A stretch of DNA of 64,000 nucleotides from Apostichopus japonicus (lineage: Eukaryota; Echinodermata; Holothuroidea; Aspidochirotida; Stichopodidae), in assembly GCF_037975245.1 (NCBI RefSeq), contig NC_092562.1, forward strand, positions 22,027,054 to 22,091,053, read 5' to 3'. A program made the position numbers and the translations under genes. How positions within the stretch are numbered: the first letter of the stretch is position 1; each line of letters opens with the position of its first letter. This document shows, one piece after another, positions 1 through 64,000 of this stretch. The notes beneath the pieces were generated by a model, which saw nothing but the letters and a program-made list of their open reading frames with translations, made no database searches and had not been told where the DNA came from.

Positions 1-242
1 TACTTGTATATTAGCATTTTGAACTAATTTGAACTTTTCTCAAGATTAATCTGCTTGGATATCTAGGATATGAATATGTCATCATAGGTAAGTTGCGGTT
101 GAACTGGAAGAACTTGTTATTGTCATTGATAATTATCGTCTTTCGCGGAAGGGGAGGGGAGGGGTTTGAGGGGGTTACGTCGGTAGAAAGATATATAAAC
201 AACTGTATATCTGAAAGGAATTAATATTGATATTGACCTTAG

Positions 243-498
243 ATGAGAGAAGAACGACTAACATCGTTCAAGAAATAGAAAAAGAAGTAACCGAGGAAGT
301 TTCATCGGTAGATGCTTTGGTCGACTTCCGCCAACTCCTTTACAACTCCCGCAACGAAGTGCAAATGGATACCCCTCGTCAGTTTAATAAGTGGTTGACG
401 TCTTTGCGAGGCTTGAGCAATGATTCCATTCATGCGGTATTTGACTTTATCTATGAATACGACCATTCTTCATCCGGTGAACCAGAAGAACTGGGACG
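243..498 (+). CDS. LLTP exon 1 of window: start of helical domain
   Basis: Encodes an amphipathic-helix stretch including WLTSLRGLSND, which resembles the apoB segment with LRGLSDEAV. The donor is ACG|GTAAGT and leaves two bases of a codon, completed by the first base of the next exon. The acceptor at 241-242 is weak in pyrimidines; an alternative AG at 216-217 would lengthen the exon by 25 bases. The downstream boundary is firm, the upstream one is not. Confidence 0.8.
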
Positions 499-2794
499 GT
501 AAGTTTCGTTAGAGAGGGAGCTAGATACACGACTCACGACTGAATCTTAATCTGTTTACATTGATCAAATTGAAACTAGCACCCTCTATATTTGGTTCGT
601 TAGGCACCACATAATTTTGTCTTACTGTGGTATTTATTGTTTTCCACAATATTTAAGGACGAATTCAGGATTTGGAAAAGGAGGGTATGTGCATGACCGT
701 GGGGTGTTTGAAGCCGAATCTCATGTAGGGCGCGTGGAAGGATTGGGGTGGGGGCGGTCTTTCTGTCAGAAATAGATGAGAAGTTGAAACTGGCATTCAT
801 ATGCATTTGAGGCCATAAAAGGTCTGCACGAATGATTATGGCTACTTTTTATAGTTTTTGTGTGGGGTTGATAAAAACAAGGGGGACATTATGTCGCCAA
901 ACGAAATGTCGATCAATCACTTTTTAGCCATATTGAATGACGTTTCCTCACTGACACCAGACGCCGCCTTTAAAAACTAAATATGGGAAGGAAAGAGGGA
1001 TAATGGGTACCCGTATATTGCAGGGAATGGGAAAATATAAACCTTACTTGGAGAACACAGGTTTTTTGATGTGGTTGAGTGGTTGTTGAGACAGACAGCC
1101 ACCTCGGCTGATTCGATTGCTACTTTTAGTCGCCATGCTCACCTTTAGGTTAATATTCATTTTTTGTTTGTAATCACAAATAGCGAGTACCTGTGGGATG
1201 GTTTACTACAATGCGGGACACTTCCCTGCCTGTCGGTCATCAACACCGCCATCATACAAAATCGAATTCCCAAACCGCTTGCCCACATCATGATGTATAC
1301 AATGGCATTCAGAGATCAACCGACCCTTGACCTTATCGCCGAGGGTTTTCGACTTGCTCAAGTCAACCGCACAAGGTCGACGTTTCTACCTGTTAGTGCC
1401 ATGATCTACCAGTACTGGGTGGAACATCCTGAATTAGAAAACAGTGAGGTAAGATCAGATAATCACAAGTGAAATAAAAACAGAAAAGAACAGTTATCAG
1501 GAATTTGAGACAAAGCATTTTCGAAAAAAAAAAACACAAATAATAAAGCCTACTCATTAAGGATCATCTTTCATGCATCCAAACATTTTACAATGACTAA
1601 AATGGTCAACTGTGGTCATACGTTTATACTTGTTACACTTATGACTTCTAGAACCTGATATGAACCCGTGACCTCTGGATTGTAATCCTGGGTCACTGGT
1701 TCGAATCGCGTTCTAGTGATAACAAAAAGGAGCAGATTTGCTTTTTCTCAAAATTCATTACCCGAGAACATGTTTTTGTGACCCAAGATTGGATGTATTC
1801 GACCAAACGAACATAGGCCTATTTCACTGATTAACAACAATTAAATTATTGCAACTATTTAAAGGTAAAGTGCCGCCTTGGTCAGAATGACTTACATGTA
1901 AGATATATACATATTAAAGTCTACCAACTTAGTCCAAGTTGGTAGACGTATGCGATTATACATCGAAGCTAAAATTCTATATAGTTCATGTCTTGACCAG
2001 CTGTTTTGGTTTCATCGTACTCTGAGTAGAAGTAGACCAACATGTTATTTGATAATATAATCAATGCGATTTAAAGATATCAAGTATTCAAGTTAAAGGT
2101 ATCAACAAATAAATCGTATTTCATTATGTCAATAAAAAAAATTGTGATATCATTAAATCATTTCATGATTCATGATAGTATTAATATAAATGTTAAAATC
2201 ACTAATTGGGTTTATTTAAAATTATCATTAATTGATAAGATGATATCTAAATACCTTTTGATGATATCGATACATCAATTAATTATATCATGACTAATCT
2301 AATGATATCATTTAAATGTAAATCAAAAGTAAAACGGCAAACGAAACCTCCCCCCCCTCCCCCAATTTCAAGAGACAAAAGCAAAGAAAATGTCAAGAGT
2401 TTGAATTGTCTGGCACTTCTTGACCTTGGGCTCCTTATGCTGTCGCCTAATATGCATCATTGGGTTAATCTGCGCCTGTATATCTTACAAGATCCTGTAA
2501 AGGACTGAGCGCAATAGTTGTTGATAAACTATAGAATCATGTTTTTGTTATTTACAGCTTCCGGTTCCTATCAGGAATTTCATTCAACTTTTGGAGGGTA
2601 TCATCGGAGAGGATTGCACCTTACGTTATGACGCAGACACCCCTGAAGGGATCGAAGAAAACAGACAACTATTGCTGGCATTGAAGGTAGCCTTAGTGAT
2701 ATCACACACTCATGGTATGAGGAAAGACACGTATAAGAAAGAAACATAAAACAAATATGATGAATACTTCATGCAGTGTAATAAACTACAACAT

Positions 2795-2835
<41 letters not shown>

Positions 2836-5800
2836 ATCTTAATATAGAGGTTTATATATAGTAATGAAAGCAGAAGGATTGCTTCTAGCGAGAACACAAA
2901 CTCATATCCTTCTTGAAATATCATTCTTAGGCTCTTGGAAATATCGGAGCTGTTGCCGACCAGTATGACGTTAACAACAATAAAAAGAAGGATCAATTTC
3001 AGAGAGATCTTTTGAGATGTTCAAGAAACAAAAATGCCTCCCCTAACATCACCCTTGGTGCGATACAGGCTCTCAGACGGTTTCAACCAAATAGTTTCGT
3101 CCAGAGGAAGCTCATGGTTACGTTCTTAGATAACTCGCGGCAGAACTCTGTCCGAGTTGCATCATTCTTGTTTTACATGAACTCTGATTTTGATGCAATG
3201 GAGTTTTTGGACATCTATGAAACTGTTCAAGACGAGAACGACAGTCAATTCAAGGCTTTCTTCTTCTCGTACATACGAAGCATACTCGATACAAGGAACC
3301 CTAAACTCGATAGGTAATGCAAATATTATTAAACGAATTTGTATAGTCAAACTTGCCTGAGTTTACAACAGCATGGTTATGTTTATGGTATAGGTATACG
3401 ATGTAATCGCGCGCCATCAAAATTGAACCAAAACGGAATTTTTAATGTGTTTCATTAATTTTAACACAAAGTTGGACCTGTCAAAGGGGGAAGACTTCCT
3501 CGAGGTTCGTGATCAGCCAAGGGGCCCTGGAAATTGTGAAGGGGACCTGAGAAAATAGAACGTCAAGAAAAGTGTATGCTCATTTCATAATAACTTTATA
3601 ACTTTAAATGCAAAAATGGGATGTGGAAAAGTGAGCCCGGTGACGTAATTAGGGCCGTAAATGAACTGTACTATAAATATTGTTCATAGGGTTTAAACGG
3701 TTCACATTACTGTAACAATCACATATATTTACACCTGCACAACGTATTATATTATATATTACCAATTTTAACTTTATGGAAAGATACGGTATAGTGGTAG
3801 TTTGCTTATACTCCATAAATCTTTAAATTTCAACTTGAGTATCTATAGGCCTAGCTGGTGTGAATCTACACCTCTCCAGATCGCAACGGAAAAATCTTTA
3901 ATTTCAAATGGCTAACAATTGCATGCATCGACCAGGGAGATGCTACTTGCAGAGATAGCCCATTGAGGGTCTCTGCAGCAACATTGTGCGTACTGTGACG
4001 TCACATCATGTAACCAGGACAACTATTATACTAAATGATATAACGACAATATGAGTGGCGGCTTCCATTCCAAGTTACCATGAATGTTGAATATCTAAGT
4101 CTAGACAACCAACCCAAGTGCTGCATGTGTGTCACCAAAATAAACAGGTGAAAAAACAAAAACAAAGAAACAAAAGAAAAGCTCAAAAGAAAAAGAATGA
4201 ACACCTGTTCATTGACAGTGTTGTTACAATGTTTGTAATCACAATTTGTAACATATTCTTCGTCTTAGCGATGGTTGCTATACAAAGCTTTATAAACCAT
4301 TGTCGTTTTTTGGGTTTTTCTTCACAATACATTTACATTGTTTGTTTCAGCTTAAAGGACAAACTTGTTAGAGTTATCGGAGGCGAAGACTTGCCAGAGT
4401 ATCCTAAAAACTGGGGGAAATACTCGAGACGATACGAGATGGCAAGAATGTTTAACATCTCTGGAAATAATACTCTTGGAGGTTCAGTAGAGAGTGACGT
4501 CATCTTTGAAGCCGATCAGATGGTACCATCTTCGATGATGATGAGATACGCCTTGCACGCAATGGGTAAAGACTGGGACCTAATTGAGGTACACACACAG
4601 CTCCTGATTTATGAGAAATGTAGAATTACGTGTGTTCTTTCATTTCTTTGCCGCAATGGGCTTGTCGTCGGGGAGGGGGGGGGGTAATGGGGGGAGGAGT
4701 AATGAATGGTGCCTGAGTATGACTCTCTTCGTTACTTTGTGATGTCTCAGAACAGTAGAATTTAGACCTTTCATTCCTTTAGATGTTTAAGTGTTTATAT
4801 TGTAACACATTGTTTTGTTACACAATGGACAGTATAGCGTAAAAGTGTATAACTCGTCCGTGTACCCCATGACAGCGATTGTGTGAGTAAATCGTAGCCT
4901 TTGGAAGGTTTGGGGGACAACAAATCATTTAAATGTACCCCTTACTGATACCGAATCAGACCAAATGAGCCATGTTAAGGTGGTGGTTTGTCATCAGAAC
5001 ATTTTGCAATTGACATGTCGAGTCTTGTAGGGTGGTTAACTTTGGAACCAAAAGATATATATATATAGGTTTAGTTTGTGTTGAAGATTGGTTAAAGTGG
5101 GTAACATATACCCCACAGAAATTTTTCACATGTCCTTTAGGAATCGGTTTTAGCTCTCCAAATTTAAAATGATATCAAATGAATAACAAGCTTCTCTTCT
5201 TAGACTGGTCTTCAACTGGAAGGTTTCGACGAAATGGCTGATGCACTCTTCGGTAGCGAAGGATTCTTTCCGAGTGAAATATCGAACGCCATCTTCAAGA
5301 CGTTAGACGAATCCATCATTCCTAGAATGAGATCATCGGTTTTGCCCCTTGATTCACTAGCTGATAAGTTAGAAGTCTTGAAACCAACAACCATAAATAA
5401 AGACGAAAAGGCGAAACGAAAGCTGCAGAAAATGAAGCAAAGAAACCAGCCAATACCGGTCGGTAGTTTAATACAGATATTTGAGAATGGCCAACTTGTT
5501 TCAGTTGTAGACGACGAAACTGCAGATGAGGTAACAACTACTTCCCATCCATTTGTTTTGTATTGCCTTTGTTGTTGTGGTTTTCGTTTTTATGCTAAAC
5601 AAGTACATTATGCGGCTTTTTTTTAAAAGAATTATGGTATTGACAATTTTGACAGGAAGATTTATGATCACGTGGTATAGTCTAAGATATATATGAATAA
5701 ATGGAGATGGGCTTGACGTCACAGATTGACAATGGTGACTACATGAACAATTCGGTCATTTCTTGGATGTATTAAGAAACAATAATGACAATGATAGTAA

Positions 5801-8800
5801 TCATGATATTAGTAGATTGCGCACGTTCATACCCATACCTTACGTATGTTTGTAGTTTATATGTGCATTGTGCTTGCGTGTGGAGGGTACGAAAATAATG
5901 AGGTGATAACAGGGTTTCACATAATGCTAAATTTATGACATAAAATCAGGAAACTCTTAAGAAACACCTATTCTCGGTGTGTACGATGACCACAAATAGG
6001 GGGAAACTATAAAAAAAAAGCCACTTCCCCACCACCTAAATACTAACTTTTATTGAATTTTGGAACGTTCTTTAAAAGGCAACATCTGTCGTTTAATTTT
6101 AAGTTTTATTCTACTCTTTGCACTTGTTTCTCTGAATTTTGATCCCAAAAGGAAGGTCAGTTCACCTTTGGTTTGTTATTTGGTTGGTTAGACAACACAG
6201 AAATAAATCAAAGCCAATGATTAATATTGACGTCGTCGGACAGGTGTGACATATTTATTTTTGATATAAATTCACTTTTTCCCCTCGAAAATATTGTTTT
6301 ATTGCATGAAGTCATAAGAGATTATGTTCCAATACAAGACTTTCCACATTTCTTTCTCACTGCCTACATGTAGCCAGAGTACGAAATTCTTCCGGAAGTT
6401 GAATCCAAATTGAACCGTTTCACAGAGGCCTTCAACAAAGGATGGGAGGAGCGCTTTGCTACCATGTACATCAAGGTACTCGGACATGAGCTAGGCTTCG
6501 TGACATTAGATGACCTTAGACAACTAGCAACGGCTGTTGACAAGACTATGATAAGAGACATGTTTCTCAAGGTGAGAGAATGGTACCAGAAAGTCTCCAA
6601 AAGGCGAGGCGTTTATATATTACTTATTGATTAAGGTCCAACGATAAATGATGAGTGATCGACAGTGTTTGGTGGGCAGGTGAGGTCACGTCAATAAAAT
6701 GAAACTTAAGCGCTTGGATGTAGTGCTACACTTATAGTCGGCTATCAATTAGACACTGTATTTCGGAGAAGAGAGAGAGACAGGGAGAGAGAGATGGATG
6801 CCAAGGGTGGTAGGATGGACGTTAGTCTGTAACATAGTTCCCTTTCACAAAGTTACATATATATTGATAGACAACTCATGAGTAAGATAACATCGAACCA
6901 TTCACGATATTCTTTTGTTTATATCAAGATGTTTAATTACATGTCGATGAGATGTACGTTAAGCCTAAACAGGGGGTGAGGGTTCGTGAATCAGGTCACT
7001 TAACATATAACAAAAAAACGCGCTTACCGCATACAGCGATGAACGGATGAACTACAGATGTTATGAAGCTTACCCTTGAGACATTCATCAAGGTTGACAT
7101 TGCCCACGTGACTGACCTTGCGGCTTCTCCCTGAAGTCTCAGTTTATAATGACAACACGATTCCCTTCACAGTGTCAAACTAAGTGTCTGGTATTTTTCA
7201 CCCGGTCAGGTTGCAGTGAAATTACGTGAAGGAATGGATGTTAACCTTACCAGATCTGTAGTCTTAGCTGAGCGTGAAGTCATCGTACCTACCGGCGTTG
7301 GTCTACCTCTCCAATGTTCCTTGAATGGAACTGCTGTTGTCTCTATGAGAACGACTAGTCAAGTTACTCTTCAGCTACCGTCACTCACGGCTTCTGGAAG
7401 AATTGCTCCCAGGTTTGATATACATGTTTATTGGCCAAAAAGGCCCTAAATTCAATTAAACTTAACGTTAGTTACCTGGCGACCATATGGGAAAATGTAC
7501 ATTTTGGCTGGTGTACAGAGTTCTTGGATCCCGGGATTTTGAGGTGGACACCCTCCCTTTTAACCCCACTAGAAATCATGGTATTTATCAGCACAACTGT
7601 GTGTGTAGGCGTTATTATAAAACCTAATTAATAGCCTAAATATGTCTCAAATTAAAATTTGTCAGGTCAAGTTTTTCAGGGGGGACCTCCACAACCCCTC
7701 ACACGGGAGTCGGCATCAGGAGCCTAGGGTGACAACTCCTCTTATTGAAATCCTGGATCCTTAATTGACCAACGACATATCCAAATACCACTTCTAAGAA
7801 GGATTTCACACGTATATGTAATTTAAATTGAAAAGGAGTTTTCTATTCTTCGTAGCGGAGGAATTCAGTTACTACGTGACATGAACATTCGTCTACCAAT
7901 GAGGCAAGGGAAAGTCGGTGTGGCAGCAGCAACATCGGTTCACCACAGCACCGAAATTGAAGGGAGTGTTAGCCTATTTAATGGTAAATTCACTGGACGA
8001 TTAACCGTTCCAGACAAACCGTTAGTACTCCTCAACGTATCGAGCGACAAGTTCTACACAAGTAATGACGGACAACTCGTCCCTGTTGACAAGGACGAGA
8101 CCGTCGTAAAGTCGGTAAGTGCTTAAATTTCACGATAAGACCTTTGCTATGTACGTTAGACAAAAGACACAATTTCAGTTCAAATTCTTATTTCTTCCGG
8201 CAAAAGGAGACAAGTTAAGGCAATACTTAAAAATAATTTATTCCTGTTCAACACTCTGCTTCCCACTAAATTGTCTTCATGCCTTGAAGTGTTCACCCCT
8301 GTGGGATATAATGCATGTTACCTTGTGCGTCTCTAAGTTTTTGCTCCTGTTTGTTTTTACAGTGCACCCAAACTAGACACGTCTTGGGGATGGAATTGTG
8401 TATTCTCAGGGGTAATTGGTATCTGCCCTCACAATTCAGCGTGTTTCTTAACAAAACCGACGAGTAAGTTAATCCCATCATTATCGTCTTCCAATCATTA
8501 TCGACATCATCGTTTTTTATGTGTTCAATTCTATCCTTCCAATTACCACATATGCTCCTTCTTTACGGAATTATCATTCAAGTTTTGTATGTTCGAAACA
8601 TCTTACATAAAACCTTTTGCCTCAAAAGAGAAAAATCTGGAGACATAAGTATCGAAACGTACATATACGATTCAAGTACGTTATTTTCAAAGTATTGATA
8701 TCTCGTAATAGTTTCAAACGTCGGAAATTGGCTTGGTTTGGCCACGTCACAAGGCATGACAGCATCTCCAAGGTAATACTCCAGGGCACTGTAGAGGGCG

Positions 8801-11800
8801 GTCGCAGACGAGGACGTCAGAGGAGAAACTGGTGAAGGACTGGACCGGCTTGGACATGCAAGAACTGCTCGCCACTGCTGCTAACAGATCTGCATTGAGG
8901 ACGATGTCAGCTGCAACCGTTATGTCTCCCCGACGACTTCACAGTCATGGGACTGAATGAATGAATGAATGAATGAATGAATGAATGAATGAATAGTTTC
9001 ACATATCTCTGAGAAACTAAAAGTTATCTTGTAAAATAATATAAGATCCCGAAAATATGCGGCTGGGAAACGTCGAAGTTGAAAATACGGCTTTGACAGC
9101 TACATCATCTTTTAAATCAGACACACTATGATTCTGACCGTCAGACATTCATGTTATTGTAATTCATCTATACCAACAGAACTTTAACATCATACAACTT
9201 TGAAGCTCAGTTTGAAGGTAAATCAGTGAAAGAATCACAAGAAAGTATCCCAAAGCCAAATAAGAATCGTGGCCGGCGATTTAGGAGACCAAGGAGGGAA
9301 TCTGGAGATCAGATTAACGAATATGTACTCCGACTAAACTTCTCTGCTCCTGGTAAGTCGTTATTCTACAGCCAACAATAAAGGTCTACATCGGATCAAT
9401 CATGAAAAACGCAAAGTAGTTTTCTTATTGCTTACGTTCCGATCAGTTGCCACAGTAGGATAACTGATGAAAAAATGAGGTAGCTAAGCAGGTTGATTAT
9501 TTTCTGCCTGACAGGTTACGTTTGCTTTTAAATGTGTTGTTGTTATAGAAAGCAGTATATGATAAAGGCGTTTCATTGTTAGCAGGAAAATAATTTCTCA
9601 TATACACCTCCTCAATCCGAGTTTCAGTATTTGATACTAAATAATTCGAGAGTAATGATTTATTTTTTATTTTTTATATCGTTGTGAGTTGAATTATGGA
9701 GCACACAAGGGTTGGGGGATGATAGGTAAAGTGAGAATGAAAAAAGAAATAGTATGAAGTTATCGAAAATAGCAGCAAGGGGGTATGGATAGGGAAGAAC
9801 GATGTATTGATCATATCGACAGTGTGGGACGACTGCTTCCGTAACATGTCTCTTCCCGCCGTTCTATCCTCTCCAGCCAAGAACCAATTGATGCGTGAGT
9901 ATGATCACCAGCACAAGACAAATGAACTTTTTTGGTATAAGTTTATATACTTGTAGGTTATTTGATTCCCCTTATTTTGAAAGGTGACCTTTTGAACCGA
10001 AATGTGACGTCACTGATGACCCTTACTCCCGAGAAGAAGGAGGTCAAGTGGAGTCTTAATATTCCTGAGATGGGTGATCTGAGAATATTTGCTGGCTTGT
10101 TGAATCTGAGCAATCCATCTACGGGAGAGCAAGGTATCCACGCAGTATGGAACGCCACTCATAATGAGACAAAGCTCTCCGTGTCAGCTACTTACATGAA
10201 TTCAACGATCTCAAGCAAAACCAATTACACAGGAGTCTTCAACGCATCCGTCAATGACTTAAAGTACTCGTGGGTTGCCCAACATATTGGCACAGATTCC
10301 TTTATGATGACTAGTTTGAATAACACATACTACTGGTGAGTCATTTCACGCAGAATTGTAAGGTCTTGAAGTATAATTTTAACTTACAAACTGCTTTATA
10401 TTTATCAATATCAAATATCAATATGTTTTTGCCATTTTCAGTTTGTCTCTTTCCTTTGTGAAGCTGAAGATGCACACTTAAACATATCGTAAAATATGGT
10501 AACAAACAAGCCATTTGAGATATTTCTCTTAATGTGTAACTTTCTTCAGATTTCAAATGACGTACGTTTTTAATCATAACGAATACATATATGTGATTTT
10601 TTTCCTTCTCAATCCCAATAAGTCTGTGCTGGACGAATCTGAATCCAGAAAAAAAAACTCACTCTAAAATAGTTTTTGAACGAAAATTTAAGAAAATAAG
10701 CATTCGATTTATTACAAAAGCTTTGATAAATGACACGTACTAAATCACTGCTTCTTATCTATTTCAGGGATGACGAGACATCTATTATCGATCAGCTCAA
10801 TGGGACCGATTACAAAATTAACCCAGACAAATACGTCAGAGCCGACTCCTACTTGAGGTGTATGAAGAATGACAATGAAATAAATTCAGTTTTATTCTTA
10901 ACTGTCTTTGGTCAGAATTTAACCCTTCAAAGCTTGGCGATAAAGACTCCAGAGTCCTACAACAACAAACTTCAGGGTTTATTCCAAAACAGTTTTATGG
11001 TAAGTTATGACAAATTTCTCAATAATGAAATAATTCGAATGTACGGTTTCACTGGTGTAACCTATCATCCGATTGGATGGAAAGGGTGGAATAAGCTATG
11101 TTGAGGACCAAAGGTAACTAGTACAATGTTTCTTGCGACGTGACAAAAAAACAAACTTTTTAACCTGATGCAACTATATTTGGCCTCCTCAGAATGTGTC
11201 ACTTTTCAACGCATCAATATCTCGTGACGTCAGCAAAGAAGACGAGAACACGTTGACCGCGACCGAGCTTAACATGTCACGTGGTAGCTACTCGACCCTC
11301 CTGAAAATCATTAAAGACGAAAATCTTACCGAGGCAACACAAAATTTTACGTGGGGAATACAATTCAGGAACGAGTCACAAAGTACCGGAGTGGTCAATA
11401 AAGGTAAATAGTCGCCTGGTGTTATATCGCGAGGACTGACAAATACTGCAAATCACCGTTATAACATGCTTAGTGTTAGAATTATTACAACCTAATATAT
11501 GTTATTCCAAAAAACAAACAACAAATACATCTTTTCAAAACTGTATTTAAAAAAAAGTCATGTTGATGACTGTGTATATATAGGTTATTTACGTTCATTA
11601 AGGTTCATTGTGAAAGACTTAATACCATGTTCATGATTGGAAGTATAACAACAACCTATAATTTACTTTAAATTTATAGCAGAAATTGCTTAAGATAGAC
11701 TACGCATCTAACATATATATTCGTCACATATACGTTCTGTAAAACGTCATTGAAATGTTATGAAGCAGATATCTGATAAGTTGCTCATGGACCCAACGCC

Positions 11801-14800
11801 TCACTTAAAGAAAGATCATTGTTGTACTTGGGTTATCTAACTGGCTATCTATTTTATAACGTTTGAGTATGTATTAACAATACACTAAAAGGTCGCTTAA
11901 ATGATTAACTCCTAGTTAGAAAACTATTTTACTTAAAACCGATCGTTTTTCTATTGTTTCAGATGGTTCTACCGATGACGTAGAAGATGGAAAACAGTTC
12001 AATATTACTACGTTTGTTTCATTCTTCGCTCGTAATGAAACAGTTGGTGCATCAGTCCCGAGTTACTACGTTTCTATGAATATATCAGTTCCAGTTATAC
12101 GTTCCTTGAATTTGACTGATCAAACTAGGCTTCAATGGGGATTCACCAGTCGTTTGACCAACCTTTTGTCACTCCCAGAGAATGACTGCGGTTATTTGTT
12201 TCAGATCAACAGCAGTATCCCATCACTAAACGTGAGACATTGCTTTGATTTGGGGTTGGACACGTCTTTTCTCTCCAATAATAGGACTGATCTTAAATTC
12301 ATGAAAGCTAAAATCCGTATGGAAATGTAGCAAATTACAACGGTTCAGCTAAGGTAACTACGTAGGGCTGCTCGTTCCTTCTCCGACCTCACTTCGCCCT
12401 ATCAACCGTCCTCTCTCCGCTCTATTTACAAGTGACGTATACTCTTCTGCCATCGGCTAGAGAAAAAATAATTCAGGCATCATTTCTATCTCTTGTCACG
12501 TACGGTACCTTAACTTTTTCAAGTCCCATAATGCTAACTAAAGTGTTTGTCCGTTCCGATGATCAACTAAGGCCTGTAATTAGTTCTATCTGTATAGCGT
12601 CTCCATAGTTTCCCTTTTTCTCTCTTCACATTCTCTGAACGTCATCTGTGTACTTCTAAATCAAAACTGACGAATGGGAAATCGTTTTTAGTTAATCTAG
12701 GGAGTTACATCCCATTCTACCATAGCCTACTATGTTAAGTGTATTCCTCTCATAACATTTATGATCTTGCAAACTATTCTTAGCATATTAAAACCCAAAA
12801 CGTTGTTACTTGTGTATGTGTATATCGTACATTATCTCAATATGTCACACTTCAAAGAAATAATAATTACATTATGCCAGAAATATATACAAAAAAGGGG
12901 CGCTCATCAAATCGTAAACGACGAAGTCACTTTGGTTCATACACGTCATCTTAGCGTCATGTATTTGTTCCTTTTAGAAGTCAGTGGTCCTAAGTATTTA
13001 TGTGTCTTTTGACTTTAGCCACAATTTAACCTTAGTTTCTTCTTTGTATTTTTTGAATGCATTCCTCTAGCTTGATGTCTCTAACGAGCTTTCCGTTGTT
13101 AACAAGACAACCGGAACGATGATAACAACTTACAGCCATGTTATTCGGGAGCGTACCTCCGGCGAGCAGCTGAATATATCTACCTACGGGCTACTTGATC
13201 CTGAGACAAAAGAGCTCAGAAGCGCTTATTACTTCATCAGTCCATACCATAACTACAGTGGCGAATTAATGACATCATTGAACGACGGATTTGTTCTCCG
13301 AGACAACATTAGTCAAGAAAGTTCATATTTACCAAACATGGCTAATTTTTCTCAGAATTGTAAGCCCCAATTAAATACTCATTAGAGTGAAATTAAGATC
13401 TGAAAATCATGTAATGAAATTGAAACCGTTATGTAAAGGAGGTTAGGTGGTATGAAGCGCTCGGATCTAAAGACTTAATGCAAGAAAATAATTGTCTTGA
13501 AATTATAACTTGTGTGCAAATTGGTCATCGGATTCCTTTTGTGGAGGTTGCATCTACATCTACCCTCCAGCAATGTATCTTTTCAAATGCAAATTCAAAT
13601 GATCAGCTTTCACATGGCACTCCCTCTATTAGAAGAGAACAAAATCGTATGACGTGACATTTCAAACCATGCATTACGATACTCAAATTATTCAAAAGTA
13701 CTCAATTGTTTTTCATACTCTTATATTTTCAGACTTCATTAATCTGAAGCCATGGAGGAATGCCAACATGGGATATTATTTGACGAACAGTATGCTCAAC
13801 GTCTCTTCCACTCATAGTGTTCAACTCGATGGGCCAATAACCGAAGTGAGCCTGCTGCATCTGCTGAATACTACTCGTGACGTCATCAACATGACCTTCC
13901 ACGGTGACCTGGACTCTTTAAAGGAGATTCTTCTTAACGTTTCTTACACGTTGACAAACAGTAGTATCAACGTTGATAATCATCATGAAGTGAAAAGTCC
14001 AGTTATACTTAACATTGATTTAACGCATCATTTATCTCTAGATAGCGACCACGTAAATCATAGCCTTATGATGGAACTTCAGGGATCAAATAGTAGTCTT
14101 AACCTAGATCACTCTGTAGAAGGTGACTTTACTTCTATTACATTGATCAGTGAAGTCAATGGTCACATTCATAGAGATAATTCCATTCGAAGCTTTACAG
14201 ATGGAAGGATGCGATGGGGCAAGTATTTAAAATCTCAAATAAGTCATGGAACAATTATTCAGGTACCGTCCTTGGTAAACTCATCAGTAACCGCTGATTT
14301 CACGATCGATAAATTGAGATCGTACTCACGATTTGACGTTATGCAGTCAAACCTTTATTCCCAGATGGAATCCATCTTCGGTGTGGGTAGTTTACATGGC
14401 AGATTAAATTTATACAACTTCAGGACATTCTCCAAATTTGCTCAATCTTCTGTGTACGGACAATCAATGATTGAGTCAAGGTTTTTCAATTGGACATCAG
14501 CTGGGGGCATAGATGGTAATGGTTTCGCAAGTTTATCTGAGTTTGGCAATGTCCAAACGCATGGTATACTTAAAGTCCATTCACCATTTGCTAAGTTCGA
14601 TTGCAACTGCTCCACTGAAGTTGACGGTCGTGAAGGAAAATATTGGGTGAAAAATATACAATCATCAAATCTTGTCAACTTTGAATCATTCCTGGGAAAT
14701 GGGATGTACAATTTTTCGTATCACATGGATAATATTGAATCATTGTTCACATTTGACGGGATTGATGGGTCGTCCGATTTTCACATATCGTCACTGCTAT

Positions 14801-17800
14801 TGAATATATCAGCTGTTAATCGACTCGACTTTGATGGGTTTGATAATACGTTTGATTTCGAGAGGATTCATGGTTTTTCGGACGTTACAATGGTATCATT
14901 CATCGGTGATAGTAATGTAACTCACTACTTCCAAATTGAATCATCTAGCAACCTAAGGACCTTTGAAAAGGTGAAAGCTGGCTTGCAATACAGCGTGGAC
15001 AGCGAGATGTACGGTACAGGTCAACTTTTGGGAACATTCGTTGTCTACAATAACTATGACGTCCTCAGTTTCAGCTTAGGAGAGGTGTCACTGAAAGGTG
15101 ATTTGACTTCTTACCTTGTTAACTCAACATTTGGCCACTTTTCAGAAGTACACGACATGGCTGGACCATTTGCCTACAGTTTTGCAAACTCTGAAGGAAA
15201 TTACGATCTTTCATTGTCTTTTTTCAACGCAACCGGCAACTACACTAGTAGCACAACGGGAAGGAAGAGCATGTTCGTTGTTGAAAACGTGACGAACGAA
15301 TGGCATTACGTTTCATCAACATCCATCTCTAATATGAATATTAAGGCAGGCACGTCACTGGTTCACGCTACTGGTTTTGCATCGCACGAATTACTTCTTA
15401 ACACCTTTCAGTTTCACTGGGATACGCCACTTGGTAACATCAAAACCGAAGTTCAACACAATCAGCAAAATATGCAAAATATCTTTACTTTTCATTCTTC
15501 TTCAATAACATTCGACTTCCGTATCGATGGAAAATTCGTCAATACAACTAGCTATTACTATGTAATGGGTGAGGGATTCCTTGATCTCTTCACATTCGAC
15601 AGTTTTAATATTTCTGCTTATCATGATGGTATGACTCGCTTTGGTCGTTCGTCAGCAGGATATGATCTAGTCATCACAGAGGTGTCCACTTTAAGTTTTA
15701 AAGAATTTTGCCACATGGAGAGTATGAACTTTACATCAAGCATATTCAATCTGAGTACCATGCTGGAGAATAGGGTTCACAACTTCAAAGGTTTTATGAA
15801 GTACGATTTTGCATCATCAGAGAGTATCATCAATCTTCAAAGCCACCTCCTGCATCACCAGTTTTACTCGATTTTAAGGGCGACCGAATCTAAAGGCGTG
15901 ACACAATTGGATAGAGTCGAAGTTAGATCTAGAATGAACACGACGTCATCAATTCATCGGCATATCTTCAATACAAACCTTACCGTTTCTGGCATGAGGG
16001 GTGTTTTTAAGGTAGACAATATTAATTGGAACGTCGTCGAACAAATTCAGTTCAGTAATCTTTCCATTGATGTTAGCTCTGTGTATGGACATAACGGCCA
16101 GACTTCATTGTTTACTTACGACGGTTTAAGTATTAAGTCTAATGTTTCGATATCAAGTCCCAAACTACTTTTCAAAACTGATTATTCATATAACGTACTG
16201 GGTTCCTCTGGATTATTCCAAAGAGAGAACGTCAAGTTCTGGGGCATGACTTCCTTTAGAGCATATAAAGTATCAGGAAGGATCGTATTTGAGTCTGATG
16301 TGAAAGATCAGACAGGTATATCGTCGTTTGCCGAATATCATACGAAGCATAACATCACTTTCGAAAGTCCATTCATCAATTTGACTTCCGTGGAACGTAT
16401 GGAAATGCAAGATCAATTGCACATGCTCTACTTCAAAAGACTACAGAATAATGGAACCTTCAATTTGACAATTCTGGGAGAAAACATGCACCATGGGTGG
16501 AGCACGTTAGTAGAAGACAGCTCTGGCTGGTGGACACTACAAAATATGGTGTTCACGTACGACTTTATGAGTCAAGGCTCTGTTAATTGCTCGAACTCCT
16601 TTCTTTTTACTATTGGCGGCTGCTCTGGGTTCGGTCATTTTGAAGAGATGGTTTTAAGTCATACTACGCAGATATCAAGTGAAATGCTTAATGGTACGTC
16701 ATCGGCTAACTATACCCTGGCAGGGGTTAACGGTGATGTGAAGAGAATTTCTGGTGGGTCAAATGCAGCATTTGATACACCGGTGGGAAGATTGATTGGC
16801 GATGCAACAACTGTAGTAAGAAAATATGGTAAAACGTATCACCTCCACTGGATCACTCCAATCGGAGAGATCAATATGACGATCGATCACGTTCAGAAAA
16901 AAATTAAAACCCTATTCCAGTTTGATAGTGCAAGTATTAGTGTTACATCCAGTGTGTCTGGGAGCGTAGTTAATGGCACAGGAAACATGATAATTTCTGG
17001 AAATGGGTTTAAGAGCTTAGCTACGTTTTCAAAATTCAATGTTACCGCCGATCTTGAGGCACAGGCTTTAGTATTAGGAATGGTATCCGGGGATTTCAGT
17101 ATGCACCTTACAAAAGTAAATGGCTTCAGTTTCAAAAAATTCTACATGTCCGAAAGTTTGAATTCTAGCACCGAGAATACTAAATTTGCGAGCATGCTAT
17201 CTTACAATATGAAGAATACTGTTGGGTTCTTCAATATAGATTACGTTCAGCTTTTGACCGGAGTACATGCTCAGAGTCCTTTCGTTGATACCAGTTTCTT
17301 CTATGGAGCCGAAGCACAAGGCGTTCGTGGACCAACCCAAGTTCAGAGATTTAATTGCACAACCGCTGTCAAATGCTCTTCCTCGTTATTTGTCTACAAG
17401 TTAAAGACTGACGTGGTGGTGGATAACTCACAGAGTATATCACACGTGGACTACATAGCAATCATGTTTGAAAATTCAGTAGAGAGTGGTCAATCAGCCA
17501 TGCTGGCTGTAGGTGGGTTTGAGCTCATAGGGCAGCAATCAACACTAGTTTACGAAAAATTGGTTGCTGGAGCAAACGTTACTGTATCGACATCGCCTAT
17601 TAGTTTATCTTTGCAAGAAACTTACGAAGTAGTGGATTCTAATGGCTTGTTTAGTAGTAAGAGTTTCAGGTTAACTTCTAGAGGTACGATGAACTCGGTG
17701 CTTTCATCCGGGGATTTCGAGCTTCTAGCTGGAACTGCCAATCAAAATGGAGCGTTCACTTTTGATAACGCAGTCATGTCGTTGCTATCCACAATTAATA

Positions 17801-19887
17801 GCCCAACGACAAACTTAACATTAGATACCAAGTTTGAGATCCAAGGTCAAGTTCGATTTTTGCACTACAAGTATTTTAACCATAGTGCATTCATGTATTT
17901 GGATATGCCAGGGGAAGTAATGCAGCATTCTTACACGTTCCAATTAGAAGAAGGATCTGGATGGTTTCGCAACCGTGCCATGAATATGACCTACAGTGGT
18001 GAAGACACCGGATTGTTTAACTCCTCCGTTTCATATCAATATTCTCGTGGTGATCCTTCAGACGCCGGTGTACACGAAGGATTTCAATATCAGATCAATA
18101 TCGCTAGTAGTTTCCTGAATGCCTCCTCCAGTAGCATTTCGTCTACATATGAACCTACAAAACTTGCCGACGATGATAATGATTTCGAAGAGTTTGAAGC
18201 AAATCTTGCAACTCCGCTTGGTGATTTTTATGGGTTTGGCCTAATGCAAACTAGGAATTTCGAAAAAGTAATACACTTCCATTTCGTAACTGCATTTGGG
18301 GAAGGTAATGTTACCATGACCGTAGCAAGAAATAAGTTTGTCAATCCATTCCAATTTGAAGATGCTAGTTTGAAAGTTGATACAATTTTTACTGGTAAGT
18401 TTGTAAACATGTCAGGCTTTTCTCTTTTAGCTGGAAAAGGCTTTTCTGGCCCCTTTAACTTTGTCAATTTCACCGTGACAAGTAAATATGTTTCTAGTTT
18501 ACCGTTGGAAACAACAGCTAGTTCTGATGCTTTTATGTATATCACTCATATGAATGGTTTAGCATTCGAAAAGTGTCATTTTGCTGAGAACTACCAAGTT
18601 GACTCCGACTTTCTGAATGCAAATGCAATGCATGAAACAACCGTTAACAATTTACGCGGTGTCTTTGACTTTGACTATGGGTTAACTGCGGCTGATTTCC
18701 AAGTTCGCAGCAGTAAAGTTGACTTAGGTTATGGCTTTATTTCTGACATATCTGGTGCTCAAGGCGTATCTCATTTCAAGAGGTTTAGATGGAGTTCTAG
18801 TGCAAACACTTCTTTGCCAATGTTCACACATCAACTCAGCGGCGAGCTCAACATATCCAGTATGGCGGGACTTACTCAAGCAAAACACATGACAGCGGAG
18901 TTTGTGCACTTATTGGAAACTGGTGGACTATCCTTTCTAGGTAACGGCGACTTCGAACTCGTGGATAGCACTGCCACATTCACTTTTGACACAGTAAACG
19001 TACTCGTAAACGTTTCAATGAAGAATGCCGATAAAGCTATGAAGTTAACTTTCACTCATGTCGTGTACAATTCTACCGGATTTTTGTTTTTTGATGAGTT
19101 CACTGAAACAAGCGTTTGTGAAATAACATCATCCGACTCATCAAGCAGCTATAGCTCATACTTACAATACCTCCAAGGTCGTGGTTTGTTTAATTTCGGT
19201 GATTTCTCGACTGGCACCAATGCATTGTTCAGCAATTCCAAAACCAATTGGACCTTTGATATGCACACGAAAATTCACAATGCAACCAACTTTTTGTACT
19301 TCAAACTGATGGACACCAACTGTAGTATTAGTATGAACATAGGTGATGAAGACATGAATCATATGTATCGAATGATTATGACAGATTCCTCTGGATGGTC
19401 GAAGTACGGTCAAATAGATATAGTTTACGAAGGCGAGAACAGAGGAGTCTTCAACTCGAATGCCTCCTATCATTTTCATGTCGATGGTATGTCAGAGATG
19501 TGGGTCTACGATGAATTCAGTAATACCTACATGGTGGAATTCAACAGTGAGCTGATGAACGGTAGTGTCCATAGCAATGCATCTATCACTCAGTCAGAGG
19601 GCTTTCTCTCATTTCTTGAAATCAAAGGACAAACATCAGCACGAACATCGAATGGTCTCGGTGAAGCGGAGGGAATGATCCTACTTCATGCCAGTGACGT
19701 CAGTGTGCCACTGAAGGCTAAGGATTTCTCTTTCCACGGGTCAGTATCTTTTGAAGACTTTTTGCAATCGGGTGTTACTGCCAAGGCAGACTCATTATCA
19801 CTACCGCAAAACCACGAAGGATTATATGCTTCATGGTCACTAGAGAGTCAAATGGGTTCGGCAAACTTTTCCACTGGCATCTTGTAA
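243..19887 (+). CDS. Large lipid transfer protein (apoB/apolipophorin-like), 5' end outside window
   Basis: Secreted lipid carrier of the apoB/apolipophorin/vitellogenin superfamily. Coding exons: 243-498, 1184-1448, 2558-2686, 2931-3313, 4351-4588, 5204-5530, 6374-6571, 7210-7412, 7856-8114, 8363-8463, 9180-9352, 9957-10335, 10768-10999, 11193-11403, 11963-12231, 13071-13359, 13733-19887. All junctions are GT-AG and phases agree throughout, giving 3354 codons plus stop. Exons 1-10 match the order of blocks in vertebrate apoB: helical domain with a conserved Cys pair, then ALFGSEGFFP, LGHELGF and PTGVGL motifs, i.e. the lipovitellin-like transfer module. Exon 11 has a polybasic cleavage candidate. 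The rest should be beta-rich lipid-binding sequence. The signal peptide and first few hundred residues lie upstream of the window. No C-terminal von Willebrand D domain is visible. I do not assign an orthologue name; apolipophorin-like is the safest label. Confidence 0.93.
1184..1448 (+). CDS. LLTP exon 2: helical domain with conserved Cys pair
   Basis: Acceptor ATAG|CGAG, donor GAG|GTAAGA. The peptide has LLQCGTLPCLSV, matching the apoB LVQCGQPQC region, followed by a helix pair. Its phase fits the previous exon (2+1 bases). Confidence 0.9.
1648..1716 (+). repeat. tRNA-derived relic (SINE-like)
   Basis: A perfect 7-bp acceptor-like pair, CTAGAAC with GTTCTAG, encloses a loop-like TGGATTGTAATCC and a B-box-like GGTTCGAATCG. 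The D and T arms do not fold well, so I see a decayed tRNA-derived repeat rather than a working tRNA. It lies in an LLTP intron. Confidence 0.4.
2558..2686 (+). CDS. LLTP exon 3: helical domain
   Basis: 43 codons in phase 0 between ACAG|CTT and AAG|GTAGCC. The peptide LPVPIRNFIQLLEGIIGEDC continues the helical repeats; the terminal Cys corresponds to the QIQDDC position of apoB. Intron 3 just downstream contains a (TA)n(TG)n microsatellite. Confidence 0.85.
2795..2835. repeat. (TA)n(TG)n microsatellite
   Basis: Alternating TA then TG dinucleotides in LLTP intron 3. Confidence 0.95.
2931..3313 (+). CDS. LLTP exon 4: helical domain core
   Basis: Begins ALGNIGAVADQYDV after TTCTTAG and ends ...NPKLD before GTAATG. 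The motifs AIQALRRFQP and FLDNSRQNSVRVASFLFYM align with apoB AIQALRKMEP and FLDDASPGDKRLAAYLMLM. It ends in phase 2, completed by exon 5. Confidence 0.92.
4351..4588 (+). CDS. LLTP exon 5: end of helical domain into beta sheet
   Basis: Acceptor TTTGTTTCAG|C. The motifs YPKNWGKYSRRYEMARMF and MVPSSMMMRYALHAMG align with apoB residues around DFRKFSRNYQLY and YLPKESMLKTTLTAFG. Ends in phase 0 at GAG|GTACAC. Confidence 0.92.
5204..5530 (+). CDS. LLTP exon 6: ALFG/GFFP segment
   Basis: Encodes TGLQLEGFDEMADALFGSEG and then FFP, closely matching apoB [20 protein letters not shown]. A lysine-rich segment follows (EKAKRKLQKMKQR), then LIQIFENGQLVS. This is the strongest family signature in the gene. 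Phase 0 on both sides. Confidence 0.95.
6374..6571 (+). CDS. LLTP exon 7: LGHELGF segment
   Basis: 66 codons in phase 0. YIKVLGHELGFVTLDDLRQL aligns with apoB YLRILGEELGFASLHDLQLL. Acceptor CATGTAG|CCA, donor AAG|GTGAGA. Confidence 0.94.
7210..7412 (+). CDS. LLTP exon 8: PTGVGL beta-sheet segment
   Basis: Contains EVIVPTGVGLPLQCSLNGTA, aligned with apoB AFELPTGAGLQLQISSSG. Begins after GTCAG and ends CCCAG|GTTTGA in phase 2. Confidence 0.93.
7856..8114 (+). CDS. LLTP exon 9: beta sheet
   Basis: Completes the split Ser codon. The peptide includes LRDMNIRLPMRQGKVGVAAA and LTVPDKPLVLLNVSSDKFY, resembling the apoB stretch of IIPSPKRPVKLLSGGNTLHL. Donor TCG|GTAAGT. Confidence 0.9.
8363..8463 (+). 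CDS. LLTP exon 10: short Cys-containing exon
   Basis: A 101-base exon between TTTTTACAG and GA|GTAAGT. It encodes CTQTRHVLGMELCILRGNWY, with two Cys that match a Cys pair in the corresponding region of apoB (SVCKQVFPGLNYC). Its phase requires one base from exon 11. Confidence 0.87.
8712..8995 (+). mobile_element. LINE 3'-end fragment with (ATGA)n tail
   Basis: In LLTP intron 10, the frame ending at 8835 reads KLAWFGHVTRHD and then EGGRRRGRQRRNW, a well-known C-terminal motif of non-LTR retrotransposon reverse transcriptase proteins. A frameshift follows, with recognisable continuation in another frame (KDWTGLDMQELLATAANRS). The copy ends in about nine (ATGA) repeats at 8956-8995, as CR1/L2/RTE-type tails do. 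It is a 5'-truncated, dead copy on the + strand; I cannot name the clade. Confidence 0.8.
9180..9352 (+). CDS. LLTP exon 11: polybasic (furin-like) insert
   Basis: Acceptor CAACAG|A, donor CCTG|GTAAGT. Between two beta strands (TSYNFEAQFEG and YVLRLNFSAPG) lies an insert rich in Lys, Asn and Arg whose core, at 9268-9297, reads RGRRFRRPRR and is followed by ES. It contains overlapping R-X-[K/R]-R sites (RGRR, RFRR, RPRR). Insect apolipophorin precursors are cut by furin into two subunits; a similar cut here would separate the transfer module from the tail. Confidence 0.88.
9268..9297 (+). other. Putative furin cleavage site in LLTP
   Basis: The codons read RGRRFRRPRR and are followed by ESGD. 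R-X-[K/R]-R is the furin consensus; RGRR, RFRR and RPRR all satisfy it. The site sits in an insert that has no counterpart in vertebrate apoB, between the lipid-transfer module and the beta-rich tail. Confidence 0.7.
9957..10335 (+). CDS. LLTP exon 12: beta-rich
   Basis: Acceptor TTGTAG|GT, donor TACTG|GTGAGT. The encoded peptide has strands such as VKWSLNIPEMGDLRIFAGLL and several N-glycosylation sequons (NVT, NAT, NET, NST, NYT, NAS). It corresponds to the start of the lipid-binding beta domain. Confidence 0.9.
10768..10999 (+). CDS. LLTP exon 13: beta-rich
   Basis: Acceptor ATTTCAG|G completes a Trp codon, and the donor ATG|GTAAGT leaves phase 0. Contains NGTDYKINPDKYVRADSYL and NLTLQSLAIKTP. 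No domain beyond the family beta region is recognised. Confidence 0.88.
11193..11403 (+). CDS. LLTP exon 14: beta-rich
   Basis: Acceptor CCTCCTCAG|AAT, donor AAAG|GTAAAT. The peptide NVSLFNASISRDVSKEDENT begins with two sequons. Ends after one base of a codon. Confidence 0.88.
11963..12231 (+). CDS. LLTP exon 15: beta-rich; donor set by phase
   Basis: Acceptor TGTTTCAG|AT. The reading frame stays open to a stop at 12328-12330, but only the donor AAC|GTGAGA at 12231 gives the phase 0 that exon 16 needs. Two other GT candidates (after 12316 and after 12353) give the wrong phase, and the second also includes the stop. Contains DCGYLFQINSS. Confidence 0.85.
13071..13359 (+). CDS. LLTP exon 16: beta-rich
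   Basis: Acceptor TTCCTCTAG|CTT, donor AATT|GTAAGC. Encodes LDVSNELSVVNKTTGTMITT and onward; ends after one base, completed as a Tyr codon by exon 17. Confidence 0.88.
13733..19887 (+). CDS. LLTP exon 17: giant terminal exon with 478-codon repeats
   Basis: A single 6155-base exon (about 2050 residues) that begins after TATATTTTCAG and ends at TAA. It is beta-strand-like, poor in cysteine (about a dozen) and has more than 50 N-X-S/T sequons. From about 15412 it consists of three tandem units of 477-478 codons, annotated separately. Exact spacing is shown by the Trp of an SGW motif at 16528, 17962 and 19396. The segment before 15400 may be an older degenerate copy, and the last 60 codons look like the start of a fourth. 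I recognise no named domain outside the family's lipid-binding beta region. Three AATAAA hexamers lie 130-160 bases after the stop, supporting a true gene end. Confidence 0.95.
15412..16842 (+). repeat. LLTP intragenic repeat unit 1
   Basis: First clear copy of the 478-codon unit (here 477 codons). Anchors: FHWDTPLGNI at 15412, GEGFLDLFTFDSFNI with Phe at 15577, LYFKRL with Leu at 16426, SSGWW with Trp at 16528, and FGHFEE near the end. The unit boundary is arbitrary; I start it at the F/L-H-W/F anchor. Confidence 0.88.
16843..18276 (+). repeat. LLTP intragenic repeat unit 2
   Basis: Second copy, exactly 478 codons. Anchors: LHWITPIGEI at 16843, GNGFKSLATFSKFNV with Phe at 17008, LHYKYF with Leu at 17860, GSGWF with Trp at 17962, and YSGEDTGLFNSSVSY. 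Protein similarity to the neighbours is low, but the spacing is almost unchanged. Confidence 0.9.
18277..19710 (+). repeat. LLTP intragenic repeat unit 3
   Basis: Third copy, 478 codons. Anchors: FHFVTAFGEG at 18277, GKGFSGPFNFVNFTV with Phe at 18442, LYFKLM with Leu at 19294, SSGWS with Trp at 19396, and YEGENRGVFNSNASY. After it the protein ends within about 60 residues. Confidence 0.9.
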
Positions 19888-20015
19888 TGTCATCGTGGAT
19901 TCGGAGCTTAAATACGTTCTTCGTGACATTTTAAGTCCTTGATGAGCTAGTTAAACAAATTTCATGTATTCCTCTCCTCTAATTTCAAAGTAAACTAAGC
20001 CGTTTTTTTTAACGT

Positions 20016-20045
20016 AATAAATAAATATTAATGATAAATAATAAA
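20016..20045 (+). promoter_or_regulatory. Polyadenylation signals of LLTP
   Basis: AATAAA at 20016-20021, overlapping AATAAA at 20020-20025, and another at 20040-20045, about 130-160 bases after the stop codon. Confidence 0.7.
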
Positions 20046-20198
20046 CAATCGACAGTGATATCATTGTTCTGTAAATTTGTTGTTCCTCTTTTTGGGGTGG
20101 GCGTGGGGGCATTTTTTTTTGGGGGGGGGGCACAATTGTGTTACGATAAAACTGTTCGAAAGCGACCAAAACGATACAATTTGGCATCAGCAGCGTTA

Positions 20199-20395
20199 TT
20201 GATTGATTGATTCCGAATAATTCACCACATCGCCATTGGGACTGTACCTCCGGACTGCTCATGGTTTACTCCCGACGCTTTACCAATGAATGGGTATAGC
20301 CGCAAGGCAGCGGAGCTGTACTATAAAGGTTGACAAGCCCGGCCTACCGAAACCATCTGGTTTTGAAGCCCAATCGGACCGCCACTTCTGTCAGT
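20199..20395 (-). mobile_element. Probable non-LTR retroelement 3' end, (ATCA)n-type tail
   Basis: Read on the minus strand, a moderately GC-rich non-coding block ends in tandem AATC units (20199-20212). That pattern resembles the 3' UTR and tail of CR1/L2-like elements. No coding motif remains, so the call rests on the tail and base composition only. Confidence 0.45.
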
Positions 20396-20399
20396 TATT

Positions 20400-23079
20400 A
20401 GATTATTAGATTCAAGGAATTAGTTACTTTGTTGCAAATTGTTGATACATTAGATGAACAAGTAATCATTTCGCTGAAAATTACTACAATATTTACATGA
20501 GGATCTTAACATGTTGATGTTTCCATTGTATTACTTAGTCTTTACAATATTGGTATATTAATTTAATATAACAAATGTCTGATATTGGAAACCCTCGATT
20601 CCAGTCTGTGTTATCCACTCAAACAATTAATGTTAGAATTGGAACTGAATATCCTGGAGAAAATAATATAACTTGCAATATCCTTAAAACGAAAAGTTCG
20701 CTCTGTAGCACGCTATATATATATACATGAGACAACTGCACAGTAAGTTGTATAAAAGAGAGATACCATACTTGAAACTCAATAGACAACAAACATAACA
20801 CTTTTTTGCCGGCCTCAAAATATTATGTTTTGAATGTGTTACATATATTGTCTACGACAAAGACTGTTACATGCCACCAACGTGTGCTCTATCTTTTATA
20901 CATGAAGCTATAAGACATTCTCATTTGAAGAATTAGAAGAGAAAAAATTACAAATAATAAAATGATCAACAGTGACATTAAAATTTATCCCGAAAGATAG
21001 ATAAAAAATAACAAAAATTGGAAAATTATTGCAGTTAATAGTTTAGAAGCCAGAATAACTTACAGAACCTTTTAAATTGATCTGTACACTTAACAATTAT
21101 TTCTTGTTGAACTATGACGTATCAAAAATAAAGCCCGGCCGACATATCCAACCTCTAGATGATACCTTAACATGTAGTGCAGTCGTGATCTCCGATGGGG
21201 ATTTATAATCTATTCAACTCTACCTCACCCCTTTAGTGTTTCACTTCCAACCTCAGCTCTCTCACCCTCCCAGTGTGTAACAAGGCACCCCCGACCATCA
21301 ACCAATGTCATCTTGTAAATTGTGCACGTGTACGTGACACTTGAAATATCGATGCGTTAATTCCGCTCATATAATTGAATCGCGTTCCATGGGAGCCTAT
21401 ATTTACAGAATCGTACTCAGTGTACATAGCATTTATGTTTCACCCTGCTGAGGGTTTGAATGAACTTTGAATGACATGCAAACTGAATACCAGAGACCTG
21501 TATCACTTTTAGAAAAAGACCAATGGAAATAAGATATATCGAAAGCTCATTATTGCCAAACAAGAACAAAGCAAAAACAAACAAGATTCACATTTATTCT
21601 GATAGTCTGTTGGTTAGTTTTTTGGAGAGGGGGGGGGGGGGGATATATATTGCCTAGTATTATAATTCTCTTCCTAAAGATGAAGTTTGACCAAGCCGTT
21701 TGTCGTCATATATATTTGGCAATATGAAGATTTTTTTTCCTTCAAAAATGGCGTGGTTGTTTTGTGACAGATATATTTCGGCAAAACTGTTTTCCCGAAA
21801 CAAATTTCTCGAAAACATGGTAATATTTGGTTTTCGCAGAATTAACGTTCTATTTTTCTTTCTATTCTTCGCATTTGTTCAGTTATAGGAGAGTTGAAAG
21901 GTCATATATCTGTCTTCTAGGATGTGGTTACATTTTTCGGGTAACATTCTGTTCCCATCAAACAACTTAAAATTGGGTATTATCCAATCCTGTACATTAA
22001 CAACGGGGGGGGGGGGGGGGAAGGGGCGGTGGCGTAGCAAGTCGCAATCTAACACCGGTGCAGCAATAGAAATGGTCAACAAAGGGTAGTCCAACCATGA
22101 ATTGGGCTTTCGTGAAAATTGTTTTATGTTTGGCACCTCCAGACGCCCAGATATTGATACCCGGGATTTCTGTTGAGGATGGAATTTCCTTTCAATTCTC
22201 ACTTTTTGGAACTGTAATGAACAGTATGTATAACAGTAATACTGAAATGTAACAACAAATATTTTGATTTTGAAATCTGTGTTGGCAGCCGATCGGTGAT
22301 CATATTTTTTCGGGGGTTTCTCATAGTTACGCCGGGAAGGGGGGGGGGGGTGGGGAGGGTGTGTCCTAATATGTTTACGTAAACTAAAATCCCAATTGAT
22401 TGGTAGCGTTTTTCTCTAGGCTATTTATAAAACAGCTGGTTAATGTTTTTGGCATTCATAAGAAGATGAACTTCACATGAACCTACAATTTCTCACTAAC
22501 CTTACACGCACCGCACATTCTATTCAAAACCAATTACATTTACTTTTAGACCCACCTGTCAAAGAATTCTCTGATTTGATTCTGCTTTGCCCGGTATCGA
22601 TGCCTATAGAGACCAGAATGCGGCTCTTTTTATTACACCTGTTCTTATTCTGACCTCTCATCATAAGACTACACAACCGTTTTATCTGATTTAACTCCGT
22701 TCTCACACTACTCTTGTCATACATTCTTTGGACTGAGAGCAAGTTGTAGTCACCATTCGTGCTGGTGTTGGTCTGTTGCTCCTGACGTCTCTTTATCACT
22801 CGGAGAAAAGTTTATGTCATGAACATCTAGCCAAGGAAAGGTAAGACTTCATTTCAACATTTTCGATAAGTTTGCGAATTGTTTGCGAATTGAGACAAAT
22901 GACAACAATACATGTATGTAGAACGATTGAGTCCCACGGGTATGCACGCCATAGCATATCATGCCCATCATAAGTTTTAATTTACACAGCGGCAACGTAA
23001 TCACGTGGGCATAGGCCTATACACAAAACGATTGGTGTATGTTTCATTTTCGTATTACAGTTATGCTTCTTGTTATGTG
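20400..23079. other. Intergenic, no gene seen
   Basis: AT-rich with several G homopolymers (21629-21642, 22005-22020, 22339-22350). The open frames are short, non-conserved in appearance and not framed by convincing splice sites. I see no RNA gene. Confidence 0.6.
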
Positions 23080-23184
23080 CAGGGATGTGCCCAGGATTTC
23101 CTGAGTGCCGGTATACTGATCGATTTTTGAAGGTGCTCAGATGCCAAATGTTGGCACTTGTGTAGCTTTATAAGCACATACACA

Positions 23185-23918
23185 CAGGGGCGTAGCGAAG
23201 TTTTTGTTGTTGGGGGGGGGGGTGTGGAGAATTTGATTTGCCGACGGATCTGGAAATGGTGACTGAAATGGGGGAGGGGTCTAAGGGGAAGGGGTGTCCC
23301 CCTCCCCTTTGGCAATTTTTTAGTTTTGAAACGTCCTTAGATGCAATCTGGTGCATATTTTAAGTCAAGTTTGATTTGCCGACGGATCTGGAAGTGGTGA
23401 CTGAAATGGGGGAGGGGTCTAAGGGGAGGTGGTGTCCCCCTCCCCTTTGGAAAATTTCTAGTTTTGAAACGTCCTTAGATGCAATCTGGTGTATATTTTA
23501 AGTCAAATTTGATTTGCCGACGGATCTGGAAGTGGTGACTGAAATGGGGGAGGGGTCTAATTTTTAGTTTTGAAACGTCCTTAGATGCAATCTGGTGCAT
23601 ATTTTAGGTCAAATTTGATTTGCCGACGGATCTGGAAGTGGTGACTGAAATGGGGGAGGGGTCTAAGGGTAGGGGGTCTACCCCTCCCCTTTGGAAAAAT
23701 TAGTTTGAACGTCCTTAGATGCAATCTGGTGCATATTTTAAGTCAAATTTGGCACGGGAGAAGCTCCCGTTCTCCTTTTTCTTTTCAGCTTTCCTTCTTT
23801 CTTCCCATTCCGCTCTCTTCACCTTTTCTCCTTTTGCCGACAGACCCAAAATTTGCCGACAGCGACCAAATTATTGGGGGGGGGGGGGGTGTGACACCCC
23901 CCGCTCGCTACGCCCCTG
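23185..23918. mobile_element. Non-autonomous hAT-type element with 8-bp TSD
   Basis: Perfect 14-bp terminal inverted repeats, CAGGGGCGTAGCGA at the left and TCGCTACGCCCCTG at the right, flanked on both sides by the direct repeat CATACACA (23177-23184 and 23919-23926). An 8-bp duplication and CAGGGGCGTAG ends are typical of hAT transposons. The 734-bp body has a poly-G run near each end and an internal tandem repeat. It encodes no transposase. Confidence 0.9.
23235..23750. repeat. Internal tandem array of about 140 bp
   Basis: Units begin GATTTGCCGACGGATCTGGA at 23235, 23372, 23511 and 23617, each running through a GGGGGAGGGGTCTAA block and GTCCTTAGATGCAATCTGGT. Lengths are about 137, 139, 106 (internal deletion) and 134 bases. 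The array forms most of the hAT-type element. Confidence 0.92.
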
Positions 23919-24129
23919 CATACACAAGACTAGTACTAGTTTTGCTACCGATTTACATATTTAATTTTTTTCTTCAATTTATGTTGAATATATTGCTAGG
24001 AATGTCGGGATTTTAGATGAAACTTGTGCTGAGCGGGATTCACGATTTTTAAGACAGTGCTGGGCGGTAAATTTTAGTGCTGGGCGGGGCCGCCCAGTGC
24101 CGCCCAGCGTGGGCACATCCCTGTATGTG

Positions 24130-25555
24130 GTTATAGAAAAGAAGCTAACAAGCTGATTTGTATCAAGAATCATTAAGACTGGGATTGGCCATTGTATGTT
24201 CCCAAGGAAACGTGTGAACACAAATATTTTAGTTTAATTTATATTGAATTATCAACGGAAGAAAAAAAAAAGAAAGAAGACACTGAGTAGCAGTCTGTTA
24301 TATGATTTGAAGCTTTGTCTCTCTTTCAATATATTTGTATTTCTGCTACATCAACTATAATCCCTTTTAACAAAGTCCTTTCTGTAGAGCTGGTTTTTCA
24401 CGCCCATGTTTTTGCCACAAAAATATATATTACTTTCTGTTTTGTTTTGTTTGTCTTAACATGCCATTGTTTTATTTTATGCTTGTACCAGTTTGGTATA
24501 TCCTTGATTTGAATTAGTTAATGAACATAACGAAGTTGAAACTGTTAGGAGATTCGACCCCATAAACTAAATGAAAATATTTAAAAAAGTAAACTTTTGC
24601 GCAGGATATGGCGTCCGAAATATCCGACAGGGAAGTCTAGATAACCGTTATGGTATATGATAGCCTATCATTATTGTGAATCCAGCGTGTTATTGGGCAA
24701 TTGCCATAATTACCTACCTTTATATAATTTGGTCACGTATTTTCAATAAGATTTCAAATACCAAAAATAGACAGAATCCCCCCCCCCCCTCCCCCCGAAC
24801 AACTGCAGACATGGTTAACATTGCTTTACAAATTCGAATATTGGATGGGCAGTCCTGCTAAACATGCTTTCAAAAACGTGACTATATACAAAACCGACGA
24901 TTTGCAGTCAAAGGAAATATGAAAACGGCTTTGGTGGTCTTTGGGTGTGTATGCATGATTCGGTCACCTCTTAGTGAGGATAACGATTGAAATTTGACTG
25001 GGTATGCATCCGTCGACATTTTCGTTATCGGATAATTACAGTGTTATACCTTTTAAAAACGAAATCACGGTACATCTGGGTAAAGGTTTTAATCTACAAA
25101 TCTTATGGGACGAAGGCATTTTGGGTTCGCTATAACACCATTTTTTTGTTGTTGCACTATCCTCCTGCTGCGAGTATCTATTATGAACATTCCAGCGAAT
25201 TTGAGAATGCTATCCTCACCACTCCCTCTCCCCTTTAATTTGCCCATGCACGCAGGGGTGCACTTTATATCATGCTTTATTAAGAGAGAGAGAGATATTA
25301 CCTTTTTTTTCTCTAGACTTTAATTAAAGTTTCACGCTGACATATGCAGCAACTTTAGTCCCCATGCATGTAGTATCAAACCAGTCTAATCCTGTATCAA
25401 ACAAGGTGAACTTTGAAATGCATTGATTGTTAAATACCGTTCTTTGATCAATTATAACTTCACCAATAATGCAGTTTGAACTGGTCTTTATATGTAAACA
25501 GAGTTTTTCTGTTGTTTATTTGTATAGTTGTCACGTGTTAGGATATTGCAGTCAT
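24130..25555. other. Intergenic, no gene seen
   Basis: AT-rich sequence with a C homopolymer near 24780 and a short (GA)n tract near 25281. I see no gene. Confidence 0.6.
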
Positions 25556-25556
25556 A

Positions 25557-25737
<181 letters not shown>

Positions 25738-26547
25738 TGTACAAGTTTCAAGGTGGAAGATGATCTCATTGCGTGCGACCGAATTGGAAGCTCGGAATAA
25801 GATAAGTTGTTAAAAGCAACTATACTTTAGTAGAACAAAGTCAGCAATTTGAATTCATTATCGCATTAATAGCCGAGAGTTCATTAGCTTCACCAATATG
25901 CGTTTGTGTGTGTTACATCAAAATGTGTTCAGGCAACGCATTAAATTTATTTCATTAATCCTTCACTTATTAGTGTTCATGATAAAGAAATAAAGAAGAG
26001 GGTTGTAGTTTGCAATCTTTTTATGAATATTACTAGACACTCCTTTTTATGAAAATAACACCAAACGTAAGAAGCTTCAACATAACTTTCATATCAGTAA
26101 TTCCCCGATGCTGAAGTCAACATGTCAACATTTGCTGTAAGAAGGAAACGTGCGAATAATGTCATTCTGTCTGAGTGATAATTGGTTGTTTAAATCTCAT
26201 TAAAATTAATTTAATTCCTCTTTAAATTCATTAATTTCAGATTTAATCTAGATATGAAGAATAATTTATCAATCCGATTACTGAAGATTGGCAAATGAAG
26301 CAATTTCTTTTAATGAACGTTTATGCAAAGTAAGATTAGTGGATACAGAAATAATAATAATAATACAGGGATGCTAAGTATTTTGTTTAAAACAGGCTTG
26401 AGATATCACTATATTTGTTGTGCAAATGACGCGAGAAAAATGAATTTGCATACATTTCAATGGAATTGAAAAACTAAATTTGACAGAGATTGAAAGGATA
26501 ATTAACATGTATTTTTATTATTATAGTTACTAGTAACGATTGACTTG

Positions 26548-26990
<443 letters not shown>

Positions 26991-27181
26991 CAATACACTA
27001 CAGACGATAACAATACAAATTCCCTCAACTTTAGGCCTAACTGAAGCAGGATACTCGACTCATTTCGCTGTTCGATATTGGACAACAATAGTCCTTTGTG
27101 GATACCAGTAGTCTAACAAGCTGCCAAACATCTTTGTTCTTCTCTTTCTCCTCAGTGTACTATTTTATACCACTTTGCGTC

Positions 27182-27736
27182 ATGGCAGCTTCATTTCTGG
27201 ACTTCTTTGTTCTTTTGTTAATCCTCTCAGTATCCGCTGGTATTGGAGTGTATCATGCGGTGCGCGCATCGGGTGAAAATTCAGTGGAAAACTACTTTCT
27301 CGGTAACCGTAAAATGAATCCGGTGCCTATTATTTTTTCGATAATCGTATCAAGCTTATCTGCAGTAACTTACCTTGGTACACCAATCGAAACATATCTA
27401 TATGGACCTTTGTTCTGGATTGTAATATTCAATAAATTCATAGCAGCATGGATCATATCGCGGTGTTTTCTTCCGGTATTTTATCGATTACGTTTAACCA
27501 GCATATATGAATATTTGCAGTTGAGATTTAACACGGCGGTTCGATGTAGCGTTTTGGTTGTGGATGTTGCAAACACAGTGGTATATATGGGTATAATAGT
27601 TTACTCGCCAGCACTGGCATTGCAAACAGTGACCGGGTTTAATTTGACGATTTCTATCCTGGTGACCGGTAGTGTTTGTACGTTTTATACCGCCATTGGA
27701 GGACTAAAAGCTGTGGTCTGGACAGACGTATTTCAG
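27182..27736 (+). CDS. SMCT-like A, exon 1
   Basis: 185 codons ending in phase 0 at TTTCAG|GTAAAT, right after TDVFQ. Confidence 0.93.
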
Positions 27737-30250
27737 GTAAATCATACAGACATGTATAATCTTGTTACAGTATTGCGGGTTCTCTTTTCGGTTGGTTGAT
27801 TGGTTGGCTGTGTATTTCTGTAACACATTATTTATACTATGATGATAATAAAAGCAAACCGAAATGAGTTACTGTTATGCCTGCCCACTACATTACATGA
27901 ATGAGTAGCTGTTGGCTGTCGTCTGTTTCACCTGACTAACTGACATGAGTGCTAGCTGACTATCGCATAGACTGACAAACTGGTTAACTGGCTGGTTTTC
28001 TGAATGTTTCAGTTACATTGGCTGGCTTCGTGACTGGTTGGATGAGTAACTGGCTATCTGACTGACTTGTCGGTTGGCTTACTGACTGGCGGAGTAGCTG
28101 AATAACTAACTGCATGAGAGTGGCTGGCGGACTGACTGATTGGCTGTCTGGCTGTCAGTTTATTCCTCTCTGAATAGTTGGCTGAGTAGTGGGATATCTG
28201 ACTAAGTATTTCACTGTCTCATTGACTGACTGACTAACTGACTAAATAACTGACTGACTAATTGGCTGATTAGTGGGATATCTGACTAAATTTTAATGAC
28301 CGGCTGAGTAGCTGCGTGACTCTCTATTTCACTGTCTCACTGAGTGACAGACTAACTGACTGACTGACTGACTAACTGACTGACTGACTGATTGGCTGAG
28401 TAGTGGGAAATCTGACTAAGTTTTTATGGCTGGCTAGCTGATTAGCGGTGTGACTCTCTATTTCACAGTCTCTTTGTTTGATTAAGTGACTGACTAACTG
28501 ACTAACTGACTGACTGACTGACTGACTGACTGACTATTGGCTGAGAATTGGGATATCTGACTACGTTTTTATGGCTTGTTGGCTGAGTAGCTTTGTGACT
28601 CTCTGTTTCACTGTCTCATTGACTGTTTGATTGACTGGCTGACTGACTAACTAACTGACTGACTATTGGCTGAGTCCATGGCTACCTGTCTGACTGATTA
28701 CTTGACTGGCAGACTGTATGGACTAGAAGATGGATGACTGCTTGATTGACTTGTTGGATTGATTGGTTGTCAGATGACCAACTAACCAGTTGACTGATTC
28801 GTTGAGTGGCGGAGTAACTAGTAGGCTAGGAATGGCTATCTGACTGACTGACAACAAGCCGGTTGACTGTAACTTACTGGTCACTGACTGATTGTTTGAC
28901 TAACTGGTTAGTTAATAATCGACTGACTCGTTGGCAGAGTAGCTGGATGAGTGACTAATTGCCAGAGTAGCAGACTATCAGACGGACTGGTAGGCTGATT
29001 GCTTTGCTGTGTGCAGCAGTTGTCCAGGTAATAACTGTGCTAACCATATAAATCATTCTTTGGTTACTTTACAGGCAGTCATGATGTTAATTGGATTCTA
29101 CGCCATCATTATTTACGGTTGCATTGAAATTGGAGGACCAAAGGAGATTTTTGAGAGGTTACAAGACGGAGGACGGGGAGCCCTGGTAGATTTCAGTCTG
29201 GACCCAACTATTAGATACTCTTTTTGGTCTTTAATGATAGGCGGGTTGTTCTTTATTTTAGCCATGCTCATCAAACAACCAATTATACAGCGTTTCAACT
29301 CATGCGCAACTGAGCGACAAGCGCAGATGGCTTGCACGTTTGGTGTTCTTGGTATTGGTGTGATTGAACTCACTGCTGTCATGTCGGGTATAATACTGTT
29401 TTCCTACTTCTCTGACTGCGATCCCGTCAGTGACGGTAAGATTCAACGCCATGACCAGCTGGTACCTTACTTTATACTCACCTTATTTGGTGATATGCCT
29501 GGTTTTGTTGGTTTGTTACTTGGTGGCGCTTTCTGTGCGTCTCTGTCGTCCGTGTCATCGTTAGTGAACGCCTTGGCCGCTATCACTGGCGAAGACGTCA
29601 TCAAGCGATTATGGAAGGACATTGATAAAGACCGATATACACGCCTTGTTAAAATAGTGTCGGCGTTCTACGGTATCTTAGCAACAACTGTTGCTTTCCT
29701 AGCAACGCGTCTTGGTGGCATCCTCTATGCGGCGTTAAGTTTTATGGGTATCTTTGGTGCCCCAGTACTTGGTGTGTTCTCTCTGGGTATTTTCGTACCG
29801 AAAGCTAACTCGAAAGGCGTTCTTGTTGGTTTAGTCGCTGGAGTGGCGGTAGGGATGTTTCTGAAGATTGGAGCTGACATCTATCCACCGGTGTACCACG
29901 AAATACCGGCTGTGATGACGTCAGGATGTGTTAACGCCACCACTGTATTACCCTCTACATCTTCTACAGTGAGGTCACCCACTGCATCAGTGAATGGATT
30001 GAGTTGTATCTTTTCAATAAGTTACCTCTACTACAGCTTTGTGACATTTTGGATAACATTTCTTGTTGGAAGTCTGGTAGGAGTTATAACAAACACGAAA
30101 AGTGATAGGCTAAAAGTTGACCCGAAACTACTTTCGCCAATAGTTTTGAAATATATGCCACTGTCTTACCAGCGAACAGAAGGTAATGAAGACGTCCTCT
30201 CTGAGGAAGACAAGAAGCGCAACAGTTTTAACGGTCTTGAAGAAATTTAG
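27182..30250 (+). CDS. Sodium-coupled monocarboxylate transporter-like, copy A (SLC5A8/A12 family)
   Basis: Plasma-membrane symporter of the SLC5 family, expected to import lactate, pyruvate and short-chain carboxylates with Na+. CDS 27182-27736 joined to 29075-30250 gives 576 residues, close to the family size of about 600. The ATG follows TGCGTC and starts MAASFLDFF, directly at the first membrane helix. Family marks: YHAVRASGENSVENYFLGNR after TM1, SAVTYLGTPIE, LPVFYRL.LTSIYEYL.LRFN, VCTFYTAIGGLKAVVWTDVF, QRFNSCATERQAQ, SDCDP and SSLVNALAAITGED. The vertebrate C-terminal T-R-L PDZ ligand is absent; this tail ends NGLEEI. AATAAA at 30302 lies 50 bases after the stop. The relatives SLC5A6 and SLC5A5 are possible, but the pattern is closest to SMCT. 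Confidence 0.94.
27900..29010. repeat. Degenerate (CTGA)n tract filling the intron of SMCT-like A
   Basis: More than 1 kb made of CTGACTGACTGG/ACTAACTG variants, with locally pure (ACTG)n runs near 28350-28380 and 28500-28530. Longer blocks, each near GGCTGAGTAGTGGGATATC, recur a few hundred bases apart, so a tetranucleotide and a higher-order unit are superimposed. Confidence 0.9.
29075..30250 (+). CDS. SMCT-like A, exon 2
   Basis: Starts after ACTTTACAG with AVMMLIGFYA and runs 391 codons to TAG. Vertebrate SLC5A8 genes divide this part into many exons; here it is one. Confidence 0.95.
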   Translation, partial: AVMMLIGFYAIIIYGCIEIGGPKEIFERLQDGGRGALVDFSLDPTIRYSFWSLMIGGLFFILAMLIKQPIIQRFNSCATERQAQMACTFGVLGIGVIELTAVMSGIILFSYFSDCDPVSDGKIQRHDQLVPYFILTLFGDMPGFVGLLLGGAFCASLSSVSSLVNALAAITGEDVIKRLWKDIDKDRYTRLVKIVSAFYGILATTVAFLATRLGGILYAALSFMGIFGAPVLGVFSLGIFVPKANSKGVLVGLVAGVAVGMFLKIGADIYPPVYHEIPAVMTSGCVNATTVLPSTSSTVRSPTASVNGLSCIFSISYLYYSFVTFWITFLVGSLVGVITNTKSDRLKVDPKLLSPIVLKYMPLSYQRTEGNEDVLSEEDKKRNSFNGLEEI

Positions 30251-30301
30251 TGTAAAGACTTTAGACAAACATTAACCCCTGTCATCTGATGAAATTACGC
30301 A

Positions 30302-30307
30302 AATAAA
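30302..30307 (+). promoter_or_regulatory. Polyadenylation signal of SMCT-like A
   Basis: AATAAA about 50 bases after the stop codon. Confidence 0.65.
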
Positions 30308-30309
30308 TG

Positions 30310-31316
30310 ACACAGTAATAATTAACTAATCCTATTAAAAAGTAGGGTAAGTTACAACGTTTGTGAGATGTCGAATTTTAAAAATCTTTTCAGTGGGACG
30401 AGGGGGGGGGGGGGGGGGAGAAGTTGATCAATTTGGGAGTGTGAGGTTGTCTTTCTGCATGAAGAAGAAATATTTTTCTAACTTTCGTTATGTTTCATAC
30501 GTTCATATCTTGGCGAACAGTAGCCTACGTGTTATAAAGAACTGCTATGTAATACTACTGTTAGTAACAGTTCTTGATATATCAGAACAACAATGTAACA
30601 AAAATATGACTAGGCAAAAAATATCCCAGCGATAGAGGATCATGTTTAGATTTGCTCAGATATTTCGTTTTGTATTATGAAATGAATCAAAACTACATGA
30701 AACTTTATATATAAACAAGACTCATACCTACTGACAGATATAATCAAATGTTCTGCTGGAGCCGCTCTTAAATGTCCCTCATCCGCTGGTAAGTATAGTC
30801 TTATACCATTAAAAGATAATGAAAACGTCCCTCCGATTGTCATTTTATATGCACACCAATTCAAGCTGCACATAATCAGTTGTGAAGATGTTGTCAACAT
30901 GATATAAATAAATATATATATATATATATTTTTCTTCTTAGATGCAAGATGGTGCTAAAGTGTACAACGCTTAAGACAATGTTGCATAAAATTTCAACTG
31001 TTCATTTTGTACTGCACATACATGTTATATATGTATATAATATATATATATATATATATATTAATTTATATATATTCATTTGCCTTTGTCGTTTACCTCC
31101 ATTACATTAACATAAAGTCTGTTCGAAGTATCTCGTTCGAGTTCCGGCTTTAGGAATCACAAATGATTTTCGAGTTGGTTAGCATCATGTTTGATCTCTA
31201 GAGTAAGGCAAAATATGTCACCGAAAACAGAACTAGTATTGTTCGATAAAGGTGACAAACGCCTACAGTGGAATTACGACCTTCCTTACCGGTTTAGAAC
31301 CTCTGGACATACAATC
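30310..31316. other. Intergenic, no gene seen
   Basis: Contains a 17-base G run near 30402-30418 and short (TA)n tracts near 30910 and 31040. Nothing else is recognised. Confidence 0.6.
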
Positions 31317-31390
31317 AGCATCCATGGCCTAGTTGGTTAGGGTGTCCGCGTACAAAGCGGGAGGCCCGGGTTCGAATCCCTGTGGAGGCT
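31317..31390 (+). tRNA. tRNA-like sequence (pseudo-tRNA or SINE head)
   Basis: 74 bases that fold as a cloverleaf. The acceptor AGCATCC/GGAGGCT has one mismatch. The A box is TGGCCTAGTTGG, the anticodon arm TCCGC-GTACAAA-GCGGG, and the T arm CCGGG-TTCGAAT-CCCTG has one mismatch and a perfect B box GGTTCGAATCC. The anticodon would be ACA, not a normal one for Cys. With the mismatches this points to a tRNA-derived SINE or a pseudogene rather than a working tRNA. It lies just upstream of the Penelope-like element. Confidence 0.55.
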
Positions 31391-31440
31391 GGAAGTTTTT
31401 TCACTGTTCTTGATTTTCCAACTCATTACGATTTTCATTT

Positions 31441-31555
31441 ATATATATATATATATATATATATAAATATATATAAATATATATATGTGTGTGGGTGTAT
31501 ATATATATGTGTATATATATATATATATGTATATGTATATATATATGTATGTATA

Positions 31556-31588
<33 letters not shown>
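31441..31588. repeat. (TA)n tract with TG interruptions
   Basis: Dinucleotide repeat directly abutting the recognisable 5' end of the Penelope-like element. Confidence 0.95.
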
Positions 31589-31659
31589 CTTGAAAACTGC
31601 AAAAAGAACTCCCCAAGAACGAGTTCGAAAGAAAGCTTGACTCCATCTCCAAAATTTGC

Positions 31660-32322
31660 TTGAACCTCTCACATACCCTAGCTTCAAGACAATGTCACAA
31701 ATTGAAGAGGGATAATGTCACGCAAAGAGTTAAGTCTTCTGGTGAAACCCAACTTGAAACCTCAAAAAGAACCAGGTCTCGCAGATTCCGTCGGAAAGAG
31801 ATACAGACCGCATGCAACACCACCAAAAGTGCAGTTGTTACCATTGATTGTCAACTCTCGGCAGGAGAAACAAACCTACTCTCCAAAGGTCTAAATTTTT
31901 GCCCTAAACCACGGCAAGTAAACGCTCAGAAACTTTCTCTTGACCTAAATCTGTTCTATCGACGCTTACGTCTCCGTGAATTTTTTGCCGACGAAAATGG
32001 CAATAACACCACGCAACAAACCAACGACTTGGATTCCAATTTTAAGCCAAAAAGCTCGTGGAATCCACCCAAGGCCCATTGTGCGCCTCTTGAATCATTT
32101 ATTTCGGCCATTGAAGAGGATGTTAAAACACACACCTCCGCCCCAGACTTCCGCGACAATCTCAACAAAACTGAGAGACAGGCCATTCATGAACTCCGGA
32201 AGCGCGATGACATTGTCATCAAGCCAGCCGACAAGGGTTCTGCAATTGTAGCTATGGGCAAACAATTCTACAGAGAGGAAGCCAACAGACTACTCGGCAA
32301 CCCTCAAACTACAAACTTCTAG
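31660..32322 (+). pseudogene. PLE N-terminal coding segment, broken at its 3' end
   Basis: 221-codon frame ending in TAG at 32320-32322. It carries KGLNFCPKPRQVNAQ and IVIKPADKGSAIVAM, conserved upstream of the reverse transcriptase in this class. The frame is also open upstream to about 31597 without an ATG. An indel near 32308 puts the downstream part into another frame. Confidence 0.9.
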
Positions 32323-34088
32323 ATTCTGATCCTACTCAAGAAATCACACAAAACGTGAAAAGAGTCATCCAAAAGATAGTCTCTAACGGTTCCATTGACC
32401 GCAAGTTAGGCCAAAACCTCCTGGAAAACGACCCAAAACCTGGTCGCTTTTATTTTCTGCCTAAAATTCACAAAGAAGGCAATCCCGGGAGGCCCATAAT
32501 ATCGGGTAATGGCACAGCGACTGAAAAAATTTCCAAATTCGTGAATCTCCTCATCCAACCTCTCGTTTCGGCCCTACCGTCCTATGTGCAGGACACTACG
32601 GATTTCATCCGGAAAATTGGGGAAATAAAAAATCTTCCCTTATCTTCTCTGTTAGTTACCTTGGATGTGTCTTCGTTATACACAAATATCCCTAACGAAG
32701 AGGGCATTTCGGCCTGCACAAAAGCATTCAAACCAAAACGTGGCAAAACCCCCACGAAGAAAGAATTGGCCGAATTAATGCAACTCATCTTGACCAACAA
32801 TAATCTGGTATTTGGCAACAAACACTACCTCCAAATTCATGGCACCGCAATGGGTACCAAAATGGCACCGTCTTTTGCCAACATCTTTATGGGAAACCTC
32901 GAGAAAGAATTTTTATCTCGACAAAACTTGAAACCACACACGTGGTTACGTTACATTGACGATATCTTTATGATATGGACCCATGGTGAGGCAAATCTAA
33001 AACTCTTCATTGATGACATCAACTCGTTTCATCACACTATCAAATTCACTGCTGATTTTTCTGGACTTGGCGTTCACTTTCTGGACACCACCGTGACCCT
33101 ACAAAATGGTTCACTCAAAACAGACTTGTTCAATAAACCCACGAACAAGCACAACTACCTCTTACCAAGCAGTTGCCATCCACGTCACTGTACCAGAAAT
33201 ATTCCGTACAGTCAAGCGTTGCGCATTCGACGCATTTGCTCCTCTGAAGTCGATTTTGATTCACGCACTAAAGAACTGTCACAAAACCTCCTAAACAGAC
33301 AGTATTTTCGGGGTACTACTGAAAATGCCATCAAAAAGGCTAAAAGCAAACCCCGTACCGAAACATTGACGTACAAAACTCGTCAAACCAGTTCCAAAAG
33401 GGTACCATTGGTTACTGAATTCCACCCTGGTCTCCCACCACTGGCTAATATCATTCAGAAGAATTTTCACCTACTTCAAGGCACCGAACGCCTGAAATCA
33501 GTATTCCCAGAATTACCTGTCATCGCTTTTAAAAGACCCAGCAACCTACGGGATATCTTAGTTCGGGCATCCTTTCGGGATGACACCCCATTAGGGGAAA
33601 GCATAACAGAAACTACAGGATCATCGCCCTGTACACAAAATTGCAAAACGTGCTTACTTGTCGATTCGACCGGGGCCTTTCAGAGCAACCAAACCAAACG
33701 CACGTTCCAAATTCGGCACAAAATTAACTGCCTATCCAAAAATGTCATTTACCTCATCTACTGCAATATTTGTAACTTACAATACATTGGAGAGTCAAAA
33801 AACACTCTTAGAATGAGAATGACACAACATAGATCGGCGATCAAAACAAAAAAGATCTACCAACCTGTTGCAAATCACTTCAATCTCCAAAATCATTCAA
33901 TTGAGAATTTGCGTGTTATTGCCATTGACCAGAACGATTCTTGGACAGATAAATCTAGGAAAGCGAAAGAAAATTTCTGGGAACTAAACCTAAAGACCAC
34001 GGCACCATTCGGTTTAAACATCAGAAACGATTTGCCGTCCCAGATAAACCAAAACAATTCCTTTACAATTACGACGGAATCGGATTAA
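32310..34088 (+). pseudogene. PLE reverse transcriptase and GIY-YIG endonuclease segment
   Basis: Uninterrupted from about 32310 to TAA at 34088. Reverse transcriptase motifs in order: FYFLPKIHKEGNPGRPIIS, LLVTLDVSSLYTNIP, GTAMGTKMAPSFANIFMGNL, WLRYIDDIFMIW (the YIDD catalytic box) and HFLDTTV. A Cys-containing linker (SPCTQNCKTC) leads into the endonuclease: VIYLIYCNICNLQYIGES, then the Arg-bearing helix LRMRMTQHR and a Glu in AKENFWE. All catalytic positions I can see are present. Confidence 0.93.
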
Positions 34089-34117
34089 AATAATCCGACG
34101 CGGATTAAAATAATCCG
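34081..34117. repeat. Two tandem hairpins at the PLE stop codon
   Basis: CGGATTAAAATAATCCG occurs twice (34081-34097 and 34101-34117) separated by ACG. Each forms a 6-bp stem CGGATT/AATCCG. The PLE stop codon lies inside the first. Confidence 0.9.
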
Positions 34118-34245
34118 AATTTCTAAAACTTCTGCTCAATTCAGCAGAAATCAGTAAGTCGCTTTGCCCTTACAACCATGCCGACATCTCCTCTATAAAA
34201 GAGTTTCAATTCCTGCTACTCCTTGTCACTTTCGGTGATCATGCA

Positions 34246-34279
34246 CTGAAGAAGAGCTAGTTTTGCTCGAAAGCTCTGC
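34246..34279 (+). ncRNA. Hammerhead-like motif in PLE 3' region
   Basis: CTGAAGA (fits the CUGANGA core) is followed, after one extra A, by the stem GAGC-TAGTTTT-GCTC and then GAAA. Penelope-like elements are known to carry hammerhead ribozymes. The extra A and the unclear stems I and III make activity doubtful. Confidence 0.4.
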
Positions 34280-34319
34280 AAAAACCAAACATTGGCTGTT
34301 TTACTTCCAATCACTTACC

Positions 34320-36857
34320 TAATTCAATTATTGTATCTCACTCGAGATCCAGCCTTTCTCTAAATGCAGCATAGTTGTTTAACAGTTTTTTCCGTTATTC
34401 CTATATATATATATATATATATATACCTATAACCTGTAAGATATACTACATGCATGCTGTGGAACCAATCCTCAATTTTGTGGTAGAAACTAGAAATAGG
34501 CCTACTTCTGTTTAATGTTAACATTCTCATCTTCATTTTATATGAATGTACATATTTTAATTTCAATTTCATGTTATCTCTATACATTATACATAAGAAC
34601 GAAACTGAAATGTAACCGGATCAATACAAATTTGAATATCTTCAGACCAGAATTGTTACGTTTCTCTGTGGAAGTGATAACACTATAGAGCAAGAACATG
34701 AGGCAAATGAAAGGGCGTGCTTGGAGAGAATGGCCCGAATATATGTGTCACACCACTTTGATACACCCCAGTTAGAGTCGGTGTCATAATTGGGGTGCAG
34801 AGGGGCCTTATGCTGATAAGTTATAAACTTCCCGCCTCCCCCACCTCTTCCTATCACACACACACCATCCACGTCACACCACAACATTTCCAGCAATTTT
34901 CAACCATAATATATATATATATATATATAATTATTATTATTAGTGTCCTTTGGTTTCCTGTTATCCAGAAGTGAATAACACAACAGTATAATATATATGG
35001 ACCGATCTACGCAGGCCAGTTATTTTCGATATAATGTCAATCAATAAGCAGTAGTCTTGAAAACCAATCACCACTGTGAGTGAAAACCTGTCAAACAAAA
35101 TTTTGTTATCGGTCAAAAAATTTACCTTTCAATTACGAAAGCTGATCAAAATTTATATGCCCACTTAGACTATAATCTCGTAGGAATTTAAGAAATGTAT
35201 CTAAAAATATCCCAGCTGTCTGTCTGTGTGTCTGTATGATTTCTTGATTTATATCATGCAGGGTTGATGAACGCAATTCCATTCTGGCTTTGGGTTTGCA
35301 TATATTTTATGAAACGTTGTTGACAGATAGAAAATACTCGACGTATATGTGATAAATATGTCTATAGCCACTAAACGGTATTTCTACTCTACTGCATGTA
35401 TGAAAATTGGTAAATGACATCCAACCATAACAGTGGGAATTAAGGCATACAAAACAACAACACAAACTTTGATACGTTATCTAACAAAGTAAACCAACGA
35501 TAATATCTAATGCCAAAGATAAGTATCCAGTCGATCCACTGAAACTGTTGACATTTGAGACAGATTTTGATCTCGTCTTATAAAATGTGTCGGTTAAGTT
35601 TTATAGTATTTCATCGTATAGAAAGATTTTCCGTATATTTGGACTGGCAATATTAAGTTAAGCGCACGTGCTTAACAGACGATAAAGTTTTAAAATAGAT
35701 TTTAATAGTCTGGGGATATATTAATCCATAGTTTCGTATTACAAAGAATGCAAACGTGTAACACATGCAAGTATGTTTTATAACACCCAGCCGTTTGGCC
35801 TCGTACGAACTTATGCTATACACCTATTTTTGAACTTTACAGGTGAACTTTGAGTCAAGTCAATAGTCAACATATATGTTAACTTGGTCTAATGTGTGTT
35901 CAAACAGAAGCACCCCTTCCCTGTCTTTAGTTACATACAGGTACGAAATCCCTCATAAGAATTAAGAATCTATACGAACACACGTTGAAACTCAACGCAC
36001 GCTCTTAAGCAAAGTGCTATCTTAATATATTGTACCAGTCTTAAATTGTTTCATTAATTAAAGGACATAGCCGTTGCCTCTACTTGTGTACACATATTGC
36101 TGAAAAGAAAAATATCAGTACAATATTTTTAAGGTTCCTCATCAACTTCCGAACACAATACGATTATGACTTAATTCTCTTCTCACCATTGCGGAGTTTT
36201 TAATATAGACATTGAGAGATCTAGGTGAGAAAAAAAACTGCTACTAGTATCGCGGTTAAAATACCGAAGTTTTAACTGTAGATAAAGTCAATCTAAGACG
36301 TGGACATTTTTTTCTGGACTGATATGCAGATGTCGATCAGTATAATTAAAGGAAAAGTTGGCTTGGCTTGGGCATTTGTGAAATCACTGCTAACATTTCC
36401 GATACTCATTAGAAACAGACTGAGCTGTGGAAACTAAACAAGGGGCACCCAAGATAAAGAGAATTAGTTCTACATTCATTGGTATTTTTAAGCTCTCGGC
36501 ATTTTAATCCTATAGATATCATTACAATTTCATTTAGAAGTATCGTATTTAGAAATGGCCTACTGGTTTAAAATTATGCAATGAGAATTACATGACTGAA
36601 GAAAAAAAAAACGGCATAGTTGGTGCTTGCAAAGTCTGTTACACAGACCATGACACAATTTTACAGGAAGTGTAAAGTATGCGTCAGTCTTATGTCAAAA
36701 AAATCATGTCGCATGCATAGCTTGACACACTTCGCCGGTGCACAAGAATATCCCGCAGTACTTTCTGCATCATTATTTATTCATCTGAACGTCATGAATA
36801 CAAAACATAAAATTGTTACGTGGCGTCACGGGCTCTCCTTGTGTTCTTTGACATGTT
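34320..36857. other. Intergenic, no gene seen
   Basis: AT-rich sequence with short (TA)n tracts near 34400 and 34909. No convincing exon, promoter or element ends. Confidence 0.6.
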
Positions 36858-36865
36858 GTGTGTTC

Positions 36866-37236
36866 CAGTGGCGTAGGAAGGTACTTTTGAGTGGGGGGGG
36901 GGGGCTGAAGACTGATGGCCAGCCTGGGGGAGGGGTCTAAGGGGAGGGGACACCCTCCCCTTTGGAATTTTTTTGCATTTCCAGGTGGCCTCAGATGCAA
37001 TTTGGTGCAATATAGCACACTTCAACACCCACTCCATTTTGTAAAGAATTTTGCATTTTCACCTGGCCTTAGATGCAATTTGGTGCTTCAAATGAGATTT
37101 TTTTCTCATTTGGAAATGAAAAAGGGGTTTTCTGACTTGCGGAGCGGGGGGGGGGGCGGAACGATACTTCCGCCCCCCATATTTTTAACTGGGGAGGCTG
37201 GCGTCCCCCAGCCCCCCCCCGGTTCCTACGCCCTTG
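36866..37236. mobile_element. Second hAT-type non-autonomous element
   Basis: Left end CAGTGGCGTAGGAA and right end TTCCTACGCCCTTG are inverted repeats (12 of 14 match), flanked by the 8-bp direct repeat GTGTGTTC (36858-36865 and 37237-37244). The body has poly-G/poly-C runs near the ends and two copies of the TTAGATGCAATTTGGTGC motif found in the tandem array at 23235-23750, so the two elements belong to related families. Confidence 0.88.
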
Positions 37237-37646
37237 GTGTGTTCTCAATCAAAACCAATTTCTCTCTGATTTAAAAAAATAAAAGCAAAAACCGCAAACA
37301 CCGCTGCAAGATGGAAGTCTAATGATTCTATGGAAGTGTAACTTGTTGTGGGGTCCCTGGATCCGTTGCAGAAACCAGTTGGATAGCCGTATTTCGGCAT
37401 TACGCCCTCGTTTTCATTGTATACTTTTGTGTGTCACGTTTGATCTATGGGTACGGTAACACAATCTGCTTATTGCGCATATTGCATAATCACTCAGACA
37501 ATACACAAACAACGTGTGCTAGCTGGCAGGATACTAAATAAACGGAAAAACCGTGAAACAGAATGGCCTCATTATAACAACCGTGGTTCAAATGGACACA
37601 GATATTATCTCGATTGGTTTACTTGTCGCTTCAATATAATTTCGAA

Positions 37647-38204
37647 ATGACTTCTCTTTCTGTTGTTGATTATTTGGTGCTAACTGGAATGCTCGTAGTG
37701 TGTGCTGCCATTGGAATATACCATGCATTTCGCGGAACTAGTACACATAGTGGAAGAGAATATTTTCTTGGTAGTCGAGGAATATCTCCATTCCCCGTCG
37801 CTGTGTCCCTTGTGGTGAGCGTTATGTCTGCAGTGACGTACATTGGAACCCCAGCAGACGTTTACATTCATGGCCCGAAATTTGGACTCATGTGTCTGAA
37901 CAAAGTGATTGTTGCATTCGTTGTTACAACAGTAATGTTACCAGTTTTCTACCGTCTTGAAGTCACTAGTGTTTATGAGTACCTTGATCGTAGATTTAAC
38001 AAAGTTGTTCGGTACGGTGTTGTCTCCCTCGAAATGTTTTTCTCTACGATGTACCTTGGAATCGTTGTCTATGCACCAGCCTTGGCACTCAGTACCGTCA
38101 CTGATTTAAATTTAACCCTTTCAGTGCTTTCCATTGGTATTGTCTGTACCTTCTACACAACCGTGGGTGGGATCAAAGCTGTGATATGGACTGATGTGTT
38201 TCAG
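37647..38204 (+). CDS. SMCT-like B, exon 1
   Basis: 186 codons; donor TTTCAG|GTGAGG in phase 0 after TDVFQ, the same place as in copy A. Confidence 0.93.
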
Positions 38205-41200
38205 GTGAGGTTTCCACTTCATTTTGAAAGAGTATGAGTTTGACTAGTTTAAGGGGAGGGTAAGAATGGGAGGGGTAGTGTGATGAAGTGAGGGCTCGAG
38301 GTATGGGTAAAGGAGGTGGATATGGGATAACCAGGAGGCAGGAATAAAGAGAAGGAGGGGAATGGGGCGGAATTTGTAACAAATCGATTAATTAATTATT
38401 TCCTCTTTTAGTTTCATTTTTAGCTCTTGTAAAAACAGTAATGGAGCACTGTATACAATGGACTAACTGGTCATTTATATGTTAGTTTAGTACCTCTTTT
38501 CTTGGCATTCAGAAATAAAAGAAAGAAAATGCATTGTCTACAGTCAGTACCTTGTACAGGATGCCAATACTGATGAGTAAAAAATCAAGTCCCATATTGG
38601 GCCACCTGCATTCTTCCTTTTATCATTTTAAGTGTAATTTAGGTACAGTATGCAAATTTGAACCACACCTCATCAGCTACACTTTCTCCCAGTTCAAGCC
38701 TTTGCAGGTAATTTTCCCTAAGTATATACTACAGTACTGTACAGTATGTGTGTCAACACAGAGATGGTGTCATTTTTCATACACTGCAGTCAGTACAGTA
38801 GTATGGTACAGAACAGTACTCCTTCATCACATTTCAGTGTGATGAAAAATAAGTTGCCATAATAGATGCAATAGATGACGCAACCCATGTTATGGTACTG
38901 TAACATGAATGCATTATTCAGTGCACACTATTATACATACCGTACAGTACATGGAAATGTTTTTGCCATGCTGTGACTTTGCAGAGTCTGTATCCGGCGA
39001 ACTCTTTTTAAGGATATTTTCTGGTTGTCCATCGGACAACCTGGCCTTCATCCATTTTGATTGGCTGAATAATTTGGAATAAGTTTGGCAAGATACGTAG
39101 CAATTACCAGTACGGTATGTCACTACTGTAAATGATTAAAGTACAAACATGAAATTTAAACTGTAATGTGGCAGTTGTTATTTTGTTCCAGGGCACTGCC
39201 TCCATTGTAATGTCATTGCCTTCATTTTGCTTTAGTGGTAATGTATTGTAATATTGTGACGAGCCCGGATCCTCCGATAGGGTTACTATATCGGGACTAG
39301 CGATAGAAAGGTACTGGGTTATCTTGATGCCGTATTTATGCTTCTTTAGGAGATGTCTCGAACAGGAGAAAAAAATGAGTTCACAGAAAAACAATTTGAC
39401 AAGATAGGATTTGATTATTGATTCGGTATAATTTCTTCTCTGTCGATTCTCTTACAAATGAAATTTCAATGATTTGACTCCGTCAATTACGCAATTAGAA
39501 GGAGTGATGAAATGGTGACGAAGCAATGACGAAGCGACGAACTGATGACGGAGTGCTGAACGTGCGGGAACATGCCGCCTTTTATACCTTACTTCTATAA
39601 AAATCCCACACAATTTTGCGCACAATCAGAAGGCAGCCAATAACCTGCTCATCCTGTATGAACTTAACGATATAAAAATAAGTGCGCTGGCACTGATCTG
39701 CCCTGATTGGTTGGGAGTTTGGAAGTCCCTCCCTTTTCTATGGAAACTTCCATACAATGTTCCACAGACATAATGGAATCTATTTTGGGAAAAGGCCCTG
39801 TACCAAGATTCAATAAGATAGTTAAAACTTCTCGTGGGAAAACTGAATCCATGACCTAGATAAATATATAAGGGGCCTGTAAGGTGTCTCGATGGAGTGT
39901 TTCGGTAACATCAAAGAGGCAGTATCACTATTTCATAACAGTATGCAGTAAAAGCTCAAAATGACTCAACACCAAAATGTTGAAATCGATAAAATTATAC
40001 CCCACCCCACCAATATATTCCTCAACTAGAATCCATTCCAAAGCCTTACAAAAATTGGGGTTCCTTTTTTTTTAATTCCTTGCAGGAGGCAATAGGAATC
40101 TCTTCAATGGTGATGGCAGGTATATGTACTGTACAGTACGTATGTATGTATGTGACACTTACTTGTAAACACATGTGGTAACTCAAAAAGTTTAGTCCTG
40201 TGAAGGGGCACAGTAGGTCTTCAAAGAAACATACAGCTGGCATCCAGGTAATGATATCTGCCTCAGAGTTGATACTCTTGCGTTAAACATTGCTCAAACA
40301 GTTTTCCCTTTGAGCTTCAAGGGGTCAACAGGTTGTCTCAAGTGGGCACAAACCAGCTCAAGGGATCAAAAGGTTATCTCAAATGATGGAAAACTTGACC
40401 AATTTCTCAAAAATATTTCACAATGTAGGCCTATAAACAATGTCATGAACCCTGCTGCCCCACCCCTTCAACAATTTATTAAAGGGATTGCTATCTCAAA
40501 ATTGGTAAATGTGTCTACATTTCACATAGAAAGACTGTTCTTTCTGGAATGATATTGAAACACATTGGTTTAAAATTCTGTACTGTAAAATCCTTACCAG
40601 TAAATGATATGTTCGATGCCCACAAGGGATTACTACAAATCCTTAAGTACTGGTTCTCATTAGTTTTTGGACAAATTTAACTAAATTGCTCTACATTAAT
40701 TGGATAGAACTTTACAGTATATATTTTTAATTTTGAGGAAATTGTATACAGTAGCAAGGACTGGTTAACATTTACAGCTGCCAACAAATGTTCTTATATA
40801 CTGTATGACATGTACAGTACTAAATCTGGCTGATTTAAAAGGTAATTTTAAATAGTCTATCTTCCATAAAGCTCAATGGCTAATCCAGAGTTTCTCAGAA
40901 GAGAAGGTTTTGGGGGAAAAGTATCGGTAGAAGTATCTGTACGCAAATTAACGAAGTAATTGTCCATTCGAGAAAGCAAATATATTGCTAAAAACTTAAG
41001 CAGGGACTGCTTGTGCAAGTATCTTCCTGATTGTGTTCCTTCAGGACTTTCACCAAATTATTTTTTCAGCTGACGTTTGGAGCCAATAAAATTCAGGGTG
41101 GGGAGGGGGTGGCCCCCTACCTCCCCTGAGGCTAAAGAGAGATCTAGACCCTGCAAAAGCTTAAACCACATTTTTTGTGCTTTTTCCAGTGTCATGCTGT

Positions 41201-44200
41201 CGCTTGCACAGACTTTGTTAAAAAAACATTGTATCCTGGTTTCCTTACTGTAGTGGTGAAAATGGCAGACCAGTACGGTACAGTTTCGTTCATAAAATCA
41301 GGGTGGCAGCTACCTGATGAAATGGCCTTCATATAAGAAATAATGGTACAGGTATCTGAAACTGCTTGCCAAAACGGATATTTATATTTTCGAAAGTTGC
41401 TGGTTCCTGTTCTGTCCTGGAGAAAATTTCTTGAGGCTTTGGATGATCCAAGATCAAGAAGGATTCAGAGAGAGCTTTATTTGTATCATATGCTGGTTTG
41501 TTTGTTTCTCGTGTTGACATCAAGTCCACCCAACTGGGCAGGGCATATATGGGTGATACCATTTTATGCTAGGTTAAAGATACTACATTCCTCCCCCTTA
41601 GATAATGACCTATCAGAAATTGAACTTGAACAAATAATAATTAGATCGCTAATTGTGAAAGATGTACTTTAATCAATATGATTAATAATGATGGATGTCA
41701 AAAAGAAATAATTAAAACTAATGAGAATACTACAGACTTACTTTTATTTATTGACGTAATCCTTTGACCAAATAGGCGGCTTTGAAGTACGCCCATATCA
41801 GGTCTTGTAAGGGTTATGTCCCGAGTCCCTGGGGTTGTTGTCAGGACTGGCTGATTGGGATCCTGCATCCCATTGAGGGGACCATCCCTGTCCTTAAGGG
41901 TATCCTGGTCAGCCTGTCTTATTTCAGGTCACTGTTCCTGTGGGGTTTGGTTAGTCCCACAAGGAGATGGGTTCACTATGTCAGTAACCAGACTACCAGA
42001 GTGGGAATTTCAGGAGCTTGTGTACAGTAATTGGAAGGTTTTAACTCTCGCATTCAGAAACATTCGGTTTGTGGGAGTCATCTGGTATTAGGTGCTCAGC
42101 ATGAACAAATCTGCGATTATTGCCCGGTACCCTCACCAGATAAGTGTTGGGCCCCTTGATCTGAACAATGGTCCCTGGGATCCATCTTTCCTTCCCTCCC
42201 CGCATGTTTTTCACCCGGACTGGTTGATACAAATCAAAAACCCTCATCCTTGGGGCAACTCTGTCACGTTGCATTTGGTTTTAACCTGAAGCCTTTCGAC
42301 CTTAGATTTAAGGCTGGGCTTAACAAGAGAGAGTCTTGTTCTGGAGGCTCGCTTCAGGAAAAGTTCAGCTCAGGGGTTTTGCCCGTTGTGGAATGGGGAA
42401 TATTACGGTAACGAAACAGTACATTAGCAACCTTATGTTGTAGAAACATATTTTGGTCACATTTACTAAACACTCTTTTAAAGGTCTGGACATGTTTTTC
42501 AGCTAGCCCATTACTAGCTGGATTGTAGGGAGGACACAAGGTGTGGTCAATTTGGTTTTCCTTCAAAAATGTCTTAAATTCTGAAGAGATAAACTGTGGC
42601 CCATTGTCTGATACCACCTGTTTTGGAAGACCAAACCTTGCCAGTAACGACCTCATAACTGTAATAGTTGCAGTAGCAGTGGTAACCCTCATACAGTAGG
42701 AATCACCTCTAGCCACGTGGAGTGACTATCCACTACTAGCAAAATTGCTGACCACTGATTTCGGCGAAATCAAGGTGTAACCATTGCCAAGGCTCAGTTG
42801 CCCAGGGCCAGAGCAACAATGGAACCAATGGAGGTTTATTCTGAGTGCTGATGCACTCCAAACACATACATACTGTACTGTATCTTCTATACAGTATTTT
42901 CGTCTAGGCCTGGCCACCAAACATAAGAGCGAGCAAGAGCCTTCATGCGGCGTGACATTCCAGGATGGCACTCATGAAGCTTTATAAGCATATGTTGCTG
43001 AAGTTTGGTCGGAATTATAACTCTGCGACCCCAGGCCAAGCAACCATCTTCCAAACTCAGCTCATGTCTGTGCCTAAAATAAGGCTTATACAGTAGTCAG
43101 TTGGGTTAAAAACAAACAAGGGGGTAGTTGGGGTAAAAAAAAACAACCCCTTTTTATAGAAGGGGAATATTTTGCCAAAGTTCCAATTTATTTTGGGTGA
43201 TAGTCCTACATGTCTAGTTTATTATTAAATAATTTCTGGAACTCTATGTCACTTCGCTGCCAATCACCGCGTCATCGAATCAAGCGAATGCTAAACTAGC
43301 AAAATGTGAAGTTTGTACCACATATCCGAAACTTTTTCCTGCATACCCAGCTTATATGATGTGGAGATTATTCCAGCAGTTACAGCATAGCAGTTAGTGA
43401 TATTACGCTCCCCCATGGTAGAATTACTCCAACTTCATGGGGGGGCCTTGTTTTTTTTTACCCCCAAAAAATGATGCGAATGGGGTAAAAAAAAACAAGT
43501 CCTTTCCGGCTCCAATGTACTCCCTATTTTGCCCGAATGGATAAATTTTTTCATAATGTTGATTTTAGAGGTAAGGCAAATAGTTTTCATATCTGTCATG
43601 TGTCAAAAATGTTAAATAATTGGGCAGAAGTAACTGAAATTGGCTCAACTCTAATGTTTCTACTATATTACACCACATTTGTGTAGCATCATATACACAC
43701 TGTACAGTATGAATATGGCTGAGCATGACATACTGTATGACACGAGCCATACATAATTTCGAATTAATTTCACAATTTTTTTCCTTTTTCATGTTAAGGT
43801 AGTAGCTCATACTTAGGTGTAATTATATGCATACATTATTTTAAGATACATTCATAAAGAAAATAGCTGTTTTCTAGCATTGTTTTTTTGTACCCCGGCA
43901 TTGTTTTTTTATCCCGAATTAAGCAAATTTTGGGGGTAAAAAAAAACAACATTTTTCGCAAAAAACGACACTTTCCATTTACAAATAAGTTTCTTTTTTT
44001 AGATTCTCTTTAAGAGAATCCCACTCCACACACTTGAACATTGGAACCGAAACAATACCTCTTACTCATCAATTTTTAGAGCAAACTTTAGGTAAATTGT
44101 TTGTTTTTACCCCACTTGACTATAATGGATTCATTATCACAATAGCTTGGCCAGCGAGCCAAAGTATAATCATACACTTTTGTTAAAATTTCATCCTTGC

Positions 44201-47200
44201 TAGTGCACATTGCTATTGCAGTCACAGTGAAGCTAGGCAATGCGTCTACTGTACCAACGAAGTATTATAAACTGACTCCGAGTTGGCATCCACCACCCCC
44301 TGGTAAAGGTAATCAGATACCGTTGAGCGTGAAGCTCCTGTATCAACCTCCATTATTATATCCTCACCCCCAACGTTAATGAATACCTTGTATGGTTTAA
44401 TTCTACCTACATAGTGTAATTGATACTCCCAGCTACGTTGTACAGTCCATACTGTACATCGGCAGTCACAGAACTAGTCCCAGCATTGTCAGCACCACTT
44501 AAATTTGTACTATCGTTCATAATCATAGAACTGTCATTGCTTACGTTAGAGTCCAAAACTTTGTGTTTAACTGGCGTCCGTCACGGTTTCAACATTGAGA
44601 ATCTCCCTGTTGAGATGAACGGCAAACTCGTCCACGCTTTTTGAAGTTAAACACGTTGCGTCTTTACACTTGTCTCTGTTGTGATCAGCTTCACTGCACC
44701 TGGTACACAGGCCTCGCGTGTTACTGTTGAATTTACTGGTACTTGATGACCCCTGAACTTGCTGTCTACGGTTCTGCTGCAGGTTGTCATGGTGATAATC
44801 AATCCATATTGCCTCCATTCGATCTGTCGTTATCAGAGCTCCCCATGTAACTCTTGTTTGCCTGCCCGGTGAGTTCGTCAGCGTTGCATTTCGATCTGGC
44901 TCCTCAAATGTGCTTAAATGTGCTTAAAAGTTGACGTTGTACCCGAATCATACTATGGTTTAGTCTGGAAACCAGTTTGTCCCTCAGCGCCTCGTTTAGG
45001 AAGCTTCCAAAAGTGAATGTTGATGCCAGCTTTTTTAGTTTTACTATGTAGTTAGATACGGTATCATTATTTTTCCTGATACATGACAGTATGGCCTAAA
45101 ATTGATGTCTCTCGACTATGATAATGGGTTCAGGGCGATAATGCGTCTTCAGTAATTGAGATACAGTAGCTCATCATAGCTTTTCTGATATGGCTTTTCT
45201 GGGTTACAGAGATTTTTCAAAAGCTTGGTCCAATAATAGCCAGAAATAAATTTGTCTTCTTACTAGTGTCAATTCCGTTTGCGACCATGTACGCATCCAT
45301 ACGGTCCAAGTAGTCGGTAATTAATGTCCTCAACAGACTCGGAAAATGGCTCCATGTTCCCAAACACAGCCATGACGAATGAATGTTACTTTACGAGTTC
45401 GACTTAAAACCTTGTCGCCAGTGTTATGTCCTGGAGAACCTTTCTTTAGGCTTCGGATGATCCAAGATCAAGAAGGATTCAGAGAGAGCTTTATTTGTAT
45501 CATATGCTGGTTTATTTGTGTCTCGTGATGACATCGAGTCCACCCAACTGGGCGGGGCATATATGGGTGATACCATTTTATGCTCTAGAGGTTAAAGATA
45601 CTACAGTTCCCAACTGAATTTTCATTTCTCTGATATAATTGATATACTGTGCAGTGTTATATGCAGGTTGTGGTGCGATGGCCCTTCAATCACGTTGTGT
45701 TGGTGATGTGATCTTGATCATGAGAAAGAGTGTTGTGTTGTGAGTGAGTGCATACAGTAGACTTGCCAAGTATTTTCAGCCTTGTACAGTTTACAGTATA
45801 ACCCTCTAATCCTGTAATCCGTAAGCTCTTGCAGGTTTCTCCCACATTTGTGGTCGCTTAAGACTCATAAAAATAACTGCTGATTATTAATATTGGCTTG
45901 CAGTAGTTAGCAAAATCTCATACTGCATACGTTGAGCAGTTTGCCAGTATTACCAACAGTGAGACAAAATAATTTCTAATTAATGTTTTTTTTACCCCCA
46001 AAAAATGATGCGAATGGGGTAAAAAAAAAACAAGTAATTTCCGGCTCCAATGTACTCCCTATTTTGCCCGAATGGATAAATTTTTCCATAGTGTTGATTT
46101 TAGAGGTTAGGCAAATAGTTTTCATGTCTGTCATGTGTCAAAAATGTTAAATAATTGGGCAGAAGTAACTGAAATTGGCTCAACTCTAATGTTTCTACTA
46201 TATTACACCACATTTGTGTAGCATCATATACACACTGTACAGTATGAATATGGCTGAGCATGACATATGACACGAGCCATCCATAATTACGAATTAAGAC
46301 AATTTTACATTTTTTTCCCTTTTTCATGTAAAGGTACAGTAGTAGCTCATACTTAGATGTAATTATATGTAAACATGATTTTAAGATACATTCATGAAGA
46401 AAATAAGCTGTTTTCTAGCATTGTTTTTTTTTACCCGGCATTGTTTTTTTTTACCCGGCATTGTTTTTTTTTACCCGGCATTGTTTTTTTTTACCCCGAA
46501 TTAAGCAAATTATGGGGGTAAAAAAAAACAAAACTTTTCGCAAAAAACGACACTTTCCATTTACAAAAAAGTTATTTTTGTTAGATTCTCTGTAAGAGAA
46601 TCCCACTCCACACACTTGAACATTGGAACCGAAACCTCTTACTCATCAATTTTTAGAGCAAACTTTAGGTATATTGTTTTTTTTTTACCCCACTTGACTA
46701 TACTGTTAACAAAAGGAACAAATGGGGTGCTTTGTCCTTCCCTGAAGCGATGGCTACTGTAAGAAACGCCAGGACTAATGAAGCAGCAAAGTCAATACTG
46801 TACATACAGTAGCAGAGAGGAATGGGTCAGGGAGGAGGGAGGGGAGAATCAGTGTACATAAGTAATGCACTGACAGTTTAATGACATACTTAAAGTCAAT
46901 TGCAGAAATCATGAAATTAATGCAGTGCAAGGTAACACTGCTGCTATGAGAAAACTTACAATTATCAAATTTGTTCATGGATGTGATAAATATTTCATTT
47001 TCAGTACAAAAGATTGTTCTAGATAATTCAACATGTTCTGTTTCATTTGGTCGGTCAGTGAGCAAGGTACTGTTATACTGTACAGTATTTATGCTCTTCA
47101 TCTCCAAAGTTTATTATATTTTGTCCGAATATTTACTCAGAATAGAAGCCACCCATAAATTATTTTGTTATTCAACATTCGTCAAATAGCATATCAGTTG

Positions 47201-50200
47201 AGTGGAGGATATCAGTGAATTTGGTACAGTACTGTCTGTATATGCCACTATATGGTCTTGCTGTTAGTGCAGTGTCTGTAATGATTAAATATACAGTACT
47301 TTTAAGAGTACAGTATAGAGGAACAAGTTGTTCTTTATTTGTTCAGGCGCGTATGTATAAATTTACTTCGTTCCCCACTTACCTGTCTCCCCACAACCTA
47401 TGCACCGCATTCTACCGTGTCTAGAATGCCCTGGTAATCTTTGAACACTGTACACCCTCACTGGCCCTAATGGCCTTCCTTCATTAAAGTAAGAAAAGCT
47501 GAAACATGTACATACGAAAATATATGCCTATCCGCGTAAACAAGGCGGTATAGGCAACGAACGAAGTAGTCTCGCAGAGCTACTACCTGTTACCCTAAAA
47601 ACGTTACGTAAGAAAAAACGAACGCTTGGGCGAGAGTGTACACTAAAAACAGCCCCCAAAAACACCCTTCCCTACAAGAAAAGGATACTTATCAGGCTGG
47701 AAAAGATCCTTGGAAGTGCAGAAGTCCTGATAGGAAACTTCTAGAGTATAAATCCAAGGTAATCCAGGCGAATTTCGCGAAAATTTTTCTAACTCGAAAA
47801 ACACAGTGAGACACTTTGTGGGTAGAAAAATGAAGGAAGGCCATTAGGGCCAGTGAGGGTGTACAGTGTTAAAAGATTACCAGGGCATTCTAGACACGGT
47901 AGAATGTGGTGCATAGGTTGTGGGGAGACAGGTAAGTGGGTCACTCGTAAATATATAAACCAGTAAGTACTAAGTTTTATAATTTACTGAGCGAATGGTC
48001 CTGCTAAAATCGATTTCAATAACCACGTTTGAAAGGCAATTTACCATTGACCAAAGTTCAAAGAAACAATGCATACAAAATGTGATAATTGCTCCATCCA
48101 TATATTTTATAAGATTTCATCAGCCTGAGCCACTCGGTAGTGTACGGTATATATTTAAATGATTTAAGTTTCTTCTGTTGCGGGTAAATTATGCATATTT
48201 TATAAAGCACTGGAAGACGCTCACGTCTGAAATTGAATTTAAATGCATGTGTGCGGTGTGAAGTCTGCACCTGTAATCAATATCTTATACTGTTGTATGG
48301 AGTAGAGTACTGTGTCTTCTTTTGCAACCAATGTACCGTACAATAGGTCAAGTGTGTTGTAAGAATAACAATACGATTAATCGACCTTTAGTGAGGTTTA
48401 CTTAAATTAATCAACTAAAAAGTTCAACTGTAGAAAGAAGTACATTAAAGCAAAATGGCGGCTGGCAGTAAATTAGCCAAACGTAGGCAAACGCTAAGTA
48501 TGGAAGACCGGGAATGCCACAACTACAATCCACTATGGAATGCCAATCAACACAATGTCATCACAAATACAACAGTACAATTTAGTCTTACTGAACCTGC
48601 CTCAGCAAGATAGTGATATAACGTCACTTATTTTTTATGTTTTTTACATGTAAAGTAAACTATTTTAATATCTTCTCATTAGTAATCTGGAACACATACA
48701 GTATCCAAATCAATCAGATGGAAGTTACTTGTATTTAAATTGCTCTGTTGGGAATCGCTATTAATATATATTTTATTGTAAAGCAAAGAATTCCCATTCT
48801 TATCAGCTGGAATCATTTCAACTATGTTTTAGACTAGTAAATCTTGCAGTGTGGTAAAGAATATGCCACAGAATGCACCATTTCACATATAAGTTTAATT
48901 TTTCATGGGTAGGAGGACTACCAGACCCCCCAGGTCCACACCCTTCCTTTGTCAAATCCTGATTGATTTTGGTAAATCAATCACCCTTTCACCGTTTGCT
49001 TGTCTCTCCAACGAGATGGGAATGTTTATACAGGCTATTTATGCAATTAATTCATAGCTGCCTGTGGCCTAATCAAGTTAATCCTAGTCATAATCAGGCT
49101 TTCAGCAACCCATCGGAAGAACTGTATTTTGCATTTCTACCATAAAACGTGATAAACTAGAACATGAAAGCCAGATAACCATCATTTATGTAGGATGTTG
49201 CTGTAAGGTTATTAAGTATTGTTTAACCAGAGTATTATGTCATTTTGTCAACTGTATTTTAAATTAAGTAAAATTGTGAACATGTACTCATATTTGTGAT
49301 ATATGACATTTTTTTTTGGTTTTCAAATTATACTATAAATTTCCCAAGATTGAAAACCCGGAAAATTTTCACCATTCCCCTTTTCATTGGTAACCAAGTA
49401 CAGTAACTGCCATGATGTTAAATTTTTCAATCATTCTCACCTTTCACTTTAAATGATTTAGTCCTTAACATGTTCTTTTTCTCCACATAATACAGGCAGC
49501 TGTAATGATGCTGGGATTCATTCTTATGATCATCGTCGGCACTCTGAGGATTGGTGGTGTGGGAGAGGGTTGGCACCGAGCCAAAGAAGGAGATAGATCC
49601 CAGCTTGTTGATTTTGGTCTGGATCCTACAATTCGACTTAGCTTTTGGTCCATTTTCATTGGCGGTTCCCTCTTCAGCATCTCAGCGATGGGAACCAAAC
49701 AAAGCGTCGTCCAGAGGTACAATTCCTGTTCATCGGAACGGAATGCCAAGATGGCGGCTTGGATGGGCATTTTAGGTCTCGGCGTTGTTGAAATCGCAGC
49801 GGTCGCCACTGGCATGACCATGTATGGATACTATGCGTACTGTGACCCACTAAGCGAGGGCAGAGTGGGCAGGCCAGATCAGCTCATCCCTCTCTTTATT
49901 ATGGACCTATTTCAATCCATCCCTGGCCTTCCAGGTATCCTCCTTGGAGGAGCGTTCTGTGCGTCTCTCTCAACGATGTCATCCATTTTGAATGGTCTAG
50001 CGGCCATCACCGGCCGGGATTTCATCAAAGTCTTTTGGGATAAGATGCCCGAAGCTCACTACCTTCTTGCTGTCAAGGGTTTCTCAATCATTTATGGCGT
50101 GCTATCGATCCTGGTGGCTTTCTTGGTTCCGTCCTTGGGTAAAGTCCTTCAGATTACCTTGACCCTTGGAGGTATATTCGGCGGCCCTGTATTGGGCGTC

Positions 50201-50704
50201 TTTTGTCTTGGAATGATCGTCCGACGTGCTAATTCCATTTCTGCCCTAGTTGGGCTCATCTTTGGAGTGTTAATAGGAGTAACCTTTCAGGTCGGATCTC
50301 TCCTCTATCCTCCATCATCTGCAGAGGGTCTACCTCTGTCAGTTGACAGCTGTCCCATCATTGGAGGGTCAAACGTCACTCTTGTCAGTTCGTCGATAGA
50401 ATATGGCGTTCTAACAACTCCTAGCGATATCGCAGAGGCTGATGTGTTTGAGGGGAGATTGTTTGGGATCAGTTTCCTCCACTACACTACCTTGACATCA
50501 CTAACAACCATTTTGGTCGGCTTCGTCGTCAGTTTCCTTCCGTTTGGTGAACAAGATGAAGTCGACAAGTCCCTACTCAGTCCTTTCGTCCAAGGCTTTT
50601 ATTCCTCTGTTTATGAAGGCGAAGCTGCAAAGCAAAGCGGTTTACGAGACGAGGCCGAACAAATGACCTTGGTTATACCCAAAATTGAAGATGCTAAAGT
50701 ATGA
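37647..50704 (+). CDS. Sodium-coupled monocarboxylate transporter-like, copy B (SLC5A8/A12 family)
   Basis: Paralogue of the gene at 27182-30250, same strand. CDS 37647-38204 joined to 49496-50704 gives 588 residues. It starts MTSLSVVDYLVLTGMLVVC at TM1. Shared motifs: YHAFRGTSTHSGREYFLGSR, SAVTYIGTPADVY, LPVFYRLEVTSVYEYL, VCTFYTTVGGIKAVIWTDVF, QRYNSCSSERNAK, YCDP and SSILNGLAAITGRDFIK. The 3' half holds the expected later membrane helices and a glycosylated-looking loop (GGSNVTLVSS). It ends EDAKV with no PDZ ligand of the vertebrate type. Expected role: Na+-driven uptake of lactate, pyruvate or short-chain fatty acids. AATAAA at 51052 lies about 350 bases after the stop. Confidence 0.94.
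39256..39769 (-). mobile_element. Possible solo LTR or retroelement promoter block
   Basis: On the minus strand the block has an AACCAATCAG CCAAT box, then GGTATAAAAGG (plus strand 39577-39587), and ends ...GGCTCGTCACA. The plus-strand ends TGTGACGAG and ...CAGACA give TG...CA-type termini. I found no matching second LTR or clear target duplication. Confidence 0.3.
41413..41587 (-). repeat. Gypsy 3' LTR (element orientation)
   Basis: About 175 bp, plus-strand ends TGTCCTGG...GATACTACA, nearly identical to the copy at 45427. On the minus strand it contains ATAAAAT and AATAAA (TATA-like and poly(A) signals). Confidence 0.92.
42041..43060 (-). pseudogene. Gypsy integrase remnant
   Basis: Minus strand, several frames: the zinc-binding part with HECHPGMSR and YVWWPGLD, then WLHLDFAEISGQQFLLVVDS (first catalytic Asp), then VSDNGPQFISSEFK and PYNPASNGLAEKHVQTFKR (second Asp and Glu), then a C-terminal module with RWIPGTIVQIKGPNTYLVRV. 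Frameshifts at about 42354 and 42720 break it. Confidence 0.88.
43094..44122. mobile_element. Inverted-repeat element nested in Gypsy, with many internal copies of its terminal motif
   Basis: The left end (from CAGTAGTCAGTTGGGTTAAA at 43091) and the right end (complement of ACCCCACTTGACTATA) are inverted repeats of about 26 bp. Inside, GGGGTAAAAAAAACAA and its complement recur several times (near 43130, 43449, 43481, 43880, 43903, 43936 and 44100). No transposase frame. It interrupts the Gypsy internal region between the RNase H remnant and integrase. Confidence 0.75.
44280..44400 (-). pseudogene. Gypsy aspartic protease remnant
   Basis: The minus strand encodes FINVGGEDIIMEVDTGASRS, including the active-site triad DTG with the usual hydrophobic lead. 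A stop follows shortly after; reverse transcriptase is absent beyond it. Confidence 0.75.
44567..45373 (-). pseudogene. Gypsy gag remnant with CCHC zinc knuckle
   Basis: On the minus strand an ATG at 45373 starts MAVFGNMEPFSESVED, a gag-like beginning, then frameshifts occur. At 44567-44818 the frame reads GLCTRCSEADHNRDKCKD, a C-X2-C-X4-H-X4-C knuckle. Confidence 0.8.
45427..45605 (-). repeat. Gypsy 5' LTR (element orientation)
   Basis: Second LTR, about 179 bp. The two LTRs differ at a modest number of positions plus a small indel (CTAGAGG versus CTAGG), so the insertion is not recent. Confidence 0.92.
45985..46705. mobile_element. Second copy of the same element, left end truncated
   Basis: About 720 bp closely similar to 43449-44124, ending in the same right terminal sequence (ACCCCACTTGACTATACTG). 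Contains three tandem 20-bp units TTGTTTTTTTTACCCGGCA at about 46421-46480. The left 340 bp of the first copy are absent. Confidence 0.85.
47374..47940. mobile_element. Foldback element with 112-bp inverted arms
   Basis: Arms 47374-47485 and 47829-47940 are near-perfect inverted repeats around a 343-bp core. Each arm, read outward, is open and encodes RLPGHSRHGRM and then CIGCGETGKW. A third, partly deleted copy is at 52570-52680. The arms may derive from the 3' end of a transposase with a C-terminal zinc-binding tail (piggyBac-like is one idea, unproven). Confidence 0.8.
48455..48613 (+). CDS. Small open frame of about 52 codons, uncertain
   Basis: Starts in a fair Kozak context (AAAATGGCGG) with MAAGSKLAKRRQTLSMEDRE and stops at TAG 48611-48613. 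It lies inside the big intron of SMCT-like B. No family recognised. It could be the first exon of a small gene, or chance. Confidence 0.2.
   Translation: MAAGSKLAKRRQTLSMEDRECHNYNPLWNANQHNVITNTTVQFSLTEPASAR
49496..50704 (+). CDS. SMCT-like B, exon 2
   Basis: Acceptor ATAATACAG|GCA. 402 codons plus TGA, starting AAVMMLGFILMIIVG, which aligns with the start of exon 2 in copy A. Confidence 0.95.
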   Translation, partial: AAVMMLGFILMIIVGTLRIGGVGEGWHRAKEGDRSQLVDFGLDPTIRLSFWSIFIGGSLFSISAMGTKQSVVQRYNSCSSERNAKMAAWMGILGLGVVEIAAVATGMTMYGYYAYCDPLSEGRVGRPDQLIPLFIMDLFQSIPGLPGILLGGAFCASLSTMSSILNGLAAITGRDFIKVFWDKMPEAHYLLAVKGFSIIYGVLSILVAFLVPSLGKVLQITLTLGGIFGGPVLGVFCLGMIVRRANSISALVGLIFGVLIGVTFQVGSLLYPPSSAEGLPLSVDSCPIIGGSNVTLVSSSIEYGVLTTPSDIAEADVFEGRLFGISFLHYTTLTSLTTILVGFVVSFLPFGEQDEVDKSLLSPFVQGFYSSVYEGEAAKQSGLRDEAEQMTLVIPKIEDAKV

Positions 50705-51051
50705 GTAGTCCGAGATGAAGAATGTCCGAATTGTCAAAATTTTTCCTTTGAGTCTGAAATGCTGGTTTCTTTATATTTAGTTTTACATAAGTTTATTAGA
50801 ATTTTATGGAGGCTTGGCAATGAGTCAATGAAATGACGTATTGTATACATGGTTATGACTTTTCCTAATTTATTTATATGCATTTTAACATTTTATACAG
50901 GGTAGAAACAACGCTTTTTTGTAAGTACAACTCATGTTGGTCAGTAGTATCTGATAATTAAGACTTCGCTTTTTGGGATGACTTGTTGAAAACTTGGGGC
51001 AAAATAGTATATGATACCTTGAAATTTCAATGTTTGATGTAAATAATATAA

Positions 51052-51057
51052 AATAAA
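51052..51057 (+). promoter_or_regulatory. Polyadenylation signal of SMCT-like B
   Basis: AATAAA about 350 bases after the stop codon. Confidence 0.55.
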
Positions 51058-51749
51058 GTCAGATTTAGTTCCTTCAACCATTAGTGTGCATTTACTTGAG
51101 ACTTTCTTCTGCATTAACTTCACTCAGTATTTTAAATTAAGAGACCACTTTACTTATTCACTATTCCGTATGTCATATTGGTCATGCAAGCTCCTGCCAC
51201 AAGGTTGTAAAAAACACTTTTGTATTTACTGTACTTCACTCTTTCTGCTTCAACAAAATATTTATTGCTTAATATTTTTTTTATGAATTGATAATTAAAG
51301 CTTGACTTTGTCTGATTCTGGACGCAATGCTGCATTGACCAGGAAAGTTGAACTCAATGGAAAAGCCATTTTGACTTATTTTGGTTGCAAAATGTAAAGT
51401 CTGAAAATTAGTAAATTTGCAAGTTTTTAATGTTCATTCATATTAACAGCATGACTTCCAAGAGGGGAGGGGTGAAGGAGAGGATCTTTGTGCATTGAAG
51501 ATATCGATCATGCAAGCCCTTTACATACTGTATACTGCACAGGTGTACTTTTTGCCTTAGCCTTTCTTTTTGTAAAACAATGGTGAATATATCGTAACGT
51601 CACCCTGTCAGACTCAAGTACTGTACAGGCAATACAGCCTTCCATTCATCATGTATATTAGCAAAGCAAAATCGGTCAAGTTTCTTCTTTTTGGATTTGG
51701 TGATAATTGTAACCTTTGCAATCCATTCATGATGGCGTATGTGTGCGCA

Positions 51750-52880
51750 TGCGTGTGTGTTTGTGATGCCCAGCTTGTAAACTCGATATCTGAAGAGTGG
51801 AGGTTGGACCAATGATATTTGGTGTGTAGAAGTACCACATTGAGTACAAGAAGTTTATTGTTTTTTCTGGAGGTCAAAGGTCATTAGTCAAAGCCTAGGC
51901 ATTTACTGAAACTTGTTCACTCCTGATGCATTTTCTTTTCTCCTTTTTTTTGTGGGGGGAGGGGGAGGAGAGAGGAAAGGGATAGTGTGGCAGGGTATGA
52001 TGCAGTTGTGGACTAGTATGTTTTCTAGACCTCATGCTATTTGCATAATCTGCTACTGATGATGTTATTTTATTAAATTTGTTTTGGTTTTGATGATAAT
52101 CATAACCTTTGTAGCATGCATGCGAATGAGTGAGCGTGTGAGAGACGCCTTGCTTGTAAACACAGTACAGTATCTCAAGAACCAAAGTTTTTCATGTGTA
52201 GAACGATATTGAGTAGAAGCATATTGTTTTTGAGGACGTCAAAGTTCATTTGGGGTCACCAGTGATCAAATTGTGAAAACCTTGTAAACATGATATGTCT
52301 TGAGGGGAAGCTTGGACCAATCTCATATTTGGTATGTAGTTGTGACAAGTTAAATAAAAGAAGGGTATTGTTTTTGGTGGACGTCAAAGGTCATTTGGGG
52401 TCACCAGTGGTAATATTGTGAAAACCTTGTAAACCTCTTATCTCAAGAAGGGAAGCATGGACCAATTTCATATTTAATATGTAGTTCTGACACATTGAGT
52501 ACAAGAAGTCTGTTGTTTCTGTTGGTCAAAGGTCATTTGTAGTCACCAGGTGTCAAGTTTTGAAAAAACTATATTTACTTCGTTCCCCACTTACCTGTCT
52601 CCCCACAACCTAAGCACCGCATTCTACCATGTCTAGTATGCCCTGGTAATCTTTTAATACTGTACACCCTCACTGACCCTAGTAAACCAGTAAGTTTTAT
52701 AATATCTCTTATAGGGAAGCTTGGACCAATCTTATATTTAGTATGAAGTTGTGACAAGTTAAATAGAAGACAGGTATTGTTTTCTGTGGATGTCATTTGG
52801 GGTCAACAGGGTAAAATTGATTGAGTACAATAATTCTATTGTTTTTGGTGGTCAAAGGTCATTTGGAGTCACCAAGAGTA
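51750..52880. repeat. Degenerate tandem repeat, about 130-bp unit
   Basis: Several diverged units with the shared blocks GGACCAAT.TCATATTTGG, GAGTACAAGAAG, TATTGTTTTTGGTGG, GTCAAAGGTCATTTGGGGTC and GTGAAAACCTTGTAAAC. Clear copies lie near 51800-51880, 52170-52290, 52290-52430, 52430-52560 and 52700-52870. A foldback copy interrupts them. Confidence 0.8.
52570..52680 (-). mobile_element. Third copy of the foldback arm
   Basis: Matches the left arm at 47374 and is followed by TAAACCAGTAAG, the sequence that follows the right arm at 47940, so the interior is deleted. On the minus strand it encodes RLPGHTRHGRMRCLGCGETG. It interrupts the tandem repeat block. Confidence 0.8.
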
Positions 52881-54829
52881 AAGTCGTGGAATCTTGTTAT
52901 ACTTGGCATGTGCATGAATCATATTTAGAAATTTATTGTTTATATTTTATTTATCAACATTGCCCTGCTTTCTTTGGTATTGGCCTGTTTGCTTTTGTTG
53001 CAGGGTGGAATAAATGTCTCCACAAATACCTGCTGTCTCTTGGTCTTCTCTTCACTTTGTGGGCTTACTCACCATCACCCCATCCTCAGTTCCCTACAAT
53101 ACCTCTCCCGACCCACCTTACCTCCACCGCTGAGCTTCATAAACTTAATTTCCTCTCACACATTAGACACATCTACATATTTCTGACGATGAACCTAATA
53201 AGGAGTAAAACAGCCATTGGTGCCTGGTCTTGGGAGCAAATCATCCAGCTGCCATCCTCGGCTCTTTGATTTTGAGTGACAAATTACTGAAAAGTATTAA
53301 TGGCAGATACATGAATGGGGAGAGAGGCTTATAGTTCTAATGCTTGTTCAAAACCAGAGGATTTTAGTGAAGATCAAAGTAGCTTAAAAAAACTCACATG
53401 TCATAAGAATCATGTCGGCCGCAAAACTAAAATTAAGTGTTGTTTGACCTAATTGGGGAACAGTTCATCCAGCCTTTTTCAGGTTACAAGTTTCAAGGTA
53501 GCCTATAGTCACAAAACCTGAATGATTCTTCTACCACCGAAAGTAGTCAGCAATTTCGAAACTAACTTAAAACTGACCTAAAATGTAACAAACTAATCAA
53601 TATTTGCTTTATACCAACATCATAACATTGAACAAAAGATTTACCACTTGAATCCTGTAGACAAATTAAGATGTTTAAGTTATATGCTGCTCTGATTGGC
53701 AGTATTAATCAATTTTACCTAACGTGTTGAGTTTTGATAACAGACAATGATTTTCGCTGGAAATGAACCCCCTTCTCTCACTCACTTGAAATTCTGGTCA
53801 TTCTGACGTATTTTTCACCCAAATTTTTCTCAAAAAATGCACTTTTCCAAATGAACATCCCATGAAATATTGTGAATTTTTAATGATGGTTTAATATTTC
53901 ATTGAAAGGAGAGTGGTTTCATCTTAAAGCTGTTTTGTTACGATATTTCCCCACTATCCAACTTTTGAAGAACAATTGAAGAAGCTAGATGATTGCTACT
54001 TACATTAGTATATAATATCAAAATAATTCTAAAGAATGAAATTCATTACAAAGTTTATATATTTTGCATAGAAATAAATTACAAATCAAGGTAAACTCTT
54101 ATTTATTGACAAGATTTATTTAAGATATTCCAAAATAAAATAGAAAAACTACTACTATCCTACACATGGTTAGTTACAAAATACCAACCATACATACTGT
54201 AACTACATATTGCTTAAAATGTTTCATAGATGTTTTCTTCACAAAATATCAGTTGCTAATAGTAGAATACAATTAAATCATTTGCATCATACCAAATGGC
54301 TGACCACTACAAAATGGTTTCAAGCAACAACATACCCTGATAGATAATATGAAAGAAATTTCAACTTGCATGTCCATGAAGTGGTATAAACTATTTTTGT
54401 TTCAATATTGCTAACATGATAATCAATTCTGGAGGAGTCTTAACAAGTAGTGTGCATATTAACTGGCAACAATTCAAAATGTTCCATACTTTCTTCACCC
54501 AACAAACACCTATTTGGTTGGTTGCAAGAGAGCTTTGACGGCCAGTTTGATAATAAACAGTATTAATCACAGAGGAAAGAAAGGCCAAGAAGTTTTGCCC
54601 CACGTAAAATATAATTGCTTACAAAGTATCACCATTGAATAATCTTTGTGCAGTGACCCTGTGAAAAACATCATCTCACTTAACATGCCCCAAAAATTGA
54701 GTACATCTATGCATAAACATTCAACTCTAGAATCAATTGAATTGCTGCTCAGTTTTAACACTTTTTAGTCTTTGGGTGTTAATAAAAAAGTACTGTAAAG
54801 ATTTGGTATTCAAATTTCATATATTGGGC
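52881..54829. other. Non-coding, downstream of GILT
   Basis: No gene seen. TTTATT near 54101-54106 would be an AATAAA on the minus strand, about 720 bases downstream of the GILT stop, and could be its poly(A) signal. Confidence 0.5.
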
Positions 54830-54943
54830 TCAAAGAAAGATTTTGGTGGGTTGACATTCTTTAGGCTGCGTTCCTTGGTATGTGCTGCAAACTAGAGATA
54901 GAAGATCTGCCTCGGCCTTCTTCTCCATGTCTTCTGTATGATC
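54830..54943 (-). CDS. IFI30: GILT exon 5
   Basis: 38 codons including [18 protein letters not shown] to TKIFL. Holds the last conserved Cys pair (VCSTYQG...KEC). Confidence 0.95.
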   Translation of the reverse strand, partial: DHTEDMEKKAEADLLSLVCSTYQGTQPKECQPTKIFL

Positions 54944-57900
54944 CTGTTTATGAAAGTAAGGACTTACATTAATGACTAAAGGTGCTTTGCAATTTTCAAG
55001 AAACATAAAAAAGAGTTGGGGGAGGGAAAATGCATTTTTGCTTAAAGGGTGTGAAGACTCGTGCAAAAGAAACGTCTATTGCCGGTAATCTGACCTAGTT
55101 TTGAATGAGGTGTAACAGATTGGTTAGACACCACCATCGATCCCAGAAATACACACACAGCTTGCTACCGTCGGTAATAATAGACACTAGTGTACAGTCA
55201 GTACATACAGCTGCGGTCAAAACCCACAGCACATTGTACAGACGATACAGCGATGGACATCTCAGATCCAGCTTAAGATAACAAGGTATCACATTTCATT
55301 ACTGTCTGCATTTTGTAGCGACAAGAGAAAAACTTCACTTGCAAGCAACGGAAAGTTAACTTTTTCTGAGCGCAGCACGCGGTTTGGGGCGAGTCTTCGA
55401 TGCCTTTAATCATCAGTGATGTGCTACTGTACCTTACATCGACATGAGCAACTTTGCCCTTCTACGTATTACTCAAAAATTTATGACAACGATGTGAGAT
55501 TAAAGAATCATTGAATTTTGCACGCATCAAACAATTATTTTTATCAAAACAAAATTCAGCAAAAGCCAAAATCATCTTAAATCTATCTGAAAAGATAAAA
55601 CCTTACTTTACTTACCCCATTAACAGTCACCCAGGGAACATATTTGTGAGGTGGAACTAAGGCAGCTGTCTGTAAGGCCATTTCATGTTCCAACTGGTTG
55701 CCAAGATCACCTTTTGCACACTCATTAATTTGGTCAAAGTCTGCCCCAAATTTAGTAACACACTGAGAATAGAACAAATTTAATTGCATAATAATAGGTT
55801 TTTCTTAAATACTAAAATGAACATGAATTGTTTACTAATAACATCAAAAGCATCGGAGTGAAACATCATTTTATACGTATATAAGTTTGGTAGAAAAAAT
55901 TACAACTAGCTATGCTGTGCAGCAAAACTGTAAAATCCTTGTACTTGTGTACATATTGCTGTCAATCAGTGTCCTCCTTGATAACAAACTAAATATGGTG
56001 ACCCTGTGTACATAGCAATTTGGTGACTATTGTCACAGCCTAAAGCTTAGGCTAAATTGATCTAGTTCATTTTATTAGTAGTGGCAAAACACTCATGAGT
56101 GAGAGGGGTTTTTTTTAATCAAAAATATATATTTCAGATTTTTATTTATTGATTTCATTTAAATTTATATTCACGACCCTATTTAGAGTTATTGGCAAGC
56201 ATATGCCTACTGCATCGACAAACATATATATTTCGATTGGTCTCCAGACAATATGCACATATCTGAGTTCATAATGTCCTACAGATATGGTAAAAATTAC
56301 CAGACAACTTCAGTATTAGAGACCTGTCATTTTATTTTGAACTGTTTTAGAACTGTCGAATCAACGGACCAGATGTGTACATTTCAAGTAATGTGCACAA
56401 AGGCTGACTTCCATTCCAAAAGCCACTGCATTGGTATGTGAGTAATTAACAAAGTTGTCACATGATTCGTTAGCAAGGTTGTATAATGAATGCCCTTGAT
56501 GACATCACCATATATATATAATAGTCAGTCATATGATTAAGTGTGTTAAAAATTAAAAAATCATACCAGTACCAATACCACCTGAGACACAGTCAGGGGG
56601 GCGGATCCCCCCCCCCCTGATGGACTCAAATGGACTGCTGGCGCCCTTTTCAGCTCTTTACCACTTTTTACTTATTCGCGATTATTGACTTTTTTATTGC
56701 GCTCTCATCTTCCTATTGACATTTGTCACATTTTGTTGGTGTAATTTGGCGATGACACCTATTTATTCTTCGTTTATCTGCAAATTAGCCAGGCCCGGAA
56801 AGGGTAATTTCCGGCGATCTAGGGAGTATTTTTACTCAAAATATTTCTGTACGCTACAGGCCAACCTGTGGTGGCGCTCTGCTTAGGTAGTGTCGAGAGC
56901 GCCCCTACAGACCATTCTCGCCCCTCCTGACCAATATCCCTAGCTCCGCCACTGCCTGAGACGTTAATGAAACTATCATTATTACCTTATGGTGAGACAG
57001 TTGCAGTCAAATGTGTGTATATTACAGCATTATGAAATGTACATACCTTGCTGTATGCATCAATTGGAAATGTGGCAACCTCTGCACAATGGATGATATC
57101 AAAGGCTGTAGGGAATTTTTCAAAGTGCAGGGTACAAGTTTCTAAAAGATTCCCCCAGCATTCCATAGCTCCATGCTGGCAAGTAAAGTTCCATTTGTCA
57201 CCAACTGCTGTTTCCTGGAAATGGGAGAATTAAACAGTATTTATATTTACTTAGGTCTGTTACAAGTACAGCTCATTTTTGTTACAGCATTTTTCAATGA
57301 AAAAAAGAGATAAATAGTGTTATCTTTACCCGAGATATTTTGGAAATATTGCAAGTGAAAGGTTATAAATCGGCTCTGTCATTCCAGTATGATAAGTGTC
57401 CTTTGGTAAATTACGCCATATAGAATGGAAATATCATAATAGTTGATGTCTTAATTTCTTATGAAGACAGATCAAGACATATAATGCACGGCCATGCACA
57501 GCCTATATGACCTACACATACTGTACCATGCAGTATGTATGCCTGTAGTGGTATTAAATTTATGGACATTCACGGTAAGCAGGAGATCAGCATCTTCTAG
57601 CACCCCTAATTAACATAACATTTCTCAGAATCGGAACAAGTCACCTCTGGAATTATATTTCGTGACAGCCTCCCAGCGAAAGATTATGCATGTACATGTT
57701 GAACACTACAGATGAAATAAGCCTGCCCAGAATGCTGTTAATTTTAAAATAGGTTTTTCTCTCACCTCAGCATTCCCATATGGCACAAGTTGAAGGTTCA
57801 TTATTCCTGTGTTTTCAAGCGTTTTCCACGTTGGATACAGCATCTTCTTGATGAAGTTCCTACAGTCAGGGCACAGTGACTCAATATACACAGTGACATT

Positions 57901-59567
57901 CACTGGAGGCGCTGGGTCATGTGATCTGGTCTTCCAATCCTGACATTGCTGTTCAACCTAATACATGTGGACAAATGGTGTGTTTCATATAGTTATAGCC
58001 CCAAATCATGATATTGATAATTATAAAACAAAGCCTCAAATTCTGATATTGATAATTATAATAAATAGATAAAATGAAGCAAGAAAGAATTTGACACAAT
58101 ATTTCATTAGTAAAGAGTGCAATGCAACTTTACCATTCACTCTAGAAATGGAAAATCATTATCCTGTTGACAGATATATCTACGCCAAATGCACTTGAGT
58201 ACAGAAACTCTAGATACCAAAAATCAAATGTGATAAAAACCTACAAGTGTATGCTTTGAGCTCAGTATACAGTAGCATGCACTTATACTGTAATCAGAGT
58301 AGATTCTAGCTACTGTAAGTATAGACTAAATATTGCAATAAACTTGATAACTTGATAAACAATTGTTTATCTCTTGAGTCTTAAGACTCAAGAGAGGATA
58401 TTTCTATAAGTTCTATAATTACAAACAGGATGCAGTTTGGGTGACTGAAGCCTGGGAGTATCTCTAGATAAAGATTAATTACTTTAAATACATCCAGTAT
58501 GTTACAACTATCATGACAAATATAGCATTATAATGATGCTAGACATGCATTCAAATATTAGCTGTTCTAGTAAGGAATTACAGTATTATACAGGGTAAGT
58601 CTTGTTCTTTAATTCGTATACATACATATTAACTTCTTAAATCTTGATTTGTTCCATCATGAGCTACGACAAGAGTATATAACAACTTAAACATGCTAAT
58701 TCTTTTCAAAAAGCATACTTTTTTGTGGAAATGATGTGAGTTCGGTACAAAACTGCACGAGTCACTTTTTCGGCCAACATGATACTTGATAGGCATCAGT
58801 TGTGCTTTTAACAGAATGCAGAATGTGACTTTTACTTAAGAAATTGATTGAAGTAGGGTTACTTCAGGAGTTCAACATCTTATAATGGTATTACTTAGGT
58901 TTTAACCTGATTTGGTACACCAGTATGACGAGAAATGTCATAGACATTCAAGTTCATATGAAAACATGGGTTTCATCCCATGTACATTATATACCTGTAC
59001 ACCAATCTTAGCCTACCATAATACAGACTGTATGGGCCTTTGAGGCAACAAGTGTTTCTGTTTTTTACTATCTGTGTGCTAAATTAACCCTTTTCAGAAG
59101 ATCATGAACCACTTTGTGTCATATTTCAAAGGCAAGATATCAATTCAATGACTTGTGGGACAGTCCATTCAAAGTCTGAGTCACACCATTGTGAATCCTT
59201 TGTTTCATGTAATGTGGCTGTGTGGTACAAATACAAGTATTTAACACAGAATAAAGTACAATTAATAATTCCTAACTTTCTCCTACCATGTGGCTTGAAC
59301 AGAGTATTTCCCTCCAGGCTTAATTCTTACTATTAAAAATTGGTTTCATTCAGCAGCTACCTTTAAAAATAGGCCTGACTTAGTCCTAGCATAAGATGTG
59401 TTACGACTGTGCTCGAAGCTGAAAATGAGCGGAGATTATAGGCTATGTACCTGGCAAGCTCGGGAAATCCCCGGATCACTGCACCACAGACTTGGTGGGT
59501 AATTGCATTCTTCACAACTGCAACTTGCTGCGAAAAGGAGCAAAACTGCAAAAGTAATTCTCAACAT
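54830..59567 (-). CDS. IFI30: Gamma-interferon-inducible lysosomal thiol reductase (GILT), complete
   Basis: Reduces disulfides of proteins in lysosomes and is linked to antigen processing and invertebrate immunity. Five minus-strand exons: 59567-59451, 57957-57766, 57214-57047, 55762-55616 and 54943-54830, all phase 0, giving 245 residues. The signal peptide [18 protein letters not shown] is followed by [11 protein letters not shown], the GILT N-terminal motif. The active-site CXXC is CPDC at residues 68-71 ([12 protein letters not shown]). The GILT signature C-Q-H-G-X2-E-C-X2-N-X4-C is present as [16 protein letters not shown] at 115-130. Then [13 protein letters not shown] and a final [13 protein letters not shown]. 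Length and cysteine pattern are normal. The family is certain; the symbol is by homology to vertebrate IFI30. Confidence 0.97.
55616..55762 (-). CDS. IFI30: GILT exon 4
   Basis: 49 codons, [20 protein letters not shown] to YVPWVTVNG; donor GGG|GTAAGT. Confidence 0.96.
56590..56954. mobile_element. Third hAT-type element, in GILT intron 3
   Basis: The right end is the complement of CAGTGGCGGAGCTAGGG; the left end starts CAGTCAGGGGGGCGGA, similar with an insertion. The 8-bp direct repeat CCTGAGAC is at 56581-56588 and 56955-56962 (one extra A on the left). No coding capacity. Confidence 0.65.
57047..57214 (-). CDS. IFI30: GILT exon 3 (CQHG signature)
   Basis: 56 codons, [15 protein letters not shown] to FPIDAYSK; donor AAG|GTATGT. 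Confidence 0.96.
57766..57957 (-). CDS. IFI30: GILT exon 2 (CPDC active site)
   Basis: 64 codons, [10 protein letters not shown] to LVPYGNAE; donor GAG|GTGAGA. Contains the redox CXXC. Confidence 0.96.
59451..59567 (-). CDS. IFI30: GILT exon 1 (signal peptide)
   Basis: 39 codons from the ATG to CCAG|GTACAT. The ATG is the one giving the hydrophobic leader. Confidence 0.93.
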
Positions 59568-62500
59568 TTCGTCGCTTTGGTCAGGGAACTGTAATACTTG
59601 TGCGACGACTAGTAGTAATGAATATTATTATACAGCTTCGTCATGCATTCTTCCGTGTAGATCGAAACAGCGTGATGTTGATTGTTTGGAATTGCGCAAT
59701 GTATGTACGAGATCCTGATACGCTGTCATTGGTCCTCTATCTTCATAGTGCCAGAATTGCACCTTTAATGAACATAGTGACATACCGTGCAGGCGTGTGG
59801 TTATGTCAGAGCGAAGCATGTGACTTTGGTGGTACTGTGAAATATCGTTATCTTCTGTACTATCTAATAACGCTATAAATCTATCGAAGTGTTCTAGCTA
59901 CAAAAGCCAAAAAAGAAAGAAAAAGGTTTTGGTTTGGTTACGGAAAGATCAGTCTTTTATACCGAAATATCAACTTGGTCATGGTATGGAAAATTGAAAG
60001 TACCATGATTCCATGAGTGGTGAACTCCTCAGCTTTCCAAAGCGAGCTGACATTTATAAATGGCAATATGAATCCCTGTGTACCTCCACAGACAGAGATC
60101 ATACAGAGCTCCCAAACTGTCTTCACAAAAATTGGGACTAGTTGGGGGGGGGGGGGGTAGGTAGGTGTTAGAGATTAGTGGAAAAATGAGAATTTGGCAA
60201 AACTGAAAGAAGATAACGTTATATAAACTTAGATTAGGGTTTTAAACATTACGCCTGCAATAACCAACATAAAGTGTGGTGCTTAATTAACTTAGTGGTG
60301 CAGAAAACAAAGGCACAGTAGCATAATTGTCTTGTAAAATGATTGCCCGAATCGGTTTTCTCCACATTCGTAACGCAGGTAAAACGTGTGGCCCGTTTCT
60401 GATGGCAATCTAGAAAAAAAAACAGAAATCAAATTTTGACAGAGTAACATAATACCAGTAGACAGTGAGATTAACTTAAAGACCAGGCACGACTTGCTGA
60501 GAAATCGGTAAAGTTGACAGGATCTACATTTATGACAGTACCAAAGGCGCTTTAACACAGGCCTTTTTGAGACTACACACTGTTGGGCAGCGTATATGCC
60601 TATCCAAAGCTTCGACAAATATTCACCTGACTTTGATGATTTTGTGTGAAAGTCAACGAAGAAGTTATGAAGGGTAGGCCCTATGCCTGACTTAGAAGCC
60701 CACTTTTAATAGACACACTATACAACATTTTAACTAGTCCAGTATCTTTGCCAGGAAGTCTTGAAAACAGATCGAGGCACATTTCTTCATCAAATATGGG
60801 CTTCCCCACTGATTTTCATTTCCACACACCCCTGTAAACTTACACTTGGCTACTTCACTAATGCAGATATACTGAAGTACTGATTCAAAATCTGCACCAT
60901 CCCACTACCTCTTCTGTAGCCCCCTCATCCACCTCCCCTCTCACCAAAAAGCAATAAAAAAAAAGCAAAGTTTCTAAATTGCAAAAAAAGAAAAGTGTAT
61001 TTGCTTCAAAAAGGATCGAGCACCAAAAACATGCTTCTAGATAAGGAGAATCATTATGATTTGTCTCAAGTAGGATCTAAAACATTTGGGAACTTCACTC
61101 TGTTACAGTCTCTGTTTATGTGAATTGTTAAGTAATGCAAAAGTTGCCCTGCATAATCTATAATTGGGGATGGATGATTCAAAATTGAGTAGTGCTGCTA
61201 AAGTGTGGGGGACCTAGTTGTCTATCAAGTTGGGAAAGGGTCCAGAGGGGGAGGAATAAACCATGGTGCTTTTTCCCAAATCAACTAATGGTGCAGACAA
61301 TTTAAGAGTATACTTTTGCATAATCAGTTATTGACACGAGGGTATCTCTTTACAGCTGTTTAAGTGTTTATCCTGTTAATATTGAAAAAAAGAATCAGTG
61401 GTGAGATCTTTGTAGGGTTGGGCCAAATTGCATCAATTACAAAACATACCCATGGAGCTGATCAATGATGAAGAATATGATTTTATTCAGAGTAAAATAA
61501 ATTAAGACCCCTCTTTTCCTGTCTCCCCCCCCCCATCCACCTCTTCCTCCTCCCAACAGATATACAAAAAAATGCACTTTCTTCAATTTCAATAAGATTA
61601 TGGAATGTATTACTCAACAAACCAGTTATTTCTGTTACATAACAATTTTAAAATATATATATTCATAGTTTCTGCAACATCATGAGCTGAATTAACATTT
61701 AATTGCAATGGCATTGTTTACAAGAAAAAAAGTCATAGTTAATAAATATAAATAATATCCAATATTTTGAAATGTAATATTTATCGGTAGTTTTATACAT
61801 AGTGGAAATGTTTATGTATTAAACAATGGCTGTTCCTTAAGTGTTACAAGTTTTGTTTCATCTACTCTTTGACCAATAAATGTAGACTTTACCAAAATTT
61901 AACAACTACTCATCAATCAGGTGTCCCCTCCTACATAGAGAAATTTTGTTCGTGGGATAAGCTTGACAGCATCTGTTATCAAAGGTTAAGCCATTTGGAA
62001 AAAATTCTGAAAACTTTGGGGGTGGGTGGGGGGAGGGGGCACTGTTCCAGATTAAGTTTTAATAACTGTCATACTGAAACTTCAGTAATTCTAGTAATTG
62101 TTTGGAATAATCCACTTTTCACCAGACTCACTTCCCTTACAACTGGAATTTCCATTGCATAATCTTCTTCACATTCAGATACGAGCAATGAGCTTGTATA
62201 GCTCTTATATGAGAAAAAACTACAACCACTTCAGCCTAGAATCTTACATGCAAAATAGAAACTAGGCTAGGTTTGATCAACTATCATTGGAGGTGTTGGT
62301 AAACAGGACAAAGGCTTTCTCAATATTTCGAAGACAGTCAAAGGACCTTTGAGATTGTGAGGAATCCCATTAACATAGAAGTATGCCCAGGGGGCCGGGG
62401 GGGGCAATCAAATGGTCAACTTTTAGCTACAGATATAATATCTCATAATCCATGAAATATTATGGGGAATACACACAAACTATTGGATAGTACACATGAA

Positions 62501-63210
62501 ACATGTAATAGATACATTGCGAGACTACTAAAGTTGCCTGTTGAGCACCTAGAATTATATCATACTTCTGGTAAAAGGCCTCAAGTCCCAGTCCCCCCCC
62601 TATCCCACAGAAGCATCAGAGAAGCTTCCTACCCTATAACTTAAGTGAAATGGGCTGAAGATGAAACATACGTACACATATTCATAAGTATCAGAGAAAA
62701 GACCAGAAAAGAAAAAAGACTGCAGTGAATTTGGCACATTACAACCAGAGTGATTCAAGAGAAAATAAAAATATTTTATGAAATGAATACATAAGATGAA
62801 GAAATATATCTCAAGAAATGTTCTCAGGCCAAAAATGTATACTAATAGTCTGATTAATAAGATGGTACAATCACAGTAAAAGAAGTATAAAGCCACAATG
62901 ATCGGGAGCAGAATCTCCCTTCACAGGTTTGTTAGTCGTGAAGATCCATGTTGTTACAACACGCTCGTATACAATTAACAGCTGACCAATGCACACGATG
63001 TCTGTTTTCTGTGAACGACCAATGCTCGTTAAAGCTCATATGCGCATTTCCCCACGATCTGTTGCATTTTTTAAAACTGCAGCAGTTCTAAGTCTTGAGC
63101 TAACCCCCTCACAGCCAACTGCCACAGCACCCTGATTAGACCAAATCACTATTTCCTTTATGCTAATGAAGGGATTACTTAGCAAGGCTATGTCATTTTC
63201 GAACAAACCT
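59568..63210. other. Upstream of GILT, no gene recognised
   Basis: GILT promoter and 5' UTR must start just above 59567, but I see no clear TATA box. Poly-G at about 60145-60156 and poly-C near 61527. A minus-strand acceptor-like CTTTTTCTAG-type site at about 60410 precedes an open stretch to about 60295 that I do not recognise. Confidence 0.4.
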
Positions 63211-63214
63211 ATCT

Positions 63215-63310
63215 AGGGTTAGGAGCATGACATCCATATAGGTGTGTATAGGTTAGGAGCATGACATCCATATAGGTGTGTATAGGTTAGGAGCCTAACA
63301 TCCATACAGT
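63215..63310. repeat. 34-bp tandem repeat, about 2.7 copies
   Basis: Unit AGGTTAGGAGCATGACATCC plus ATATAGGTGTGTAT, two near-identical copies and a diverged partial third (GAGCCTAACATCCATACAG). Confidence 0.9.
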
Positions 63311-64000
63311 TGTTTAAAGAACAATTTTTGCTTTGTCACATTGTCTGCCAGCAAAACATCCATTTAAATTTAAGAACAAATCTATTGATATAGCTAGCCA
63401 CCTTCTATCCCTTAAAACCACTTTATTAGTCTTTTATCTTTCCTTCAGTGAAGAGAGCTCACCACCAATAGGCTAAGGCAGTATATGTTTGCTTGTCTTT
63501 GTTGTAATATTATTATTTCACTTATATGAGTACTTTATCATCAATATTCTCATCTGCTTCTACATTTTATGTCATTTCTCTTCAAGGCATGCTCCTGATA
63601 AATATAAACAAGTTATAAAGATCGTTTTTATTAAAATTATACAATTATAGTTGTTCGTCAAATGCTGAAGGCAATCCTTCCCCTCATTACTATTTCCAGG
63701 ATTTATGTGCAGCATACCCTCATCAAGGGACAAACAGTAAATCATTCACACAGAAATACTTTTCATACTTGACCAATAGTTGATTTAAGTAAAAACCCTC
63801 TCAAGAACCAAGGTAAATAGTTATTAATGAGATGATAATGATGTGATGTCAAAGGTCACTCGAGAATAAATATCCATACAGATACACCTTGCTCTTGCTG
63901 TAAACAAATCTTTGGATACTGTCAAATTGAGTTTTACATCAACCTCAGTAACATCATATTTTCTCTTTGAAAATGAGCCACAAAAATACATCAAATATTG
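63311..64000. other. Non-coding, no gene seen
   Basis: AT-rich, no convincing exon or element ends. Confidence 0.5.

What the first reader, a model, noticed from the sequence alone, without database searches (positions are those of the whole stretch)
15412..19710. Three tandem 478-codon repeats of nearly invariant length in one lipid-carrier exon
Four independent anchors repeat with almost exact spacing. Seen directly: the SGW Trp at 16528, 17962, 19396 (1434 and 1434 bases); the LYFK-like Leu at 16426, 17860, 19294 (1434, 1434); the F/L-H-W/F anchor at 15412, 16843, 18277 (1431, 1434); the GxGF Phe at 15577, 17008, 18442 (1431, 1434). The copies are strongly diverged in sequence, yet only one codon of length changed. 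Such length conservation with sequence drift suggests each unit is one structural module of fixed beta-strand register, for example a quantum of lipid surface. Known apoB/apolipophorin tails are beta-rich, but I know of no described repeat of this size in them.
Basis: partly seen in the sequence, partly recalled or inferred. Interest (0 to 1): 0.85.

Follow-up and report, generated by a model that had tools for sequence, protein, structure and literature searches.

The report
Echinoderm apoB-like protein's repeat-built lipid belt
A lipid-carrier gene of what appears to be an echinoderm ends in a tail built of about fifty 35-residue beta-hairpin-like repeats, a stretch of which was copied to give three 478-residue units; the tail probably forms a long sheet that wraps a fat droplet, as human apolipoprotein B does.

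Summary
In detail: all twelve anchors are where stated, and the three units (477, 478, 480 aa) align over most of their length (BLASTP E 5e-40 and 3e-32; alignment z 37-51 over shuffles). But the 478-aa unit is not the basic module. The tail, and that of a paralogue 15 Mb away, is an array of 35-residue repeats (about 53 and 36 copies); 478 = 14 x 35 - 12. Both junctions carry the same 9-residue shortening, read as a duplication scar. AlphaFold of one unit gives two ~14-residue strands per 35 residues; its best solved match is human apoB-100. An Asn-x-Ser/Thr site recurs at one repeat position, and 92 of 95 placed sites fall on polar-face strand columns. The gene is an apoB-type large lipid transfer protein. 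The paralogue has one unit, more repeats, a helix-like exon and a vWD domain; this gene has three units and stops. Best reading: an amphipathic, possibly glycosylated beta-belt lengthened by unequal crossing-over. The 'quantum' idea is not supported: length is equally conserved in the unduplicated tail. A large triple repeat is already reported in human apoB (PMC9569473). New variant of a known kind.

The parts
218..13364 (+). Exons (with introns) of the N-terminal part of gene A; stretches matched to paralogue B: 218-487, 1176-1442, 2558-2671, 2931-3314, 4349-4600, 5204-5413, 6350-6574, 7207-7413, 7851-8078, 9962-10336, 10766-11002, 11974-12249, 13071-13364 (exon ends approximate). The gene begins upstream of the window (at or before C2:22024738).
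   Evidence: tblastn of paralogue B open frames; Pfam Vitellogenin_N and Vit_open_b-sht; apoB-100 in PDB E 1.7e-37
13733..19887 (+). Tail exon: 2050 full codons plus TAA stop; read as the last exon of gene A
   Evidence: TTTTCAG acceptor at the same place as in paralogue B, stop 19885-19887, no donor like B's GAG|GTGAGT seen by eye at the end
14320..15396 (+). About ten 35-residue repeats before the large units (some irregular); shared with paralogue B
   Evidence: circular 35-column profile; 33% identity, 1 gap event with B over 552 aligned residues of the pre-unit tail, A residues 34-588
15397..16827 (+). Large unit u1, 477 aa
   Evidence: AlphaFold model
16828..18261 (+). Large unit u2, 478 aa
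18262..19701 (+). Large unit u3, 480 aa
16777..16854 (+). u1/u2 junction: 26 residues between successive T-P-x-G turns instead of 35
   Evidence: counted by eye on the sequence and profile alignment
18211..18288 (+). u2/u3 junction: the same 26-residue spacing (T-P-x-G to T-A-F-G)
   Evidence: counted by eye on the sequence and profile alignment
19702..19884 (+). 61 residues after u3, about 1.7 repeats, in phase with u3
20016..20045 (+). Two AATAAA polyadenylation-like signals (20016, 20040), about 130-150 bases after the stop

Best explanation
Gene A encodes an apoB/apolipophorin-type large lipid transfer protein, probably of an echinoderm. After the N-terminal lipid-transfer module, its tail is an array of about 53 copies of a 35-residue beta-hairpin-like repeat. 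Each copy has strand 1 (columns 3-17), an S/T-P turn, strand 2 (columns 20-33) and a Gly turn. Hydrophobic residues alternate with polar ones, so the strands together would make one long antiparallel sheet with a lipid face and a water face. The sheet most likely lies as a belt around a lipid droplet, like the apoB-100 belt on LDL, with N-glycans, most often at column 21, pointing outward. Belt length would set how much lipid surface is covered: 53 repeats x 2 strands x 0.48 nm gives about 51 nm, enough to ring a particle of about 16 nm. The three 478-residue units arose by tandem duplication of 14 repeats, out of register by 9 residues at the joint, then by in-register unequal crossing-over that copied the same joint. 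Shown: repeats, units, junction spacing, sequons, paralogue. Predicted: strands and sheet. Inferred: secretion, belt on lipid, glycan occupancy, particle size, mechanism and order of duplication.
Against: The tail finds no apoB chain by sequence, and nothing in the PDB better than E 0.14; no Pfam family beyond one chance-level hit (E 0.12 in 1 of 13 windows). The five AlphaFold models of u1 range from pLDDT 78.9 down to 29.0, its first ~65 residues are below 50, and the apoB superpositions have large rmsd (9.8 and 27.4 A), so the sheet's curvature is not established. Outer-membrane beta-barrels follow apoB closely in both PDB comparisons. The second model, across the u1/u2 junction, failed (pLDDT 40). 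Sequon columns come from a profile trained on the same sequences; with column composition kept, column-21 counts average 10.7 (A) and 12.3 (B) with maximum 16 in 500 shuffles each, so A's 16 equals that maximum and only B's 18 exceeds it. A's repeats are irregular before residue 230 and around 300-370. No expression, glycan or particle data.
Confidence: 0.75

Rival explanations
1. One reading: the 478-residue unit is itself a selected structural module, one fixed parcel of lipid surface, and natural selection keeps whole units.
For: Units differ by at most 3 residues in length while only 21-28% identical, and the paralogue's unit is 479 aa, aligning to u3 with no gap.
Against: A 35-residue register explains the same thing. 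The unduplicated pre-unit tail shows 1 gap event in 552 residues between paralogues, while pairs with u1 show 5-7 gap events in 468-472 residues, about the rate of six N-side exon pairs (7 in 569). The paralogue has further 35-mers, not 478-mers, after its unit. The junctions are imperfect (26 instead of 35 residues), as expected of a crossover scar rather than a module boundary.
Confidence: 0.12
2. The 35-residue strand pairs close on themselves into barrels or a solenoid holding lipid inside (or fold as separate globular domains), instead of an open belt on a droplet.
Against: ApoB-100 is the best match in both PDB comparisons; the gene's N-terminal module is apoB-like; the array runs through roughly 100 strands with no obvious break at a strand number at which a barrel would close (by eye).
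Confidence: 0.12
3. Three (or two) units are the ancestral state of both paralogues, and gene B lost the extra ones by unequal crossing-over, rather than gene A gaining them. This concerns the history only and is compatible with the best explanation.
For: The best 4-unit tree joins u3 with B's unit (78% bootstrap of 200; AU p 0.836); units differ from each other as much as from B's unit (21-26% identity against 21-24%).
Against: The topology (u2,u3 | u1,B) is not rejected (AU p 0.207); four long branches (0.8-1.1) give little power; no 26-residue junction is seen in B (by eye).
Confidence: 0.4

Closest known systems
Human apolipoprotein B-100 (LDL beta-belt)
   Same: Best PDB sequence match of the N-terminal module (E 1.7e-37) and best PDB fold match of the unit; amphipathic beta-sheet belt (PMC12419007, one passage); two-level repetition reported in the human protein: ~28-residue repeats (1528-1944) and three large repeats over 2610-4059, about 483 residues each by my division (the paper gives '547 residues length'; PMC9569473).
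   Different: No detected tail sequence homology; the period is 35 and regular; no helical exon found after the tail of gene A, whereas human apoB has helical regions between and after its beta regions (recalled); sequons denser than in human apoB (recalled).
Apolipophorin II/I and apolipocrustacein (APO family with vWD)
   Same: LLT module and, in paralogue B, a vWD domain after the tail, as described for this family in PMC1783640 (abstract and passages).
   Different: Gene A ends after the third unit without vWD; no DUF1081 match found in the joined exons.
Paralogue B in the same genome (C2, about 6866556-6889049, minus strand)
   Same: Matching exon order and tail-exon acceptor; same 35-residue repeats; one 479-residue unit.
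   Different: One unit instead of three, then about 12 more repeats, an 831-aa helix-like exon (judged by eye) and a vWD domain.

Membership tests
Large lipid transfer protein superfamily | N-terminal lipid-transfer module (Vitellogenin_N, open beta-sheet) | tested here: met
   PF01347 and PF09172 over cut-off
APO family (apoB, apoLp-II/I, apolipocrustacein) | Closer to apoB than to vitellogenin | tested here: met
   apoB-100 E 1.7e-37, lipovitellin E 7.3e-6 among PDB sequences; no tree of the family was built
APO family (apoB, apoLp-II/I, apolipocrustacein) | DUF1081 domain in the central region | tested here: inconclusive
   no match in exon translations joined with approximate boundaries (E up to 0.1, up to 10)
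Apolipophorin-type (APO with vWD) | C-terminal vWD domain | tested here: not met
   gene A is read as ending at 19887, and B's vWD frame found no match at E <= 0.01 from 20 kb upstream to the end of the window; met in paralogue B
ApoB-100-like beta-belt | Long antiparallel amphipathic sheet | tested here: met
   by prediction only: model; apoB best match; alternating hydrophobic columns
ApoB-100-like beta-belt | Sheet lies as a belt on a lipoprotein particle | not testable with these tools
   needs lipoprotein isolation or cryo-EM
ApoB-100 large triple repeat (residues 2610-4059) | Sequence homology of the large repeats | tested here: inconclusive
   profile of the three units finds no apoB chain among PDB sequences up to E 10

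The most novel reading that the evidence does not exclude
A module of about 480 residues (14 strand pairs) is an ancient building block of APO-family lipid belts, present once in echinoderm gene B and three times in gene A and in the second beta region of human apoB. Animals tune lipoprotein size by changing how many modules a carrier holds, and a regular row of N-glycans on the outer face keeps the belt from aggregating or binding the wrong partner.
Probability: 0.1. Interest if true: 0.8.

Novelty: new variant of a known kind. Interest (0 to 1): 0.5.

Why it matters
ApoB-type belts are hard to read from sequence because their strands are irregular (general knowledge, recalled). Here a like architecture seems to be written as a regular 35-residue code in two paralogues of different belt length. 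That makes testable whether belt length sets particle size, whether strand register limits how these proteins grow, and whether outward glycans are part of the design. It also gives a clear case of a giant lipid carrier growing by segmental duplication inside one exon.

Tried and rejected
Rejected: a recent DNA-level tandem repeat. Third codon positions are 28-30% identical between units, and the tandem repeat finder lists no array between 12111 and 23230 at score 80 or more (its longest period is 500 bases, so this tests the 105-base repeat, not the 1434-base unit). Rejected: gene A continuing in a helix-like or vWD exon as B does (tblastn of the B helix-like exon against the window: two chance-level hits, E 4.3 and 6.2; no hit of B's vWD frame; none of the forward-strand open frames of 40 aa or more from 19888 to 23600 scored positively on the tail profile). 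A spliced exon farther away is not excluded. Other tails of this kind in the genome: protein searches with u2 (6 matches) and with the whole B tail (4 matches) found A and B, plus one 90-residue fragment at C4:2328856 with three stops (E 0.0086); these searches score only the best candidates. Within the loci fetched around three other Vitellogenin_N-like places and that fragment, none of the open frames of 120 aa or more scored clearly above its shuffles on the tail profile.

Led nowhere: the junction model (pLDDT 40); PDB profile searches with the units or the 5-repeat windows; a first seed HMM for the 35-mer (script error) and a second script that stopped on a file-writing error; the viral fold library, where the top named hit is a phage fibre at low TM. 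The list barely tests the first ~60 residues of the model, which were poorly predicted.

Literature limits: ten searches showed in their listings no paper on a 35-residue or 478-residue repeat in an echinoderm lipid carrier; the library lacks most subscription papers, and two 2025 Nature papers on apoB structure are not held, so what I say of them is recalled. Seen: PMC9569473 passages and sections 6 and 8; PMC12419007 one passage; PMC1783640 and PMC9249923 passages; all others only as search listings.

Full report
All twelve anchor residues and their spacings are exactly as written. The reading frame is open from 13633 to 19884, 2084 codons. Among all self-offsets from 20 to 1699 residues, 478 has the highest similarity (z 15.0); the highest value at any offset from 20 to 1599 in 50 shuffles is 4.1. 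Unit-against-unit alignments score 371-463 against shuffle means of 48-52; BLASTP E is 5e-40 and 3e-32 for u1/u2 and u1/u3.

THE FINER REPEAT. The same offset scan shows peaks at 35, 70, 105 and 140 residues, and the paralogue's tail shows them even more strongly (z 15.4, 11.0, 9.6 at 35, 70, 105). A circular 35-column profile trained on both tails scores 2129 bits. Ten shuffled and retrained controls score 567-679, and ten other periods 597-799; these controls had arbitrary seeds and at most 15 training rounds against 25. From residue 230 to the end, tail A holds about 53 copies and tail B, from residue 209, about 36; a few copies are irregular, notably A 300-370. The consensus is G-L-F-x-F-D-x-[hydrophobic], then alternating hydrophobic and polar residues, an S/T-P turn at columns 17-18, then hydrophobic-N-hydrophobic-T/S at columns 20-23 and alternation again to about column 31. 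Hydrophobic residues sit on one side of each strand (column means).

HOW 478 RELATES TO 35. A unit is 14 repeats, 14 x 35 - 12. Thirteen run nearly in phase; at the u1/u2 and u2/u3 junctions the distance between successive T-P-x-G-type turns is 26 residues instead of 35, and it is 26 at both (counted by eye). After u3, and after the single unit in B, the phase runs on without such a shortening. My inference: one tandem duplication joined repeat 14 to repeat 1 out of register by 9 residues, and a later in-register exchange between copies made the third unit and copied the scar. An even number of strands seems to be kept at the junction, so the sheet could continue. The structure prediction across the junction was too poor to test this (pLDDT 40).

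LENGTH CONSERVATION. Between units there are 0 to 7 gap events over 468-479 aligned residues (six pairs of four units, B's included): 0 for u3/B, 1 for u2/u3, 3 for u2/B and 5-7 for the three pairs with u1. The part of the tail before the units has 1 gap event in 552 residues at 33% identity between A and B. Six N-side exon pairs have 7 gap events in 569 residues at 22-47% identity. So constant length is seen in the unduplicated tail as well, and the u1 pairs are no tighter than the N-side exons: it does not single out a 478-residue module.

GLYCAN SITES. Counting Asn-x-Ser/Thr from the start of the array, A has 49 sites (48 placed on columns, one in an insert, left out below) and B 47. Column 21 holds 16 and 18; the most in any column over 1000 shuffles is 6. 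On polar strand columns lie 47 of 48 and 45 of 47, in a turn 0 and 2, on lipid-face columns 1 and 0; the lipid-face columns are my choice from the column hydrophobicity. Of all placed Asn residues 14 of 130 and 15 of 111 lie on lipid-face columns, so much of this follows from Asn being polar. With column composition held fixed, column-21 counts average 10.7 and 12.3 (maximum 16 in 500 shuffles each) and total sites 38.2 and 32.1 against 49 and 47 observed; pairing of N with T/S at column 21 is in excess in B and at the edge in A. That these sites carry glycans is inferred.

WHICH GENE. Upstream exons match Vitellogenin_N and the vitellinogen open beta-sheet. Joined N-side exons match apoB-100 at E 1.7e-37 and lipovitellin at 7.3e-6. 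The tail exon begins at an acceptor at 13733, at the same place as in B, and ends at TAA 19885-19887 with AATAAA at 20016 and 20040; B instead has a canonical donor, GAG|GTGAGT. Paralogue B, 15 Mb away on the same chromosome, matches A exon by exon over most of the gene. It has a 1497-residue tail frame with one unit (E 4e-74 with the profile of A's units), then an 831-residue frame that looks helical by eye, and a vWD domain. No match to these was found after A. Gene A thus looks like a belt-only version, reminiscent of apoB-48 (recalled). No other gene in this genome was found to share the tail (best candidates only).

ORGANISM. The genome is 671.6 Mb in 35 contigs. Its mitochondrial contig reads plausibly under code 9 (Asn for AAA in the COX1 start) and has the order COX1-Arg-ND4L-COX2-Lys-ATP8-ATP6-COX3-ND3-ND4-His-Ser-ND5-CYTB-Phe, with ND1 and ND2 on the same strand as COX1. 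From recalled knowledge this is the echinoderm order without the sea-star inversion, so a sea cucumber or sea urchin is most likely. Protein gene names on that contig are my reading, not an annotation.

AGE. Units are 21-26% identical to each other and 21-24% to B's unit, with third codon positions at 28-30%. The best tree joins u3 with B's unit (78% bootstrap), the topology (u2,u3 | u1,B) is not rejected (AU p 0.207) and the third is marginal (p 0.047). Whether A gained units or B lost them is open.

WHAT IS KNOWN. PMC9569473 reports, by HHrepID, 15 repeats of ~28 residues (1528-1944) and three large repeats over 2610-4059 of human apoB-100, the latter listed with '547 residues length' and p 3.3e-228. 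1450 residues divided by three is 483, close to 478; this division is mine. Its beta-propeller model for that region differs from the belt described in the review PMC12419007. A profile of the units does not find apoB by sequence, so the likeness in size may be chance or convergence. The finding is therefore a new variant of a known kind: unusually regular, sequon-rich and, in gene A, belt-only.

Noticed in passing
window 32355-34085 (+): Open frame of 577 aa with reverse transcriptase and GIY-YIG domains, the arrangement of a Penelope-like element (name recalled).
   Followed up: no
window 27098-27799, 29009-30250, 37614-38237, 49505-50704 (+): Exons of at least two sodium:solute symporter genes downstream of gene A, probably a local cluster.
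   Followed up: no
L012:1353-3845 (-), paralogue B: 831-aa exon, helix-like by eye, with 40 Asn-x-Ser/Thr sites (shuffles average 8.4) and 61% of its Asn in such sites; no Pfam match up to E 0.1.
   Followed up: partly
window about 9268-9297 (+): Polybasic stretch RRFRRPRR in an N-side exon of gene A, possibly a furin-type cleavage site (PMC1783640 mentions a subtilisin-like site in apoLp-II/I and apolipocrustacein); no such stretch is seen by eye in B's matching exon.
   Followed up: no
window 52215-52549 (145-base period) and C2 about 6862218-6862899: A dispersed repeat family found in the window also lies downstream of paralogue B.
   Followed up: no
G000:C4:2328856-2329131 (L022): 90-residue fragment 35% identical to unit u2 with three stops, E 0.0086; chance or a dead fragment.
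   Followed up: partly
G000:C29:14745-31219: COX1-like pieces on a second contig beside the mitochondrial contig C35, probably nuclear copies or a second assembly of the mitochondrial genome.
   Followed up: no
L015 / L007 (C2:1571021): the genome search gives an open frame of 515 aa around this Vitellogenin_N hit, but the fetched DNA shows none over 138 aa there; unexplained.
   Followed up: partly
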